Assembly: GCA_019321725.1 (NCBI GenBank)
Contig: CM033114.1
Location: 14,736,278 to 14,800,277, forward strand
Source of the DNA: Paulownia fortunei
Taxonomy: Eukaryota > Streptophyta > Magnoliopsida > Lamiales > Paulowniaceae
Reading direction: 5' to 3'
Length of the DNA stretch: 64,000 bases
Under the pieces are notes generated by a model, which did not search any database, was not told the origin of the DNA, and saw only the letters and a program-made list of their open reading frames with translations. Of the stretch, positions 1-64,000 are shown one piece after another. Position numbers and translations under genes: made by a program. Positions within the stretch are counted from its first letter, which is position 1, and every line of letters starts with the position of its first letter.

Positions 1-347
1 ATCTCCAAAAATATGGCTAAGTATACATTAGGATCCTCCAACGCATTTTCTCCAAATTGATTTTGTTGCACTATGCTAATGAGAGCTGGTTTAAGCTCAA
101 AATTGTTGGCATTGATCGGTTGTCGAACTATCTCAGAGTAGTTTTAGTTCCTGGTTGGTTGAAAATAGTCCCGGATAGCTCATTGTGGTGGTGGTTGTTG
201 CAATGGAAGATTGGCATTCACATTAGCATTGTTGATGTTATCCGTCATGGCTTGATTGTCAATTTTTTTTGCTGCTCTAATAGCCCGAAGAGTCCACTTA
301 ATTTTTGGATCAAAATAACCTAAGTTAAGACTCATAGCCTTACGCAT
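1..347 (-). pseudogene. Gag N-terminus of an antisense Athila/Tat-type element
   Basis: Read on the minus strand, the sequence encodes a Gag start of the kind found in plant Athila/Tat retrotransposons. The recognisable stretch includes INANNFELKPALI and, further on, EDPNVYLAIFLE, which match the usual NNFELKPALI...EDPNxHLxxFLE block of these Gags. The start codon chosen is at 345-347, upstream of the conserved part. In-frame stops lie at 180-182 and 144-146, so the gene is dead. It continues past the left edge of the window. The primer site at 470-486 and the LTR to its right are in the correct order for the same element. The family assignment is from memory of Gag motifs. Confidence 0.7.
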
Positions 348-469
348 ACAAATATGTATAATCTAATGCAAGTCAAGATAACATCAACATATGGAAACAA
401 AGTAAAAAGAATCTAAACTAAAATTAAGACTAATTCATAACAATATTAATATAATTATGATAAAACAAT

Positions 470-486
470 CCCTGGCAACGGCACTA
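470..486 (-). other. Primer-binding site, tRNA-Asp type
   Basis: On the plus strand this matches the 3' end of plant tRNA-Asp (CCCGGCAACGGCGCCA) with a few substitutions. On the minus strand it is therefore a reverse-transcription primer site. It sits between the antisense gag on the left and a six-base spacer before the LTR edge at about 493. Confidence 0.65.
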
Positions 487-492
487 AAAACA

Positions 493-2300
493 TGTTTGTG
501 AAATATTTTGCAAATCACAAGTGCACGGTGTTAAGTTTTAATACAGTGGTAAGTTGAGTATCATATCCATAAAGATTGTAATAAAAAATTGCATTAAGTA
601 TCGTAGTTCAAATAGTCCTAATTTTATCTAGAAAATCAAATGATGATTGGTAAATAAGCTAAAGTAAGATAACAAAATGTAAAGGTAATAGTGGAGTTCT
701 TAGAACCAATACAACAAACACCTTATGAACAAGAAATTTTAGAGGAATGACTCACCTAATTATCACCTATGTTCTTCCTTCCAAAATATACCAATTCAAG
801 TCAACAACACATGTAAGTTAAGAATTCCTAAGCTCATTCATTCCCTCTCTTGAGTGCCGAATTGACTGAGTTCTAACATGAATTTCAATATCTCTATAAA
901 AACTCAAGAATAAAACTCTTCAAAAGTTCAATGAATTCTTTTTCAAAACTTCAAAGGTTTCATAAGCTTGTCAACTCTATGATTCCTAGGTTGTGTTACC
1001 TTTATGATCATGTATAATCTTCCCTCTCTCGAGTATTGAATTTCATACATCAACAATCTCAATTAATGGTCAAATAATCAAGATGCAATACTAAACAAGA
1101 TAACACAAACAAGATGAATAACTTGAACTAATATTGATTGGAATTCAAAATATAAGATCAAATAAGATTACATCATCCTCTAAAAAGAAAATTTTAGTTC
1201 ATAATGGATGAATACAACTTCAAAAAATAAATAATAAAGAACATGGAAATTATTCACCAATTTGTGAAGTGAGAGGAATAGTTGAAGCTCTCATTGTCTC
1301 TAAGAGTGGCTTCCTCTTCTTCAAGAATAGCTTTCTTCTCTCCAAGCCTCCCCCTCTTTTTGGTTTCAGAAAAATGAATGACTTTTGTCTCTAAGAACCC
1401 TTTTCTCTCTTGGTTCATACAATCTTCTCCTTTTAACTCATTCAAATTATTCTTTCTCCAAAAATTCCTGAAATTCCTCCTCTTTTCATAGCTTTTCCCC
1501 CATTTTCTCTCTACCAAATCTATTTTCTTAGCTATTTGTCCCCTAAAAAGTCCACAAAGTCTCTTTTAGAACTTGGTTGTAATAGTGTTTATCCAAAATC
1601 TATGTCAAAAGATCACACTTTCAGAATTTTCAAGTCGTTTGGCGCTTAGGCGCAGAAAACGACGTCTAGGCACCATGTATTTTGTTTCAGTACTTTAGAT
1701 GGTGCCTAGGCGCCTTGTATTCTATTTTGGCGGCCTCAGATGGCGCCTAGGCGCTGTTGCTGCTGTTTTTTCCTCCTTCACTTTAGTAGTTTTACATTAT
1801 TTAGCCATTTACAACTTGTTTTTGACCTCTTTTGGGGATTAATTGAATTTTGATATCTTCTAATGAATTGTATCTATATATCTTTACTTTCCATAGGCAC
1901 TTGAATCAACTAAATATGACATCTGTGGAGAGCATTATGCTTGAAATACTAATATGTGTCATCATAGAAACTTTCAGCCCAGTGTTGACTCTTGAACTCA
2001 GTTTTTTTCATTGTAATCCATTGGATTTTGTGGTAAACATAAACTTATATATCTATCTCTTGTCTTTCCATTGGTTCAAGAATCAAGTCAAAATTATATT
2101 TGAGCAGAGAGTTATGATTGAAATACAAAAACTGCCATCAGTCGCACCACAATTCAGATTCTTCAACATTTCAACCAAGTTTTTGGTTTCTTTCTATTTT
2201 CTTCTACTTTTGTCATTACCTACAAGATTTCAAACTAAATGTATAAAGGGTAACAAAAACACTTGAAAACAAACTAAATATTAATCAAAAGGTATATGAA
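493..2300 (-). repeat. Antisense 5' LTR of the Athila/Tat element (right edge unresolved)
   Basis: The left edge is set six bases from the primer site, where the minus strand would end in CA. The region is AT-rich and non-coding. The short open frames at 1254-1517 and 1850-2266 resemble no protein I recognise. I could not find the opposite TG terminus, so the right limit is arbitrary and other sequence may be included between about 1760 and 2300. Confidence 0.4.
1641..1754. repeat. Four copies of a GGCGCCTAGGCGCC-like palindrome
   Basis: Near-palindromes built on GGCGCCTAGGCGCC occur at 1641-1653, 1661-1674, 1701-1714 and 1742-1754. They are strongly GC-rich against a very AT-rich background and are spaced roughly 20 to 40 bases apart. 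Function unknown. Confidence 0.75.
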
Positions 2301-2312
2301 TTATTGGAATAA

Positions 2313-2730
2313 AACCAACTTATTAGGTATCCAATCTATGATTGCTTCATATTCAAAGACAAAGTCATGCAGCTAGCTCGTCAAGGGAAGATCTCGCTTG
2401 AGGAAGATAGTGCAACTACCAATCTTATCACTATTGAATTTGAATCTTTTGATGTTATAATGGAGAATGTGACTAGATGCAGTAGGGGTGGAAAGCTTGA
2501 TCATGATAATAACATTTCATGTAACATGACAAGTGAACTAATGATTTCCTCCACTGAAGTCTATTTGTCTAAAAATGAAGTTCACAATGTCACTAATTAT
2601 TGTGTGTTGGCAATGACCTTCACTGATGAATATTTGTTGCTTGGTTCCAAACCCTGTAATAGACCATTATTCATAACTAGCTATACTCACGAGCAAAAAG
2701 TAAATAGGATATTGATTGATGGAGGCTCTG
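2313..2730 (+). pseudogene. Tat/Ogre-like gag-protease fragment, 5' half, interrupted by the Athila insertion
   Basis: The plus-strand frame contains VMQLARQGK, then LLLGSKPCNRPLF and the retropepsin motif ILIDGGS. This is the usual order at the Gag-protease boundary of Tat/Ogre-type Ty3/gypsy elements, in which the aspartic protease processes the polyprotein. The frame is open through about 140 codons. It is cut inside the protease active-site motif at 2730, where an Athila-type LTR begins. The reading frame resumes at 15817 after the inserted element and a 5 bp duplication. The 5' part of gag is not visible upstream of about 2313. Confidence 0.8.
2726..2730. repeat. Left target-site duplication of the Athila element (CTCTG)
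   Basis: CTCTG before the 5' LTR pairs with CCCTG at 15817-15821 after the 3' LTR. There is one mismatch in five, as expected for an old integration. Confidence 0.8.
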
Positions 2731-4342
2731 TGATAAGTGCATATTTTGACATATTTTTATATCAAATCCTTTATACTTTTCTTGCTTTATTCTTGTTAAT
2801 ATTATTGTTTTATTAATATTTTGTATTAGGGAATAAATGGAAGCATGTTTCCAAACTTGTGCAGTTTTTGTAATTTGAGCATAACTTCATGATCAAAAGC
2901 TCTATGGACCTGAAGCTTGTTTCATTTGAAAGCCAAGAGATAGAGGTACAAATTTTATGTTGGAGGCTCAGCCTAATTCAGTTTTGATGATAGCAGAAAA
3001 TTCATCCAAGTAATTACACAAAATGGATCACCAAAATTCAGATCAGAGTTCAGCCCAGTATTGACTTATTTTACCAATTCGGTTATATATCTTGAGCCCA
3101 AATTTATTTTAGTCTAAAATCAGGATATGTTATACCCAAGAGGTAAATAAACAAGTTTGCTGAAGACAAGATGGTATGAAAATATGTTGAAATAGTAAAA
3201 CCATAGGCTGCAAGTTGCTGCTGATGTTACAGGGTGGCTCTTGGACATGACTCGGTAATTTGACCATATCTCCTTCATCCGATCACCAAATTTAACAAAA
3301 GATATATGAAAATATATCAACGCTGAAAGATCTACAATTATTATTCTTCATATATCTTCAAAATCTAGTTGTATTTGACCGAAAAATATAATTCAATTCA
3401 GTGGATGAGAAATTTGTGCAACAACTTACCAACTCTTGGCAACTAGCATACCATTTGATTAACCCCTCCATTATTTGTTTGGCCTCTAGCTTACTCCAAG
3501 TACTATAAATAGGCCATGTATTAAGCTTGTAAGAGGAAGGGGCGAAAGGGTTTCTTTAGGCTAAGTTATCTAGTTTGTATGTGTTCTAGTATTGTAAGTT
3601 TTCTAGTATTAATAGAAATGCATTCTCTAGTTTCTCTTATATTTTTAGTCTTTGTTACTTTTATTATGTCTTTCTAAATTTTATTTTGCTGAGGAAAAAA
3701 GGTGAATCTCTTGATGGAGGAAGAGAAATGGTTATAAGGGTAGAAATTGTTTAAATATGTTGTATTATTATTATTATTTTTGATCTAAACCCTACTTATT
3801 TTGTGGTGATTCTTGATTTATGTATCTCCAATGGCACAACAAATACTTGGGTTCATTTAGCTTATTGTACGGTTTTACCCCACCGACTGCTAATGTGAAA
3901 CCTTGATTTGTTGTTGACGAAGGAGTACATAAATGCTTGATCCCATAAATAAGTGTTGGCGTTAAGAGATAATTTGCAATAGTAAGACAATATTATGATT
4001 ACCTTATTGCATGAGTTACTTGATAATATCTTCTCATTGGAACCTTCATTATGTATGGATTCCAATTGTGGCAATTAATAGAGGTAAAAAGAATAAATAA
4101 TCATTTCTCTATCCAAAACTCAAGAGTGGATCCCTAATCCTCAGTACTTTTATTACTTCGATTTTTCTTTAGTTACATCATACATTAATTATTCATATAT
4201 TTTGATTCACATAAACTCCATCTTTTTAGAAATATAAACTTGAATTCTTCAAACAACTTCCCTGTGGATCGACCTCGGACTCACGAGAAATTTATTACTT
4301 ACTACAACCTGCACTTGGGTTTGCAACCTTAAAGTTGTAGCA
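2731..4342 (+). repeat. 5' LTR of the Athila element
   Basis: This is a 1.61 kb direct repeat of 14232-15816, with TG and CA ends. It carries a TATA box and is followed at once by the six-base spacer and primer site. Several small differences from the 3' copy are visible, including about 20 bases near 3286 that are missing from the 3' copy. Confidence 0.93.
3504..3511 (+). promoter_or_regulatory. Probable TATA box of the Athila LTR promoter
   Basis: TATAAATA lies about half-way along the LTR and is conserved in the 3' LTR at 14991-14998. It would direct transcription of the element's genomic RNA. Position and conservation support it; no transcript evidence is available. Confidence 0.6.
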
Positions 4343-4348
4343 AGTTTT

Positions 4349-4366
4349 TGGCGTCGTTGCTGGGGA
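4349..4366 (+). other. Primer-binding site, tRNA-Asp type
   Basis: TGGCGTCGTTGCTGGGGA matches the complement of the tRNA-Asp 3' end (TGGCGCCGTTGCCGGGGA) at 16 of 18 positions and starts six bases after the LTR. It primes minus-strand cDNA synthesis in this lineage. Confidence 0.85.
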
Positions 4367-4440
4367 AGGCAAGGTAAGTATTTAGGTTTGTTAATATTTT
4401 TCCTTTGTAAATATAGTTTGTTTATTTTCTTTATAGATAT

Positions 4441-5457
4441 ATGGTTATATGGTATCGTAATCATAATTCTCGACGTTTAGTAAGAAATAATTCCGAAATT
4501 TTGTTTGAAAATTTATTTGAATCATCTCCACACACTTCCACCATGGCTGAAAATGAAAGTGTCCAAAATGAAAATGAGAATCAACAGGTGCGTATCATGC
4601 GTTATTACTTGCAACCTCCTCGAAATTCTTCTCCTTCTTGTTTCATTTTTCCTCTAAATGCAAATAATTTTCGATTCAAGTCATGTATGATCTCTTTACT
4701 TCCTAATTTCCATGGTTTAGACTCTAAAAGTCCTTACTTGCATTTAAAAGAATTTGATGAAGTATGTGCCACTTTTGATGATCAAACTTGCACAAATGAG
4801 ATTGTTAAGCTCAAATTATTTCCTTTTTCTTTAAAAGATAAAGCAAAAAATTGGCTTAATTCTTTAAAACCTAGGTCAATTGGCACTTGGCAAGAAATGC
4901 AAGCTGAATTCTTGAAAAAATTCTTTCCAACTCATAAAACTAATGCTTTGAAAAGACAAATTCAAATTTTTTCTCAAAATTCGAATGAAGTTTTCTTTCA
5001 ATGTTGGGAAAGATTTAAAGATTTGTTGAATTCATGCCCACATCATGGTTTTGAAAAATGGTGCTTAATTAGTTTCTTTTATGAAGGTTTAGCTCCTGAA
5101 ACAAAACAATTTGTTGAAACAATGTGTAATGGTGAGTTTCTTGATAAGGAACCTGATGAAACCCTAGAATACCTAGATCATTTGGCAGAAAACTCTCAAT
5201 CATGGCATAGTGTTAATTCTTTCGAAAGTTCTATTACATCTAATCTTGCTAATAGTAATAAAAGAAAATATTATCTTAGCCAAGAAGATGATCTAAATGC
5301 TAGACTTGCTAGTTTAACAAGAAAAGTTGAAGCCATGGAACTTAAAAAAGTAAAGGAAATCAAATCTGTGCAAGAGGAAGAAGTTTGTAGCAATTGTGAA
5401 CTTTTGGGGCACTCCACCAATGAATGTCCAAACTTCCAGTACAAGCAAATTTTATGA
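4441..5457 (+). CDS. gag: Athila-type Gag polyprotein (capsid/nucleocapsid), truncated by a frameshift
   Basis: This open frame of 338 codons encodes the structural protein that packages element RNA in cytoplasmic particles. The central retrotransposon Gag domain runs from about residue 65 (MRYYLQPPR, FKSCMISLLPNFHG) through LKLFPFSLKDKAKNWL and FKKFFPTHK-like segments to about 240. A CCHC zinc knuckle, CSNCELLGHSTNEC, lies near the C-terminus. A coiled-coil-like segment precedes it. The first ATG at 4441 is used because the homologous start is present at 63573. Comparison with the related copy near 57000 indicates a one-base loss at about 5435, just after the zinc knuckle, which ends the frame early. 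The original product continued into the next frame. Confidence 0.88.
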   Translation: MVIWYRNHNSRRLVRNNSEILFENLFESSPHTSTMAENESVQNENENQQVRIMRYYLQPPRNSSPSCFIFPLNANNFRFKSCMISLLPNFHGLDSKSPYLHLKEFDEVCATFDDQTCTNEIVKLKLFPFSLKDKAKNWLNSLKPRSIGTWQEMQAEFLKKFFPTHKTNALKRQIQIFSQNSNEVFFQCWERFKDLLNSCPHHGFEKWCLISFFYEGLAPETKQFVETMCNGEFLDKEPDETLEYLDHLAENSQSWHSVNSFESSITSNLANSNKRKYYLSQEDDLNARLASLTRKVEAMELKKVKEIKSVQEEEVCSNCELLGHSTNECPNFQYKQIL

Positions 5458-7450
5458 ACACATTCAAAAAGCTTTTCCATTCTCCATATTCTGAAACTTA
5501 CAATCCACAATAGAGAAATCATCCCAATTTCAGTTGGCGAGATGATAACTGTGCCCAACCACCGCATTCACAAAAACCACAAAACTTTCATTCTTATCCA
5601 CCTCCACATACAAAATCCATTGAGGAGACTTTGCAAGCATTTATGCATGAACAAACAAACATCAATAATCAGACTTCACAAGCTATCAATGAGATCAGAA
5701 GCACACTTTCAACACTGACAACTTCTTTGTGTACTCATGAAAAAGGTAAATTTCCTGCTCAACCTCAACCTAATCCTTCTACTCAGTGCCATGTTTCTTC
5801 TTCAGGTGAAAATGCAGTCAAGGAGGCTAATTCAGTTACAACTCTTCGGAATGGAAAAGTTGTTGACAAGACTATTCATCCCAAGGAGAAAGTTTCTAAT
5901 CCACCTCCAGAAATGAAAAATGGAAATAGTCTTGATGATGAAGGTAAGTTTGAAGAAGGTAAGCGTGAAAATGATGAAAAAGAAAAATATTTACCTCTAG
6001 CACCATTTCCTCAAAGATTGCAAGCAACTCAGAAATTGAACTCAAATGCTGAAATTTTTGAAATTTTTAAACAAGTCAAGATCAATATTCCATTATTGGA
6101 TGCAATCAAGCAAGTTCCACCTTATGCCAACTTTTTGAAAGATTTATGTACAATCAAAAGAAAACATCATGTACAAAAAAAGGCATTTTTAACTAAAAGT
6201 GTTAGTTCAATCATTCAACAATTCACTCCACCAAAGTACAAAGATCCAGATTGTCCAACCATTTCATGTATCATAGGAAACACTAGAATAGAGCGTGTTT
6301 TGCTTGATCTTGGTGCTAGTGTAAATCTTCTACCTTTCTCAGTTTATGAACAGTTAGGTTTGGGAGAACTTAAAACAACTTCTGTTGTACTCCAACTAGC
6401 TGATCATTCGATTAAAGTTCCAAAGAGAATAGTAGAAGATGTGTTGGTACAAATTGATAAGTTTTACTTTCCAGTTGATTTCATTGTTTTGGACACAGAG
6501 CCTGTTGCACAAACACATACACAAATTCCTATCATTTTGGGTCATCCTTTTCTTGCAACTTCAAATGCTTTGATCAATTGTAGAAATGATATTTTGAAGT
6601 TATCATTTGGAAATATGACTTTGGAACTAAATGTGTTTAATATTTGTATGCAACCTGCAGAAGATGTCGAAGTACATGAAGTGGATTCAATTGAGGAACT
6701 TGTTCATGAATACTTTACTACTACTAACTCTTCACATTCTTTGGAGACTTGTTTTAAAAGTGAAAGTATTTATAAAAAGGAACAAACTAATACTATCTCT
6801 GAATTTTTGCAGGTACAAGAAAAATATTTTTGGAAGCCAAGGTTCGAAGAACTTTCATCATCAACAGTAAAATCTATTCCATCAAGTATTAAAGCTCCCG
6901 TGGTTGAATTGAAACCTTTGCCAGTTAATTTGAAATACTCTTTCTTGGGTGAGAATGAAACTTTTCCAGTAATAATTTCTTCCAAACTCGATACATCTCA
7001 AGAAGGTAAGTTGATCGAAACTCTGAAAATGCATAAGAATGCTTTAGGATGGACCATTGTTGATATTAAAGGTATTAATCCTTTCATTTGCACACATAAC
7101 ATCTATCTAGAGGAAAATGCTAAATCATCTAGAGAAATGCAACGAATGCTAAATTCTAATATGAAAGAAGTAGTAAGAAATAAAGTCATTAAACTCTTAG
7201 ATAATGGAATCATTTATTCTATTTCTGATAGCAAATGGGTAAGTCCTACTCAAGTTGTACCTAAGAAATCTGGAGTTACTGTAGTCAAGAATGAGAATGA
7301 TGAATTAATTTCAACTAGGACTGTTACTGGTTGGCGAATGTGCATTGACTATAGAAAACTCAACTCAGTTACTAGAAAAGATCATTTTCCATTACCTTTC
7401 ATGGATCAAATTTTAGAAAGAGTTGCGGACACAAATTTTATTGTTTTTTA
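5454..7450 (+). pseudogene. pol: Athila Gag C-terminus, protease and start of reverse transcriptase
   Basis: The frame continues from Gag after the one-base loss, is interrupted by TAG at 5511-5513, then stays open to 7448. It holds a Gag C-terminal segment (FMHEQTNINNQTSQAINEI near 5640), a charged linker, and an aspartic protease with LLDLGASVNLLPF at about 6300-6338, where the usual DxG(A/S)S core is readable as DLGAS. The first reverse transcriptase blocks follow (KWVSPTQVVPKKSG, WRMCIDYRKLN near 7330). A one-base shift in a T run at about 7445 moves the remaining reverse transcriptase into another frame. The protein is therefore broken at two places at least. Confidence 0.88.
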
Positions 7451-8400
7451 GATAGATATTGTGGGTATAATCAAATTGCAATTGCACTTGAAGATCAAGA
7501 GAAAATAACTTTTACATGTCCTTTTGGTACTTTTGCATATCGAAGGATACCTTTTGGATTATGTAATGCACCAACTATATTCCAACGATGCATGCTTAGT
7601 ATTTTTAGTGACATGGTTGAACGTTTTCTTGAAGTCTTCATGGATGATTTTTCTGTTTTTGGTAATTCATTTGATGATTGCTTATCTAATTTAGAAAAGG
7701 TTTTGATCAGGTGTGAAGAAAAGAATCTTGTGCTCAATTGGGAGAAATGTCATTTCATGGTAACAACTGGTATTGTTTTTGGACACATTATATCATCAGA
7801 AGGTATTGAGGTTGATAAATCTAAAATTGAGTTAATTGCTAATTTGCCAACACCAAAGACTGTGAAGGAGATTATATCATTTTTAGAACATGTTGGTTTT
7901 TATAGAAGATTTATCAAAGATTTTAGTATAATATCTAAACCTTTGTATAATCTTCTAACAAAAGACACTATTTTTGAATGGACTGAAAATTGTGAAAATG
8001 CTTTTGTTAAGCTTAAAAGCATGCTTACGTCTGCTCCAATCATGCAGCCTCCAGATTGGACTTTACCTTTTGAAATAATGTGTGATGCTAGTGATTATGC
8101 TGTTGGAGCTGTCTTGGGACAAAGAAAGATAAAAAACCACATGTTATTTACTATGCAAGTAAAATTTTAAATGGTACTCAATTGAATTATACAACAACTG
8201 AAAAAGAATTACTTGCTGTAGTTTTTGCATTGGAAAAATTTCGATCTTATCTTGTTGGCTCACCAATTGTTGTTTTCAGTGATCATGCAGCTTTGAAATA
8301 TCTTTTGTCAAAAAAAGATGCTAAACAAGACTGATTAGGTGGATTCTCTTACTCCAGAAATTTAATGTTACTATTCGAGATAAAAAGGGAGTAGAGAATG
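7451..8400 (+). pseudogene. pol: Athila reverse transcriptase core and RNase H
   Basis: The frame restarts at 7451 with the palm segment. FMDDFSVFG at about 7638-7664 is the catalytic (Y/F)xDD box that binds the two metal ions. The thumb and connection regions follow (FLEHVGFYRRFIKDF), then RNase H with CDASDYAVGAVLG near 8080. A one-base change in the A run at about 8128 shifts the frame, and another at about 8325 shifts it again before the conserved ADHLSRL at 8405. The domain order RT then RNase H is normal for Ty3/gypsy. All catalytic blocks are recognisable but no single frame spans them. Confidence 0.88.
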
Positions 8401-9175
8401 TAGTGGCTGATCATTTGTCGAGACTTGTTTGTGATGACTCGTTTCAAACCACACCTATTAATGACACTTTCCCTGATGAACAATTATTTAATATTTCTAT
8501 TTTACCTTGGTTTGCTGATATTATTAATTTTCTTGTGACAGGAAAGATGCCATCGCATTGGAACTCTCAAGACAAAAAGAAGTTTTTGACTGAGGTTAAA
8601 AAAAATTATTAGGATGATCCATACCTATTCAAATATTGTCCGGATCAAATCTTTCGAAGATATGTGCCTGACAATGAGATAGGTAATATTATCAAATTTT
8701 GTCATTCAGAACCATGTGGTGGTCATTTTTCTGTAAAGAAAACTACTACAAAAATCTTGCAATGTGGATTTTATTGGCCAACTCTTTTCAAAGATACTTA
8801 CACTTTCTGCAAAAGTTGTGAAAATTGTCAAAAGTTAGGGTCCCTTTCAAAGAGAAATATGATGCCCCTACACCCTATCCTAGTGATTGAAATCTTTGAC
8901 TGTTGAGGTATTGATTTTATGAGGCCATTTCCATTATCATTTGGTTTTCTTTACATATTGGTGGCCATAGATTATGTTTCAAAATGGATCAAAGCAATTC
9001 CTTGTCGAAACAATGATCACAAAATAGTGATAAAATTTTTGAAAGAAAATATTTTAAGTCGATTTGGAATTCCTAGATCTATTATCAGTGATGGGGGAAA
9101 ACATTTTTGTAACAAAGTTTTTGGAACTTTAATGAAGAAATATGGAATCATACATAAAGTTGCAACCCCTTATCA
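8401..9175 (+). pseudogene. pol: Athila integrase, N-terminal zinc domain and first part of the catalytic core
   Basis: Integrase inserts cDNA into chromosomes. The HHCC zinc-binding module is readable as HSEPCGGH followed by CKSCENC (about 8700-8830). The core carries the first two acidic positions of the DDE triad in GIDFMRPFP (about 8915) and IISDGG (about 9085). Stops occur at 8610-8612 and just before 8910. The core is cut at 9175, before the glutamate, by an inserted DNA transposon. The third acidic residue (NGQVELANRE) lies beyond it at about 10257. Confidence 0.87.
9168..9175. repeat. Target-site duplication of the hAT-like insert (left copy, CCTTATCA)
   Basis: CCTTATCA is repeated exactly at 10242-10249 on the far side of the insert. 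Eight base pairs is the hAT superfamily duplication size. Confidence 0.9.
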
Positions 9176-10241
9176 CAGACCCGACCACGGGCCGGGTCCG
9201 AATCGGACCAGGACCGTGGTCAATGGGTTCTGACCCATTGACCACGGTTCACGGGTTGGAACCGTGAACCGGCCCATGAGCCCATGGGCCGGTTACGGTT
9301 CATCTAATCCCCGTGGCCCGACCCAGCGGTTTTTATTTTTTTTATTTTTTTTAATTTCAAAATAGTGTGTAAAAATATGCTATGTAGGTTTTGAACTTAG
9401 GACCTCTAAACTATTAATAGAACACTCTAACCAAGTGAGCTAATGGATCATATGTTTATAATTTTGAATAAGTGCATAAATAAGTCTCATGATTTGTTTT
9501 TTTATTTTTTTTCCTCAAATTGCTTGTCTTATTTTTTAAAATCAATATAATTGGTATTGTGTCCTTCTTTAAATTTAATTAATTAGTTTCAACAAATTAC
9601 AAATCAAGTCCTATATTTAAGCATTCAACATTTCATCTTAATAATAAGTAAAGTTTTGGAAATTATCTAATGATACTACTTTACAATTATCTTAATAATA
9701 AATAAATTTATAATTTTTAAAAATATTTAATAATGTTACTTTACAATATCTACTGTTTATTCCCCAACTTCTCATTTAATATTATTAAATTATTGTAATG
9801 TTTAATTGATTTTATATAATAATATTAACTCCAAAAACTAAAATTTAGTAAATTGTGTTTTATCAATACAGTGTAATGAAAAAATTATTTTTTAAAAATT
9901 TCATAAATTAATTTAGTCACTTTTGTTTTGGATCATATGCTTAAATTTTAGTTATTTTTTTTCAAATTTAAGTTATTTTTTTTTCATTAAGTTTAAAAAG
10001 TAACAATATTTTTTGCAAATTTAAATTCAAAAAAATTTTAAAAAATAAAATAAATATAAGGGTCGGAACCGGAACCGGAACCGGCGGTTAACCGGAACCA
10101 TAATCGAAACCGAAACCGGCGGTTCCAGAACCCGGACCGTAACCGGCCTTGGCGGTTAAGGTTAAGGGTCGGGATTTTCTTGAACCGTGGAACCGCGGTT
10201 CCGAACCGTAACCGGCGGTTCTTGAACCGTGGTCAGGTCTA
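9176..10241. mobile_element. Non-autonomous hAT-like DNA transposon in the integrase gene
   Basis: The insert is 1,066 bp and is flanked by perfect 8 bp duplications. Its ends, CAGACCCGACCACGG on the left and the complement TAGACCTGACCACGG on the right, agree at 13 of 15 positions. About 150 bases at each end are GC-rich and dense in short CCGGTT/GGAACC and GGGCC-type motifs in both orientations, typical of subterminal binding repeats. The centre (about 9330-10050) is AT-rich, with no recognisable transposase. Removing it restores the expected continuity of the integrase codons. Superfamily assignment rests on the duplication length and end structure. Confidence 0.85.
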
Positions 10242-10862
10242 CCTTATCACCCTCAGACAAATGGACAAGTTGAACTTGCAAATAGGGAGATAAAATAAAT
10301 TTTGGAGAAAACAGTTAACCCAAACCGTAAAGATTGATCTCTTAGACTTACCGATACACTTTGGGCATACAGAACTGCTTTCAAAAACATCATTAGGCAT
10401 GTCTCTTATAGGATAGTTTATGGAAAACCTTGTCATTTACCTGTTGAACTTGAACATAAGCTTATTGGACAATCAAAATGTTTAACTTCAACCTTGATGA
10501 AGCTTCAAAATTGCGCAAATTGCAAATCAATGAACTTCAAGAACTGAGAAATGATGCATATGAGAATTCTAAAATTTATAAATCAAGAATCAAAGATTTT
10601 CATGATAACAAAATTTCAAAAAAAAATTTGAGTTGGTCAAAAGTTTTGCTTTATAATTCTCGATTGCATTTGTTCCTGAAAAATTGAGATCAAGGTGGAG
10701 TGGTCCTTTTGTTGTAAAAAAAGTATATCCTTATAGGGCAATTGACATTGAGAATCCTAGAAATGGTAACATATTTAAGTAAATGGACAAAGAGTTAAAC
10801 CATTTCTAGAAAATCAATTTTCACAAGAGGAAATTCTTTTTCTTTCTAACCCTTGTTATGAT
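10242..10862 (+). pseudogene. pol: Athila integrase, C-terminal part
   Basis: This continues the integrase after the hAT-like insert. QTNGQVELANRE carries the catalytic glutamate, and the later stretch reads [16 protein letters not shown], the GPF/Y-type C-terminal module that binds DNA. The frame contains a stop in place of a codon after NREIK (about 10294), another near 10336, and frame changes around 10475 and 10670. Pol appears to end near 10862. The 5' flank includes the right target duplication of the insert. Confidence 0.82.
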
Positions 10863-11068
10863 TAGTGTTGTATATACTCATTTTTCTCTTACATTATTTA
10901 TTTATTTATTTTTTTTTCTTCTTCTTTTATTTTTTTTCTTTTCCAGTTAAATGGCGGATAACGGTACTCCGTGGCTATAAAAATCGGACTTGTCAGTTTC
11001 CCAAATAACTGAAATCTTTGTACAAATTTTCTTTGCTTTTCTCATTCTCTTTTCTTGTTCTTTTCAAA

Positions 11069-11239
11069 ATGGGTGACATTTTTCTAACTCTCAAGAAGCG
11101 ATTTCCTTTTCTTCCTAAAAATGTAATTTTAAAAATTTATAAAATCAGGATTGAAAGATTGAGGATGCTTATGCACAAGGGCATTTCGGAGGACATGCGA
11201 TGGATAATTGAAGCAAAGGTAAGGACAGGTGAATTTTAA
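11069..11239 (+). CDS. Unrecognised short ORF after pol
   Basis: A basic peptide of 57 codons starts at the first true ATG (MGDIFLTLKKRFPFLPKN). It is rich in Lys, Arg and Ile and shows no motif I know. It lies between the end of pol and the next block, in the region where Athila elements often carry an extra env-like ORF. It has no predicted transmembrane stretch. It could be the first exon or fragment of a captured gene, or the remnant of an element-specific ORF. Confidence 0.35.
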   Translation: MGDIFLTLKKRFPFLPKNVILKIYKIRIERLRMLMHKGISEDMRWIIEAKVRTGEF

Positions 11240-11280
11240 CATAAGTTTCTCAGATTTGCTTACTAGATACATGTCTGGTT

Positions 11281-11730
11281 TTGGTAAAAGCACATATTCA
11301 AAAAAAACGAAGGGCGAAAAAAATGAAAGTTTGTCATATTTGTATTAGATGGACTTGCAACATAAAGTGTCGTTCTTTAGGAATGGTCTCTAAAAATCGA
11401 GAAGATAAACTTAAATTCATTATGGATGGACTAAGTAAGGAGTCTTTAGATCATATTATATTGACTCTTGAGACGCATTCATGTGGATTGGTACAACGTG
11501 CAATTCTTGATTTATGAGATCGTTTTTGAAATGAATATGAGCTTTATAGTCTTGAGAATCTGACATTAAAAGACCCTATTTGCCAGTTTATAAGAAAACT
11601 GGATGAGGAGCATATCCTCGACCCATAGAGGGCATTTAAGCTGTTACTGGACGTAAAACCAGAGGAAGATGTGAACCACAATCACAACTATATGTACATA
11701 CACGTGTTAGTAGGTAATTTTTAAATTTCG
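11281..11730 (+). pseudogene. Unrecognised cysteine-containing ORF upstream of the LOG-like gene
   Basis: One frame, broken by stops at about 11515, 11527 and 11626, reads for some 150 codons. Near its start is a cysteine cluster, CHICIRWTCNIKC (C-x2-C-x4-C-x3-C), which could bind zinc. A helical, Leu/Glu-rich segment follows (DKLKFIMDGLSKESLDHII, then LETHSCGLVQRAILDL). The same frame stays readable through the stops, which suggests it was once a protein-coding gene. It sits immediately 5' of the LOG-like sequence, so the two may have been captured together or may be parts of one element-encoded product. I do not recognise the family. Confidence 0.5.
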
Positions 11731-11873
11731 TATGTGTCTTTATTTTCAACCTTTTTGTCAAAATAAAAAGACATGCAATAAATGTATTCTCTGTTCACAC
11801 CTCAATAAAATATCACCGTACTCACTCTATTTTTTGCACAACTCATTTTTTAAAAAAAAAAAAAGAAAAAAAA

Positions 11874-12527
11874 ATAGAAGTATCTTCAACTCGCAAATTT
11901 AATTCCATTTGTGTTTTTTGTGGATCCAATCTAGAAAAAAATGGTGAGTTTATAGGGGCAGCCAATAACCTTGGTAGAACTTTAGCAGAAAGAAAAATTC
12001 ATTTAGTGTATGGGGGAGGCAGTTTGGGGTTAATGGGGAGTGTTGCTATTTTTGCTTATGTAGGAGGTGTCAAAGTTTTGGGAGTTATCCCAAAATCTTT
12101 AAACAGTACAGAATATCACAGGTATGACCATTGGAGATGAGCTAAAAGTGTCACATATTCAGGACAAAATGCCTAACATGTTAAACAATGCGGATGCATT
12201 CATCATTCTACTTGGCGGTTTTGGTACACTGGAGGAATTATTCCAAATTGTCTCTTGGCACAACTCAACATTCACCAAAAACCTATAGGTATTCTTAATG
12301 TTAATGGTTTTTATGATGGTTTGCTATCTTTTGTAGATCATGCTGCGAAAAAAGGGTTTATTTCAACTTCTGCGAGAAGAATCATCATTTCTGCTCCAAC
12401 ACCTGACTAGCTGATTGATTAACTTCTAGCATATGTGCCAAAACCTGATCCAGCCTTGGCCAATGTGGATTGGTCCAATAGGAACAATGGTCGAAAATGC
12501 AAATTAAATTTGACTCTCAGTCTGTGA
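11874..12527 (+). pseudogene. LOG-like: Captured LOG-like gene (cytokinin riboside 5'-monophosphate phosphoribohydrolase)
   Basis: LOG enzymes cut ribose 5'-phosphate from cytokinin nucleotides, giving active cytokinin in the cytosol. Over about 215 codons the translation follows the LOG fold in order: ICVFCGSN at the start, LVYGGGSLGLMG (about 12005-12040), [26 protein letters not shown] (12190-12240), [30 protein letters not shown] and YVPKPDP. The signature PGGxGTxxE reads L-GGFGTLEE, so proline is lost but the catalytic glutamate is kept. The usual upstream Arg/Glu pair of the RKAEM segment is replaced. Frameshifts lie near 12115 and 12259, and stops at 12408-12410 and 12420-12422. The probable start codon is ATA at 11874. 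Plant LOG genes have several introns and none is present here, so it derives from a spliced transcript. Confidence 0.88.
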
Positions 12528-14231
12528 TACTTATTGTTAATAATTTTATCTAATAGTTTTTTTTTTGTTTCAGCTTTATTACCCGCATTTCAAGTGATAT
12601 CTTTCAAACTCTACTTTCCTATCTATTTTTGACATTGGGGACAATGTCTCGATTAGGTTGGGGGGAGGGATAATTGATATCATGACTTGTATATTCAATG
12701 TGTGTTTTCTAGTATTTAAAAATAAAAATAAAAAATATAAATCAAGCAATTTTTTTTTGGGTACGTTGAAAGCATGAAAAAAGGTGGCTGAGTAAAGGGT
12801 AATTGTAACACTCTTGAGATGCATCCCTATTTTTTTTGCATAACATGGCAGGTTTGTAAAGTTTTTAACTAATGTTTGTGAATTATCAATTATTTTTTTT
12901 GAGTCGTATAGGTTCTTCCAACTTCAATGATTAAAATTAAGCATGAATAATATGGTTTGATTGATGATGGGTGTTGTTTTGGACTTTGATGTTGTTATTT
13001 AGTTAATATATTTTTGCGATAATTATACTCAAATTTTATTTTGCACAAATAATTATGTTATTTAGTGTGAAGACAATCATGTCAAAATAGATAGTTCTTA
13101 TACCCTTGCTCTAATCATCACTTGAATCTTCAACATGTAGGGGTTGAGTATTAGAACTTTTACTTTTGGTCTGTCGAGGCGAACGACTGATAGTGCACCA
13201 CTAGAAAAATGATTAAGGCATTAGGTTTTCTAGCACCATTGCCAAATCAGCTTGTTCCCTATATGATGTTTCAAGAAAACATCCCTTAGTAAACCACTTT
13301 GAGCCTTACAATAAATAAATATTTTTTTTTGTAACCATATCTTTTTACCTAGCCTAAATACACTATTATCCAACCCTTGTTCTAAAAATGATTGGAGTTT
13401 AAGAGACATTCAATTGAAAGCTTGAACTTACAAAAGAAATTCAGGTTGGGATAGAAGATAAGTGTGGGGGAGTTTCTCTTAAAAAAAATAAAATAATAAT
13501 AAAAAAAAATTGGAAGTGCTACAAGTTGCAACTAAAAATGAGATGTTGCAAGATGAATAAGAGGGGTCCAATTCAATAACAATAGACTCCAGTGTGAAAT
13601 TTATGGAGTTGGAGAATTCTTCATCGATAAATTTTATGTCTCTAATTTCATGAAGTTTTTAGAACCTTTATTGCATCCTATCCTTTTATTTCTTAGCTAC
13701 ATCACCACCCTTTGGCCCCATTACAACCTTTGTTGAAGACCTTTTGATTTTGTGTGGTGCCTTCAGTGTAGTGGAGATTTGCACCAAAGGAAGAGCCTAT
13801 GATGTTTAACTTTTCTGTTAGAGATTGGGTGATGGTTTTTGTAAGGTTTTATGAGAATTCACTTATTTGAAACATGCATAGTTTCATCACTATTGACATT
13901 AACTGTCCACACACACACTTGAGTATGATTATTGTGAAAATGTATTGATTTTTGAATGACTAAGAGTTAAACTCAACACTTGTTTGATTTTATTTCCATA
14001 TTACTTTGTTGCTTCATGAGAATAAAAGTTGGAAGATAGTTATTATAGGTGTTTGTAGGTATCACTGCTGGAAACCTTCACGAGACTACAACTCGTCCTC
14101 TATGGGCCACCTAGGGGTTTAAAGGCTTGTTGCATATGCTAAATACAATCGTGATTTCCTACGAAAGTGGATTAGTTTATATTTGTTTTAAGCTTGCTCG
14201 AGGACAAGCAAGGGTTAAGTGTGGGGGAATT
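12528..14231 (+). other. Athila 3' non-coding region with three polypurine-like tracts
   Basis: No coding potential is visible. G-rich purine tracts occur at 12656-12670, 13461-13473 and 14216-14231. The last directly abuts the 3' LTR (AAGTGTGGGGGAATT) and is the expected primer for plus-strand synthesis. The sequence just before it, GAGGACAAGCAAGG, is typical of Athila/Tat elements. Confidence 0.75.
14216..14231 (+). other. Polypurine tract of the Athila element
   Basis: TAAGTGTGGGGGAATT ends directly at the first base of the 3' LTR, where plus-strand cDNA synthesis starts. Confidence 0.85.
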
Positions 14232-15816
14232 TGATAAGTGCATATTTTAACATATTTTTATATCAAATCCTTTATACTTTTCTTGCTTTATTCTTGTTAA
14301 TATTATTGTTTTATTAAATTTTTGTGTTAGGGAATAAATGGAAGCATGTTTCCAGACTTGTGCAATTTTTGTAATTTGAGCATAACTTCATGATCAAAAG
14401 CTGTATGGACCTGAAGCTTGTTTCATTTGAAAGCCAAGAGATAGAGGTACAACTTTTATGTTGGAGGCTCAGCCAATTCAGTCTTGATGATAGCAGAAAA
14501 TTCATCCAAATAATTACACAAAATGGATCACCAAAATTCGGATCAGAGTTCAGCCCAGTATTGACTTATTTTACCAATTCGGTTATATATCTTGAGCCCA
14601 AATTTATTTTGGTCTGAAATCAGGATATGTTATACCTAAGAGTAAATAAACAAGTTTACTGAAGACAAGATGGCGTGAAAATGTGTTGAAATGATAAAAC
14701 CATAGGCTGCAAGTTGCTGCTGATGTTACAGGGCGGCTCTTGGACATGACTCGGTAATTTGACTATATCTCCTTCATCTGATATGAAAATATATCAACGC
14801 TGAAAGATATACAATTTTGACTCTTCACGTATCTTCAAAATTTGGCTGTATCTGACCAAAAAATATAATTCAATTCAGTAGATGAGAAATTTGTGGCAAC
14901 AACTTACCAACTCTTGGCAACTAGCATACCATTGATTAACCCCTCCATTATTTGTTTGGCCTCTAGCTTACTCCAAGTACTATAAATAGGCCATGTATTA
15001 GGTTGTAAGAGGAAGGGGGAAAAGGGTTTCTTTAGGCTAAGTTATCTAGTTTGTATGTTTTCTAGTATTGTAAGTTTTCTAGTATTAATAGAAATGCATT
15101 CTCTAGTTTCTCTTATATTTTTAGTCTTTGTTACTTTTATTATGTCTTTCTAAATTTCATTTTGTTGAGGAAAAATGGTGAATCTCTTGATGGATGAAGA
15201 GAAATGGTTATAAGGTAGAAATTGTTTAAGTATGTTGTATTATTATTTTTATTTTTGATCTAAACCCTACTTATTTTGTGGTGATTCTTGATTTATGTAT
15301 CTCCAATGGCACAACAAATACTTGGGTTCATTTAGCTTATTGTACGGTTTTACCCCACCGACTGCTAATGTGAAATCTTGATTTGTTGTTGACGAAGGAG
15401 TATATAAATGCTTGATCTCATAAATAAGTGTTGGCGTTAAGAGATAATTTGCAATAGTAAGACAATATCATGATTACCTTATTGCATGAGTTACTTGATA
15501 ATATCTTCCCATTGGAACCTTCATTATGTATGGATTCCAATTGTGGCAATTAATAGAGGTAAAAAGAATAAATAATCATTTCTCTATCCAAAACTCAAGA
15601 GTGGATCCCTAATCCTCAGTACTTTTATTACTTTGGTTTTTCTTTAGTTACATCATACATTAATTGTTCATATATTTTGATTCACATAAACTCCATCTTT
15701 TTAGAAATATAAACTTGAATTCTTCAAACAACTTCCCTGTGGATCAACCTCGGACTCATGAGAAATTTATTACTACTACAACCTGCACTTGGGTTTGTAA
15801 CCTTAAAGTTGTAGCA
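14232..15816 (+). repeat. 3' LTR of the Athila element
   Basis: Direct repeat of 2731-4342 with the same TGATAAGTGC start and TTGTAGCA end, TATA box at 14991-14998. It is slightly shorter because of small deletions. It is followed by the right target duplication CCCTG (15817-15821). Confidence 0.93.
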
Positions 15817-16405
15817 CCCTGCAGTAAATATCTTACCCTTACGTACACTTAAGGAGTTGGGGATTTTTATGGATAAACTTGCAAACAGTCGTTTGATAAT
15901 CCAATATTTCAACAAAGGGGACCAGAGGGCTCTTGGTATCATAAGATTAAAATTATTTATGGATGATATGGTCTCAACTGCGCTATTTCATGTTATAGAT
16001 GTCAAAACCTCATATAACATGCTTCTTGGTCATCATTGGTTGCATGAAAATGGAGTAACTCCTTCCACTTGGCACCAATGTTTCAAGTATTCTAGAGATG
16101 GCATGGTAAAAAGAGTGTTCAACGACGATAAACCTTTTATCCTCTAAATCACATTTTGCTGATGCTAAGTACTATCTCAAAGATGCAAAGAAAATGAAGG
16201 CTAAAGATAGTCTATCTCATGAGAAATCCAAGCAACAAAATGATGGCGTTGGAGGAGTAAAACCAAAAACACTTTCCCAACTTATAAAGATTATTTAAAA
16301 AGAGAATCATCTCTCACTGAGGTTGGGCCTTGAAGGAATTGGTGTTTTCTCTGACAAAGCTCGATGCAAAGAAACCGTTTTCTCAGCCACTTGAAGGATT
16401 TGTTC
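15817..16405 (+). pseudogene. Tat/Ogre-like protease fragment, 3' half
   Basis: This resumes the reading frame cut at 2730. The active-site motif is completed by AVNIL and a following TLKELG, then an open stretch including [15 protein letters not shown], the conserved C-terminal ILGxxWL-type block of the protease, to [10 protein letters not shown] at 16144. After a stop the homology weakens (Lys- and Ser-rich, with ENHLSLRLGL-like traces) until an antisense LTR begins at about 16406. No reverse transcriptase of this element is present, so it is truncated here. Confidence 0.8.
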
Positions 16406-18051
16406 TATAACACCCCCACCACTAAATACAAATATTAATATAACAATAATTTTGACAAGGTAGCACATGTGTATATATAAAAATTTTGTCAACTGGAGCA
16501 CTTTGAGAAATAGTAAAAGTGTTTTCTCACATATAACTTGTTTATACAAAAATCACCGTTTATATAAAAATACAACACCAATCACAATCACACTATTCTC
16601 AAACTTATTTACTATAAAATTTCAAGAGTATATAGGACACGGCATCTCAAAGTTATAATACAATAGACTCAAAAATTAAAATAATAGCTTATACTTTCGA
16701 AAGAAGTAAGGACATTTTGCATCTTGTAAATCTTTATATATAGACAACAATTTACACAATAATAATGATTGTAAAAATTAGGGTATCCCATAACACAACC
16801 CAACAGGTCATCATCCATGTACAGTGATCCTTAAAAGCCTCTAGAAGCTCTAACAACTAACCAATAAGTTTTAGAGTCTCAGGTGTCACCATGCTTACCT
16901 ACAATGCATGAACTACATGAGCTAATGCTTAGTAAGTGAAAATGATGCATGATGAAGGGATAATCTAAATGCAATGCATTTCTATGAGATCGTGACAAAA
17001 ATTTAAACTAATACATCAAAAATAGTTCATTCAAAGTTATTTTTCATCATTGGGCCCTTGGCCCACCTACTATGTACCGAATAGAGCTCTTAATAATATC
17101 AATAATCACATGACCATAAACAGATTGACACAGTCCAGGGGCCATCTCCTGGGATCACCAGAGGTCCACCCCCGATCTTCCCCTGTGATCCTCTAGAAGT
17201 CTTCCCACCAGCGGTGTCAATAAGGGCACAGTCAAGTGGTCCACCCTCTCGTGACCACCAGAGGCTCACCCCCTGTCAACCCCTATGATTCTCCGAAAAA
17301 TAACACTCGTGGCGCCCCAAAATATCACATAAGCATGCCTCGTATGCCTCGGTACACTAGTAGTGGCCAACCAAAATAGTTTCTTTCTGAAAATCATGTC
17401 TCAAATCATATCATGCATGCAAGAACCTCAACTGTGAGCACGTGTTATGCATGCGCGTGTAAATGTTGATGAATGGCATGTTCAATGACATAATGGATCT
17501 CAGTCCCATCATCCAAGCAATGCATGCACTATAAGATATTTATAATACTCATCAAGACACTCATCATGACACAAGAATCACATTTAATATAAATAAGCAA
17601 GAAATACTATGCCCATGCATTGTAGTTGCAAATGAATTTTCACTTATCTTTGATCGATTGTATATTACTTCTAGGTTTCTTAAGTATTACTCCTCAACCC
17701 TAGACGTGAAACAATCTGTAAAAATACAAGATATCAATCACCATCCTCAATTAATAAATTCATTATATATAATGTAATATAAAGTTCTTGAATCTCAATT
17801 TAACTAAACAACCTTACCACTTAGAAACTATAACCGAATACAACCTTCAATGTACTTTTGTTCCACATCTTAAATGTATACTAACCTCACTTAATTGATG
17901 TATTCTAACTCTTACAATATTTCCCTAAATGTTAGGGATCAAATGCACCACATCTATGCTGGAACTTGTTAATGAACCAAATGGTATAAATTCACAACTT
18001 CACATTTTCTTGCTGCCACATTAATTTGCATGATGATTTTGACACCCTTAT
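16406..18051 (-). repeat. Antisense long LTR (family B), 3' part, truncated at the satellite
   Basis: The minus strand ends in GGGTGTTATA and is similar to the 3' part of the solo LTR at 38063-40919. Shared blocks include the tGAGCATTAGCTCATxTAG...GCATTGTAGGTGAG segment (complement of about 16880-16935) and the CATGCATG-rich part. The homology stops at about 18051, where the satellite array begins. A GC-richer stretch at 17130-17300 holds two imperfect copies, about 110 bases apart, of a CACCAGAGGxxCACCCCC unit that is missing from the copy at 38063-40919. Confidence 0.7.
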
Positions 18052-21000
18052 TAAAAGTATAACTTTTAAAAGTTTTTCTATATTTTGTTAAATTTAATTT
18101 AAACGTTCATACTAAATCTTACAAGCATAATAACTCAAAATTAGAAATATTTAAAAAATTAAAATAAATAAATAATTTGTGTTCGACGTTTAAAGAGTAA
18201 ACTTATTTTAATTGATATTATTAACTTGTTTCTATTTTGAATAAATAAAGTTAATGTTGAAAGTGTAATTAAATGTTTTCTTTACTTTACGATATTCAAT
18301 TTAAAAGTATATACTTAATTTTACTAGCACAATAACTCCAAAGAAAAATATTTAAAAGTTTTAAAATCTAAAAAAATAAAATCAATTAAATACAAAAATA
18401 AATAATATGTTAGGAATATTTTTAAAGTATATGTATTTTTGTTCCTTTGATTGTAAGAAATAGTTCTTATTTATAGTAACTAAACCATATACAAATATTC
18501 TTAAATTCTAAAATCTAATAAAAGGGCAATTCTTTGTATCTTTATATTATTGTAATAAAGCAAAATAATAGATTTAAACGATTTAATTATGGATATATTT
18601 TTCAATATTTTAGGAAACATAATTTAAAAGTATATACTAAACCGTACTAGCACAATAACTCAAAATAAAAAAATATTTAAAAAAATTAAAAATAAAAAAA
18701 TGCTATTAAAAATAAAAAAAATACATAATATGATTTCAATATTTTAACACTAAACATATTTTAATTCCTTAGTTAGTAATAAATGAGTTTTATTAAGAAT
18801 AACTAAGGTATATAATTTAATTTTAAAAGTGGAATTAAAGATTTTCTTTATTTTATGATATTTAATTTAAAAGTATATACAAAATCTTACTAGTACAATA
18901 ACTCAAAAAATATATTTATAAGAAGTTACAAGTCTAAAAAAAATGGAATTGAAACTCAATACTAAAATAGGTAATGTGTATTCAGTATTCTAAAAGTAAA
19001 TATATTTTAATTCCATGATATGAATTGAATATTTTTAAAAGAAATATATTTTTGTGTCCTTCAATAGTATTTGGTTGAAATATACAATTAATTTAACTTT
19101 AGAATATTGATCTATAAAAATTGAATATTTTAAATTTGAAATTATAATTACTAAAAAAATTTAGCTCACTAAGATAACTTTTAAATATCAATACAAAGTT
19201 GAAACATAACTTATAATTTGAGAGAATTAGCAACACGAATACATTGTCTTCTTTTTGTCTTCATATTTATTGTTATTATTTGAGGCAAATTAATAAATTT
19301 AATAGATTTATTAATTTAAATATTTTTCATTATTCTACTAAATTTAACGTAATAATATATACTTAATTTTACTAGCATAATAACTTAGAAATATAAATAC
19401 TTTAAAATTTTAAAATCTATTAAATTATAAAAAGAAATTAAAAATAAAAATAGTTGATATGTAACAAAAATGTATTTTAATTCCTTGGATAGTATTTAAA
19501 TTTTTTATAAAAATTAATGTAATAGTATATACTAAATTTTACTTGCACAATAACTAAGAAATATAGATATATAAAATATTTAAATATAATAAAATACAAA
19601 AAAAAATATTTCACTTTCTTAGATAGTATATTGTTTTTATTTTGTAACTGAAGCATATATTTTAATTTTAATAACAAAATTAAATGTTTCACTCTATTTT
19701 TGATATTTAATTGCAAATTAAATTTATTAAAAAAATAAAAAATATATTTTTAAAGTTGTAAAAGTAAATATATTTTAATTCCCTAGATAGTATTTAGTTG
19801 AAATATACAATTAATTTAACTTTGGGATATAGGACATTGAAATAATTAAAATATATTTTTAAATTTAAAAGCTTGATTTTTAAAGGCGATTAAATAATTT
19901 TTATTTAGAATAAGTAAAGAATTTATTAATATTTAAAAAGTTGTAATTCTAACAAAAATGCAGCATAAATTAAGTACACAGATACATTATACGTATTGAA
20001 TATTTTGAAAATAAACATCTTTTAATTCGTTAGATAGTATTTCATTGAAATTTGTAATTAATTTAACGTTATAGTATTGGTCTAAGAATACTAAAAGTAT
20101 TTTAAATTATTTTAATTTAAAAGTATAACTTTTAAAGGTTTGTCTATATTTTATTAATTTAATTTAAACGTTCATACTAAATCTTACAAGCACAATAACT
20201 CAAAATTAGAAATATTTAAAAAATTAAAAACAATAAATAACTTGTGTTCGACGTTTGGAAAGTAAACTTATTTTAAATGATATTGTTAACTTGTTTCTAT
20301 TTTGAATAAATAAAGTTAATTTTTGAAAGTGTAATTAAAGGTTTTCCTTACTTTACGATATTCAATTTAAAAATATATACTTAATTTTACTAGCACAATA
20401 ACTCCAATAAAATTATTTAAAAGTTTTAAAACCTAAAAAAATGAAATCAATTAAATACAAAAATAAGAATATTTTTAAAGTATATGTATTTTTGTTCCTT
20501 TGATTCTAATAACAGTTCTTATTTATAGTAACTAAACAATATACAAATATTCTAAAATTCTAAAATCTAATAAAAAGGCAATTCTTTGTATATTTATATT
20601 ATTGTAATAAAGCAAAATAATAGATTTAAATGATTTAATTATGGATATATTTTTCAATATTTTATGAAACATAATTTAAAAGTATATACTAAACCGTACT
20701 AGCACAATAACTCAAAAATAGAAAAATATTTTAAAAAATTTAAAATAAAAAAAATGCTATAAAAATAAAAAATACATAATATGAATTCAATATTTTAACA
20801 CTAAACATATTTTAATTCCTTAGTTAGTAATAAACGGGTTTTATTAAGAATAACTAAGGTGTGTAATTTAATTTTAAAAGTGGAATTAAAGATTTTCTTT
20901 ATTTTATGATATTTAATTTAAAAGTATATACAAAATCTTACTAGCACAAAAACTCAAAAAATATGTTTATAAGAAGTTACAAGTCTAAAAAAATTAGAAT

Positions 21001-24000
21001 TTAAACTCAATACCGAAATAAGTAATGTGTATTCAGTTATTCTAAAAGTAAATATATTTTAATTCCATGATATGCCTTGAATATTTTTAAAAAGAAATAT
21101 ATTTTTGTGTCCTTCAATAGTATTCGATTGAAATATACAATTAATTTAACTTTAGAATATTGATATATAATAATTGAATATTTTAAATTTGAAAGTATAA
21201 TTACTAAAAAAAATTAGCTCACTAAGATAACTTTTAAATATCAATACAAAGTTGAAACGTAACTTATAATTTGAGAGAATTAGCAACACGAATACATTGT
21301 CTTCTTTTATCTTCGTATTTATTGTTATTGTTTGAGGCAAATTAATAAATTTAACAGATTTACTAATTTAAATATTTTTCATTATTCTACTAAATTTAAC
21401 GTAATAATATATACTTAATTTTACTAGCATAATAACTTAGAAATATAAATATTTAAATTTTTTAAAATCTATCAAATTATAAAAAGAAATTAAAAATAAA
21501 AAATAATTGATATGTAACAAAAATATGTTTTAATTCGTTGGATAGTATTTAAATTTTTTACAAAAATTAATGTAATTTATATATATTGAATTTTACTTGC
21601 ACAATAACTCAAAAATATTGATATATAAAAATATTAAAATCTAATAAAATACAAACAAAAATAAATAAAATATATTTCACTTCCTTAGATAGTATTAAAT
21701 TATTTTTATTTTGTAACTGAAGCATATATTTTTATTTTAATAACAAAATTAAATGTTTCTCTCTATTTTTGATATTTAATTACAAATTAAATTTATTAAA
21801 AATAAAAAAATATATTTTTAAAGTTGTAAAAGTAAATATATTTTAATTCCCTAGATAGTATTTAGTTAAAAATATACAATTAATTTAACTTTGGGATATA
21901 GGACATTGAAATAATTAAAATATATTTTTAAATTCAAAAGCTTGATTTTTAAAGGGCGATTAAATAGTTTTTATTTAGAATAACTAAAGAATTTATTAAT
22001 ACTTAAAAAGTTAAAAATCTAACAAAAATGCAGTATAAATTAAGTACACAGATACATTATACGTATTGAATATTTTGAAAATAAACATCTTTTAATTCGT
22101 TAGATAGTATTTCGTTGAAATTTGCAATTAATTTAACGTTATAATATTGTTCTAAGAAAACTAAAAGTATTTTAAATTATTTTAATTTCAAAAGTATAAC
22201 TTTTAAAGATTTTTCTATATTTTATTAATTTTAATTTAAACGTTCATACTAAATCTTACAAGCACAATAACTCAAAATTAGAAATATTTAAAAAAACTAA
22301 AAACAATAAATAACTTGTGTTCGACGTTTGGAAAGTAAACTTATTTTAAATGATATTATTAACTTGTTTCTATTTTGAATAAATAAAGTTAATGTTGAAA
22401 GTGTAATTAAAGGTTTTCTTTACTTTACGATATTCAATTTAAAAATATATAGTTAATTTTACTAGCACAATAACTCCAATAAAAATATTTAAAAGTTTTA
22501 AAACCTAAAAAAATGAAATCAATTAAATACAAAAATAAGGAATATTTTTAAAGTACATGTATTTTTGTTCCTTTGATTCTAATAAATAGTTCTTATTTAT
22601 AGTAACTAAACAATATACAAATATTCTAAAATTCTAAAATCTAATAAAAAGGCAATTCTTTGTATCTTTATATTATTGTAATAAAGCAAAACAATAGATT
22701 TAAACGATTTAATTATGGATATATTTTTCAATATTTTATGAAACATAATTTAAAAGTATATACTAAACCGTACTAGCACAATAACTCAAAAATAAAAAAA
22801 ATTTTTAAAAAATTTAAAAATAAAAAAAACGCTATAAAAATAAAAAATACATAATATGAATTCAATATTTTAACACTAAACATATTTTAATTCCTTAGTT
22901 AGTAATAAACGGGTTTTATTAAGAATAACTAAGGTGTGTAATTTAATTTTAAAAGTGGAATTAAAGGTTTTCTTTACTTTATGATATTTAATTTAAAAGT
23001 ATATACAAAATCTTACTAGCACAAAAACTCAAAAAATATGTTTATAAGAAGTTACAAGTCTAAAAAAATTAGAATTTAAACTCAATACCGAAATAAGTAA
23101 TGTGTATTCAGTATTCTAAAAGTAAATATATTTAAATTCCATGATATGCCTTGAATATTTTTAAAAGAAATATATTTTTGTGTCCTTCAATAGTATTCGG
23201 TCGAAATATACAATTAATTTAACTTTAGAATATTGATATATAATAATTGAATATTTTAAATTTGAAAGTATAATTACTAAAAAAATTTAGCTCACTAAGA
23301 TAACTTTTAAATATCAATACAAAGTTGAAACGTAACTTATAATTTGAGAGAATTAGCAACACGAATACATTGTCTTCTTTTTGTCTTCGTATTTATTGTT
23401 ATTGTTTGAGGCAAATTAATAAATTTAACAGATTTATTAATTTAAATATTTTCATTATTCTACTAAATTTAACGTAATAATATATACTTAATTTTACTAG
23501 CATAATAACTTAGAAATATAAATATTTAAATTTTTAAAATCTATCAAATTATAAAAAGAAATTAAAAATAAAAATAATTGATATGTAACAAAAATATGTT
23601 TTAATTCGTTGGATAGTATTTAAATTTTTTACAAAAATTAATGTAATTGTATATATTGAATTTTACTTGCACAATAACTCAGAAATATAGATATATAAAA
23701 ATATTAAAATCTAATAAAATACAAACAAAATAAATAAAATATATTTCACTTCCTTAGATAGTATTAAATTATTTTTTATTTTGTAACTGAAGCATATATT
23801 TTATTTTAATAACAAAATTAAATGTTTCTCTCTATTTTTGATATTTAATTACAAATTAAATTTATTAAAAAAATAAAAAATATATTTTTAAAGTTGTAAA
23901 AGTAAATATATTTTAATTCCCTAGATAGTATTTAGTTAAAAATATACAATTAATTTAACTTTGGGATATAGGACATTGAAATAATTAAAATATATTTTTA

Positions 24001-27000
24001 AATTCAAAAGCTTGATTTTTAAAGGGCGATTAAATAGTTTTTATTTAGAATAACTAAAGAATTTATTAATATTTAAAAAGTTAAAAAATCTAACAAAAAT
24101 GCAGTATAAATTAAGTACACAGATACATTATACGTATTGAATATTTTGAAAATAAACATCTTTTAATTCGTTAGATAGTATTTCGTTGAAATTTGCAATT
24201 AATTTAACGTTATAATATTGTTCTAAGAAAACTAAAAGTATTTTAAATTATTTTAATTTCAAAAGTATAACTTTTAAAGATTTTTCTATATTTTATTAAT
24301 TTTAATTTAAACGTTCATACTAAATCTTACAAGCACAATAACTCAAAATTAGAAATATTTAAAAAAACTAAAAACAATAAATAACTTGTGTTCGACGTTT
24401 GGAAAGTAAACTTATTTTAAATGATATTATTAACTTGTTTCTATTTTGAATAAATAAAGTTAATGTTGAAAGTGTAATTAAAGGTTTTCTTTACTTTACG
24501 TTATTCAATTTAAAAATATATACTTAATTTTACTAGCACAATAACTCCAAATAAAAATATTTAAAAGTTTTAAAACCTAAAAAATGAAATCAATTAAATA
24601 CAAAAATAAGGAATATTTTAAAGTATATGTATTTTTGTTCCTTTGATTCTAATAAATAGTTCTTATTTATAGTAACTAAACAATATACAAATATTCTAAA
24701 ATTCTAAAATCTAATAAAAAGGCAATTCTTTCTGTATCTTTATATTATTGTAATAAAGCAAAATAATAGATTTAAACGATTTAATTATGGATATATTTTT
24801 CAATATTTTATGAAACATAATTTAAAAGTATATACTAAACCGTACTAGCACAATAACTCAAAAATAAAAAAATATTTAAAAAATTTAAAATAAAAAAAAA
24901 TGCTATAAAAATAAAAAATACATAATATGAATTCAATATTTTAACACTAAATATATTTTAATTCCTTAGTTAGTAATAAACGGGTTTTATTAAGAATAAC
25001 TAAGGTGTGTAATTTAATTTTAAAAGTGGAATTAAAGGTTTTCTTTACTTTATGATATTTAATTTAAAAGTATATACAAAATCTTACTAGCACAAAAACT
25101 CAAAAAATATGTTTATAAGAAGTTACAAGTCTAAAAAAATTAGAATTTAAACTCAATACCGAAATAAGTAATGTGTATTCATTATTCTAAAAGTAAATAT
25201 ATTTTAATTCCATGATATGCCTTGAATATTTTTAAAAGAAATATATTTTTGTGTCCTTCAATAGTATTCGGTCGAAATATACAATTAATTTAACTTTAGA
25301 ATATTGATATATAATAATTGAATATTTTAAATTTGAAAGTATAATTACTAAAAAAATTTAGCTCACTAAGATAACTTTTAAATATCAATACAAAGTTGAA
25401 ACGTAACTTATAATTTGAGAGAATTAGCAACACGAATACATTGTCTTCTTTTTGTCTTCGTATTTATTGTTATTGTTTGAGGCAAATTAATAAATTTAAC
25501 AGATTTATTAATTTAAATATTTTTCATTATTCTACTAAATTTAACGTAATAATATATACTTAATTTTACTAGCATAATAACTTAGAAATATAAATATTTA
25601 AATTTTTTAAAATCTATCAAATTATAAAAAGAAATTAAAAATAAAAATAATTGATATGTAACAAAAATATGTTTTAATTCGTTGGATAGTATTTAAATTT
25701 TTTACAAAAATTAATGTAATTGTATATATTGAATTTTACTTGCACAATAACTCAGAAATATAGATATATAAAAATATTAAAATCTAATAAAATACAAACA
25801 AAATAAATAAAATATATTTCACTTCCTTAGATAGTATTAAATTATTTTTATTTGGTAACTGAAGCATATATTTTATTTTAATAACAAAATTAAATGTTTC
25901 TCTCTATTTTTGATATTTAATTACAAATTAAATTTATTAAAAAATAAAAAAATATATATTTAAAGTTGTAAAAGTAAATATATTTTAATTCCCTAGATAG
26001 TATTTAGTTAAAAATATACAATTAATTTAACTTTGGGATATAGGACATTGAAATAATTAAAATATATTTTTAAATTCAAAAGCTTGATTTTTAAAGGGCG
26101 ATTAAATAGTTTTTATTTAGAATAACTAAAGAATTTATTAATATTTAAAAAGTTAAAAATCTAACAAAAATGCAGTATAAATTAAGTACACAGATACATT
26201 ATACGTATTGAATATTTTGAAAATAAACATCTTTTAATTCGTTAGATAGTATTTCGTTGAAATTTGCAATTAATTTAACGTTATAATATTGTTCTAAGAA
26301 AACTAAAAGTTTTTAAATTATTTTAATTTCAAAAGTATAACTTTTAAAGATTTTTCTATATTTTATTAATTTTAATTTAAACGTTCATACTAAATCTTAC
26401 AAGCACAATAACTCAAAATTAGAAATATTTAAAAAAACTAAAAACAATAAATAACTTGTGTTCGACGTTTGGAAAGTAAACTTATTTTAAATGATATTAT
26501 TAACTTGTTTCTATTTTGAATAAATAAAGTTAATGTTGAAAGTGTAATTAAAGGTTTTCTTTACTTTACGATATTCAATTTAAAATATATACTTAATTTT
26601 ACTAGCACAATAACTCCAATAAAAATATTTAAAAGTTTTAAAACCTAAAAAAATGAAATCAATTAAATACAAAAATAAGGAATATTTTTAAAGTATATGT
26701 ATTTTTGTTCCTTTGATTCTAATAAATAGTTCTTATTTATAGTAACTAAACAATATACAAATATTCTAAAATTCTAAAATCTAATAAAAAGGCAATTCTT
26801 TGTATCTTTATATTATTGTAATAAAGCAAAATAATAGATTTAAACGATTTAATTATGGATATATTTTTCAATATTTTATGAAACATAATTTAAAAGTATA
26901 TACTAAACCGTACTAGCACAATAACTCAAAAATAAAAAAATATTTAAAAAATTTAAAAAAAAATGCTATAAAAATAAAAAATACATAATATGAATTCAAT

Positions 27001-30000
27001 ATTTTAACACTAAATATATTTTAATTCCTTAGTTAGTAATAAACGGGTTTTATTAAGAATAACTAAGGTGTGTAATTTAATTTTAAAAGTGGAATTAAAG
27101 GTTTTCTTTACTTTATGATATTTAATTTAAAAGTATATACAAAATCTTACTAGCACAAAAACTCAAAAAATATGTTTATAAGAAGTTACAAGTCTAAAAA
27201 AATTAGAATTTAAACTCAATACCGAAATAAGTAATGTGTATTCATTATTCTAAAAGTAAATATATTTTAATTCCATGATATGCCTTGAATATTTTTAAAA
27301 GAAATATATTTTTGTGTCCTTCAATAGTATTCGGTCGAAATATACAATTAATTTAACTTTAGAATATTGATATATAATAATTGAATATTTTAAATTTGAA
27401 AGTATAATTACTAAAAAATTTCTCACTAAGATAACTTTTAAATATCAATACAAAGTTGAAACGTAACTTATAATTTGAGAGAATTAGCAACACGAATACA
27501 TTGTCTTCTTTTTGTCTTCGTATTTATTGTTATTGTTTGAGGCAAATTAATAAATTTAACAGATTTATTAATTTAAATATTTTTCATTATTCTACTAAAT
27601 TTAACGTAATAATATATACTTAATTTTACTAGCATAATAACTTAGAAATATAAATATTTAAAATTTTTAAAATCTATCAAATTATAAAAAGAAATTAAAA
27701 ATAAAAATAATTGATATGTAACAAAAATATGTTTTAATTCGTTGGATAGTATTTAAATTTTTTACAAAATTAATTAATGTAATTGTATATATTGAATTTT
27801 ACTTGCACAATAACTCAGAAATATAGATATATAAAAATATTAAAATCTAATAAAATACAAACAAAAATAAATAAAATATATTTCACTTCCTTAGATAGTA
27901 TTAAATTATTTTTTATTTTGTAACTGAAGCATATATTTTAATTTTAATAACAAAATTAAATGTTTCTCTCTATTTTTGATATTTAATTACAAATTAAATT
28001 TATTAAAAAAATAAAAAATATATTTTTAAAGTTGTAAAAGTAAATATATTTTAATTCCCTAGATAGTATTTAGTTAAAAATATACAATTAATTTAACTTT
28101 GGGATATAGGACATTGAAATAATTAAAATATATTTTTAAATTCAAAAGCTTGATTTTTAAAGGGCGATTAAATAGTTTTTATTTAGAATAACTAAAGAAT
28201 TTATTAATATTTAAAAAGTTAAAAATCTAACAAAAATGCAGTATAAATTAAGTACACAGATACATTATACGTATTGAATATTTGAAAATAAACATCTTTT
28301 AATTCGTTAGATAGTATTTCGTTGAAATTTGCAATTAATTTAACGTTATAATATTGTTCAAAGAAAACTAAAAGTATTTTAAATTATTTTAATTTCAAAA
28401 GTATAACTTTTAAAGATTTTTCTATATTTTATTAATTTTAATTTAAACGTTCATACTAAATCTTACAAGCACAATAACTCAAAATTAGAAATATTTAAAA
28501 AAACTAAAAACAATAAATAACTTGTGTTCGACGTTTGGAAAGTAAACTTATTTTAAATGATATTATTAACTTGTTTCTATTTTGAATAAATAAAGTTAAT
28601 GTTGAAAGTGTAATTAAAGGTTTTCTTTACTTTACGATATTCAATTTAAAAATATATAGTTAATTTTACTAGCACAATAACTCCAGATAAAAATATTTAA
28701 AAGTTTTAAAACCTAAAAAAATGAAATCAATTAAATACAAAAATAAGGAATATTTTTAAAGTATATGTATTTTTGTTCCTTTGATTCTAATAAATAGTTC
28801 TTATTTATAGTAACTAAACAATATACAAAAATTCTAAAATTCTAAAATCTAATAAAAAGGCAATTCTTTGTATCTTTATATTATTGTAATAAAGCAAAAT
28901 AATAGATTTAAAATGATTTAATTATGGATATATTTTTCAATATTTTATGAAACATAATTTAAAAGTATATACTAAACCGTACTAGCACAATAACTCAAAA
29001 ATAAAAAAATATTTAAAAAATTTAAAATAAAAAAAACGCTATAAAAATAAAAAATACATAATATGAATTCAATATTTTAACACTAAACATATTTTAATTC
29101 CTTAGTTAGTAATAAACGGGTTTTATTAAGAATAACTAAGGTGTGTAATTTAATTTTAAAAGTGGAATTAAAGGTTTTCTTTACTTTATGATATTTAATT
29201 TAAAAGTATATACAAAATCTTACTAGCACAAAAACTCAAAAAATATTTTTATAAGAAGTTACAAGTCTAAAAAAATTAGAATTTAAACTCAATACCGAAA
29301 TAAGTAATGTGTATTCATTATTCTAAAAGTAAATATATTTTAATTCCATGATATGCCTTGGATATTTTTAAAAGAAATATATTTTTGTGTCCTTCAATAG
29401 TATTCGGTCGAAATATACAATTAATTTAACTTTAGAATATTGATATATAATAATTGAATATTTTAAATTTGAAAGTATAATTACTAAAAAAATTTAGCTC
29501 ACTAAGATAACTTTTAAATATCAATACAAAGTTGAAACGTAACTTATAATTTGAGAGAATTAGCAACACGAATACATTGTCTTCTTTTTGTCTTCGTATT
29601 TATTGTTATTGTTTGAGGCAAATTAATAAATTTAACAGATTTATTAATTTAAATATTTTTCATTATTCTACTAAATTTAACGTAATAATATATACTTAAT
29701 TTTACTAGCATAATAACTTAGAAATATAAATATTTAAAATTTTTAAAATCTATCAAAATATAAAAAGAAATTAAAAATAAAAATAATTGATATGTAACAA
29801 AAATATGTTTTGATTCGTTGGATAGTATTTAAATTTTTTACAAAAATTAATGTAATTGTATATATTGAATTTTACTTGCACAATAACTCAGAAATATAGA
29901 TATATAAAAATATTAAAATCTAATAAAATACAAACAAAAATAAATAAAATATATTTCACTTCCTTAGATAGTATTAAATTATTTTTTTATTTTGTAACTG

Positions 30001-33000
30001 AAGCATATATTTTTATTTTAATAACAAAATTAAATGTTTCTCTCTATTTTTGATATTTAATTACAAATTAAATTTATTAAAAAAATAAAAAATATATTTT
30101 TAAAGTTGTAAAAGTAAATATATTTTAATTCCCTAGATAGTATTTAGTTAAAAATATACAATTAATTTAACTTTGGGATATAGGACATTGAAATAATTAA
30201 AATATATTTTTAAATTCAAAAGCTTGATTTTTAAAGGGCGATTAAATAGTTTTTATTAAGAATAACTAAAGAATTTATTAATATTTAAAAAGTTAAAAAT
30301 CTAACAAAAATGCAGTATAAATTAAGTACACAGATACATTATACGTATTGAATATTTTGAAAATAAACATCTTTTAATTCGTTAGATAGTATTTCGTTGA
30401 AATTTGCAATTAATTTAACGTTATAATATTGTTCTAAGAAAACTAAAAGTATTTTAAATTATTTTAATTTCAAAAGTATAACTTTTAAAGATTTTTCTAT
30501 ATTTTATTAATTTTAATTTAAACGTTCATACTAAATCTTACAAGCACAATAACTCAAAATTAGAAATATTTAAAAAAACTAAAAACAATAAATAACTTGT
30601 GTTCGACGTTTGGAAAGTAAACTTATTTTAAATGATATTATTAACTTGTTTCTATTTTGAATAAATAAAGTTAATGTTGAAAGTGTAATTAAAGGTTTTC
30701 TTTACTTTACGATATTCAATTTAAAAATATATAGTTAATTTTACTAGCACAATAACTCCAGATAAAAATATTTAAAAGTTTTAAAACCTAAAAAAATGAA
30801 ATCAATTAAATACAAAAATAAGGAATATTTTTAAAGTATATGTATTTTTGTTCCTTTGATTCTAATAAATAGTTCTTATTTATAGTAACTAAACAATATA
30901 CAAAAATTCTAAAATTCTAAAATCTAATAAAAAGGCAATTCTTTCTATCTTTATATTATTGTAATAAAGCAAAATAATAGATTTAAACGATTTAATTATG
31001 GATATATTTTTCAATATTTTATGAAACATAATTTAAAAGTATATACTAAACCGTACTAGCACAATAACTCAAAAATAAAAAAATATTTAAAAAATTAAAA
31101 TAAAAAAAACATTATAAAAATAAAAAATACATAATATGAATTCAATATTTTAACACTAAACATATTTTAATTCCTTAGTTAGTAATAAACGGGTTTTATT
31201 AAGAATAACTAAGGTGTGTAATTTAATTTTAAAAGTGGAATTAAAGGTTTTCTTTACTTTATGATATTTAATTTAAAAGTATATACAAAATCTTACTAGC
31301 ACAAAAACTCAAAAAATATGTTTATAAGAAGTTACAAGTCTAAAAAAATTAGAATTTAAACTCAATACCGAAATAAGTAATGTGTATTCATTATTCTAAA
31401 AGTAAATATATTTTAATTCCATGATATGCCTTGGATATTTTTAAAAGAAATATATTTTTGTGTCCTTCAATAGTATTCGGTCGAAATATACAATTAATTT
31501 AACTTTAGAATATTGATATATAATAATTGAATATTTTTAAATTTGAAAGTATAATTACTAAAAAAATTAGCTCACTAAGATAACTTTTAAATATCAATAC
31601 AAAGTTGAAACGTAACTTATAATTTGAGAGAATTAGCAACACGAATACATTGTCTTCTTTTTGTCTTCGTATTTATTGTTATTGTTTGAGGCAAATTAAT
31701 AAATTTAACAGATTTATTAATTTAAATATTTTTCATTATTCTACTAAATTTAACGTAATAATATATACTTAATTTTACTAGCATAATAACTTAGAAATAT
31801 AAATATTTAAAATTTTTAAAATCTATCAAATTATAAAAAGAAATTAAAAATAAAAATAATTGATATGTAACAAAAATATGTTTTGATTCGTTGGATAGTA
31901 TTTAAATTTTTTACAAAAATTAATGTAATTGTATATATTGAATTTTACTTGCACAATAACTCAGAAATATAGATATATAAAAATATTAAAATCTAATAAA
32001 ATACAAACAAAAATAAATAAAATATATTTCACTTCCTTAGATAGTATTAAATTATTTTTATTTTGTAACTGAAGCATATATTTTAATTTTAATAACAAAA
32101 TTAAATGTTTCTCTCTATTTTTGATATTTAATTACAAATTAAATTTATTAAAAAAATAAAAAATATATTTTTAAAGTTGTAAAAGTAAATATATTTTAAT
32201 TCCCTAGATAGTATTTAGTTAAAAATATACAATTAATTTAACTTTGGGATATAGGACATTGAAATAATTAAAATATATTTTTAAATTCAAAAGCTTGATT
32301 TTTAAAGGGCGATTAAATAGTTTTTAAGAATAACTAAAGAATTTATTAATATTTAAAAAGTTAAAAATCTAACAAAAATGCAGTATAAATTAAGTACACA
32401 GATACATTATACGTATTGAATATTTTGAAAATAAACATCTTTTAATTCGTTAGATAGTATTTCGTTGAAATTTGCAATTAATTTAACGTTATAATATTGT
32501 TCTAAGAAAACTAAAAGTATTTTAAATTATTTTAATTTCAAAAGTATAACTTTTAAAGATTTTTCTATATTTATTAATTTAATTTAAACGTTCATACTAA
32601 ATCTTACAAGCACAATAACTCAAAATTAGAAATATTTAAAAAAACTAAAAACAATAAATAACTTGTGTTCGACGTTTGGAAAGTAAACTTATTTTAAATG
32701 ATATTATTAACTTGTTTCTATTTTGAATAAATAAAGTTAATGTTGAAAGTGTAATTAAAGGTTTTCTTTACTTTACGATATTCAATTTAAAAATATATAG
32801 TTAATTTTACTAGCACAATAACTCCAGATAAAAATATTTAAAAGTTTTAAAACCTAAAAAAATGAAATCAATTAAATACAAAAATAAGGAATATTTTTAA
32901 AGTATATGTATTTTTGTTCCTTTGATTCTAATAAATAGTTCTTATTTATAGTAACTAAACAATATACAAAAATTCTAAAATTCTAAAATCTAATAAAAAG

Positions 33001-34475
33001 GCAATTCTTTCTATCTTTATATTATTGTAATAAAGCAAAATAATAGATTTAAACGATTTAATTATGGATATATTTTTCAATATTTTATGAAACATAATTT
33101 AAAAGTATATACTAAACCGTACTAGCACAATAACTCAAAAATAAAAAATATTTAAAAAATTTAAAATAAAAAAAACGGTATAAAAAATAAAATACATAAT
33201 ATGAATTCAATATTTTAACACTAAACATATTTTAATTCCTTAGTTAGTAATAAACGGGTTTTATTAAGAATAACTAAGGTGTGTAATTTAATTTTAAAAG
33301 TGGAATTAAAGGTTTTCTTTACTTTATGATATTTAATTTAAAAGTATATACAAAATCTTACTAGCACAAAAACTCAAAAAATATGTTTATAAGAAGTTAC
33401 AAGTCTAAAAAATTAGAATTTAAACTCAATACCGAAATAAGTAATGTGTATTCATTATTCTAAAAGTAAATATATTTTAATTCCATGATATGCCTTGGAT
33501 ATTTTTAAAAGAAATATATTTTTGTGTCCTTCAATAGTATTCGGTCGAAATATACAATTAATTTAACTTTAGAATATTGATATATAATAATTGAATATTT
33601 TAAATTTGAAAGTATAATTACTAAAAAAATTTAGCTCACTAAGATAACTTTTAAATATCAATACAAAGTTGAAACGTAACTTATAATTTGAGAGAATTAG
33701 CAACACGAATACATTGTCTTCTTTTTGTCTTCGTATTTATTGTTATTGTTTGAGGCAAATTAATAAATTTAACAGATTTATTAATTTAAATATTTTTCAT
33801 TATTCTACTAAATTTAACGTAATAATATATACTTAATTTTACTAGCATAATAACTTAGAAATATAAATATTTAAAATTTTTAAAATCTATCAAATTATAA
33901 AAAGAAATTAAATATAAAAATAATTGATATGTAACAAAAATATGTTTTAATTCGTTGGATAGTATTTAAATTTTTTACAAAAATTAATGTAATTGTATAT
34001 ATTGAATTTTACTTGCACAATAACTCAGAATATAGATATATAAAATATAAAATCTAATAAAATACAAACAAAAATAAATAAAATATATTTCACTTCCTTA
34101 GATAGTATTAAATTATTTTTTATTTTGTAACTGAAGCATATATTTTTATTTTAATAACAAAATTAAATGTTTCTCTCTATTTTTGATATTTAATTACAAA
34201 TTAAATTTATTAAAAAAATAAAAATATATTTTTAAAGTTGTAAAAGTAAATATATTTTAATTCCGTAGATAGTATTTAGTTAAAAATATACAATTAATTT
34301 AACTTTGGGATATAGGACATTGAAATAATTAAAATATATTTTTAAATTCAAAAGCTTGATTTTTAAAGGGCGATTAAATAGTTTTTATTAAGAATAACTA
34401 AAGAATTTATTAATATTTAAAAAGTTAAAATCTAACAAAAATGCAGTATAAATTAAGTATACAGATACATTATAC
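18052..34475 (+). repeat. Satellite array 1: about eight copies of a 2.07 kb higher-order repeat
   Basis: A fixed marker (ACAAGCAcAATAACTC) recurs at 18121, 20186, 22258, 24329, 26399, 28465, 30540 and 32606, spacing 2,065 to 2,075 bases. Neighbouring copies are almost identical. Within each unit, about six diverged copies of a box like TATATACTTAATTTTACTAG followed by CACAATAACTC are spaced irregularly (first unit about 18109, 18308, 18631, 18871, 19356, 19524). Diverged TTTTAATTCCTTAGATAGTA blocks also recur, so the 2.07 kb unit is itself built from older sub-repeats. No coding sequence is credible: the few ORFs are Lys/Ile/Phe/Tyr-rich chance frames. The array starts and ends within a unit. 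Confidence 0.95.
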
Positions 34476-35250
34476 AGTTGAGTTTAATTATTTTGGACCA
34501 AGGCCCATTGGGTATGGGCTTGTAGGAAACCCATGAGAAATTTATTTAAGTATTAAATTCCAAGATTAACTAAGAGATTAAGTCTTGGATTAGAATTAAA
34601 GACTTATCATAAGTCTTTAACTTGGAATCAAAGTTTTACCTTATGTCTTTAATTTAAATTAATGACTTGGTATATTTATCTAAGTAAGACTTGAAAATGG
34701 GATGGAAGACTTATCTTTAAGAACCCAAGAGGGTCTTGGATTATTACCACGTGATGGACTTTTGGAGAGCTATAAATGCTCCCAATGCTGGCCGAAAATT
34801 GCAATATCCATCTTGCAAAAATTGGCCACTCTCTTTTTCTCCAAAATAAAAAATAATTTTCTACTTTTCCTAGTTCCTTTGATCAATTATTCTTTCACCT
34901 TGTTGAATTAAGAGTTGATCAATTACCCTATTAGTAAATAACGATTACATTTGTTCCAATCCCATAAACACAATCTTAGATAGGAATTATCGGTTGAAGA
35001 CTACTAGCATAGTCTAAATCGCGAGTAGGATCCGAGGTGTGGATATGGCTTAGAGGATTAACACCTGGGGATCTTGGTGGATCCAACCAGCCACAGGGTT
35101 TGTAGATTAATGAAGTTTGAAAAGGTTTTAGAGTGTTCTTCGTTAATTCAATTCAGGTATAAATTGTTTATCCCTCAAATTTATTTAAGGTATCAATTGT
35201 ATTTCAATTATGCATAATCGATCAAATCACAATGAACCTAGGACAACCAT
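34476..35250 (+). repeat. Probable Ty1/copia LTR remnant
   Basis: The sequence following the satellite starts GTTGAGTTTAATTATTTTGG and has the look of a plant copia LTR start, with GGACCAAGGCCCATTGGG close to the end and a TATA box (CTATAAATGC, about 34770). No partner LTR or coding region is present in this window. The right limit is approximate. Confidence 0.4.
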
Positions 35251-35280
35251 ATTTGCATTTGATGAAAATAACAAGAAATG

Positions 35281-35430
35281 AACCCTTGGGATTCAAGAAA
35301 AAAAAGAAAAAAGAAGAAGAAGAATTGAAGAAAAAGTGAAAAAAAGAGAAGAAAAGAAAAGTATGAATCCCAAAGGAAAAAGGAAGAGAATTGGAGAAGA
35401 GAAAAAAAAAAGAGAAGAGTGAGATTTTAT
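35281..35430 (+). other. Purine-rich tract bounded by an inverted CCTTGGGATTC
   Basis: About 125 bases are nearly all A and G. An inverted pair, CCTTGGGATTC near 35284 and GAATCCCAAAGG at about 35365, lies around the first half. Origin unknown. The 64-codon antisense ORF here is low-complexity Phe/Ser/Leu and not credible. Confidence 0.5.
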
Positions 35431-35887
35431 GTGCAATGCTTTATGCTCTCTTACGTTGTTTATCTTTACCCTTTCTTTGTAAGCCAATGCTTAGGCCTTA
35501 AATTACAAGCTTATTGAAGTCCTTTTGATCTAAGTTTGCAGTGTCTACAATAGTGGAGAAGTATGAAAAGCAAATCTATAGAACACCTAGAAATCCTTTG
35601 CTTAGATCATGAGAGTCCTTGGTTGTAGAATTCCTACTAAGAATGCATGCATGAAGCTTGAAATTAACACTACACACATGTTCGGAATTCGTGACTTGAT
35701 TGATGAAGCACGAGTTTTATAGTGTTACTTTATTAGCTTTGCGGCAAACCTTTAAACTTGTATGCAATATGCATTGTTGAGACAATATATTGGTTGATCA
35801 AGTTGAGTTTTTCAAGACTGAATTATGAGCTTATGTCTCATTGATGTTTTTGCTAGAGAACGAGCAAATGATAAGTTTGGGGATAGT
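35431..35887 (+). other. 3' non-coding end and polypurine tract of another Athila/Tat element
   Basis: Non-coding sequence ends with AACGAGCAAATGATAAG and TTTGGGGATAGT (about 35872-35887), the usual GAxGAGCAAxxxxTAAGTTTGGGG signature that precedes a Tat/Athila 3' LTR. The pol region that should lie upstream is absent. Confidence 0.6.
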
Positions 35888-37223
35888 TGATAAGGTCATA
35901 ATTTGGCACATTCTCAATATTCTCAAAAGCACAAATTCATATGTTTTATCTCAAAATTGATGAAATTGTGCCTTATCTTGTGATATTTGTTGTGTAGATT
36001 CAAGAATTGAAAAAATAGAGTTGAAAGATGGGAATCTGGTTAAAAAGTCAGCAGAAACTTCCAGATATGGAAGTTTTTGTATATCTGGCTTAACTTTAGT
36101 AAAACAATTGATATTAAGTTGATTCAAGAACATAGGGAAAGCTAACAAAAAGGACTACAATTTTTATGAAGATACCAAAAGCCAACTCATACCAGAAAGA
36201 GTAAAACATTAGTTGAAAAAGGATTAATAGTGCAGTAACTCGCACCGTAACGCCAAACAGGGAGCATCGAAGAAAATTGGTGATCAAAGGTAAATTTTGG
36301 AATCTTTTATGATACATACACATAGATACACCTACACATCACTACCCATGTAATGCTCTTGATAGTTACATTATACAACACACTTTACATCATTCTTAGA
36401 AATTTACACACACTACACACGACAATCCACACACATTTTTCTCTCCATTAAAATGCCCATTCTTCCTTACAACTCCATAAACTTCATCTATTAACCCATT
36501 ACCCATTCACCAAGGAGGATTGAGGATTGAAGTTAGTACAATGAGGAGCTTCAATTGGGCTTGAAGATTATTCAAGAAAAAGTTGAAGATCCTGTCAAGG
36601 GTTATAAGTTTTTTTTCTTGAATTTTATTGTAGTTTGAGGATTATGTGTAGAATATGATGTTGAGAAATAAGGGATTTACATTTTAATTCAATATGAGAT
36701 AATTATTTTTTTGTCAAGGCTTGGAAAGCCATCCTTATGAAATTATGAATTGATGCTTATTTTATGATTGGAATATTATTTTTATTATGATGAGCATATA
36801 CTATGTGTTTAATGCTTATTGAGACTTGACCAATTTTATGTTGATGCTAATTGTTACAATTAAGACTGAGAGGTGAGGTTGTGGCAATGGATCGAGTAGA
36901 ATATGCCACAGACCGACCCCTATAAAGATAGTGGAATAGGTACGTATAGTAGTTATAGGTGTGAAAATTGAAAGCTAGTGGAATTCACAAAGTTCAAGGC
37001 ACTCTTAGTGGGATGGCCCATGCTAGAGATGGCGTACTAGGGGTAGATTTGGTCTGACTCGAGAGAGAGCACCAATACATTAGAAAGATCCACCGTCACA
37101 CAACCTACATCATTACTATATAGGGGATTATAATGAGCAACATGACACTTTTTTCTCCAACACGTACAATCAATGATGCAAAGCTCACCTGAACTTTTCA
37201 TGGGAAAATGATCATAATGTGAC
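35888..37223 (+). repeat. Athila/Tat-type LTR and unresolved flanking sequence
   Basis: The LTR starts at the polypurine tract with TGATAAGGTCATAATTTGG, a common Tat-type LTR start. No CA terminus or primer site could be fixed before the gag-like fragment at 37224, so the right boundary of the LTR is somewhere between about 36800 and 37200. No gene is seen in this stretch. Confidence 0.5.
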
Positions 37224-37439
37224 ATGGTTGAACCCACTTATCTACCTCAAGAAAAAGAGTCAAATCTGAAAGAATTATTGACTCAATTCATTGGGAATAC
37301 TAAATCTACTTATCCACCTCAAGAAGAGCTAAATTTGGAACAAATACTGACTCAATTCATGATGAATACTAAGTTAGACTCTAAAATGCATAAATATCAC
37401 ATCAAAGATTAGAAGTCCAACTTAATGAGCTAGTGCACT
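37224..37439 (+). pseudogene. Gag fragment, Athila type, truncated by the Tekay insertion
   Basis: An open stretch reads KELLTQFIGNTKS and, 32 residues later, EQILTQFMMNTKLDSKM, an internal duplication of the LEELLxQFIxNTExR segment found near the Gag C-terminus of Athila-like elements. It stops at about 37410 and is cut by the LTR starting at 37440. The in-frame duplication is about 96 bases long and is visible by eye. Confidence 0.55.
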
Positions 37440-38062
37440 TGTAATGCCCAATTATCTCCTACATAGCCAATAATAAGCATCTTGCATAAATATGCATCTA
37501 ATCAATGTGCATTATCAAATTATAGCATACAAATAGCATGATTGCATGAACATGAATAATTGTTATTATATGCTGCAGTTATGCTTTAATATGCATTAGT
37601 CATGAAATATGAGATCAAACTTTTGTTTCTTGATTTATCATATTCCTTAAGTACCTTTTTGTAGTGAAAAGCTTGGTATCTTGCTTAAGGAAGATTGATG
37701 TGTTGAATGGCCATAAAATGAATTATTCGTATTGCTCCATACTTGTTACATTCTAAAGTGATTATTTGCCTAAATATTTGCTTTAAATATGTTATATTTG
37801 GCAAAGAACCAAAAATATGCAAAATGGTGCAATTTGATTGATTGGTTGACTAGGTTGCATGAAATCATTCTAAACTACATTGCACTTGATTATAAAACCA
37901 AAGCATCAATTTTGTCATCTCCCTAGCCCATAAACGTGGCTTTTGGCATGAGAAGACACTAAGCATGATGCAACCAATTATTATCCTCAACTTGCCTCTC
38001 TTTGAAATGTCAAACAAGTCATTTTTAGCCATGTTTTCTTGTGGAAGCTCCTAAAAAATGAC

Positions 38063-40919
38063 TCTGATACCCGAGCCTCTTACTACTCACATGGCCAAAT
38101 ATGATTCATGCATTATGTGTTAATTTTATATGTTATTTGCATTTCTATTGACATTGCATAATTTATTTCATTTTATACGATATTCTTGAATATTAAACTA
38201 AATTGTGAAGTTCTTGCATGGTATTAGTTATTGAATTTTCTAATCTAAGTAGTTGATTTTATATTGAAATAAGAAGAAAATGAGGTGGATCAATATTAGA
38301 TATAGATGGGATATATAGGTTATAATTTTGGAAGTGTTAAAAGTGTTACTAGTAAGCTTATACGGTTTAACATACTTGGGATATTAGACATGATATAATG
38401 TGATTTAAGTGTCCTATTACAAGGCCCATTTATGCATATGATTTTAGAAATGCAAACTTAATATTTCGTTAAGAATCGGATGTGAATCAGTTTGGAGATC
38501 GAATGAACAGACATAGGAAATAACTATGGAATGAATGGTGACTAAGATAGGTTGCAACCAAATAAAAATAGGTGAGACACACAAGATTAGGGCTGCAAGA
38601 TAAGGGAGAAAATCAGATTTTGCTATTTACTTGCCACCTCATGCTTTCTTATTAAGCTTAAGCTAACATCTCAAGCTAACACCTCAAACCCTTCACCCTT
38701 AAGCAACGACCAGACCCTCATTTCAGCCATTTTCATCTTCCAAACACACACCTTAAGGTCTCCAAGTGATCCAAATTGATTCCAAGTTGAAATAAAAGCA
38801 AGAAAAGCAAAGGAGAAGTTATTACCATCAAGTTAACCTCAAAATCTGCATAGGTAACACTTATCTATGGTTTTGCCTTTGATTTTCAGATTATTATGAA
38901 TGGTTTTATTGTTTATTAAGCTTTCAATATCTCTTATAAAAGTGTTAGGAAGTTTTTAGTTAGACTTTGGTGCACAAAGAAAGGGTTTTTGATGACAAAC
39001 ACTTAATACGAAATACTTGTGGCAGAAACTGTCATCTTACTGTTTTCTTGTGTTTTAGGCTTCAAAAGTGTATGGTATGTTGAATAAAACCTATAATTAT
39101 TACCATTTACATAACCATATATTAGTTAAGAGTGTTGGAATGAATTTTTATCAGTTGGAAATTGAAATAGAGAATGATATTGGAGAAACACTCAAACTGC
39201 CAAAATAGCAAAATCTGTTTTGGTGTGCTGTGAAAGAGACTGAATTAGGGGAGCTAAATCCATTATTTTTGGTAATATTATGACCTGGTTGTCTCCTTAT
39301 ATATGTTATCTAAGTATTGTGAAAATGTTGGAGTCATTGAATATATTTAATGGTGCCAAAACCATTAATGTCATGAAGTGTGCAAAACTGTCACGGTAGG
39401 AAACAATCTGTTTCAGTATGTCGTGAAGAGAGCTGAACTTGGAAAGCTATATCCGTGATTTTTAGAAATTATATGATATGGTTACATTTATATACATGTT
39501 ATCTAAGTGTGGTAAAAATTTGGGAGTGATTGGATATGCTTAGGGATGTTGAAATTATCATGCAACTAAATTTGACAGCAAGAAAACATGAAAATGTAAA
39601 TCTGCCACATTTGATCACTTAGCATGTTTCAACCTAGACATGTTGCTATTGAGTGTTAACAATTAGGCACATGCTATTAGAGTTATAATACTTAAATTAC
39701 ATGATGTTTGCATGCATTTAAGATGAGAAATTGAGGTATTTGTGGGGCTATATTGGGTTCTAGTTTGTGAAAGCTTGATTGTTAGCTTATAGCTTGGTGT
39801 TTAAGGTCTAGTATGAGATTTTGTGCTTTCAACTTGCCAAATTGGGAATGGTGCTTGATGTTGGGTAATATTACAGGCTATTTTACATCTAAGGTTGGAG
39901 AGGAATACTAAACAAATTTAGACTAAGCCACCAATCAAGTGAAAGGTAAGTATAGATTCATTTGCAACCACAATGCATAGACATAGTATATGTGTGAATT
40001 ATATGTAATATCATAAATCATATGTGCATAGTAGAGGGCTCTCCATTGAGCATACATACATGGGCATTGTCATTAGCACGTGCATGCATCATATACTAGC
40101 ATTGTGATAAATCTTGCATTGCACGGCATGATTCAGAGAAAGAAAAATGTTTTGTTGACCACTACTAGTGCACCGAAGCATGCATGGATTTGCATGGTGT
40201 TATGCATGGATTTGCAGGTTTGCGTGCATGGATTTGCATGCGTATGAGTATGTATGGATTTACATGCTTATATGATTATTGGTCATTGGATTATGGCGGT
40301 ATACAGAGCTCTTTTTCGGTGCATGGGATAGTAGCGTTGGTCAGGGGCCCAAGAAAGAAATGATTTTGAGAGAAATATTTTGATGCATAAAATTGCATTG
40401 TGAGCATAGCATTTTGAGTTGCATGACTTGATATTGTGGATTATTCTTTGACATGCATAATATTTACTTGCTGAGCATTAGCTCATATAGTTTATGCATT
40501 GTAGGTGAGTACGACGATACCTGAAGCATCTTTTATTGGCTGGGCGGAGGTTGGAGCTCCTGCAGGTATCTGAGAGAGTGTGTACATGGATGACGACCTG
40601 TTGGGCTATTTTGTTGGCTTGTTATATTTTGAGTCTGTTGTATTATATTTTTAAACTGGTACTATATTTCACTTTTAAAACTTTACTGTAAATAAGTATG
40701 TAAATATTGGGTCGTTGTGGGTGTTGTGCTTTTATATAAATACCGATCCTGCTATATACATGACATGTGTTATAAAGTATTTTAAATAGGGTTGTGCATG
40801 TAAGAAGTGATTTATATTTTCTTAAAGTGTTACAAAAAAAAATATTCCATGCATGCACACAGGTTCTATCATGTTAAATTATAATATATATCTAGTTGTG
40901 TAGTAATGGGGGTGTTACA
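38063..40919 (+). mobile_element. Solo LTR (family B) inserted in the Tekay LTR
   Basis: ATGAC at 38058-38062 is repeated at 40920-40924, an exact 5 bp duplication, and the uninterrupted site is visible in the other Tekay LTR near 61729. The insert begins TCTGATACCC (probably TGTGATACCC originally) and ends GGTGTTACA. No internal region is present, so it is a solo LTR left by LTR-LTR recombination. It is related to the antisense pieces at 16406-18051 and 50842-51543. Confidence 0.88.
40165..40270 (+). repeat. Minisatellite of TGCATGGATTTGCA units inside the solo LTR
   Basis: GCATGGATTTGCATG-like units occur four to five times with small spacers, the last one altered to GTATGGATTTACATG. Confidence 0.7.
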
Positions 40920-42585
40920 ATGACCAGCCTTTTTCTCCAAAGTTTCTCCCAAATTTCTACACTCTCTTACTCATAAAAATTAAATTTAATCTATAGGAAT
41001 CCATAGAACACAAAATAGAACAAGTTTTCACCCTTTCAAGCTTGAAAACCATTAATTTTTTAGTTTAATTCCAATCTAATCAAGGTATATTTTTTTTCAA
41101 TGTTTCTTATGATGAATTTATGGTATATTGGATGGTTACATATTTTAGTATCTTTTTGTATGATTGAAAACTTAATTGGGTTAAACTTGAAGCCAAAACC
41201 AAGCTAGTTAAGCTAGTTTCTAACAAAATTGATAGTCTTGTGAAATATGCTTAATTTACTTATTTCTATTAATCTTGTAATGCTTATATTGTGTTTGGAA
41301 ATTCCTATGAATGATTGAAAACAATAGCAATTAGTTTGCTTAATTGAAGGTTATAATCAGTTTAAGTTAGAATCGAGTTTACGTCATGTTAATTTGAATT
41401 GTGTGCATATCTTAGGAGCTGCCCTAATAATTATATTTGAACTATTAGTTATTTAATGGCTGCCCTAATGTTTAATGTCTTGAATTATTAGTAAAATATG
41501 GAGTATGCATTGTTTTTAAGGTTATGTAATTGATATGGAATTATTTACAAAAGATTGAAAAGTGTATATGATTTTAACTAGAATATACTAAATGATTTAT
41601 AAAAAGGATATTAAATGGTACAAGATTTGATTATGTTAGGCCTTTAACACATCCTATCTTCCAAAGAGATTGACCTTTTCACTTAGCACAAAGTGGACTT
41701 GAGGTAAGTTGAAAGTTTCATTTGCTGTATCACAAGAATCATATAATGTTGTTCATGTTTTAATTTGATTGTCATTATTTGTCAAATGATGTAATGTTTG
41801 ATGCATTTATGGTTTATAAAGCATGATACTATTAAGAATATAATAAGATCTTTTGAAAAAGAAGTATGGTACTTGATTGATGGTCGGGTAGACAAGGGAC
41901 GCGGGAGAGACCGGCGGACCCAACAAATGGTGGCAAATACTTGAGGTTGAAAAACTAGTATAGAAAAGTCACAATGAATGAGATAGAATACGGCTAATAC
42001 TTGAGGTTGAAAGACCAAGTATGGAAACCCCATATTATTTCTCTTATTGGTCAATCATTATGAATAGGTTACAAAAACTACGGTCTATCGCTATTAGTTA
42101 GGTACTGCACTTCAAGGGCCCTAAAGAATGATATATGAATAAAAGTTAATAAATAGAATAATGCATTTAATGATTTATGAGATGTGCATATATGTTATTT
42201 GTTATTGCATCAGTTTTACCTTACTGAGCCTTTAGCTCATTAGATTCATGTAATGCAGGCAGAAATGTACAGCTTTAGAGGTTGACTGAGTATTTAGAGC
42301 GGCCGGATGGAGATTTGTTCATATACCATGCTTCAAGCTGTTTTGTTTTTAAATAAGCCGCTCTGTTATGGTTTTGTAAATAGATGTACTCAATTTTGAA
42401 TTATGTATATGGTATGTTTAAAACAAAATGAAATAACAAATGAATTCATGTTCTTTGTCTTATAGCCAAAAAATGGATCTTTATTAAAACCATAACTCTA
42501 GTATTGATGAAAAGTTAATATTTCTTGACTTAACTATATTAGCTTGTTTAGGTTCTGTAGTTAGGTTAAGGGGTGTTATAATTTA

Positions 42586-42597
42586 TGATATCAGAGT
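42586..42597 (+). other. Primer-binding site, initiator tRNA-Met type
   Basis: TGATATCAGAGT, six bases after the LTR end, differs from the canonical TGGTATCAGAGC at two positions. This primer is the norm for chromovirus-type Ty3/gypsy elements. Confidence 0.75.
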
Positions 42598-42599
42598 GG

Positions 42600-43640
42600 A
42601 GGTTTAGTCGTTCTTGTAGATTGAAGAAGGCATATGAACACATCCTGGCTGGGAAACTCATTGAACTACTTGTTTATTTGCCTTTATGTTTATTTGATTA
42701 TATTTCATTTCATGTTATTATCATGATTATGCATTTATTATTGGCTAATGAATGGAATGAGATTGGACAATGCATATCAGATACAATAACTGCTAGATAT
42801 GCAACAAAGAAACTAAGAATAAAATCAGTAACTTCCTCCACCACAAGCTCGACAAGATAATTCACAGGCTATATATGAGAAGTTTAGAAAGATAGAACCT
42901 GTTGATTTTAGTGGTAGGTCTGATCCTATTGTTGCAGATGAATGGATTAAATCATTGGATACTATCTTTGACTACATGCGAATTGATGATGCTGAGAACA
43001 TACTCTGTGCAATTTTCTTGTTGAAGAAGGATGTTAGAACCTGATGGGATATAGCTAAACTTGTGTTGAATATGGAAGAGCTAACTTAGGAGAGGTTTAA
43101 AACAATCTTTTATGATAAGTATTTCACCAGAGATGCTAGGTCACTTAAAGTAAAAGAATTTTTGGAGTTAAAACAAGGAGGGATGTTTGTATGTAATTAT
43201 GTGAGAAAATTATAGGGTTGCAAGTACATGCCATACATCACCAGAGACAACAATGAAAAGATGGATCATTTCTTGAGGGACCTTAATCCTGAAATTAAAA
43301 GAGATGTGAGAATGTCTTCAGTAATAGTGTTCAGGGAACTGGTGGACAAGGCTTTGATGGCTGACTTAGATGAGAAAGAGATTGAAAAATTTCATCAACA
43401 AAAGAAGCAAGTATTCACTCCCAAAAATTTGAATTAGTGGAAAAAAAAGAGCAAAAATCGAACCAAGGGAATGAAAAATGTCCTAGAGTTAGGTAGACTT
43501 CTACTACAGTTGAAAGGCCTAAATGTGCTAAGTGTGGGAAGAATCATTTTGGGGAATGCTATAGTAGTACTAATCGTTGATTTAAGTGTAAAAAGCCTGG
43601 ACATATAGCAAAGGATTGTCCAACAGTATAGGGGAAAGTT
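42600..43640 (+). pseudogene. gag: Tekay copy 1 gag
   Basis: A broken frame encodes a Gag that would form the particle shell. Recognisable parts are [18 protein letters not shown] (about 42910), an [16 protein letters not shown] segment (about 43090), [15 protein letters not shown] (about 43270) and, at the end, two CCHC-type zinc knuckles reading CAKCGKNHFGEC and CKKPGHIAKDCP (about 43505-43622). Stops lie near 43041, 43088, 43213, 43435 and 43576. Two knuckles in this order are normal for the Tekay/Del group. Confidence 0.82.
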
Positions 43641-46029
43641 CAGGGGAGAGTATATGCAATCACACAAGAATAAGCTGATGCAGATGCTTCTATAGTCATA
43701 TGTACTATTTTAATTTCTGGGATACCTGTAATTGTATTGATAGATTCTAGATCTACGCATTTATTTGCATCATGTACATTTGTGAGAAAATTTGGCATTA
43801 CACCAGATTTATTAAAAGTAAGGTATAGTGTGACTGTTTCATCCAGGGAATAAATGGATTCCAATCAAATGTTAAGGGCTTGTTCTATTCAGATTAGTGA
43901 TAGGACCTCTATGCAGATCTCGTTGTTTTACTAATGCCAAATTTTGAGGTTATTCTGGGTATGGATTGGCTTACCAAATATCATGCAACAATTGATAGTA
44001 ACAAGAAGATTATGATTTTTCAACCACTTGGGGAAGACCAATTTATGTTTAATGGTACCTCATTCTTACCATCTTTACCAATTATAACTGATTTGAAAGC
44101 TCAAAAGATGTTGAATAAAGGTTGTATTGGATATTTGGCAAGTGTTCTGGATACTTTGGTTGAAGTAAAATTGAAGCCAAAAAATATAGATGTGGTTCAA
44201 GAATTTCTTGAGGTACTTCCAGATGATTTACCAGGACTACCACCGAATCGAGAGATTGAATTTGTGATTGATGTTATGCCAGGGACCACCCCTATTTCTA
44301 AAGCACCATATCAAATGGCACCAACAGAATTGAAAGATTTAAAAGTTCAGTTGCAAGAATTATTTGATAAGGGTTTTATTCACTTTAGTTATTCTCCTTA
44401 GGGGCACCTTTGTTGTTCGTGAAAAAGAAGGATGGTATATTGTGGTTGTGCATTGATTATAGAGAGTTAAATAAAGTAACAATCAAGAATAAGTATCCAC
44501 ATCCAAGAATAGATGATTTGTTTGATCAATTGTAGGGAGCATCTATATTTTCTAAAATTGATTTTGCGCTCTGGGTATCATCAATTGAAGATCAAGGAAG
44601 AAGACATACAAAAGACCGTATTCTGAACAAGGTATGGACATTATGAATTTCTAGTGATGCCTTTCGGTTTAACCAATGCCCCTACAGCTTTTATGGATCT
44701 AATGAATAGGGTGTTCAAGCAATATCTCGATAAATTTGTGATTGTGTTTGTTGATGACATCTTAATTTATTCACATGATAAAGAAGAGTACAAGGAACAT
44801 TTGAAGATTGTGCTGCAAGTTCTTAAGGAAAAGTAGTTGTATGCTAAATTCAAGAAGTGCGAATTTTGGCATGAGTAAGTGGTATTCCTAGGTCATGTAG
44901 TATCCAAGAATAGTATTTATGTTGATCCAGGCAAGGTAGAAGCTATTATTAAATGGCCAACACCAACAAATGTATCAGAAGTAAAGAGTTTCTTGGGATT
45001 AGCAGGGTACTATCGACGATTTATTCAGGGGTTTTCAAAAATAGCAACTCTAGTGACAATGTTGACAAGAAAGAATATGAAGTTCTTGTGGATAGATGCT
45101 TGTGAAAGAAGTTTTCAAGAATGCAACATAAATTGACTGCATCTCCTATTCTTACCATTCTAACAGGAATTAGTGGATTCATGGTGTATAGCGACGCTTT
45201 AAAAAATGATTTGGGTGCTATTTTGATGCAAAATGGGAAGGTTATTGCCTATGCTTCAAGGCAATTGAAGGAGTATGAAAAGAATTATCCAATCTATGAT
45301 TTAGAACTTGCTGCTGTGGTTTTTGCTGTGAAAATTTGGAGACATTATTTGTATGGTGAGAAGTGTGAGATATACACAGATCATAAGAGTTTGAAGTACT
45401 TCTTTAACCAAAAGGAGCTGAATATAAGACAAAGAAAATGGTTAGAACTTGTGAAGGATTGTGATTGTGTGATCAACTATCATCTTGGTAAAGCGAATGT
45501 GGTTGCTGATGCATTGAGCAGAAAATCCACGTCTTCTTTTTTTATTATACGAAATTCAATATTACTAGATTTGCAAATATTAGAGCTTGAAATTGTACCT
45601 AAAAGGAAAAAGTGTTTGTTGTCAGCCTTAGTGTTGAGACCTGTATTTCAAGATAGAATTGGAGAAGGTCAAAAGGTGGATATGCATTTGTGTAGATTGA
45701 AAAGAATGATTGGGGCTAGAAAGAGGCCAGACTTCTCTGTTACTAATGATGGAATTATTCAACATAATGGGAGACTATGTGCGCCATTTGACAGAGCCAT
45801 AAAAGCAGACATTTTAGAATAAGCTCATACTACTCCGTACTCGGTACACCCAGGTAGCATAAAAATGTATAAAGGCTTACAACAATATTATTGGTGGCCT
45901 AAAATTAATAGAGATATAGCAAAATTTGTGGCTAAATATCTAACTTGTCAACAAGTTAAGATTGAACATCAAAGACCATCAGGGTTGTTGAAACCTTTGT
46001 TGATTCCAGAGTGGAAATTAGAGCACATT
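43641..46029 (+). pseudogene. pol: Tekay copy 1 protease, reverse transcriptase, RNase H and partial integrase
   Basis: The protease core reads LIDSRSTHLF (about 43737), where DSGxxHxF is usual, so the glycine is lost. IPNFEVILGMDWL-type sequence at about 43934 ends the protease. The reverse transcriptase has LLFVKKKDG, the YRELNK block, the catalytic FVDDILIYS (44747-44773) and [12 protein letters not shown]. RNase H runs from [14 protein letters not shown] (45184) to [10 protein letters not shown] (45497-45526). Integrase holds the zinc module, with HPGSIKMY and LTCQQVK, where the first cysteine of the CxxC pair is changed to Leu or Tyr. The frame changes near 44570, 44640 and 45120 and stops at 44399 and 44836. 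It ends after EWKLEHI at 46029 with no core domain. Confidence 0.85.
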
Positions 46030-47050
46030 TGTAATGCCTAATTTTCTCCTACATAGCCAACAATAAGCATCTTGCATGAATATTCATCTAATCAATATGC
46101 ATTATCGGATTATGGCATACAAATAGCATGATTGCACAAACATGAGTAATTGTTATTATATGTTGCAGTTATGCTTTAACATGCATTAGTACATGAAATA
46201 TGAGATCAAACTTTTGTTTCTTGATTTAACATATTCCTTAATTGTTTTTTTGCAGTGAAAAGCTCAGTATCTTGGGTAAAGAAGATTGATGTGTTGAATG
46301 GCCATAAAATGAATTATTTGTATTGGTCCATACTTGTTACATTCTAAAGTGATTATTTGTCTAAATATTTGGTTGAAATATGTTACATTTGGCTAAGAAC
46401 TAAAATTATGCAAAATGGTGCAATTTGATTAGTTGGTTGACTAGGTTGCATAAAATCATTCTAAACCATATTGCACTTGATTATAACACAAAATCATCAT
46501 TTTTTGTCATCTGCCTGGCCCACAAACATGGCTTTTAGCATGATAAGATACCAAGCATGATGCAACCAATCATCACCCTCCACCTACCTCTCTTTGAAAT
46601 GTTAAAGAAGTCATTTTTAGCCTATTTTCTTATGGAAGCTCCTCAAAATCAACCAACCATTCTTCTCCAAAGTTTATCCCAAATTTCTACACTCTCATAC
46701 TCACAAAAATTGAATTCAATCTATAGGAATTCATAGAACACAAACTATAATAAGTTTCCACCTTTTAAGTTAGAAACAAGTTCACCCCATGTTAATTTGG
46801 ATATTTTGAGATTGTGTTCAAGGTTTGGGGCTTCCCTAATAGTAATTTAATGGTTGCCCTAATGTTTTATTGTTTTGAATTATTAGTAAATATGGAGTAT
46901 GTAATGTTTTTGAAGTAATGTAATCGATATGTAATTATTTACAAAAAAATTGCACAGTGTATATGATTTTAATTAGAATAGATTATGTGATTTATTAAAA
47001 AGATATTGAAAGGTACATGATTTGATTATGTTAGGCCTTTAACACATCCT
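46030..47050 (+). repeat. Second Tekay LTR, truncated by the satellite
   Basis: It begins exactly at TGTAATGCC, within the integrase of copy 1, and follows the family LTR with an internal deletion near 46770. It stops at the AACACATCCT of the family sequence, at 47050, where the second satellite begins. The missing polypurine tract upstream suggests the LTR of another inserted element rather than the 3' LTR of copy 1. Confidence 0.8.
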
Positions 47051-50000
47051 GTTATTCTAAATAAAAGCTTTTTAACCCCATTAAAAACTTTGAAAGTTTA
47101 AGAAAATATTTAATTATACTTAGACCAATATTCTAAATTTAAATTAACTGTATTTCAATTAAATACTATCAAATGAATTAAAAGTATGTATTTTTAAAAT
47201 ATTCAATACATATTATTTATTTTATATTATTTGAATAGTTTATGTTAAAGTTAGATCGTGAATATATATTGTTTAGTTATTATTAATTTAAACATTTTGA
47301 ACCCCCTATAATTATTTTACTTTTAAATTTTAAAATATATTTAATTATTCTTAGCGGAATCTCCTAAAATTAAATTAATTGTATACTTCAATAAAATACT
47401 ATGTAAGGAATTAAAATATATTTAATTTCAAAATATTTAGATTTTTTAATTTTAAAATATTTAAAATTTTGAGTTATTGTTCTAGTAAAATTAAGTACAT
47501 ATATTCAAATTAAATTAGAAATAATATAGAAAAATCTTTAATATTTATAATTTTAAAATTAATATATATTCTTTATATTTTGAAAACAATTTAAAACATA
47601 TCCATGGAATTGAAAATATAATTAGTTTTAAAATATTCAATACAAATTATTTATTTCATTATTTTGTTTTGATTGTAATTTTACTAGATTTTAATGTTTA
47701 AAACCTTTACATTTTTTAGTTATTGTGCCACTAAAATTTAGTACACACTTTTAAACTATTTTTTTAAAAAAAATATTGAAAATACTCAAATAATTAAAAA
47801 ATTTAAATATACCAATTTCCTGTCAAACAACAACATTAAATTTGAAAATAAATTAAAAGAAAGTACTCCCGTTATCCTTCTTCTCAATTCGTAAATTATG
47901 TTTCAAATTTGTATTTATATGTAAAAGGCATCTTACTGCGTTAAAAAAATAGTAATAACGTAAAATAGAAGATCCAAAAATTGAATTTCACTATATGCAA
48001 TAAATTGCTCTCATTATGCTCCATCGCCTCCAACAAACAAATGTTGAAATCATAAGTATATTTAAAATAAATCTGATATCAACATTCATGTTAAATGATG
48101 AATATATATTCTTTAGTTATTCTAAATAAAAGCTTTTTAACCCCATTAAAAACTTTGAAAGTTTAAGAAAATGTTTAATTATACTTAGACCAATATTCTA
48201 AATTTAAATTAACTGTATTTCAATTAAATACTATCAAAGGAATTAAAAGTATGTATTTTTAAAACATTCAATACATATTATTTATTTTGTATGATTTGAA
48301 TAGTTTATGTTAAAGTTAGATCGTGAATATATATTGTTTAGTTATTATTAATTTAAACATTTTGAACCCCCTATAATTATCTTACTTTTAAATTTTAAAA
48401 TATATTTAATTATTCTTAGGGGAATCTCCTAAAATTAAATTAATTGTATACTTAAATAAAATACTATGTAAGGAATTAAAATATATTTACCTTCAAAATA
48501 TTTAGATTTTCCAATTTTAAAATATTTAAAATTTTGAGTTATTGTTCTAGTAAAATTAAGTATATACATTCGAATTAAATTAGAAATAATATAGAAAAAT
48601 CTTTAATATTTATAATTTTAGAATTAATATATATTCTTTATATTTTGAAAACAATTTAAAACATATCCATGGAATTGAAAATATAATTAGTTTTAAAATA
48701 TTCAATACAATTATTTATTTCATTATTTTGTTTTGATTGTAATTTTACTTAGATTTTAATGATTAAATCCTTTACATTTTTTAGTTATTGTGCCACTAAA
48801 ATTTAGTACACACTTTTAAACTAATTTTTTAAAATAATATTGAAAATACTCAAATAATTAAAAATTTTAAATCTACCAATTTCCTGTCAAACAACAACAT
48901 TAAATTTTAAAATAAATTAAAAGAAAGTACTCCCGTTATCCTTCTTCTCAATTCGTAAATTATATTTCAAATTTGTATTTATATTTAAAAGGCATCTTAC
49001 TGCGTTAAAAAAATAGTAATAAAGTAAAATAGAAGATCCAAAAATTGAATTTCACTATATGCAATAAATTGCTCTCATTATGCTCCATTGCTCCAACAAA
49101 CAAATGTTGAAATCATAAGTATATTTAAAATAAATCTGATATCAACATTCATGTTAAATGATGAATATATATTCTTTAGTTATTCTAAATAAAAGCTTTT
49201 TAACCCCATTAAAAACTTTGAAAGTTTAAGAAAATATTTAATTATACTTAGACCAATATTCTAAATTTAAATTAACTGTATTTCAATTAAATACTATCAA
49301 ATGAATTAAAAGTATGTATTTTTAAAATAAAATACACATTATTTATTTTGTATTATTTGAATACTTTATGTTAAAGTTAGATCGTGAATATATATTGTTA
49401 GTTATTATTAATTTAAACATTTTGAACCCCCTATAATTATTTTACTTTTAAATTTTAAAATATATTTAATTATTCTTAGGGGAATCTCCTAAAATTAAAT
49501 TAATTGTATACTTCAATAAAATACTATGTAAGGAATTAAAATATATTTACCTTCAAAATATTTAGATTTTCCAATTTTAAAATATTTAAAATTTTGAGTT
49601 ATTGTTCTAGTAAAATTAAGTATATATACATTCAAATTAAATTAGAAATAATATAGAAAAAACTTTAATATTTATAATTTTAAAATTAATATATATTCTT
49701 TATATTTTGAAAACAATTTAAAACATATCCATGGAATTGAAAAATATTAGTTTTAAAATATTCAATACAAATTATTTATTTCATTATTTTGTTTTGATTG
49801 TAATTTTACTAGATTTTAATGTTTAAAACCTTTACATTTTTTAGTTATTGTGCCACTAAAATTTAGTAAACACTTTTAAACTAATTTTTTTTAAAAAATA
49901 TTGAAAATACTCAAATAATTAAAAATTTAAATCTACCAATTTCCTGTCAAACAACAACATTAAATTTGAAAATAAATTAAAAGAAAGTACTCCCGTTATC

Positions 50001-50741
50001 CTTCTTCTCAATTCGTAAATTATGTTTCAAATTTGTATTTATATTTAAAAGGCATCTTACTGCGTTAAAAAAATAGTAATAAAGTAAAATAGAAGATCCA
50101 AAAATTGAATTTCACTATATGCAATAAATTGCTTTCATTTTGCTCCATTGCCTCCAACAACAAATGTTGAAATCATAAGTATATTTAAAAATAACTCTGA
50201 TATCAACATTCATGTTAAATGATGAATATATATTTTTTAGTTATTCTAAATAAATGCTTTTTAACCCCATTAAAAACTTTGAAAGTTTAAGAAAATGTTT
50301 AATTATACTTAGACCAATATTCTAAATTTAAATTAACTGTATTTCAATTAAATACAATCAAAGGAATTAAAAGTATGTATTTTTAAAACATTCAATACAT
50401 ATTATTTATTTTATATTATTTGAATAGTTTATGTTAAAGTTAGATCGTGAATATATATTCTTTAGTTATTATTAATTTAACATTTTGAACCCCCTATAAT
50501 TATTTTACTTTTAAAATTTTAAAATATTTTTAATTATTCTAGGGAAATTTGCTAAAATTAAATTAATTGTATGCTTCAATAAAATACTATGTAAGGAATT
50601 AAAATATATTTACTTTCAAAATATTTAGATTTTTCAATTTTAAAATTTTAAAATTTTGAGTTATTGTTCTAGTAAAATTAAGTATATATACATCAAATTA
50701 AATTAGAAATAATATAGAAAAATCTTTAATATTTATAATTT
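47051..50741 (-). repeat. Satellite array 2: about 3.5 copies of a 1.06 kb repeat, inverted relative to array 1
   Basis: TTCTAAATAAAxGCTTTTTAACC recurs at 47055, 48120, 49183 and 50244, spacing 1,061 to 1,065 bases. On the minus strand each unit shows boxes like those of array 1: TACTTAATTTTACTAGAACA and ATAACTC (complement of 47471-47497), and a second at about 47717-47745. AATTAATTTAATTTTAG-like and TTTTAATTCC blocks are shared too. It is thus a relative of array 1 in the opposite direction. It runs into the assembly gap. Confidence 0.9.
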
Positions 50742-50841
50742 NNNNNNNNNNNNNNNNNNNNNNNNNNNNNNNNNNNNNNNNNNNNNNNNNNNNNNNNNNN
50801 NNNNNNNNNNNNNNNNNNNNNNNNNNNNNNNNNNNNNNNNN
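50742..50841. other. Assembly gap of exactly 100 N
   Basis: A run of 100 N, the conventional placeholder for a gap of unknown size, lies at the end of satellite array 2. The true length of the array is unknown. Confidence 0.99.
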
Positions 50842-51543
50842 TAGCTCAGAAAATGGTTTTTGATTGTGGTTCAATGCTTAGAAATGAAGAAAACTTCAGG
50901 TGGTAGCTTGAGGTGACAAAGTTTGAGATGTCAAGTAGTGGTTCAAATATGATATTATACACACCTTATACATATCTAATATAGTGTTTCTCAATATTTA
51001 TTTATCTCTTTATAATTTATTTTAATTACTGTACGATCAGATAATAAATTCTACCCTAATTTCTTAATTGTTCATTCAATTTCTAAACCGATTGACATCC
51101 GATTCCTAAATGATTATCTAATTTGCATTTCTAAAACTATATTCATATATGAACCTTCTAATATGACACTTAAATCACATTATATCATATCCAATATCCT
51201 AAGTATGTTAATTTATGGACGTATACTTTTAAAATACCTTGATCTAATTGAATCGAATTATATAAGCTTACCAGTAACACTTTTAACACTTCTAAAATTA
51301 TAACATATAACCTATGAGTATCCAATATATTGACCAATCTATTTTTTTTTCTTATCTAAATATAGAATTACTTAATTAGGTTATAAAATCTCAACCACTA
51401 ACATAATGTAATAACATTAAAGTCTAACGATTGAGAATGTTATATAAGATGCCATGTAAATGTTAATACAAATTAGCATGTAAGTAGCATGTAATACATG
51501 AATCATATTGACCAAGTGAGTAGTGTGAGGTTTGGTTATTACA
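50842..51543 (-). repeat. Antisense long LTR (family B), 5' part
   Basis: The minus strand begins TGTAATAACCAAACCTCACA at 51543 and matches the start of the solo LTR at 38063, including the conserved GGTTATAATTTTxGAAGTG-type stretch (complement of about 51285-51310) and TATAATGTGATTTAAGTG (complement of about 51172-51190). The remaining part to the gap is non-coding. Confidence 0.72.
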
Positions 51544-53579
51544 TCTTTCCTCTAACGATATGGTATCCACACAATAAGTAAGATCATAGTTTGATATCTA
51601 CTAGAAGATATCAAACCCTATCCCCATACTAGAATTTTTGGAGTGCTGATTAATTCTAATATCAACATAGTGATAGGATAATTAATCAGAATATGTCTAT
51701 AGGCAAGAACCAAATTGATAGAATTAAACTAGAGAAAATATGAAAGAAGATGAAAAGAGTTTTTCAGCTTTTTGGAGAGGGGGGCTGAATTTTGCTGCTT
51801 GTAAGCTTTGATTTTCAGCCCCTTTAATGCTGTATATATGTGTATATATACACCGTTGAGTTTTTGATCTAATCCCATTAGATCTCTAACTTACTTCCAT
51901 ATTTATCACATTCTTGTCTGTATCCAAGAAATGTCTTGAATTTGTTTCCTATTAAGACTTAAAATCTTAATTGATTCTTGTCCAAGACATGGAGAACACA
52001 ACGATCATTCCAAATTCACGAATTAGAGATGTTGTAATATACTCTTTCCCATAACTTCTCATACCAGACCAACCCGCTAAAATGTAATTACGAATCAGAT
52101 TATATATGGTCAATATTATGTAGAATAAAGAGATAACATTTATACCCAAATGTAAATTGATGTTTTCACATGGAGTATTTGATTCATAATGAAAGACCAC
52201 TAATGAACCTCCCCTACGAGCCCATTAGTGATTAGGTTTTTCAATTAATTAATCTCTATTAATTATTTAAATTCAATCAAATTAGTTCTAATGGACTACC
52301 CAACTAAATAGGCCCAATATAAATAATCTCATTATTTATATTAATTAAATTAATTTATCTCTTAAATTAATTTAAAGTTCAATAATTACACCAATCGATT
52401 AATTAATTAGTCCAAAAAGAAGCCCTAATCTTAATTACATCTAATTAATTAATTCAATTATTTAATTGGATGAATTAATTTAACTATTAAATTAATTCTA
52501 GCTCGAACTTATTTAATCTTCATTTGATTAGCTTGATCCAACTCTTTGGATATTATTCTAGATAGAAGTAATTCATTTTGTTTTGTGTGTGACCATTAGG
52601 TTCACAACTAAGGTACCAATGAGCTTGTAATTATTGCAACTTAGTGAATAAAAGATATAGTTCGATCAATTAATCCATCTTGGAATTAACTTTTTAATTC
52701 CAAGAATCTCACAAGTCAAGGGAAATGCATCTTGACTACCTAGTATTAGGTGTAATAGCAAGCGAACCTATTTCTGTTATGAGTACTATGCAAGTCCAAC
52801 CTTCCATTAGCTAACCTCCTGACTAAGTCGAGAACATAGATTATTAGTGGAAACCCTATTTGATTTAAGAACTAAGATTTCACTTATAGTCATAATGACT
52901 TCTAATGAATCATTAGAAATCCCTCGTCTAATATTCATCTTGCTCTTGTCAAAGTCTTTTTGAGTCAAGGAACATGAAATGCATATGAGGGAATATCTAT
53001 TCTTTCATATAGATGACAGATTATTTATTGTCTACTCATTAACCTCCATGACCACACACGCAACGTAAACTCCTCACGATTATCATGCAATCGAGAAATA
53101 TATCAAAGCATATGATGTTGTGTACAAGAATACTATGGTGCCTCAAGTTAAAGGACTAAGTTATGTACTATTGTAACTGGAATGTTTCTAGTGGAATCCA
53201 CAGGCTAGTTCGATGTACTCATTTCTTAACGAGCACCCATACATGTGTACTAGCATCCCATGCTAATGCCTATGGAGCGAGATATCCTATTTTCAAACAT
53301 GCATCATATGCTTGAGTCTTTATGGTCTTATCTATGTCCAATCTCATAAACCCATAACTTGGAACTAAGTTAAGACCAAAGCTATAGAGGCATGTTCCAT
53401 GATTGTCATCATTTGCGCGACCATGCCCTACAACTAAGTATGATTTAGAGACTTTATGTAATTGACTAAATGTAATTGAGGATAAAGAAAATGTCAATTT
53501 TATTAATGTATTTTAAATAAGACTTTTTTACAAGAGTATACAAGCAACTACTAATTTGCTCACTGGGCCTACTCTAACA
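51544..53579 (-). repeat. 3' LTR of an antisense Ty1/copia element
   Basis: On the minus strand the LTR begins TGTTAGAGTAGGCCCAGTG at 53579, directly after the polypurine tract. It is non-coding, with TATA-like TATATATG around 51830. Segments such as the one at 52840-53160 are similar to 56000-56300, the other LTR. The left limit is inferred from the end of the neighbouring family B piece and no CA terminus was fixed. A perfect 11 bp inverted repeat lies at 51589-51616. Confidence 0.7.
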
Positions 53580-53592
53580 ATCTCCCACTTGC
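53580..53592 (-). other. Ty1/copia polypurine tract
   Basis: GCAAGTGGGAGAT on the minus strand ends at the LTR start. AAGTGGGAGATTGTTAG is the well-known polypurine/LTR junction of plant copia elements. Confidence 0.82.
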
Positions 53593-53960
53593 CCTATAGC
53601 TAATTGCCAAGAGTCTTAATACTTTATCTAAATTGTTTCTCCACTTTATGCATAAAGTCTTTGAACTTTTTAAAGGCTTTAAGCTTATATCATAAAAGGT
53701 ACACATACCCAAACCTAGAGTAATCGTTGGTAAAGGTAATGAAATATTGATAGTTCCCTTAAGTATTAACACTTAGTGGCCCGCATACATTCACATGGAT
53801 CAAATTCAAGAGATTTACAACATGCTCCACTTGTCCAACAAATGGTTACTTGGTTATCTTTTCCTTTAGGAAAGGCTCATATGTTGGCATTTCTTGCTCA
53901 TCCTTAAGGTCAAGCAACTATATCAATTTGTGAAAGAGATATGGTCTAGTTTAGCATGCT
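53593..53960 (-). pseudogene. Ty1/copia integrase fragment
   Basis: The minus strand encodes part of the integrase: PFVGQVEHV (near 53845), a segment like DVCGPLS at about 53790 (here HVNVCGPLS), GNYQYFITF and YSRFGYVYL, the usual block around the first catalytic Asp. The sequence then jumps almost directly to the polypurine tract, so the rest of integrase, all of reverse transcriptase and RNase H are missing. Integrase preceding reverse transcriptase is the copia order. The frame contains changes, such as an expected Asp region altered to Asn at TFTNDYSRF. Confidence 0.78.
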
Positions 53961-54189
53961 ATAAGTATATGGAAATATGATCTTCCAATTTTCTTTTATT
54001 TTATTGAATATAAAAGATGGAGTTTTAGGGTATAATAGAATATAAATCATTTGTCAATACTCCAGTATGAATCAATAAAATGAAAATGGAACAACTTCCA
54101 TTAGAAATAGTAAAACTAGATCCCTCTCTATCCAAAACTAGAATATAGATAATGCTCTTAATCAATTTAGAAATGTAAAGACAATTATT

Positions 54190-54600
54190 TAAATCTATCC
54201 TTACTGTACCGCTTAAAGCTAAGTGGATTATCTATATGGCTAATGCAGCAACTCTTGCTCTATTCTCCAACTGCAGGGTAGTCTCTCCTCTACTTAGCTT
54301 CCTGCTACTTGCTATCATCTACAAGTTATTGCAAAGATGAGAACCACATCTGGTTTCTAATACCAAGAAGCATGTTAACCGAAAAGTTAACTTTAACAAA
54401 ATACATACCAAATAATTTTGGAGACTTGTAAGGTACTCCTTGAAATTCCTCTTCTAATGCCTCAACTTGCTGTAGTAGTGGCACTTGTCATTGGCTTTGG
54501 AACCCTTAGCCACTCCACTAGATGCCTTCAAACCTTTGTCCTTATTAGAAGAACCTTTATTCTTTCATTTCTTCAACCTTTTATATTGGGTTTGCTATAA
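54190..54600 (-). pseudogene. Ty1/copia gag zinc knuckle and protease fragment
   Basis: On the minus strand, a basic KGSSNKDKG stretch leads to a zinc knuckle like CxxCGKxGHWKRNC, here degraded to KCHYYSKL and KRNFKEYL (about 54440-54490). The protease start VLETRCGSHLCNNL follows, close to the usual VLDTGCGSHIC with the catalytic Asp replaced by Glu, then a LENRARVAALAI segment. Stops interrupt the frame. It lies in the right order before the integrase fragment, but the stretch between 53961 and 54189 has only weak traces. Confidence 0.75.
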
Positions 54601-56322
54601 CTTAGAGGGTAAACACAATAAAAATTAAATTTTTTTAAATAAAATATGCAATAACGTTTATTGCATTACCCCTGATTTCATAGCGATTCTAACAATCGAC
54701 GTTATTAACCATTTTATAAACAAAATATAAATATAGTGGTGATGTAATTTGTTACTCTTTTTTTATTCAACGATTCAGTGTAAAGCTTGAGGCAATCAAT
54801 TGCCAGATTGTAGCAAATATTTTACCAAGGAGTCCACATGTCCTCCCTCTAAAGAAGTCCACACCTTGGACTAAAATAACTAAAAGTAAAGAACTTACTA
54901 GTGTTCTTTGTTTTCTTTTTCAAGCTAAAAAAGAGAGTGAACACTAATCTTCAATCTAACTGGTGGAATCAAAGATTAAATATTTTTGTTATTATTCTTA
55001 ACCAACTAATGGAAGAAGAACAATATATTGGGATATTTGAAGAACAAAGGAGATGGAGAAGAGAAAAGAAGAAAACATTTTTTTTCTTTCTTGCTTGTGA
55101 CTGATTTTAGGAGTGGTAGAATTAAAGGATTTTATCTTCAATTTTATTTTATATGGTGGCTACAAAAAAGAGGTCAAACCTAATATTAGCTCCACATGCT
55201 AATTTGGTTGTTTGGAAAGTCTAACTTTCCTCACAAACCAAAACACATCAATCCAAAATTCCCTCTTCCTTCTATCTATATGGCCGAAAATATAGCCTCC
55301 AATTGGTCATCAATTTTTCTCTCGTCCAGATATATTGAACCTATTTAATCTTGATATCTTATATAAATTAAATAAGAAAAATCAATTTCCTATTTAATTT
55401 AATTCTTCTAGTATTTCAGTTGGCTTCTACTAATGAGGCATTTTCAAATTAGGTTTGGCCTTTAGTAAGTACATTAATTAATCTAATTAATTAATTAGCC
55501 CAAGTTTATTTAATTGATCTGATCAATTAATTAATTCACTCAAAATTAGATTCTCAATCTTATTGGGTCTAATAAAATAATTCTATTATTTAATTAGATA
55601 ATTAACTCAACTAATTTGATTAAATTTAATCCTTAATTAATTAATCTAATTAATTAATTATATCAAACTCTTTGGATTAAATTTAGACTAGAGATTATTC
55701 TTTCCAAATCGTGTGTGACCATTTAGGTTCACTACTAAGCTAGTAATGGGTTTGTAACATTTGCAGCTTATAAATAATAATTATTCTAATTAATTAATCC
55801 GCTCAGAATTAACTATTTAAAACCAAGAATTTCACTTTCCATGAAAATATCTAGAAAGTAATCATGATAAACTAGTCTTAAGTGAAATAACAAGTGAACC
55901 TATTACAATTCGAATACTATGTACGTAAGGTCCTTCTATCAACTATCTTCTGATTGAGTCAAGGGTATGGATAAAAGTGAAAACCCTAATTGACTCCATA
56001 ACTATGATTTCATTTCAAGTTCCAGTGACTCTTGATGAATCATCGACAATATTTTCTGACATTCATCATACTTTGGCCAAGGATTTTAGAGTCATGAACT
56101 ATGAAAACATAGGAGATTCACTTATTCTACCAGACAAGTGATGGATCCTTTGTTGACCACTCATTAATTTCCATATATGTAGATGTAATACCCAATACAT
56201 TCCCTTTGTGATTTTCAGGTACTCAAAGAATACATTAAAGTAAGACATGACACGTACAAGATTACTATAGTACCTTAAGTCAAAGGATTAGTCGTGCACT
56301 GTTGTAACATAGAGATTCTTAA
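54601..56322 (-). repeat. 5' LTR and leader of the antisense Ty1/copia element, truncated on the right
   Basis: 56000-56300 is similar to 52840-53160 in the 3' LTR, in the same orientation (for example AAAACCCTAATTGACTC and the AAxACTATxGTxCCTxAAGT block). The rest is AT-rich and non-coding. The primer site could not be identified. At 56322 the LTR is cut and Athila-type gag sequence begins with no LTR end. Confidence 0.62.
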
Positions 56323-57966
56323 TTCGACAATGGTTTAGACTTTGAAAGCCCTTACTTTTATCTAAAAGAATTTGATGAAGTATGTGCCACTTTTGATGAA
56401 CAAACTTATACAAATGAGATTGTTAAGCTCAAATTATTTCCGTTTTCTTTAAAAGAAAAAGTAAAAACTTGGTTTAACTCTTTAAAACCTAGGTTAGTTG
56501 GCATTTGGCAAAAATGCAAGCTGAATTTTTGAATTTTTTTTTCTAACTCACAAAACTAATACTTTGAAAAGACAAATTCAAATTTTTTCTAAAATTCTAA
56601 TGGAGCTTTCTTTCAACGTTTGGAAAGATTTAAAGATTTATTGAATTCATGCTCACATCATGGTTTTAAAAAATGACACTTAATTAGTTTTTTTTATGAA
56701 GGTTTAACTTCTAAAATAAAATAATATGTAATGGTGAGTTTCTTGATAAATGATCTAATGAAGCCCTAGAATATCTACACCATTTAGCAGAAAACTTTCA
56801 ATCATGGCATAGTGTTAATTCTTCTGAAGGTTCTATTAGGTTTAATCTTGCTAATAGTAATAAAGAAAAATATTACCTTCATCAATAAGATGATCTAAAT
56901 GCTAGGATTGCTAGTTTAACAAGAAAAGTTGAGGTCATGGAACTTAAAAAAGTAAAGAAAATCAGGTTTGTGCAAGGTGAAAAATTTATAGCATTTGTGA
57001 ACTTGTTGGACACTTCACCAATTAATGCCCAAATATTCCAGCATAAGCAAATGTCATGAACACATTCAAAAAACCTTTTCATTCTCTATATTTTAAAACT
57101 TACAATCCACAATGAAGAAATCATCCCAATTTTAGTTGGCGATGATGAGAACCGTGCTTAACCGCTATATTCACAAAAGCCAGCAAACTTTTCTTCTTAT
57201 CCAACTCCACATACAAAATCCTTGAAGAGACTTTGCAAGAATTTATGCACAGACAAACAAACATTAATAATCAAATTTCACAAGTCATCAATGAGATCAA
57301 AAGCATACTTTCAACACTGACAGTTTCTTTGCGTATTCATGAAAAAGATAAATTTCCTGATCAACCTCAACCTAATCCTTTCACTCAGTGTCATATTTCT
57401 TCTTCAGGTGAAAATTCTATCAAGGAGGCTAATTTGGTCACAACTCTTCATAATGGAAAAGTTATTGATAAGACTCTTCATCCCAAGGAGAAAGTTTCTA
57501 ATCCTCCTTAATAAATGAAGAATGTAAATAGTCTTGACGATGAAGGTAAGTTTAATGAAGGTGAGTTTGAAAATGATGAAAAAGAAAAATAGTTACTTGT
57601 AGTTTTTTTTCCTCAAAAAATTGCAACTGAATCAAAAGTTAAACTCAAATGCTGAAATCTTTGAAGTTTTTAAATAAGTCAAGATTAATATTCCATTATT
57701 GGATGCAATCAAGCAAGTTCCATCTTATGCCAAATTTTTGAAAGATTTGTGTACAATAAAAAAAAACATCATGTACAAAAGAAGGTTTTTAACTTAAAGT
57801 GTTAGTTCAATCACTCAACAATTCACTCCACCTACGTACAAAAATCTAGGTAGTCTAACTATTTTATGTACCATAGGAAACACTAGAATAGAGTATGTTT
57901 TATCTGATCTTGATACTAGTATAAATCTTCTACCTTTCTTAGTTTATGAACAATTAGGTTTGGGCA
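56323..57966 (+). pseudogene. Athila-type gag and first half of protease, 5'-truncated
   Basis: This is a second, more decayed copy of the region 4710-6370 of the intact element. It starts inside gag, at the GLDxxSPYLHLKEFDE-equivalent segment. It keeps a degenerate zinc-knuckle region (about 56980-57040), the MQEFMHRQTNINNQ segment at 57233 and the protease active-site region at about 57900 (DLDTSINLLPF, Gly of the DLG core replaced). Stops and indels are numerous (for example near 56535, 57510, 57590, 57675). The homology ends at 57966, inside the protease, where the sequence changes without a visible break to the Tekay family. Confidence 0.85.
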
Positions 57967-60900
57967 ATGTGATAGTTCCATTTGGGGAAGAAATGGATTC
58001 CACCCAAATGTTAAGGGCCTATTCTATTCAGATTAGTTATAGGACACTCTATGCAGATCTCGTTGTTTTATCGATGCCAAATTTTGAGGTTATTCTGGGT
58101 ATGGATTGACTTACCAAATATCATGCAACAATTGATTGTAACAAGAAGATTATGATTTTTTAGCCACCTAGAGAAGAATAGTTTGTCTTTAGTGGTACCT
58201 TAATCCCATGATCGTTACCAATTATATCTACTTTGAAAGCTCAAAAGATGTTGAATAAAGGTTGTGTTGGATATTTGGCAAGTGTACTGGACACTTTGGT
58301 CAAAGCACAATTGAAGCTAGAAAATGTAGATGTGGTTTAAGAATTTCTTGAGGTATTTCCAGATAATTTACCGGGACTACCACCGAATCGAGATATTAAA
58401 ATTGTGATTGATGTTATGCCAGGGACTACTCTTATTTCTAATGCACCATACCGAATGGTACCAATAGAGTTGAAAGAGTTAAAAGTTTAATTGCAAGAAT
58501 TGCTTGATAAGGGTTTTATTCGCTCTAGTTATTCTCCTTGGGGAGCATCTATGTTGTTCGTGAAAAAGAAGGATGGTATATTATGGTTGCGCATTCATTA
58601 TAGAGAGTTGAATAAAATAATAGTCAAGAATAAGTATTCATTTCAAAGAATCAATGATTTATTTGATCAATTGCAGGGAGCATCAGTATTTTCTAAAATT
58701 GATTTGCACTCTAGGTATCATCAATTAAAGATCAAGGAAGAAGATATACAAAAGACTGTATTTCCAATAAGGTATGGACATTATGAATTTCTAGTGATGC
58801 CTTTCAGTTTAACCAATGCTCCCACAACTTTTATGGATCTAATGAATAGGGTGTTCAAACAATATCTCGATAAATTTGTGATTGTGTTTATTGATGATAT
58901 CCTAATTTATTCATGGGATAAAGAAGAGCACAAAAACATTTGAAGATTGTGCTGCAAGTTCTTAAGAAAAACAGTTGTATGCTAAATTCAAGAAATGTAA
59001 GTTTTGGCTTGAACAAATGGTACTCTTAGGTTATGTAGTATCTAAGGATGGTATTTCTATTGATCCAGGCAAGGTTGAAGCTATCATTAAGTGACCAACA
59101 CCAACAAATGTATCAAAAGTAAGGAGTTTCTTGGGATTAGCAAGGTACTATCGATGATTTGTTCAGGGTTTTTAAAGATAACAACTCCATTGATAATGTT
59201 GACAAGAAATAATATAAAGTTCTTGTAGACCGATGCTTGTGAAAGAAGTTTTCAAGAATGAAACATAAATTGACTACAACTCCTGTTCTTACCATTCCAA
59301 TAGGAATTGATGGATTCGTGGTGTATAGTGACACATCAAAAAATGGTTTGGGTACTATTCTGATGCAAAATGGGAAGGTTATTGTTTATTCTTCAAGGCA
59401 ATTGAAAGAGTATGAAAAGAATTACCCAACCCATGATTTGGAACTTACTGCTATGGTTTTTGCTTTGAAAATCTGGAGATATTATTTGTATGGTGAGAAG
59501 TGTGAGAATTACACAGAGCATAAGTGTTTTAAGTACTTCTCCACGTCTTCTCTTTTTGTTATTCAAAAGTTAATATTACTGGATTTGCAGTGATTAGAGC
59601 TTGAATTGTACCTAAAGGGAAAAAGTGTTCATTGTCAGCATTAATGATGAAACCTATACTTTAAGATAGAATTAAATAGGGTAAAAATGTGGATATGCAT
59701 TTGAGTAGAATGAAAAGAAAGATTGATGTTGGAAAGAGGCCAAACTTCTTTGTTACTAATGATGGAATTATTCAATATAAAGGGAGACTGTGCCTGCCAT
59801 TTGACAAGGCCATGAAAATAGACATTTTAGGAAAAGCTCATACTACTCTCTACTCAGTACATCTAGGTAGCACAAAAATGTATAAAGACTTACAACAACA
59901 TTATTGGTGGCCTAAAAAGAAGAGAGATATAACAAATTTTGTGGTTGAATGTTTCACGTGTCAACAAGTTAAGATTGAACATCAAAGACCATCAGGGTTG
60001 TTGAAGCTTTTGTTGATTTCAGAGTGGAAATGGGAGCACATTACAATGAACTTTGTACTTTGATTACCTAGAACTCAAAAGGGGTATAATTCTATATGGG
60101 TGATTTTTGATAGATTAACTAAATTAGCCTATTTTCTTCCAGTAAAATCCACATATAATATGGACTAGTATGCTCAACAATACATTAAAGAGATAGTCAG
60201 GTTACATGGAGTGCTAGTTTCAATAATATTCGATAGAGATCCTAAGTTTACATCTATATTTTGGAAGAGCTTATATAGTGCCATGGGAACAAAACTTGCA
60301 TTTAGTACATCATTTCATCCACAAAGTGATGGGCAATTAGAGAGGGTTATTCAGATATTAGAGGATATGTTAAGAGCTTATGTGCTAGATTTTCAAGAGA
60401 GTTGGGATGCGAAGCTTCCATTAGTGGAGTTTACTTATAATAATAACTACCAATCAACAATTGGAATGGTGCCTTATGAAGCATTGTATGGAAGGAAATG
60501 TAAATCTTTAGTTCATTGGGATGAAGTTGGAGAACGAAGCCTACTTGGTCCGAAAGTAGTTCAATATACATACGAGAGAGAATAAAGATTGCGCAAAGTA
60601 GACAAAAAAGTTATGTAGATAAATGGAGAAAAGATCTAGAGTTTACCATTAGGGATCATGTGTTCTTAAAAGTAGCTCCCACGAAAGGTGTTATGAGATT
60701 TGGAAAGAAAGGAAAACTCAGCCCAAGGTATGTCGGCCCATTTGAGATTCTCGAAAGAAATGGTGACAAAGCTTATAGAGTGGCCTTACCTCCATTCTTA
60801 TCTAGTGTTCACAATATTTTTCATGTGTCTATATTGAGAAAGTACATTTCAAGCCCTTCTCATGTATTGAGTTATGAAACAATGGAATTGACTCATGATT

Positions 60901-61106
60901 CAACTTATGAAGAGAAACCAATGCAAATTTTGGATTAGAAGGAAAAGAGTTGAGAACGAAAAAGATTCAACTTGTTAAAGTATTATGGATGAATCATTCT
61001 ATAGAAGAGGCCACATGAGAAAGAGAAGAAGAAATGCAGAGCAAGTATTCAAAATTATTTGGAAAGTCAAATATCAAGGACGAAATTTTTATAAGGAATG
61101 AAGGAT
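57967..61106 (+). pseudogene. pol: Tekay copy 2: protease end, reverse transcriptase, RNase H, integrase and chromodomain-like tail
   Basis: Homology to copy 1 starts in the second half of the protease. MPNFEVILGMD at about 58075 is followed by a stop. The reverse transcriptase shows [21 protein letters not shown] and the catalytic FIDDILIYS (58888 on). RNase H ([19 protein letters not shown]) is shortened by a deletion near 59540. Integrase has the zinc module with CFTCQQVK (59950), DRDPKFTS with a core Asp (60232), GQLERVIQILED with the core Glu (60330), and a GPFEILERNGDKAYRVALP C-terminal module (60738). The tail reads EEKPMQILD and then, through stops, resembles the chromodomain-like end of Tekay elements. 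A degenerate polypurine tract (AAGGAATGAAGGAT) precedes the LTR. Confidence 0.86.
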
Positions 61107-63404
61107 TGTAATGCCCACTTTATCTCCTACATAGCCAATAATAAGCATTTTGCATAAATATGCATCTAATCAATACACATTATCGAATTATGGCATACAA
61201 ATAACATGATTACACGAACATCAATAATTATTACTATATGCTCCAGTTATGCTTTAACATGCACTAGTACATGAAATATGAGATCAAACCTTTGGTTCTT
61301 GATTTAATATATTCCTTAAGTGGCTTTTTGCAGTGAAAAGCTCGGTATCTCGGTTAAGGAAGATTGATGTGTTGAATGACCATGAAATGAATTATTTGTA
61401 TTGCTCCATACTTGTTACATTCTAAAGTGATTATTTGCCTAAATATTTGATTGAAATATGTTACATTTGGCTAAGAACTAAAATTATGCAAAATGGTGCA
61501 ATTTGATTGGTTGGTTGACTAGGTTGCATGAAATCATTCTAAACCACATTGCACTTGATTATAACACCAAAGCATTAATTTTTGTCATCTCCCTAGCCTA
61601 TAAATATGGATCTTTTCATAAGAGGACACCAAGCATGAGTCAACCAATCATAGCCCTCCACTAACCTCTCTTTGAAATGTCAAATAAATTATTTTCATCT
61701 ATATTTCTTGTGGAAGCTCCTCAAAAATGACCAGCCCTTCTTCTCCTAAGTTTCTCCTAAATTTCTACATTCTATTACTCACAAAAATTTGAATTCAATC
61801 TATAGGAATCTATTGAACACAAACTAGAGCAAATTTTCACCCTTTTAAGCTTGAAAATCGTTGATTTTGAAGCTTAATTCCAACTTAATCAATGTATATT
61901 CTTTTTCAATGTTTCTTATGATGAATTTATAGTATCTTGGATGGTTACATATTTTAGTATGTTTTTGTATGATTGAAAACTTAAGTAGGTTACACTTGAA
62001 GTCAAAACCAAGCTAGTTAAGCTAGTTTTTAGCAAAATTGATACTTTTGTGAAATATGCTTAATTTACTTGTTTCTATTGATTTGGTAATGCTTATATTA
62101 TGTTTGAAGGTGCCTCCAAATGATTGTGAACAATTATAATTAGGTTGCTTAATTGAAGGTTAGAATCAATTTATGTTAGAACTGAGTTTAAGTCATATTA
62201 ATTTGGATTGCGTGTATGTTTTGGGGGTTGCCCTAATATTTATGTTTTAATTATTAGTGATTTAGTGGCTACCCTAATGTTTAATGTCTTGAATTAGTAG
62301 TAAAATATGGAGTATGCATTATTTTTAAGGTCATGTAATTAATGTGGAATTGTTTACAAAGGATTGAAAAAGAATATATGATTTTAATTAGAATAGATTA
62401 TGTAATTTATTAAAAGGATATTGAAGGGTACATGATTTGATTATATTAGGCCTTTAACACATCCTATCTTCTAAAGAGATTGACCTTTTCACTTAGCACA
62501 AAGCGGACTTGAGGTAAGTTGAAACTCTCATTTGTTGTATCATAATAATAATATAATGTTGTTTATGTTTTAATGTGATTGTCATTATTTATCATATGAT
62601 GTAATGTTTGATGCATTTATGGTTCATGAAGCATGATACTATTAAGAATATAATGAGGTTTTTGAAACGAAAGTATAGTACTTGATTAATGATCGGGTAG
62701 ACAAGGGACACGAGAGGGAACGACGGACCCAACAAATGGTAGAAAATATTTGAGGTTGAACAACCAATATAGGAAAACCATAATGAATGAGATAGAATAC
62801 GGCTAATACTTGAGGTTGAAAGATCAAGTATGAAAACCTCGTATTATTTCTCTTACTGACCAATTATTATAAACAGGTTTCGAAAATCACAGTCTATCAC
62901 TATTAGTTAGGAACCATACTTTAAGGGCTTAAAGAATGATTTATGAATAAAATTTATTAAATTGAATAATGCATTTAATCATTTATGTAATTTGCATGTA
63001 CGTTATTTGTTATTGCATCAGTTTTACCTTATTATGCCTTTAACTCATTAGATTCATGTGATGCAGGTGGAAATGTACAGGTTTAGAGGTTGACTGAGTC
63101 TTTAGAGTGGCCGAATAGAGATTTGTTCATATGCCATGCTTCGACCTATTTTGTAGCTTATTTTAAAAACTCTATTTTATTTTTAAATAAGCCACTCTGT
63201 TACAGATGTACTTAGTTTTGATTTATGTATATAGTGTGTTAATAATGAAATGAAACAACAAAAGAATTCAAGTTCTTTTCTTTTATAGCCAAAATGGGAA
63301 ACTTTTATCAAAACCATAATTCTAGTATTGATGAAAAGTTAACGTTTTTTGATTTAACTGTATTAGCTTGTTTATGTTCTACAGTTATGTTAAGGGGTGT
63401 TACA
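61107..63404 (+). repeat. 3' LTR of Tekay copy 2
   Basis: The LTR is uninterrupted, 2,298 bp, starts TGTAATGCCC and ends GGGTGTTACA. It is similar throughout to 37440-42580 apart from the nested solo LTR there. At its end the sequence passes directly into an Athila LTR end. Confidence 0.9.
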
Positions 63405-63489
63405 TTCCCTGTGGATCGATCTTGGACTCTCAAAAACTTTATTACTTAACACAACCAGTACTTGGGTTTGCAACCTTAAAGTTGTAGCA
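63405..63489 (+). repeat. 3' end of an Athila LTR
   Basis: These 85 bases match 4258-4342, from TTCCCTGTGGATCG to TTGTAGCA, the last part of the Athila LTR. The rest of this LTR is missing because the Tekay LTR lies immediately upstream. Confidence 0.88.
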
Positions 63490-63495
63490 AGTTTT

Positions 63496-63513
63496 TGGCG
63501 CTGTTGTCGGGGA
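63496..63513 (+). other. Primer-binding site of the downstream Athila copy
   Basis: TGGCGCTGTTGTCGGGGA, six bases after the LTR end, matches the tRNA-Asp-type site at 16 of 18 positions. Confidence 0.85.
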
Positions 63514-63572
63514 AGGCAAGGTAAGTATTCAGGTTTGTAAATATTTTTCCTCTGTAAATATTATGGGTTTAT

Positions 63573-64000
63573 ATGGTCATATGGTATCGTAGTCATAATT
63601 TTCGTCATTTAGTTAGAAATAATTTTGAAACTTTATTTGAAAATTTATTTGAGTACCACACACTTCCACAATGGTTGAAAATAAAAGTGTCCAAGATGAA
63701 CAGGTGTGTACCATGCATTATTACTTGCAACCTCCTTGAAATTCATCTCCTTCTTGTTTCATTTTTCCTCTAAATATAAATAACTTTCGATTCAAGCCAG
63801 GTATGATTCCTTTACTTCATAATTTCCATGGTTTAGACATTTAAAGCCCTTACTTTTATCTGAAAGAATTTGATTAAATATGTACCACTTGCGATAATCA
63901 TACTTGTACAAATGAGATTGTTAAGCTTAAATTATTTCTTTTTTCTTTAAAAGATAAAGCAAAAACTTGGTTTAACTCTTTAAAACCTAGGTCAATTAGC
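63573..64000 (+). pseudogene. Athila gag, third copy, running off the window
   Basis: This is collinear with 4441-4890. MVIWYRSHNFRHLVRNN opens it, then the homologues of PPRNSSPSCF and MIxLLxNFHGLD. Frame damage includes a stop in place of Arg at about 63736 and another at 63841, so it is not functional. The right end continues beyond position 64000. Confidence 0.85.

Follow-up and report, generated by a model that had tools for sequence, protein, structure and literature searches.

We identified, within the 64-kb window (the whole stretch of DNA analyzed here), a decayed Athila-like Ty3/gypsy element of 13.1 kb that holds an intron-free, disabled copy of a plant LOG coding sequence between pol and its 3' LTR. 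The reading that we favor, and regard as probable, is that this is one decayed copy from an element lineage that carries a LOG-derived extra ORF at this position.

The host element

The element is bounded by LTRs at 2731-4342 and 14232-15816, and its parts are arranged as follows.

2726..2730 and 15817-15821, forward strand: target-site duplication (TSD) of five bases with one mismatch, 5' copy CTCTG and 3' copy CCCTG
2731..4342, forward strand: 5' LTR, 94.7% identical by blastn to 14232-15816; read from the sequence, it starts TGATAAGTGC and ends GTAGCA
4349..4366, forward strand: primer binding site-like TGGCGTCGTTGC..., read from the sequence and presumably of the tRNA-Asp type
4417..5454, forward strand: gag (PF03732, E=4e-23 on 4441-5457)
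5514..9175, forward strand: protease, RT, RNase H and integrase with frameshifts and stops (PF13650, PF00078, PF17917/PF17919, PF17921, PF00665)
9176..10241: non-autonomous insert of 1.07 kb, presumably hAT-like, splitting the integrase; its direct repeat CCTTATCA is of 8 bp, and its inverted ends of 15 bp differ by two mismatches
10250..10858, forward strand: broken 3' end of the integrase, from reading frames judged by eye; the two pieces tested have no Pfam match
10949..11720, forward strand: degenerate open stretches after pol, ~0.8 kb, from reading frames; three pieces have no Pfam match at the cut-off, and the longest has no PDB match
11874..12527, forward strand: intron-free, disabled LOG copy, from frame pieces, Pfam, TIGR00730 and PDB matches, alignment and tree
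14232..15816, forward strand: 3' LTR, from blastn against the 5' LTR, with purine-rich GTGTGGGGGAATT just before it

The first-pass annotation had placed LOG between pol and the 3' LTR, and this position is borne out inside a single LTR- and TSD-bounded Athila-like element, where about 1.7 kb separate the LOG copy from the 3' LTR. Among the eleven parts that we measured, LOG has the highest G+C content (37.5% versus 24 to 34%). When both flanks of the element are read together, they join to encode DGGSAVNILP, which we take to be a retroelement protease motif; the LOG-bearing element thus sits in another retroelement.

Between the LTRs, the domains follow the gag-PROT-RT-RH-INT order by which the Athila clade is recognized, with the protease match being weak (PF13650, 22.6 bits, under the cut-off of 24.3). 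Angiosperm Tat elements are distinguished from Athila by an aRH domain that lies between RH and INT (PMC6317226). Scanning 8325-8609 revealed no such second RNase H between RH (to 8331) and the zinc domain of INT (from 8613), which under that definition favors Athila over angiosperm Tat (PMC6317226). Together, the domain order and the missing aRH speak for an Athila-like Ty3/gypsy element. The Athila ORF-1 domain PF03078 was not matched in the element pieces scanned, an absence that is common among Athila elements, 16% of which are reported to contain the domain (PMC6317226).

Identity and state of the LOG copy

Read in the three forward frames, the LOG copy resolves into collinear pieces in frame A (11889-12137), frame B (12112-12285) and again frame A (12255-12524). 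The joined pieces match 13 distinct PDB sequences at E<=1e-3, headed by Arabidopsis At2g37210 (2a33; E=1.4e-47) and At5g11950 (1ydh; 2.8e-43), which we take to be LOG3 and LOG8, respectively, and followed by the remaining LOG-type chains with E values from 2e-38 on. The tested homology spans ~11895 to 12482, with the query aligning to 2a33 over residues 3-215 of 229; we infer the outer limits, 11874 and 12527, from an ATA near the expected start, which is the probable start codon, and an in-frame TGA at 12525-12527. All three pieces also match the NCBIfam profile TIGR00730 in collinear order (2-74, 81-121 and 120-177 of 178), each scoring under the cut-off for whole proteins, as fragments should, and Pfam assigns PF18306 to piece 1 and PF03641 to pieces 2 and 3. 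There is no intron-sized gap within the coverage of the profile (2-177 of 178). The combined TIGR00730, Pfam and PDB coverage therefore indicates that the LOG coding sequence is nearly complete and intron-free. The strength of the 2a33 match rejects chance motifs as the source of the LOG likeness. In line with the first-pass annotation, then, the four motifs that it quoted are all present, the ~650-bp stretch is a LOG by its 2a33 match, profile coverage and grouping with plant LOGs, and introns are absent from its collinear pieces. Its statement that plant LOG genes are multi-exon likewise agrees with reports on peanut, where LOG genes have mostly seven exons (PMC13257298), and on eggplant, where SmLOG1 is cited for the seven-exon structure of plant LOGs (PMC11226868).

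A tree with the LOG family, which the first-pass annotation had proposed, places the copy in a clade with two Arabidopsis LOGs (support 100/97). The branch of the copy is long (2.42), and the tree program cautions about long-branch joins. The 47 rows of the tree comprise the copy, 43 of 45 bacterial loci (L042 and L043 were removed by the ORF filter), 5zbj, which we take to be a bacterial LOG-type chain, and the two Arabidopsis LOGs, which constitute the entire plant sample. The copy is identical to 2a33 at 93 of 193 positions (48%), to 1ydh at 86 of 191 and to 5zbj at 81 of 182; between the Arabidopsis pair, 133 of 194 positions are identical. Among the phage records listed, 20 of 21, LOG matches are at most 37.7% identical. 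A bacterial or phage origin of the copy is disfavored by its grouping with the Arabidopsis LOGs. Among IMG/VR viral contigs, LOG piece 3, an RT piece and gag gave 14, 14 and 3 pattern matches, respectively, none of which was confirmed.

The copy carries two frameshifts and two stops, both stops in the third piece, and its reading frame is not open; damage of both kinds had been seen at first pass. The PGGxGTxxE motif has a known role in LOG. Where it is expected, the copy reads LGGFGTLEE, so that alignment with the 46 other LOGs upholds the earlier observation that the copy retains the catalytic glutamate (of GG.GT.EE) but has lost the signature proline. An Arg-Lys pair that is invariant in these 46 LOGs is replaced by Lys-Met, and another glutamate, also invariant in all 46, by glutamine. 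With the proline of PGG and the Arg-Lys pair replaced, we regard the copy as a relative of LOG rather than a working LOG; judged by its lesions, it makes no enzyme now.

Proposed capture, age and divergence

In the reading that we favor, a spliced plant LOG mRNA would have become linked to the RNA of the element, with template switching in the particle as the likeliest route, and LOG would from then on have been copied whenever the element was. The loss of several key residues of LOG would precede the insertion of the present copy, after which the LOG copy would have decayed further in place, along with the rest of the element, and sister copies of the element would be predicted to carry the same LOG ORF. 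Template switching is our deduction for the mechanism of capture; reverse transcriptase switching between packaged RNAs is a described route to host-element chimeras (review PMC13317346). Within the window, no second LOG-bearing copy emerged from a blastn search with 9001-14231 or a tblastn search with the LOG pieces (other tblastn matches had E values of 3 or worse).

The flanks of the LOG copy bear on a different route, in which a LINE would have made a processed LOG pseudogene and inserted it into an existing element copy. Such a pseudogene would also be intron-free and decayed, and an interrupted A-rich stretch with two AATAAA at ~12718-12733, some 190 bases past the LOG stop, could be its worn poly(A) tail. 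This stretch, however, has a T breaking it at intervals of four to five bases and is located past GGGACAATG...GGTTGGGGGGAGGG, which we take to be Athila-type sequence. Moreover, no A-run directly follows the LOG stop codon, the long A-run at 11852-11873 sits on the 5' side of LOG, and the words shared between the two flanks are A/T-rich and at most 10 bases long, leaving no convincing duplication. Because both a direct 3' A-run and a convincing flanking duplication are missing, a LINE-made retrocopy is disfavored, and we consider it quite improbable.

Just upstream of LOG, 10949-11873 consists of unmatched degenerate stretches with an AATAAA at 11804 and the A-run at its end. This region possibly marks where a second captured transcript ended, or it may be an extra ORF belonging to the element itself; we found no further support for a second transcript end.

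The LTRs allow the insertion to be dated in terms of divergence. The pair differs by 58 substitutions (43 transitions) and 9 gaps, 8 of which are not multiples of three, over 1587 aligned sites in an alignment that overran the LTR ends by three to four bases. The resulting K2P distance of 0.0376 corresponds to ~0.019 changes per site that each copy has accumulated since the element inserted. Against this clock, the LOG copy has changed at 4 of 18, 8 of 39 and 10 of 47 invariant sites (at thresholds of 100%, 95% and 90%), where 0.75, 1.62 and 1.95 changes, respectively, are expected since insertion (Poisson P 0.007, 0.0003 and 0.00004), assuming 2.25 nonsynonymous sites per codon. Change at invariant sites is thus about five times the post-insertion expectation. 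Because this exceeds what the age of the LTRs allows, LOG is either an old passenger or derives from a divergent paralog. The element lineage thus probably acquired LOG, or LOG had already diverged, long before the present insertion.

The same numbers bear on capture as a single event, in which a spliced LOG mRNA would have template-switched into this one element or its immediate parent. Such an event would account for an intron-free LOG of CDS length inside one LTR pair and agrees with the lack of a second LOG copy within the window, but the roughly fivefold excess would require a source that was already divergent or degenerate, and each of the Citrus species has at least five Gypsy consensuses that bear LOG under the filter of PMC9289625. 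We consider a one-off capture unlikely. The first-pass annotation had inferred that a spliced LOG transcript was transduced into the element; its spliced-mRNA origin fits the intron-free copy of CDS length, whereas invariant-site change in excess of the LTR age speaks against a host gene that was simply caught and then broken.

A further possibility is that a divergent host LOG paralog was captured, and that most differences from the Arabidopsis LOGs predate the capture and are normal for a paralog. At the 131 sites where both Arabidopsis LOGs agree, the copy differs at 52, 15 of which need at least two base changes. These changes avoid conserved sites (8 of 39 versus 44 of 92 other Arabidopsis-agreeing sites; Fisher P 0.0036), indicating that much of the divergence arose under constraint, as a paralog would predict. 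They are not significantly clustered along the protein (839 of 10000 shuffles equal or exceed the maximum observed). A proline, an arginine, a lysine and a glutamate that are invariant in the 46 other rows are nevertheless replaced, which one would not expect of a working enzyme. Part of the excess divergence, or less easily all of it, could be due to a divergent paralog, which we hold as a tentative alternative, somewhat unlikely by itself. We read the divergence as having two parts: the parental lineage would have parted from LOG3/LOG8 under constraint, and unconstrained change would have been added, with about one fifth of the codons changing without constraint, mostly before the present insertion.

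Whether the frame was intact at insertion can be gauged from the disablements. The four that we observed (2 frameshifts and 2 stops) compare with 1.84 expected in 654 bases when 85% of indels are assumed to be frameshifting (P 0.12), such that the LOG frame could still have been open when the copy inserted. Counting the lost start raises the number to five (P 0.04), which favors decay before insertion over an open frame. The frame may therefore have been open, or nearly so, at that time. An extension of the lineage reading is that the elements kept the LOG-derived ORF open for long while its catalytic residues changed, using the LOG-fold protein for a purpose other than cytokinin activation. 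If true, the element's LOG-fold protein might, for example, bind nucleotides or interfere with host LOG assembly; we regard this as a long shot. The readings considered here overlap, and the likelihoods that we attach to them do not sum to one.

Comparable elements and the rest of the window

Steinbauerova et al. 2011 (Genetica 139:1543) reportedly described two Athila-like elements similar to LOGL4, and the LOG likeness is said to lie in an extra ORF of these Athila-like elements, as we propose here. The first-pass annotation knew of no description of LOG in such an element, but a LOG domain in plant Gypsy elements has already been published (PMC9289625). In that survey of 121 angiosperm genomes, Citrus sinensis and C. 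clementina have Gypsy consensuses with the YgdH domain, whose other known occurrence is in LONELY GUY proteins; Populus trichocarpa joins them once the filter is switched off, a result stated there to agree with Steinbauerova et al. 2011 (PMC9289625). The present copy is therefore a further example of a LOG-like domain in Gypsy elements and not a discovery. By their description, the Citrus and Populus elements hold the same LOG-family domain in a Gypsy-type element, whereas the present copy is disabled (PMC9289625).

Other plant elements offer further parallels. Maize Bs1 likewise contains host coding sequence inside an LTR element, but as partial segments of three genes, in contrast to the CDS length of one gene here (PMC13317346). 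Phalaenopsis Gypsy elements bearing AlkB also have an extra ORF for a host-type enzyme; the AlkB protein is active in vitro, whereas the present LOG copy is broken (PMC9289625). Genes captured by LTR elements in rice and sorghum similarly include many pseudogenes, in what was a genome-wide survey whose main text does not contain the terms 'lysine decarboxylase', 'cytokinin' or 'Athila' (PMC3726574). To these cases, the present element adds a well-bounded and dated example of a plant Gypsy element that carries the gene for a hormone-activating enzyme. Since its divergence beyond the LTR age suggests an old passenger, use of LOG by the element as opposed to mere carriage becomes testable.

Elsewhere in the window, we noted several features in their own right. 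The sole Rfam match, of 42.6 bits with a gathering score of 40, is to snoR71 and falls within gag, on the minus strand of 4943-5051, and ARAGORN found no tRNA. TRF, run at score 200 for periods up to 500, reported no array. At a larger scale, a tandem array at 18050-34410 has a unit of ~2.07 kb that itself holds related sub-units, and a second array at 47051-50741, with a period of ~1.06 kb and the opposite orientation, is ~66-81% like parts of the 2.07-kb unit. Finally, 56330-57964 and 63405-64000 contain gag and LTR/gag-start DNA that is 84-86% like the LOG-bearing element and abuts another retroelement, of which 57968-60042 repeats 43829-46029; these parts do not follow one another as a simple insertion would have them.
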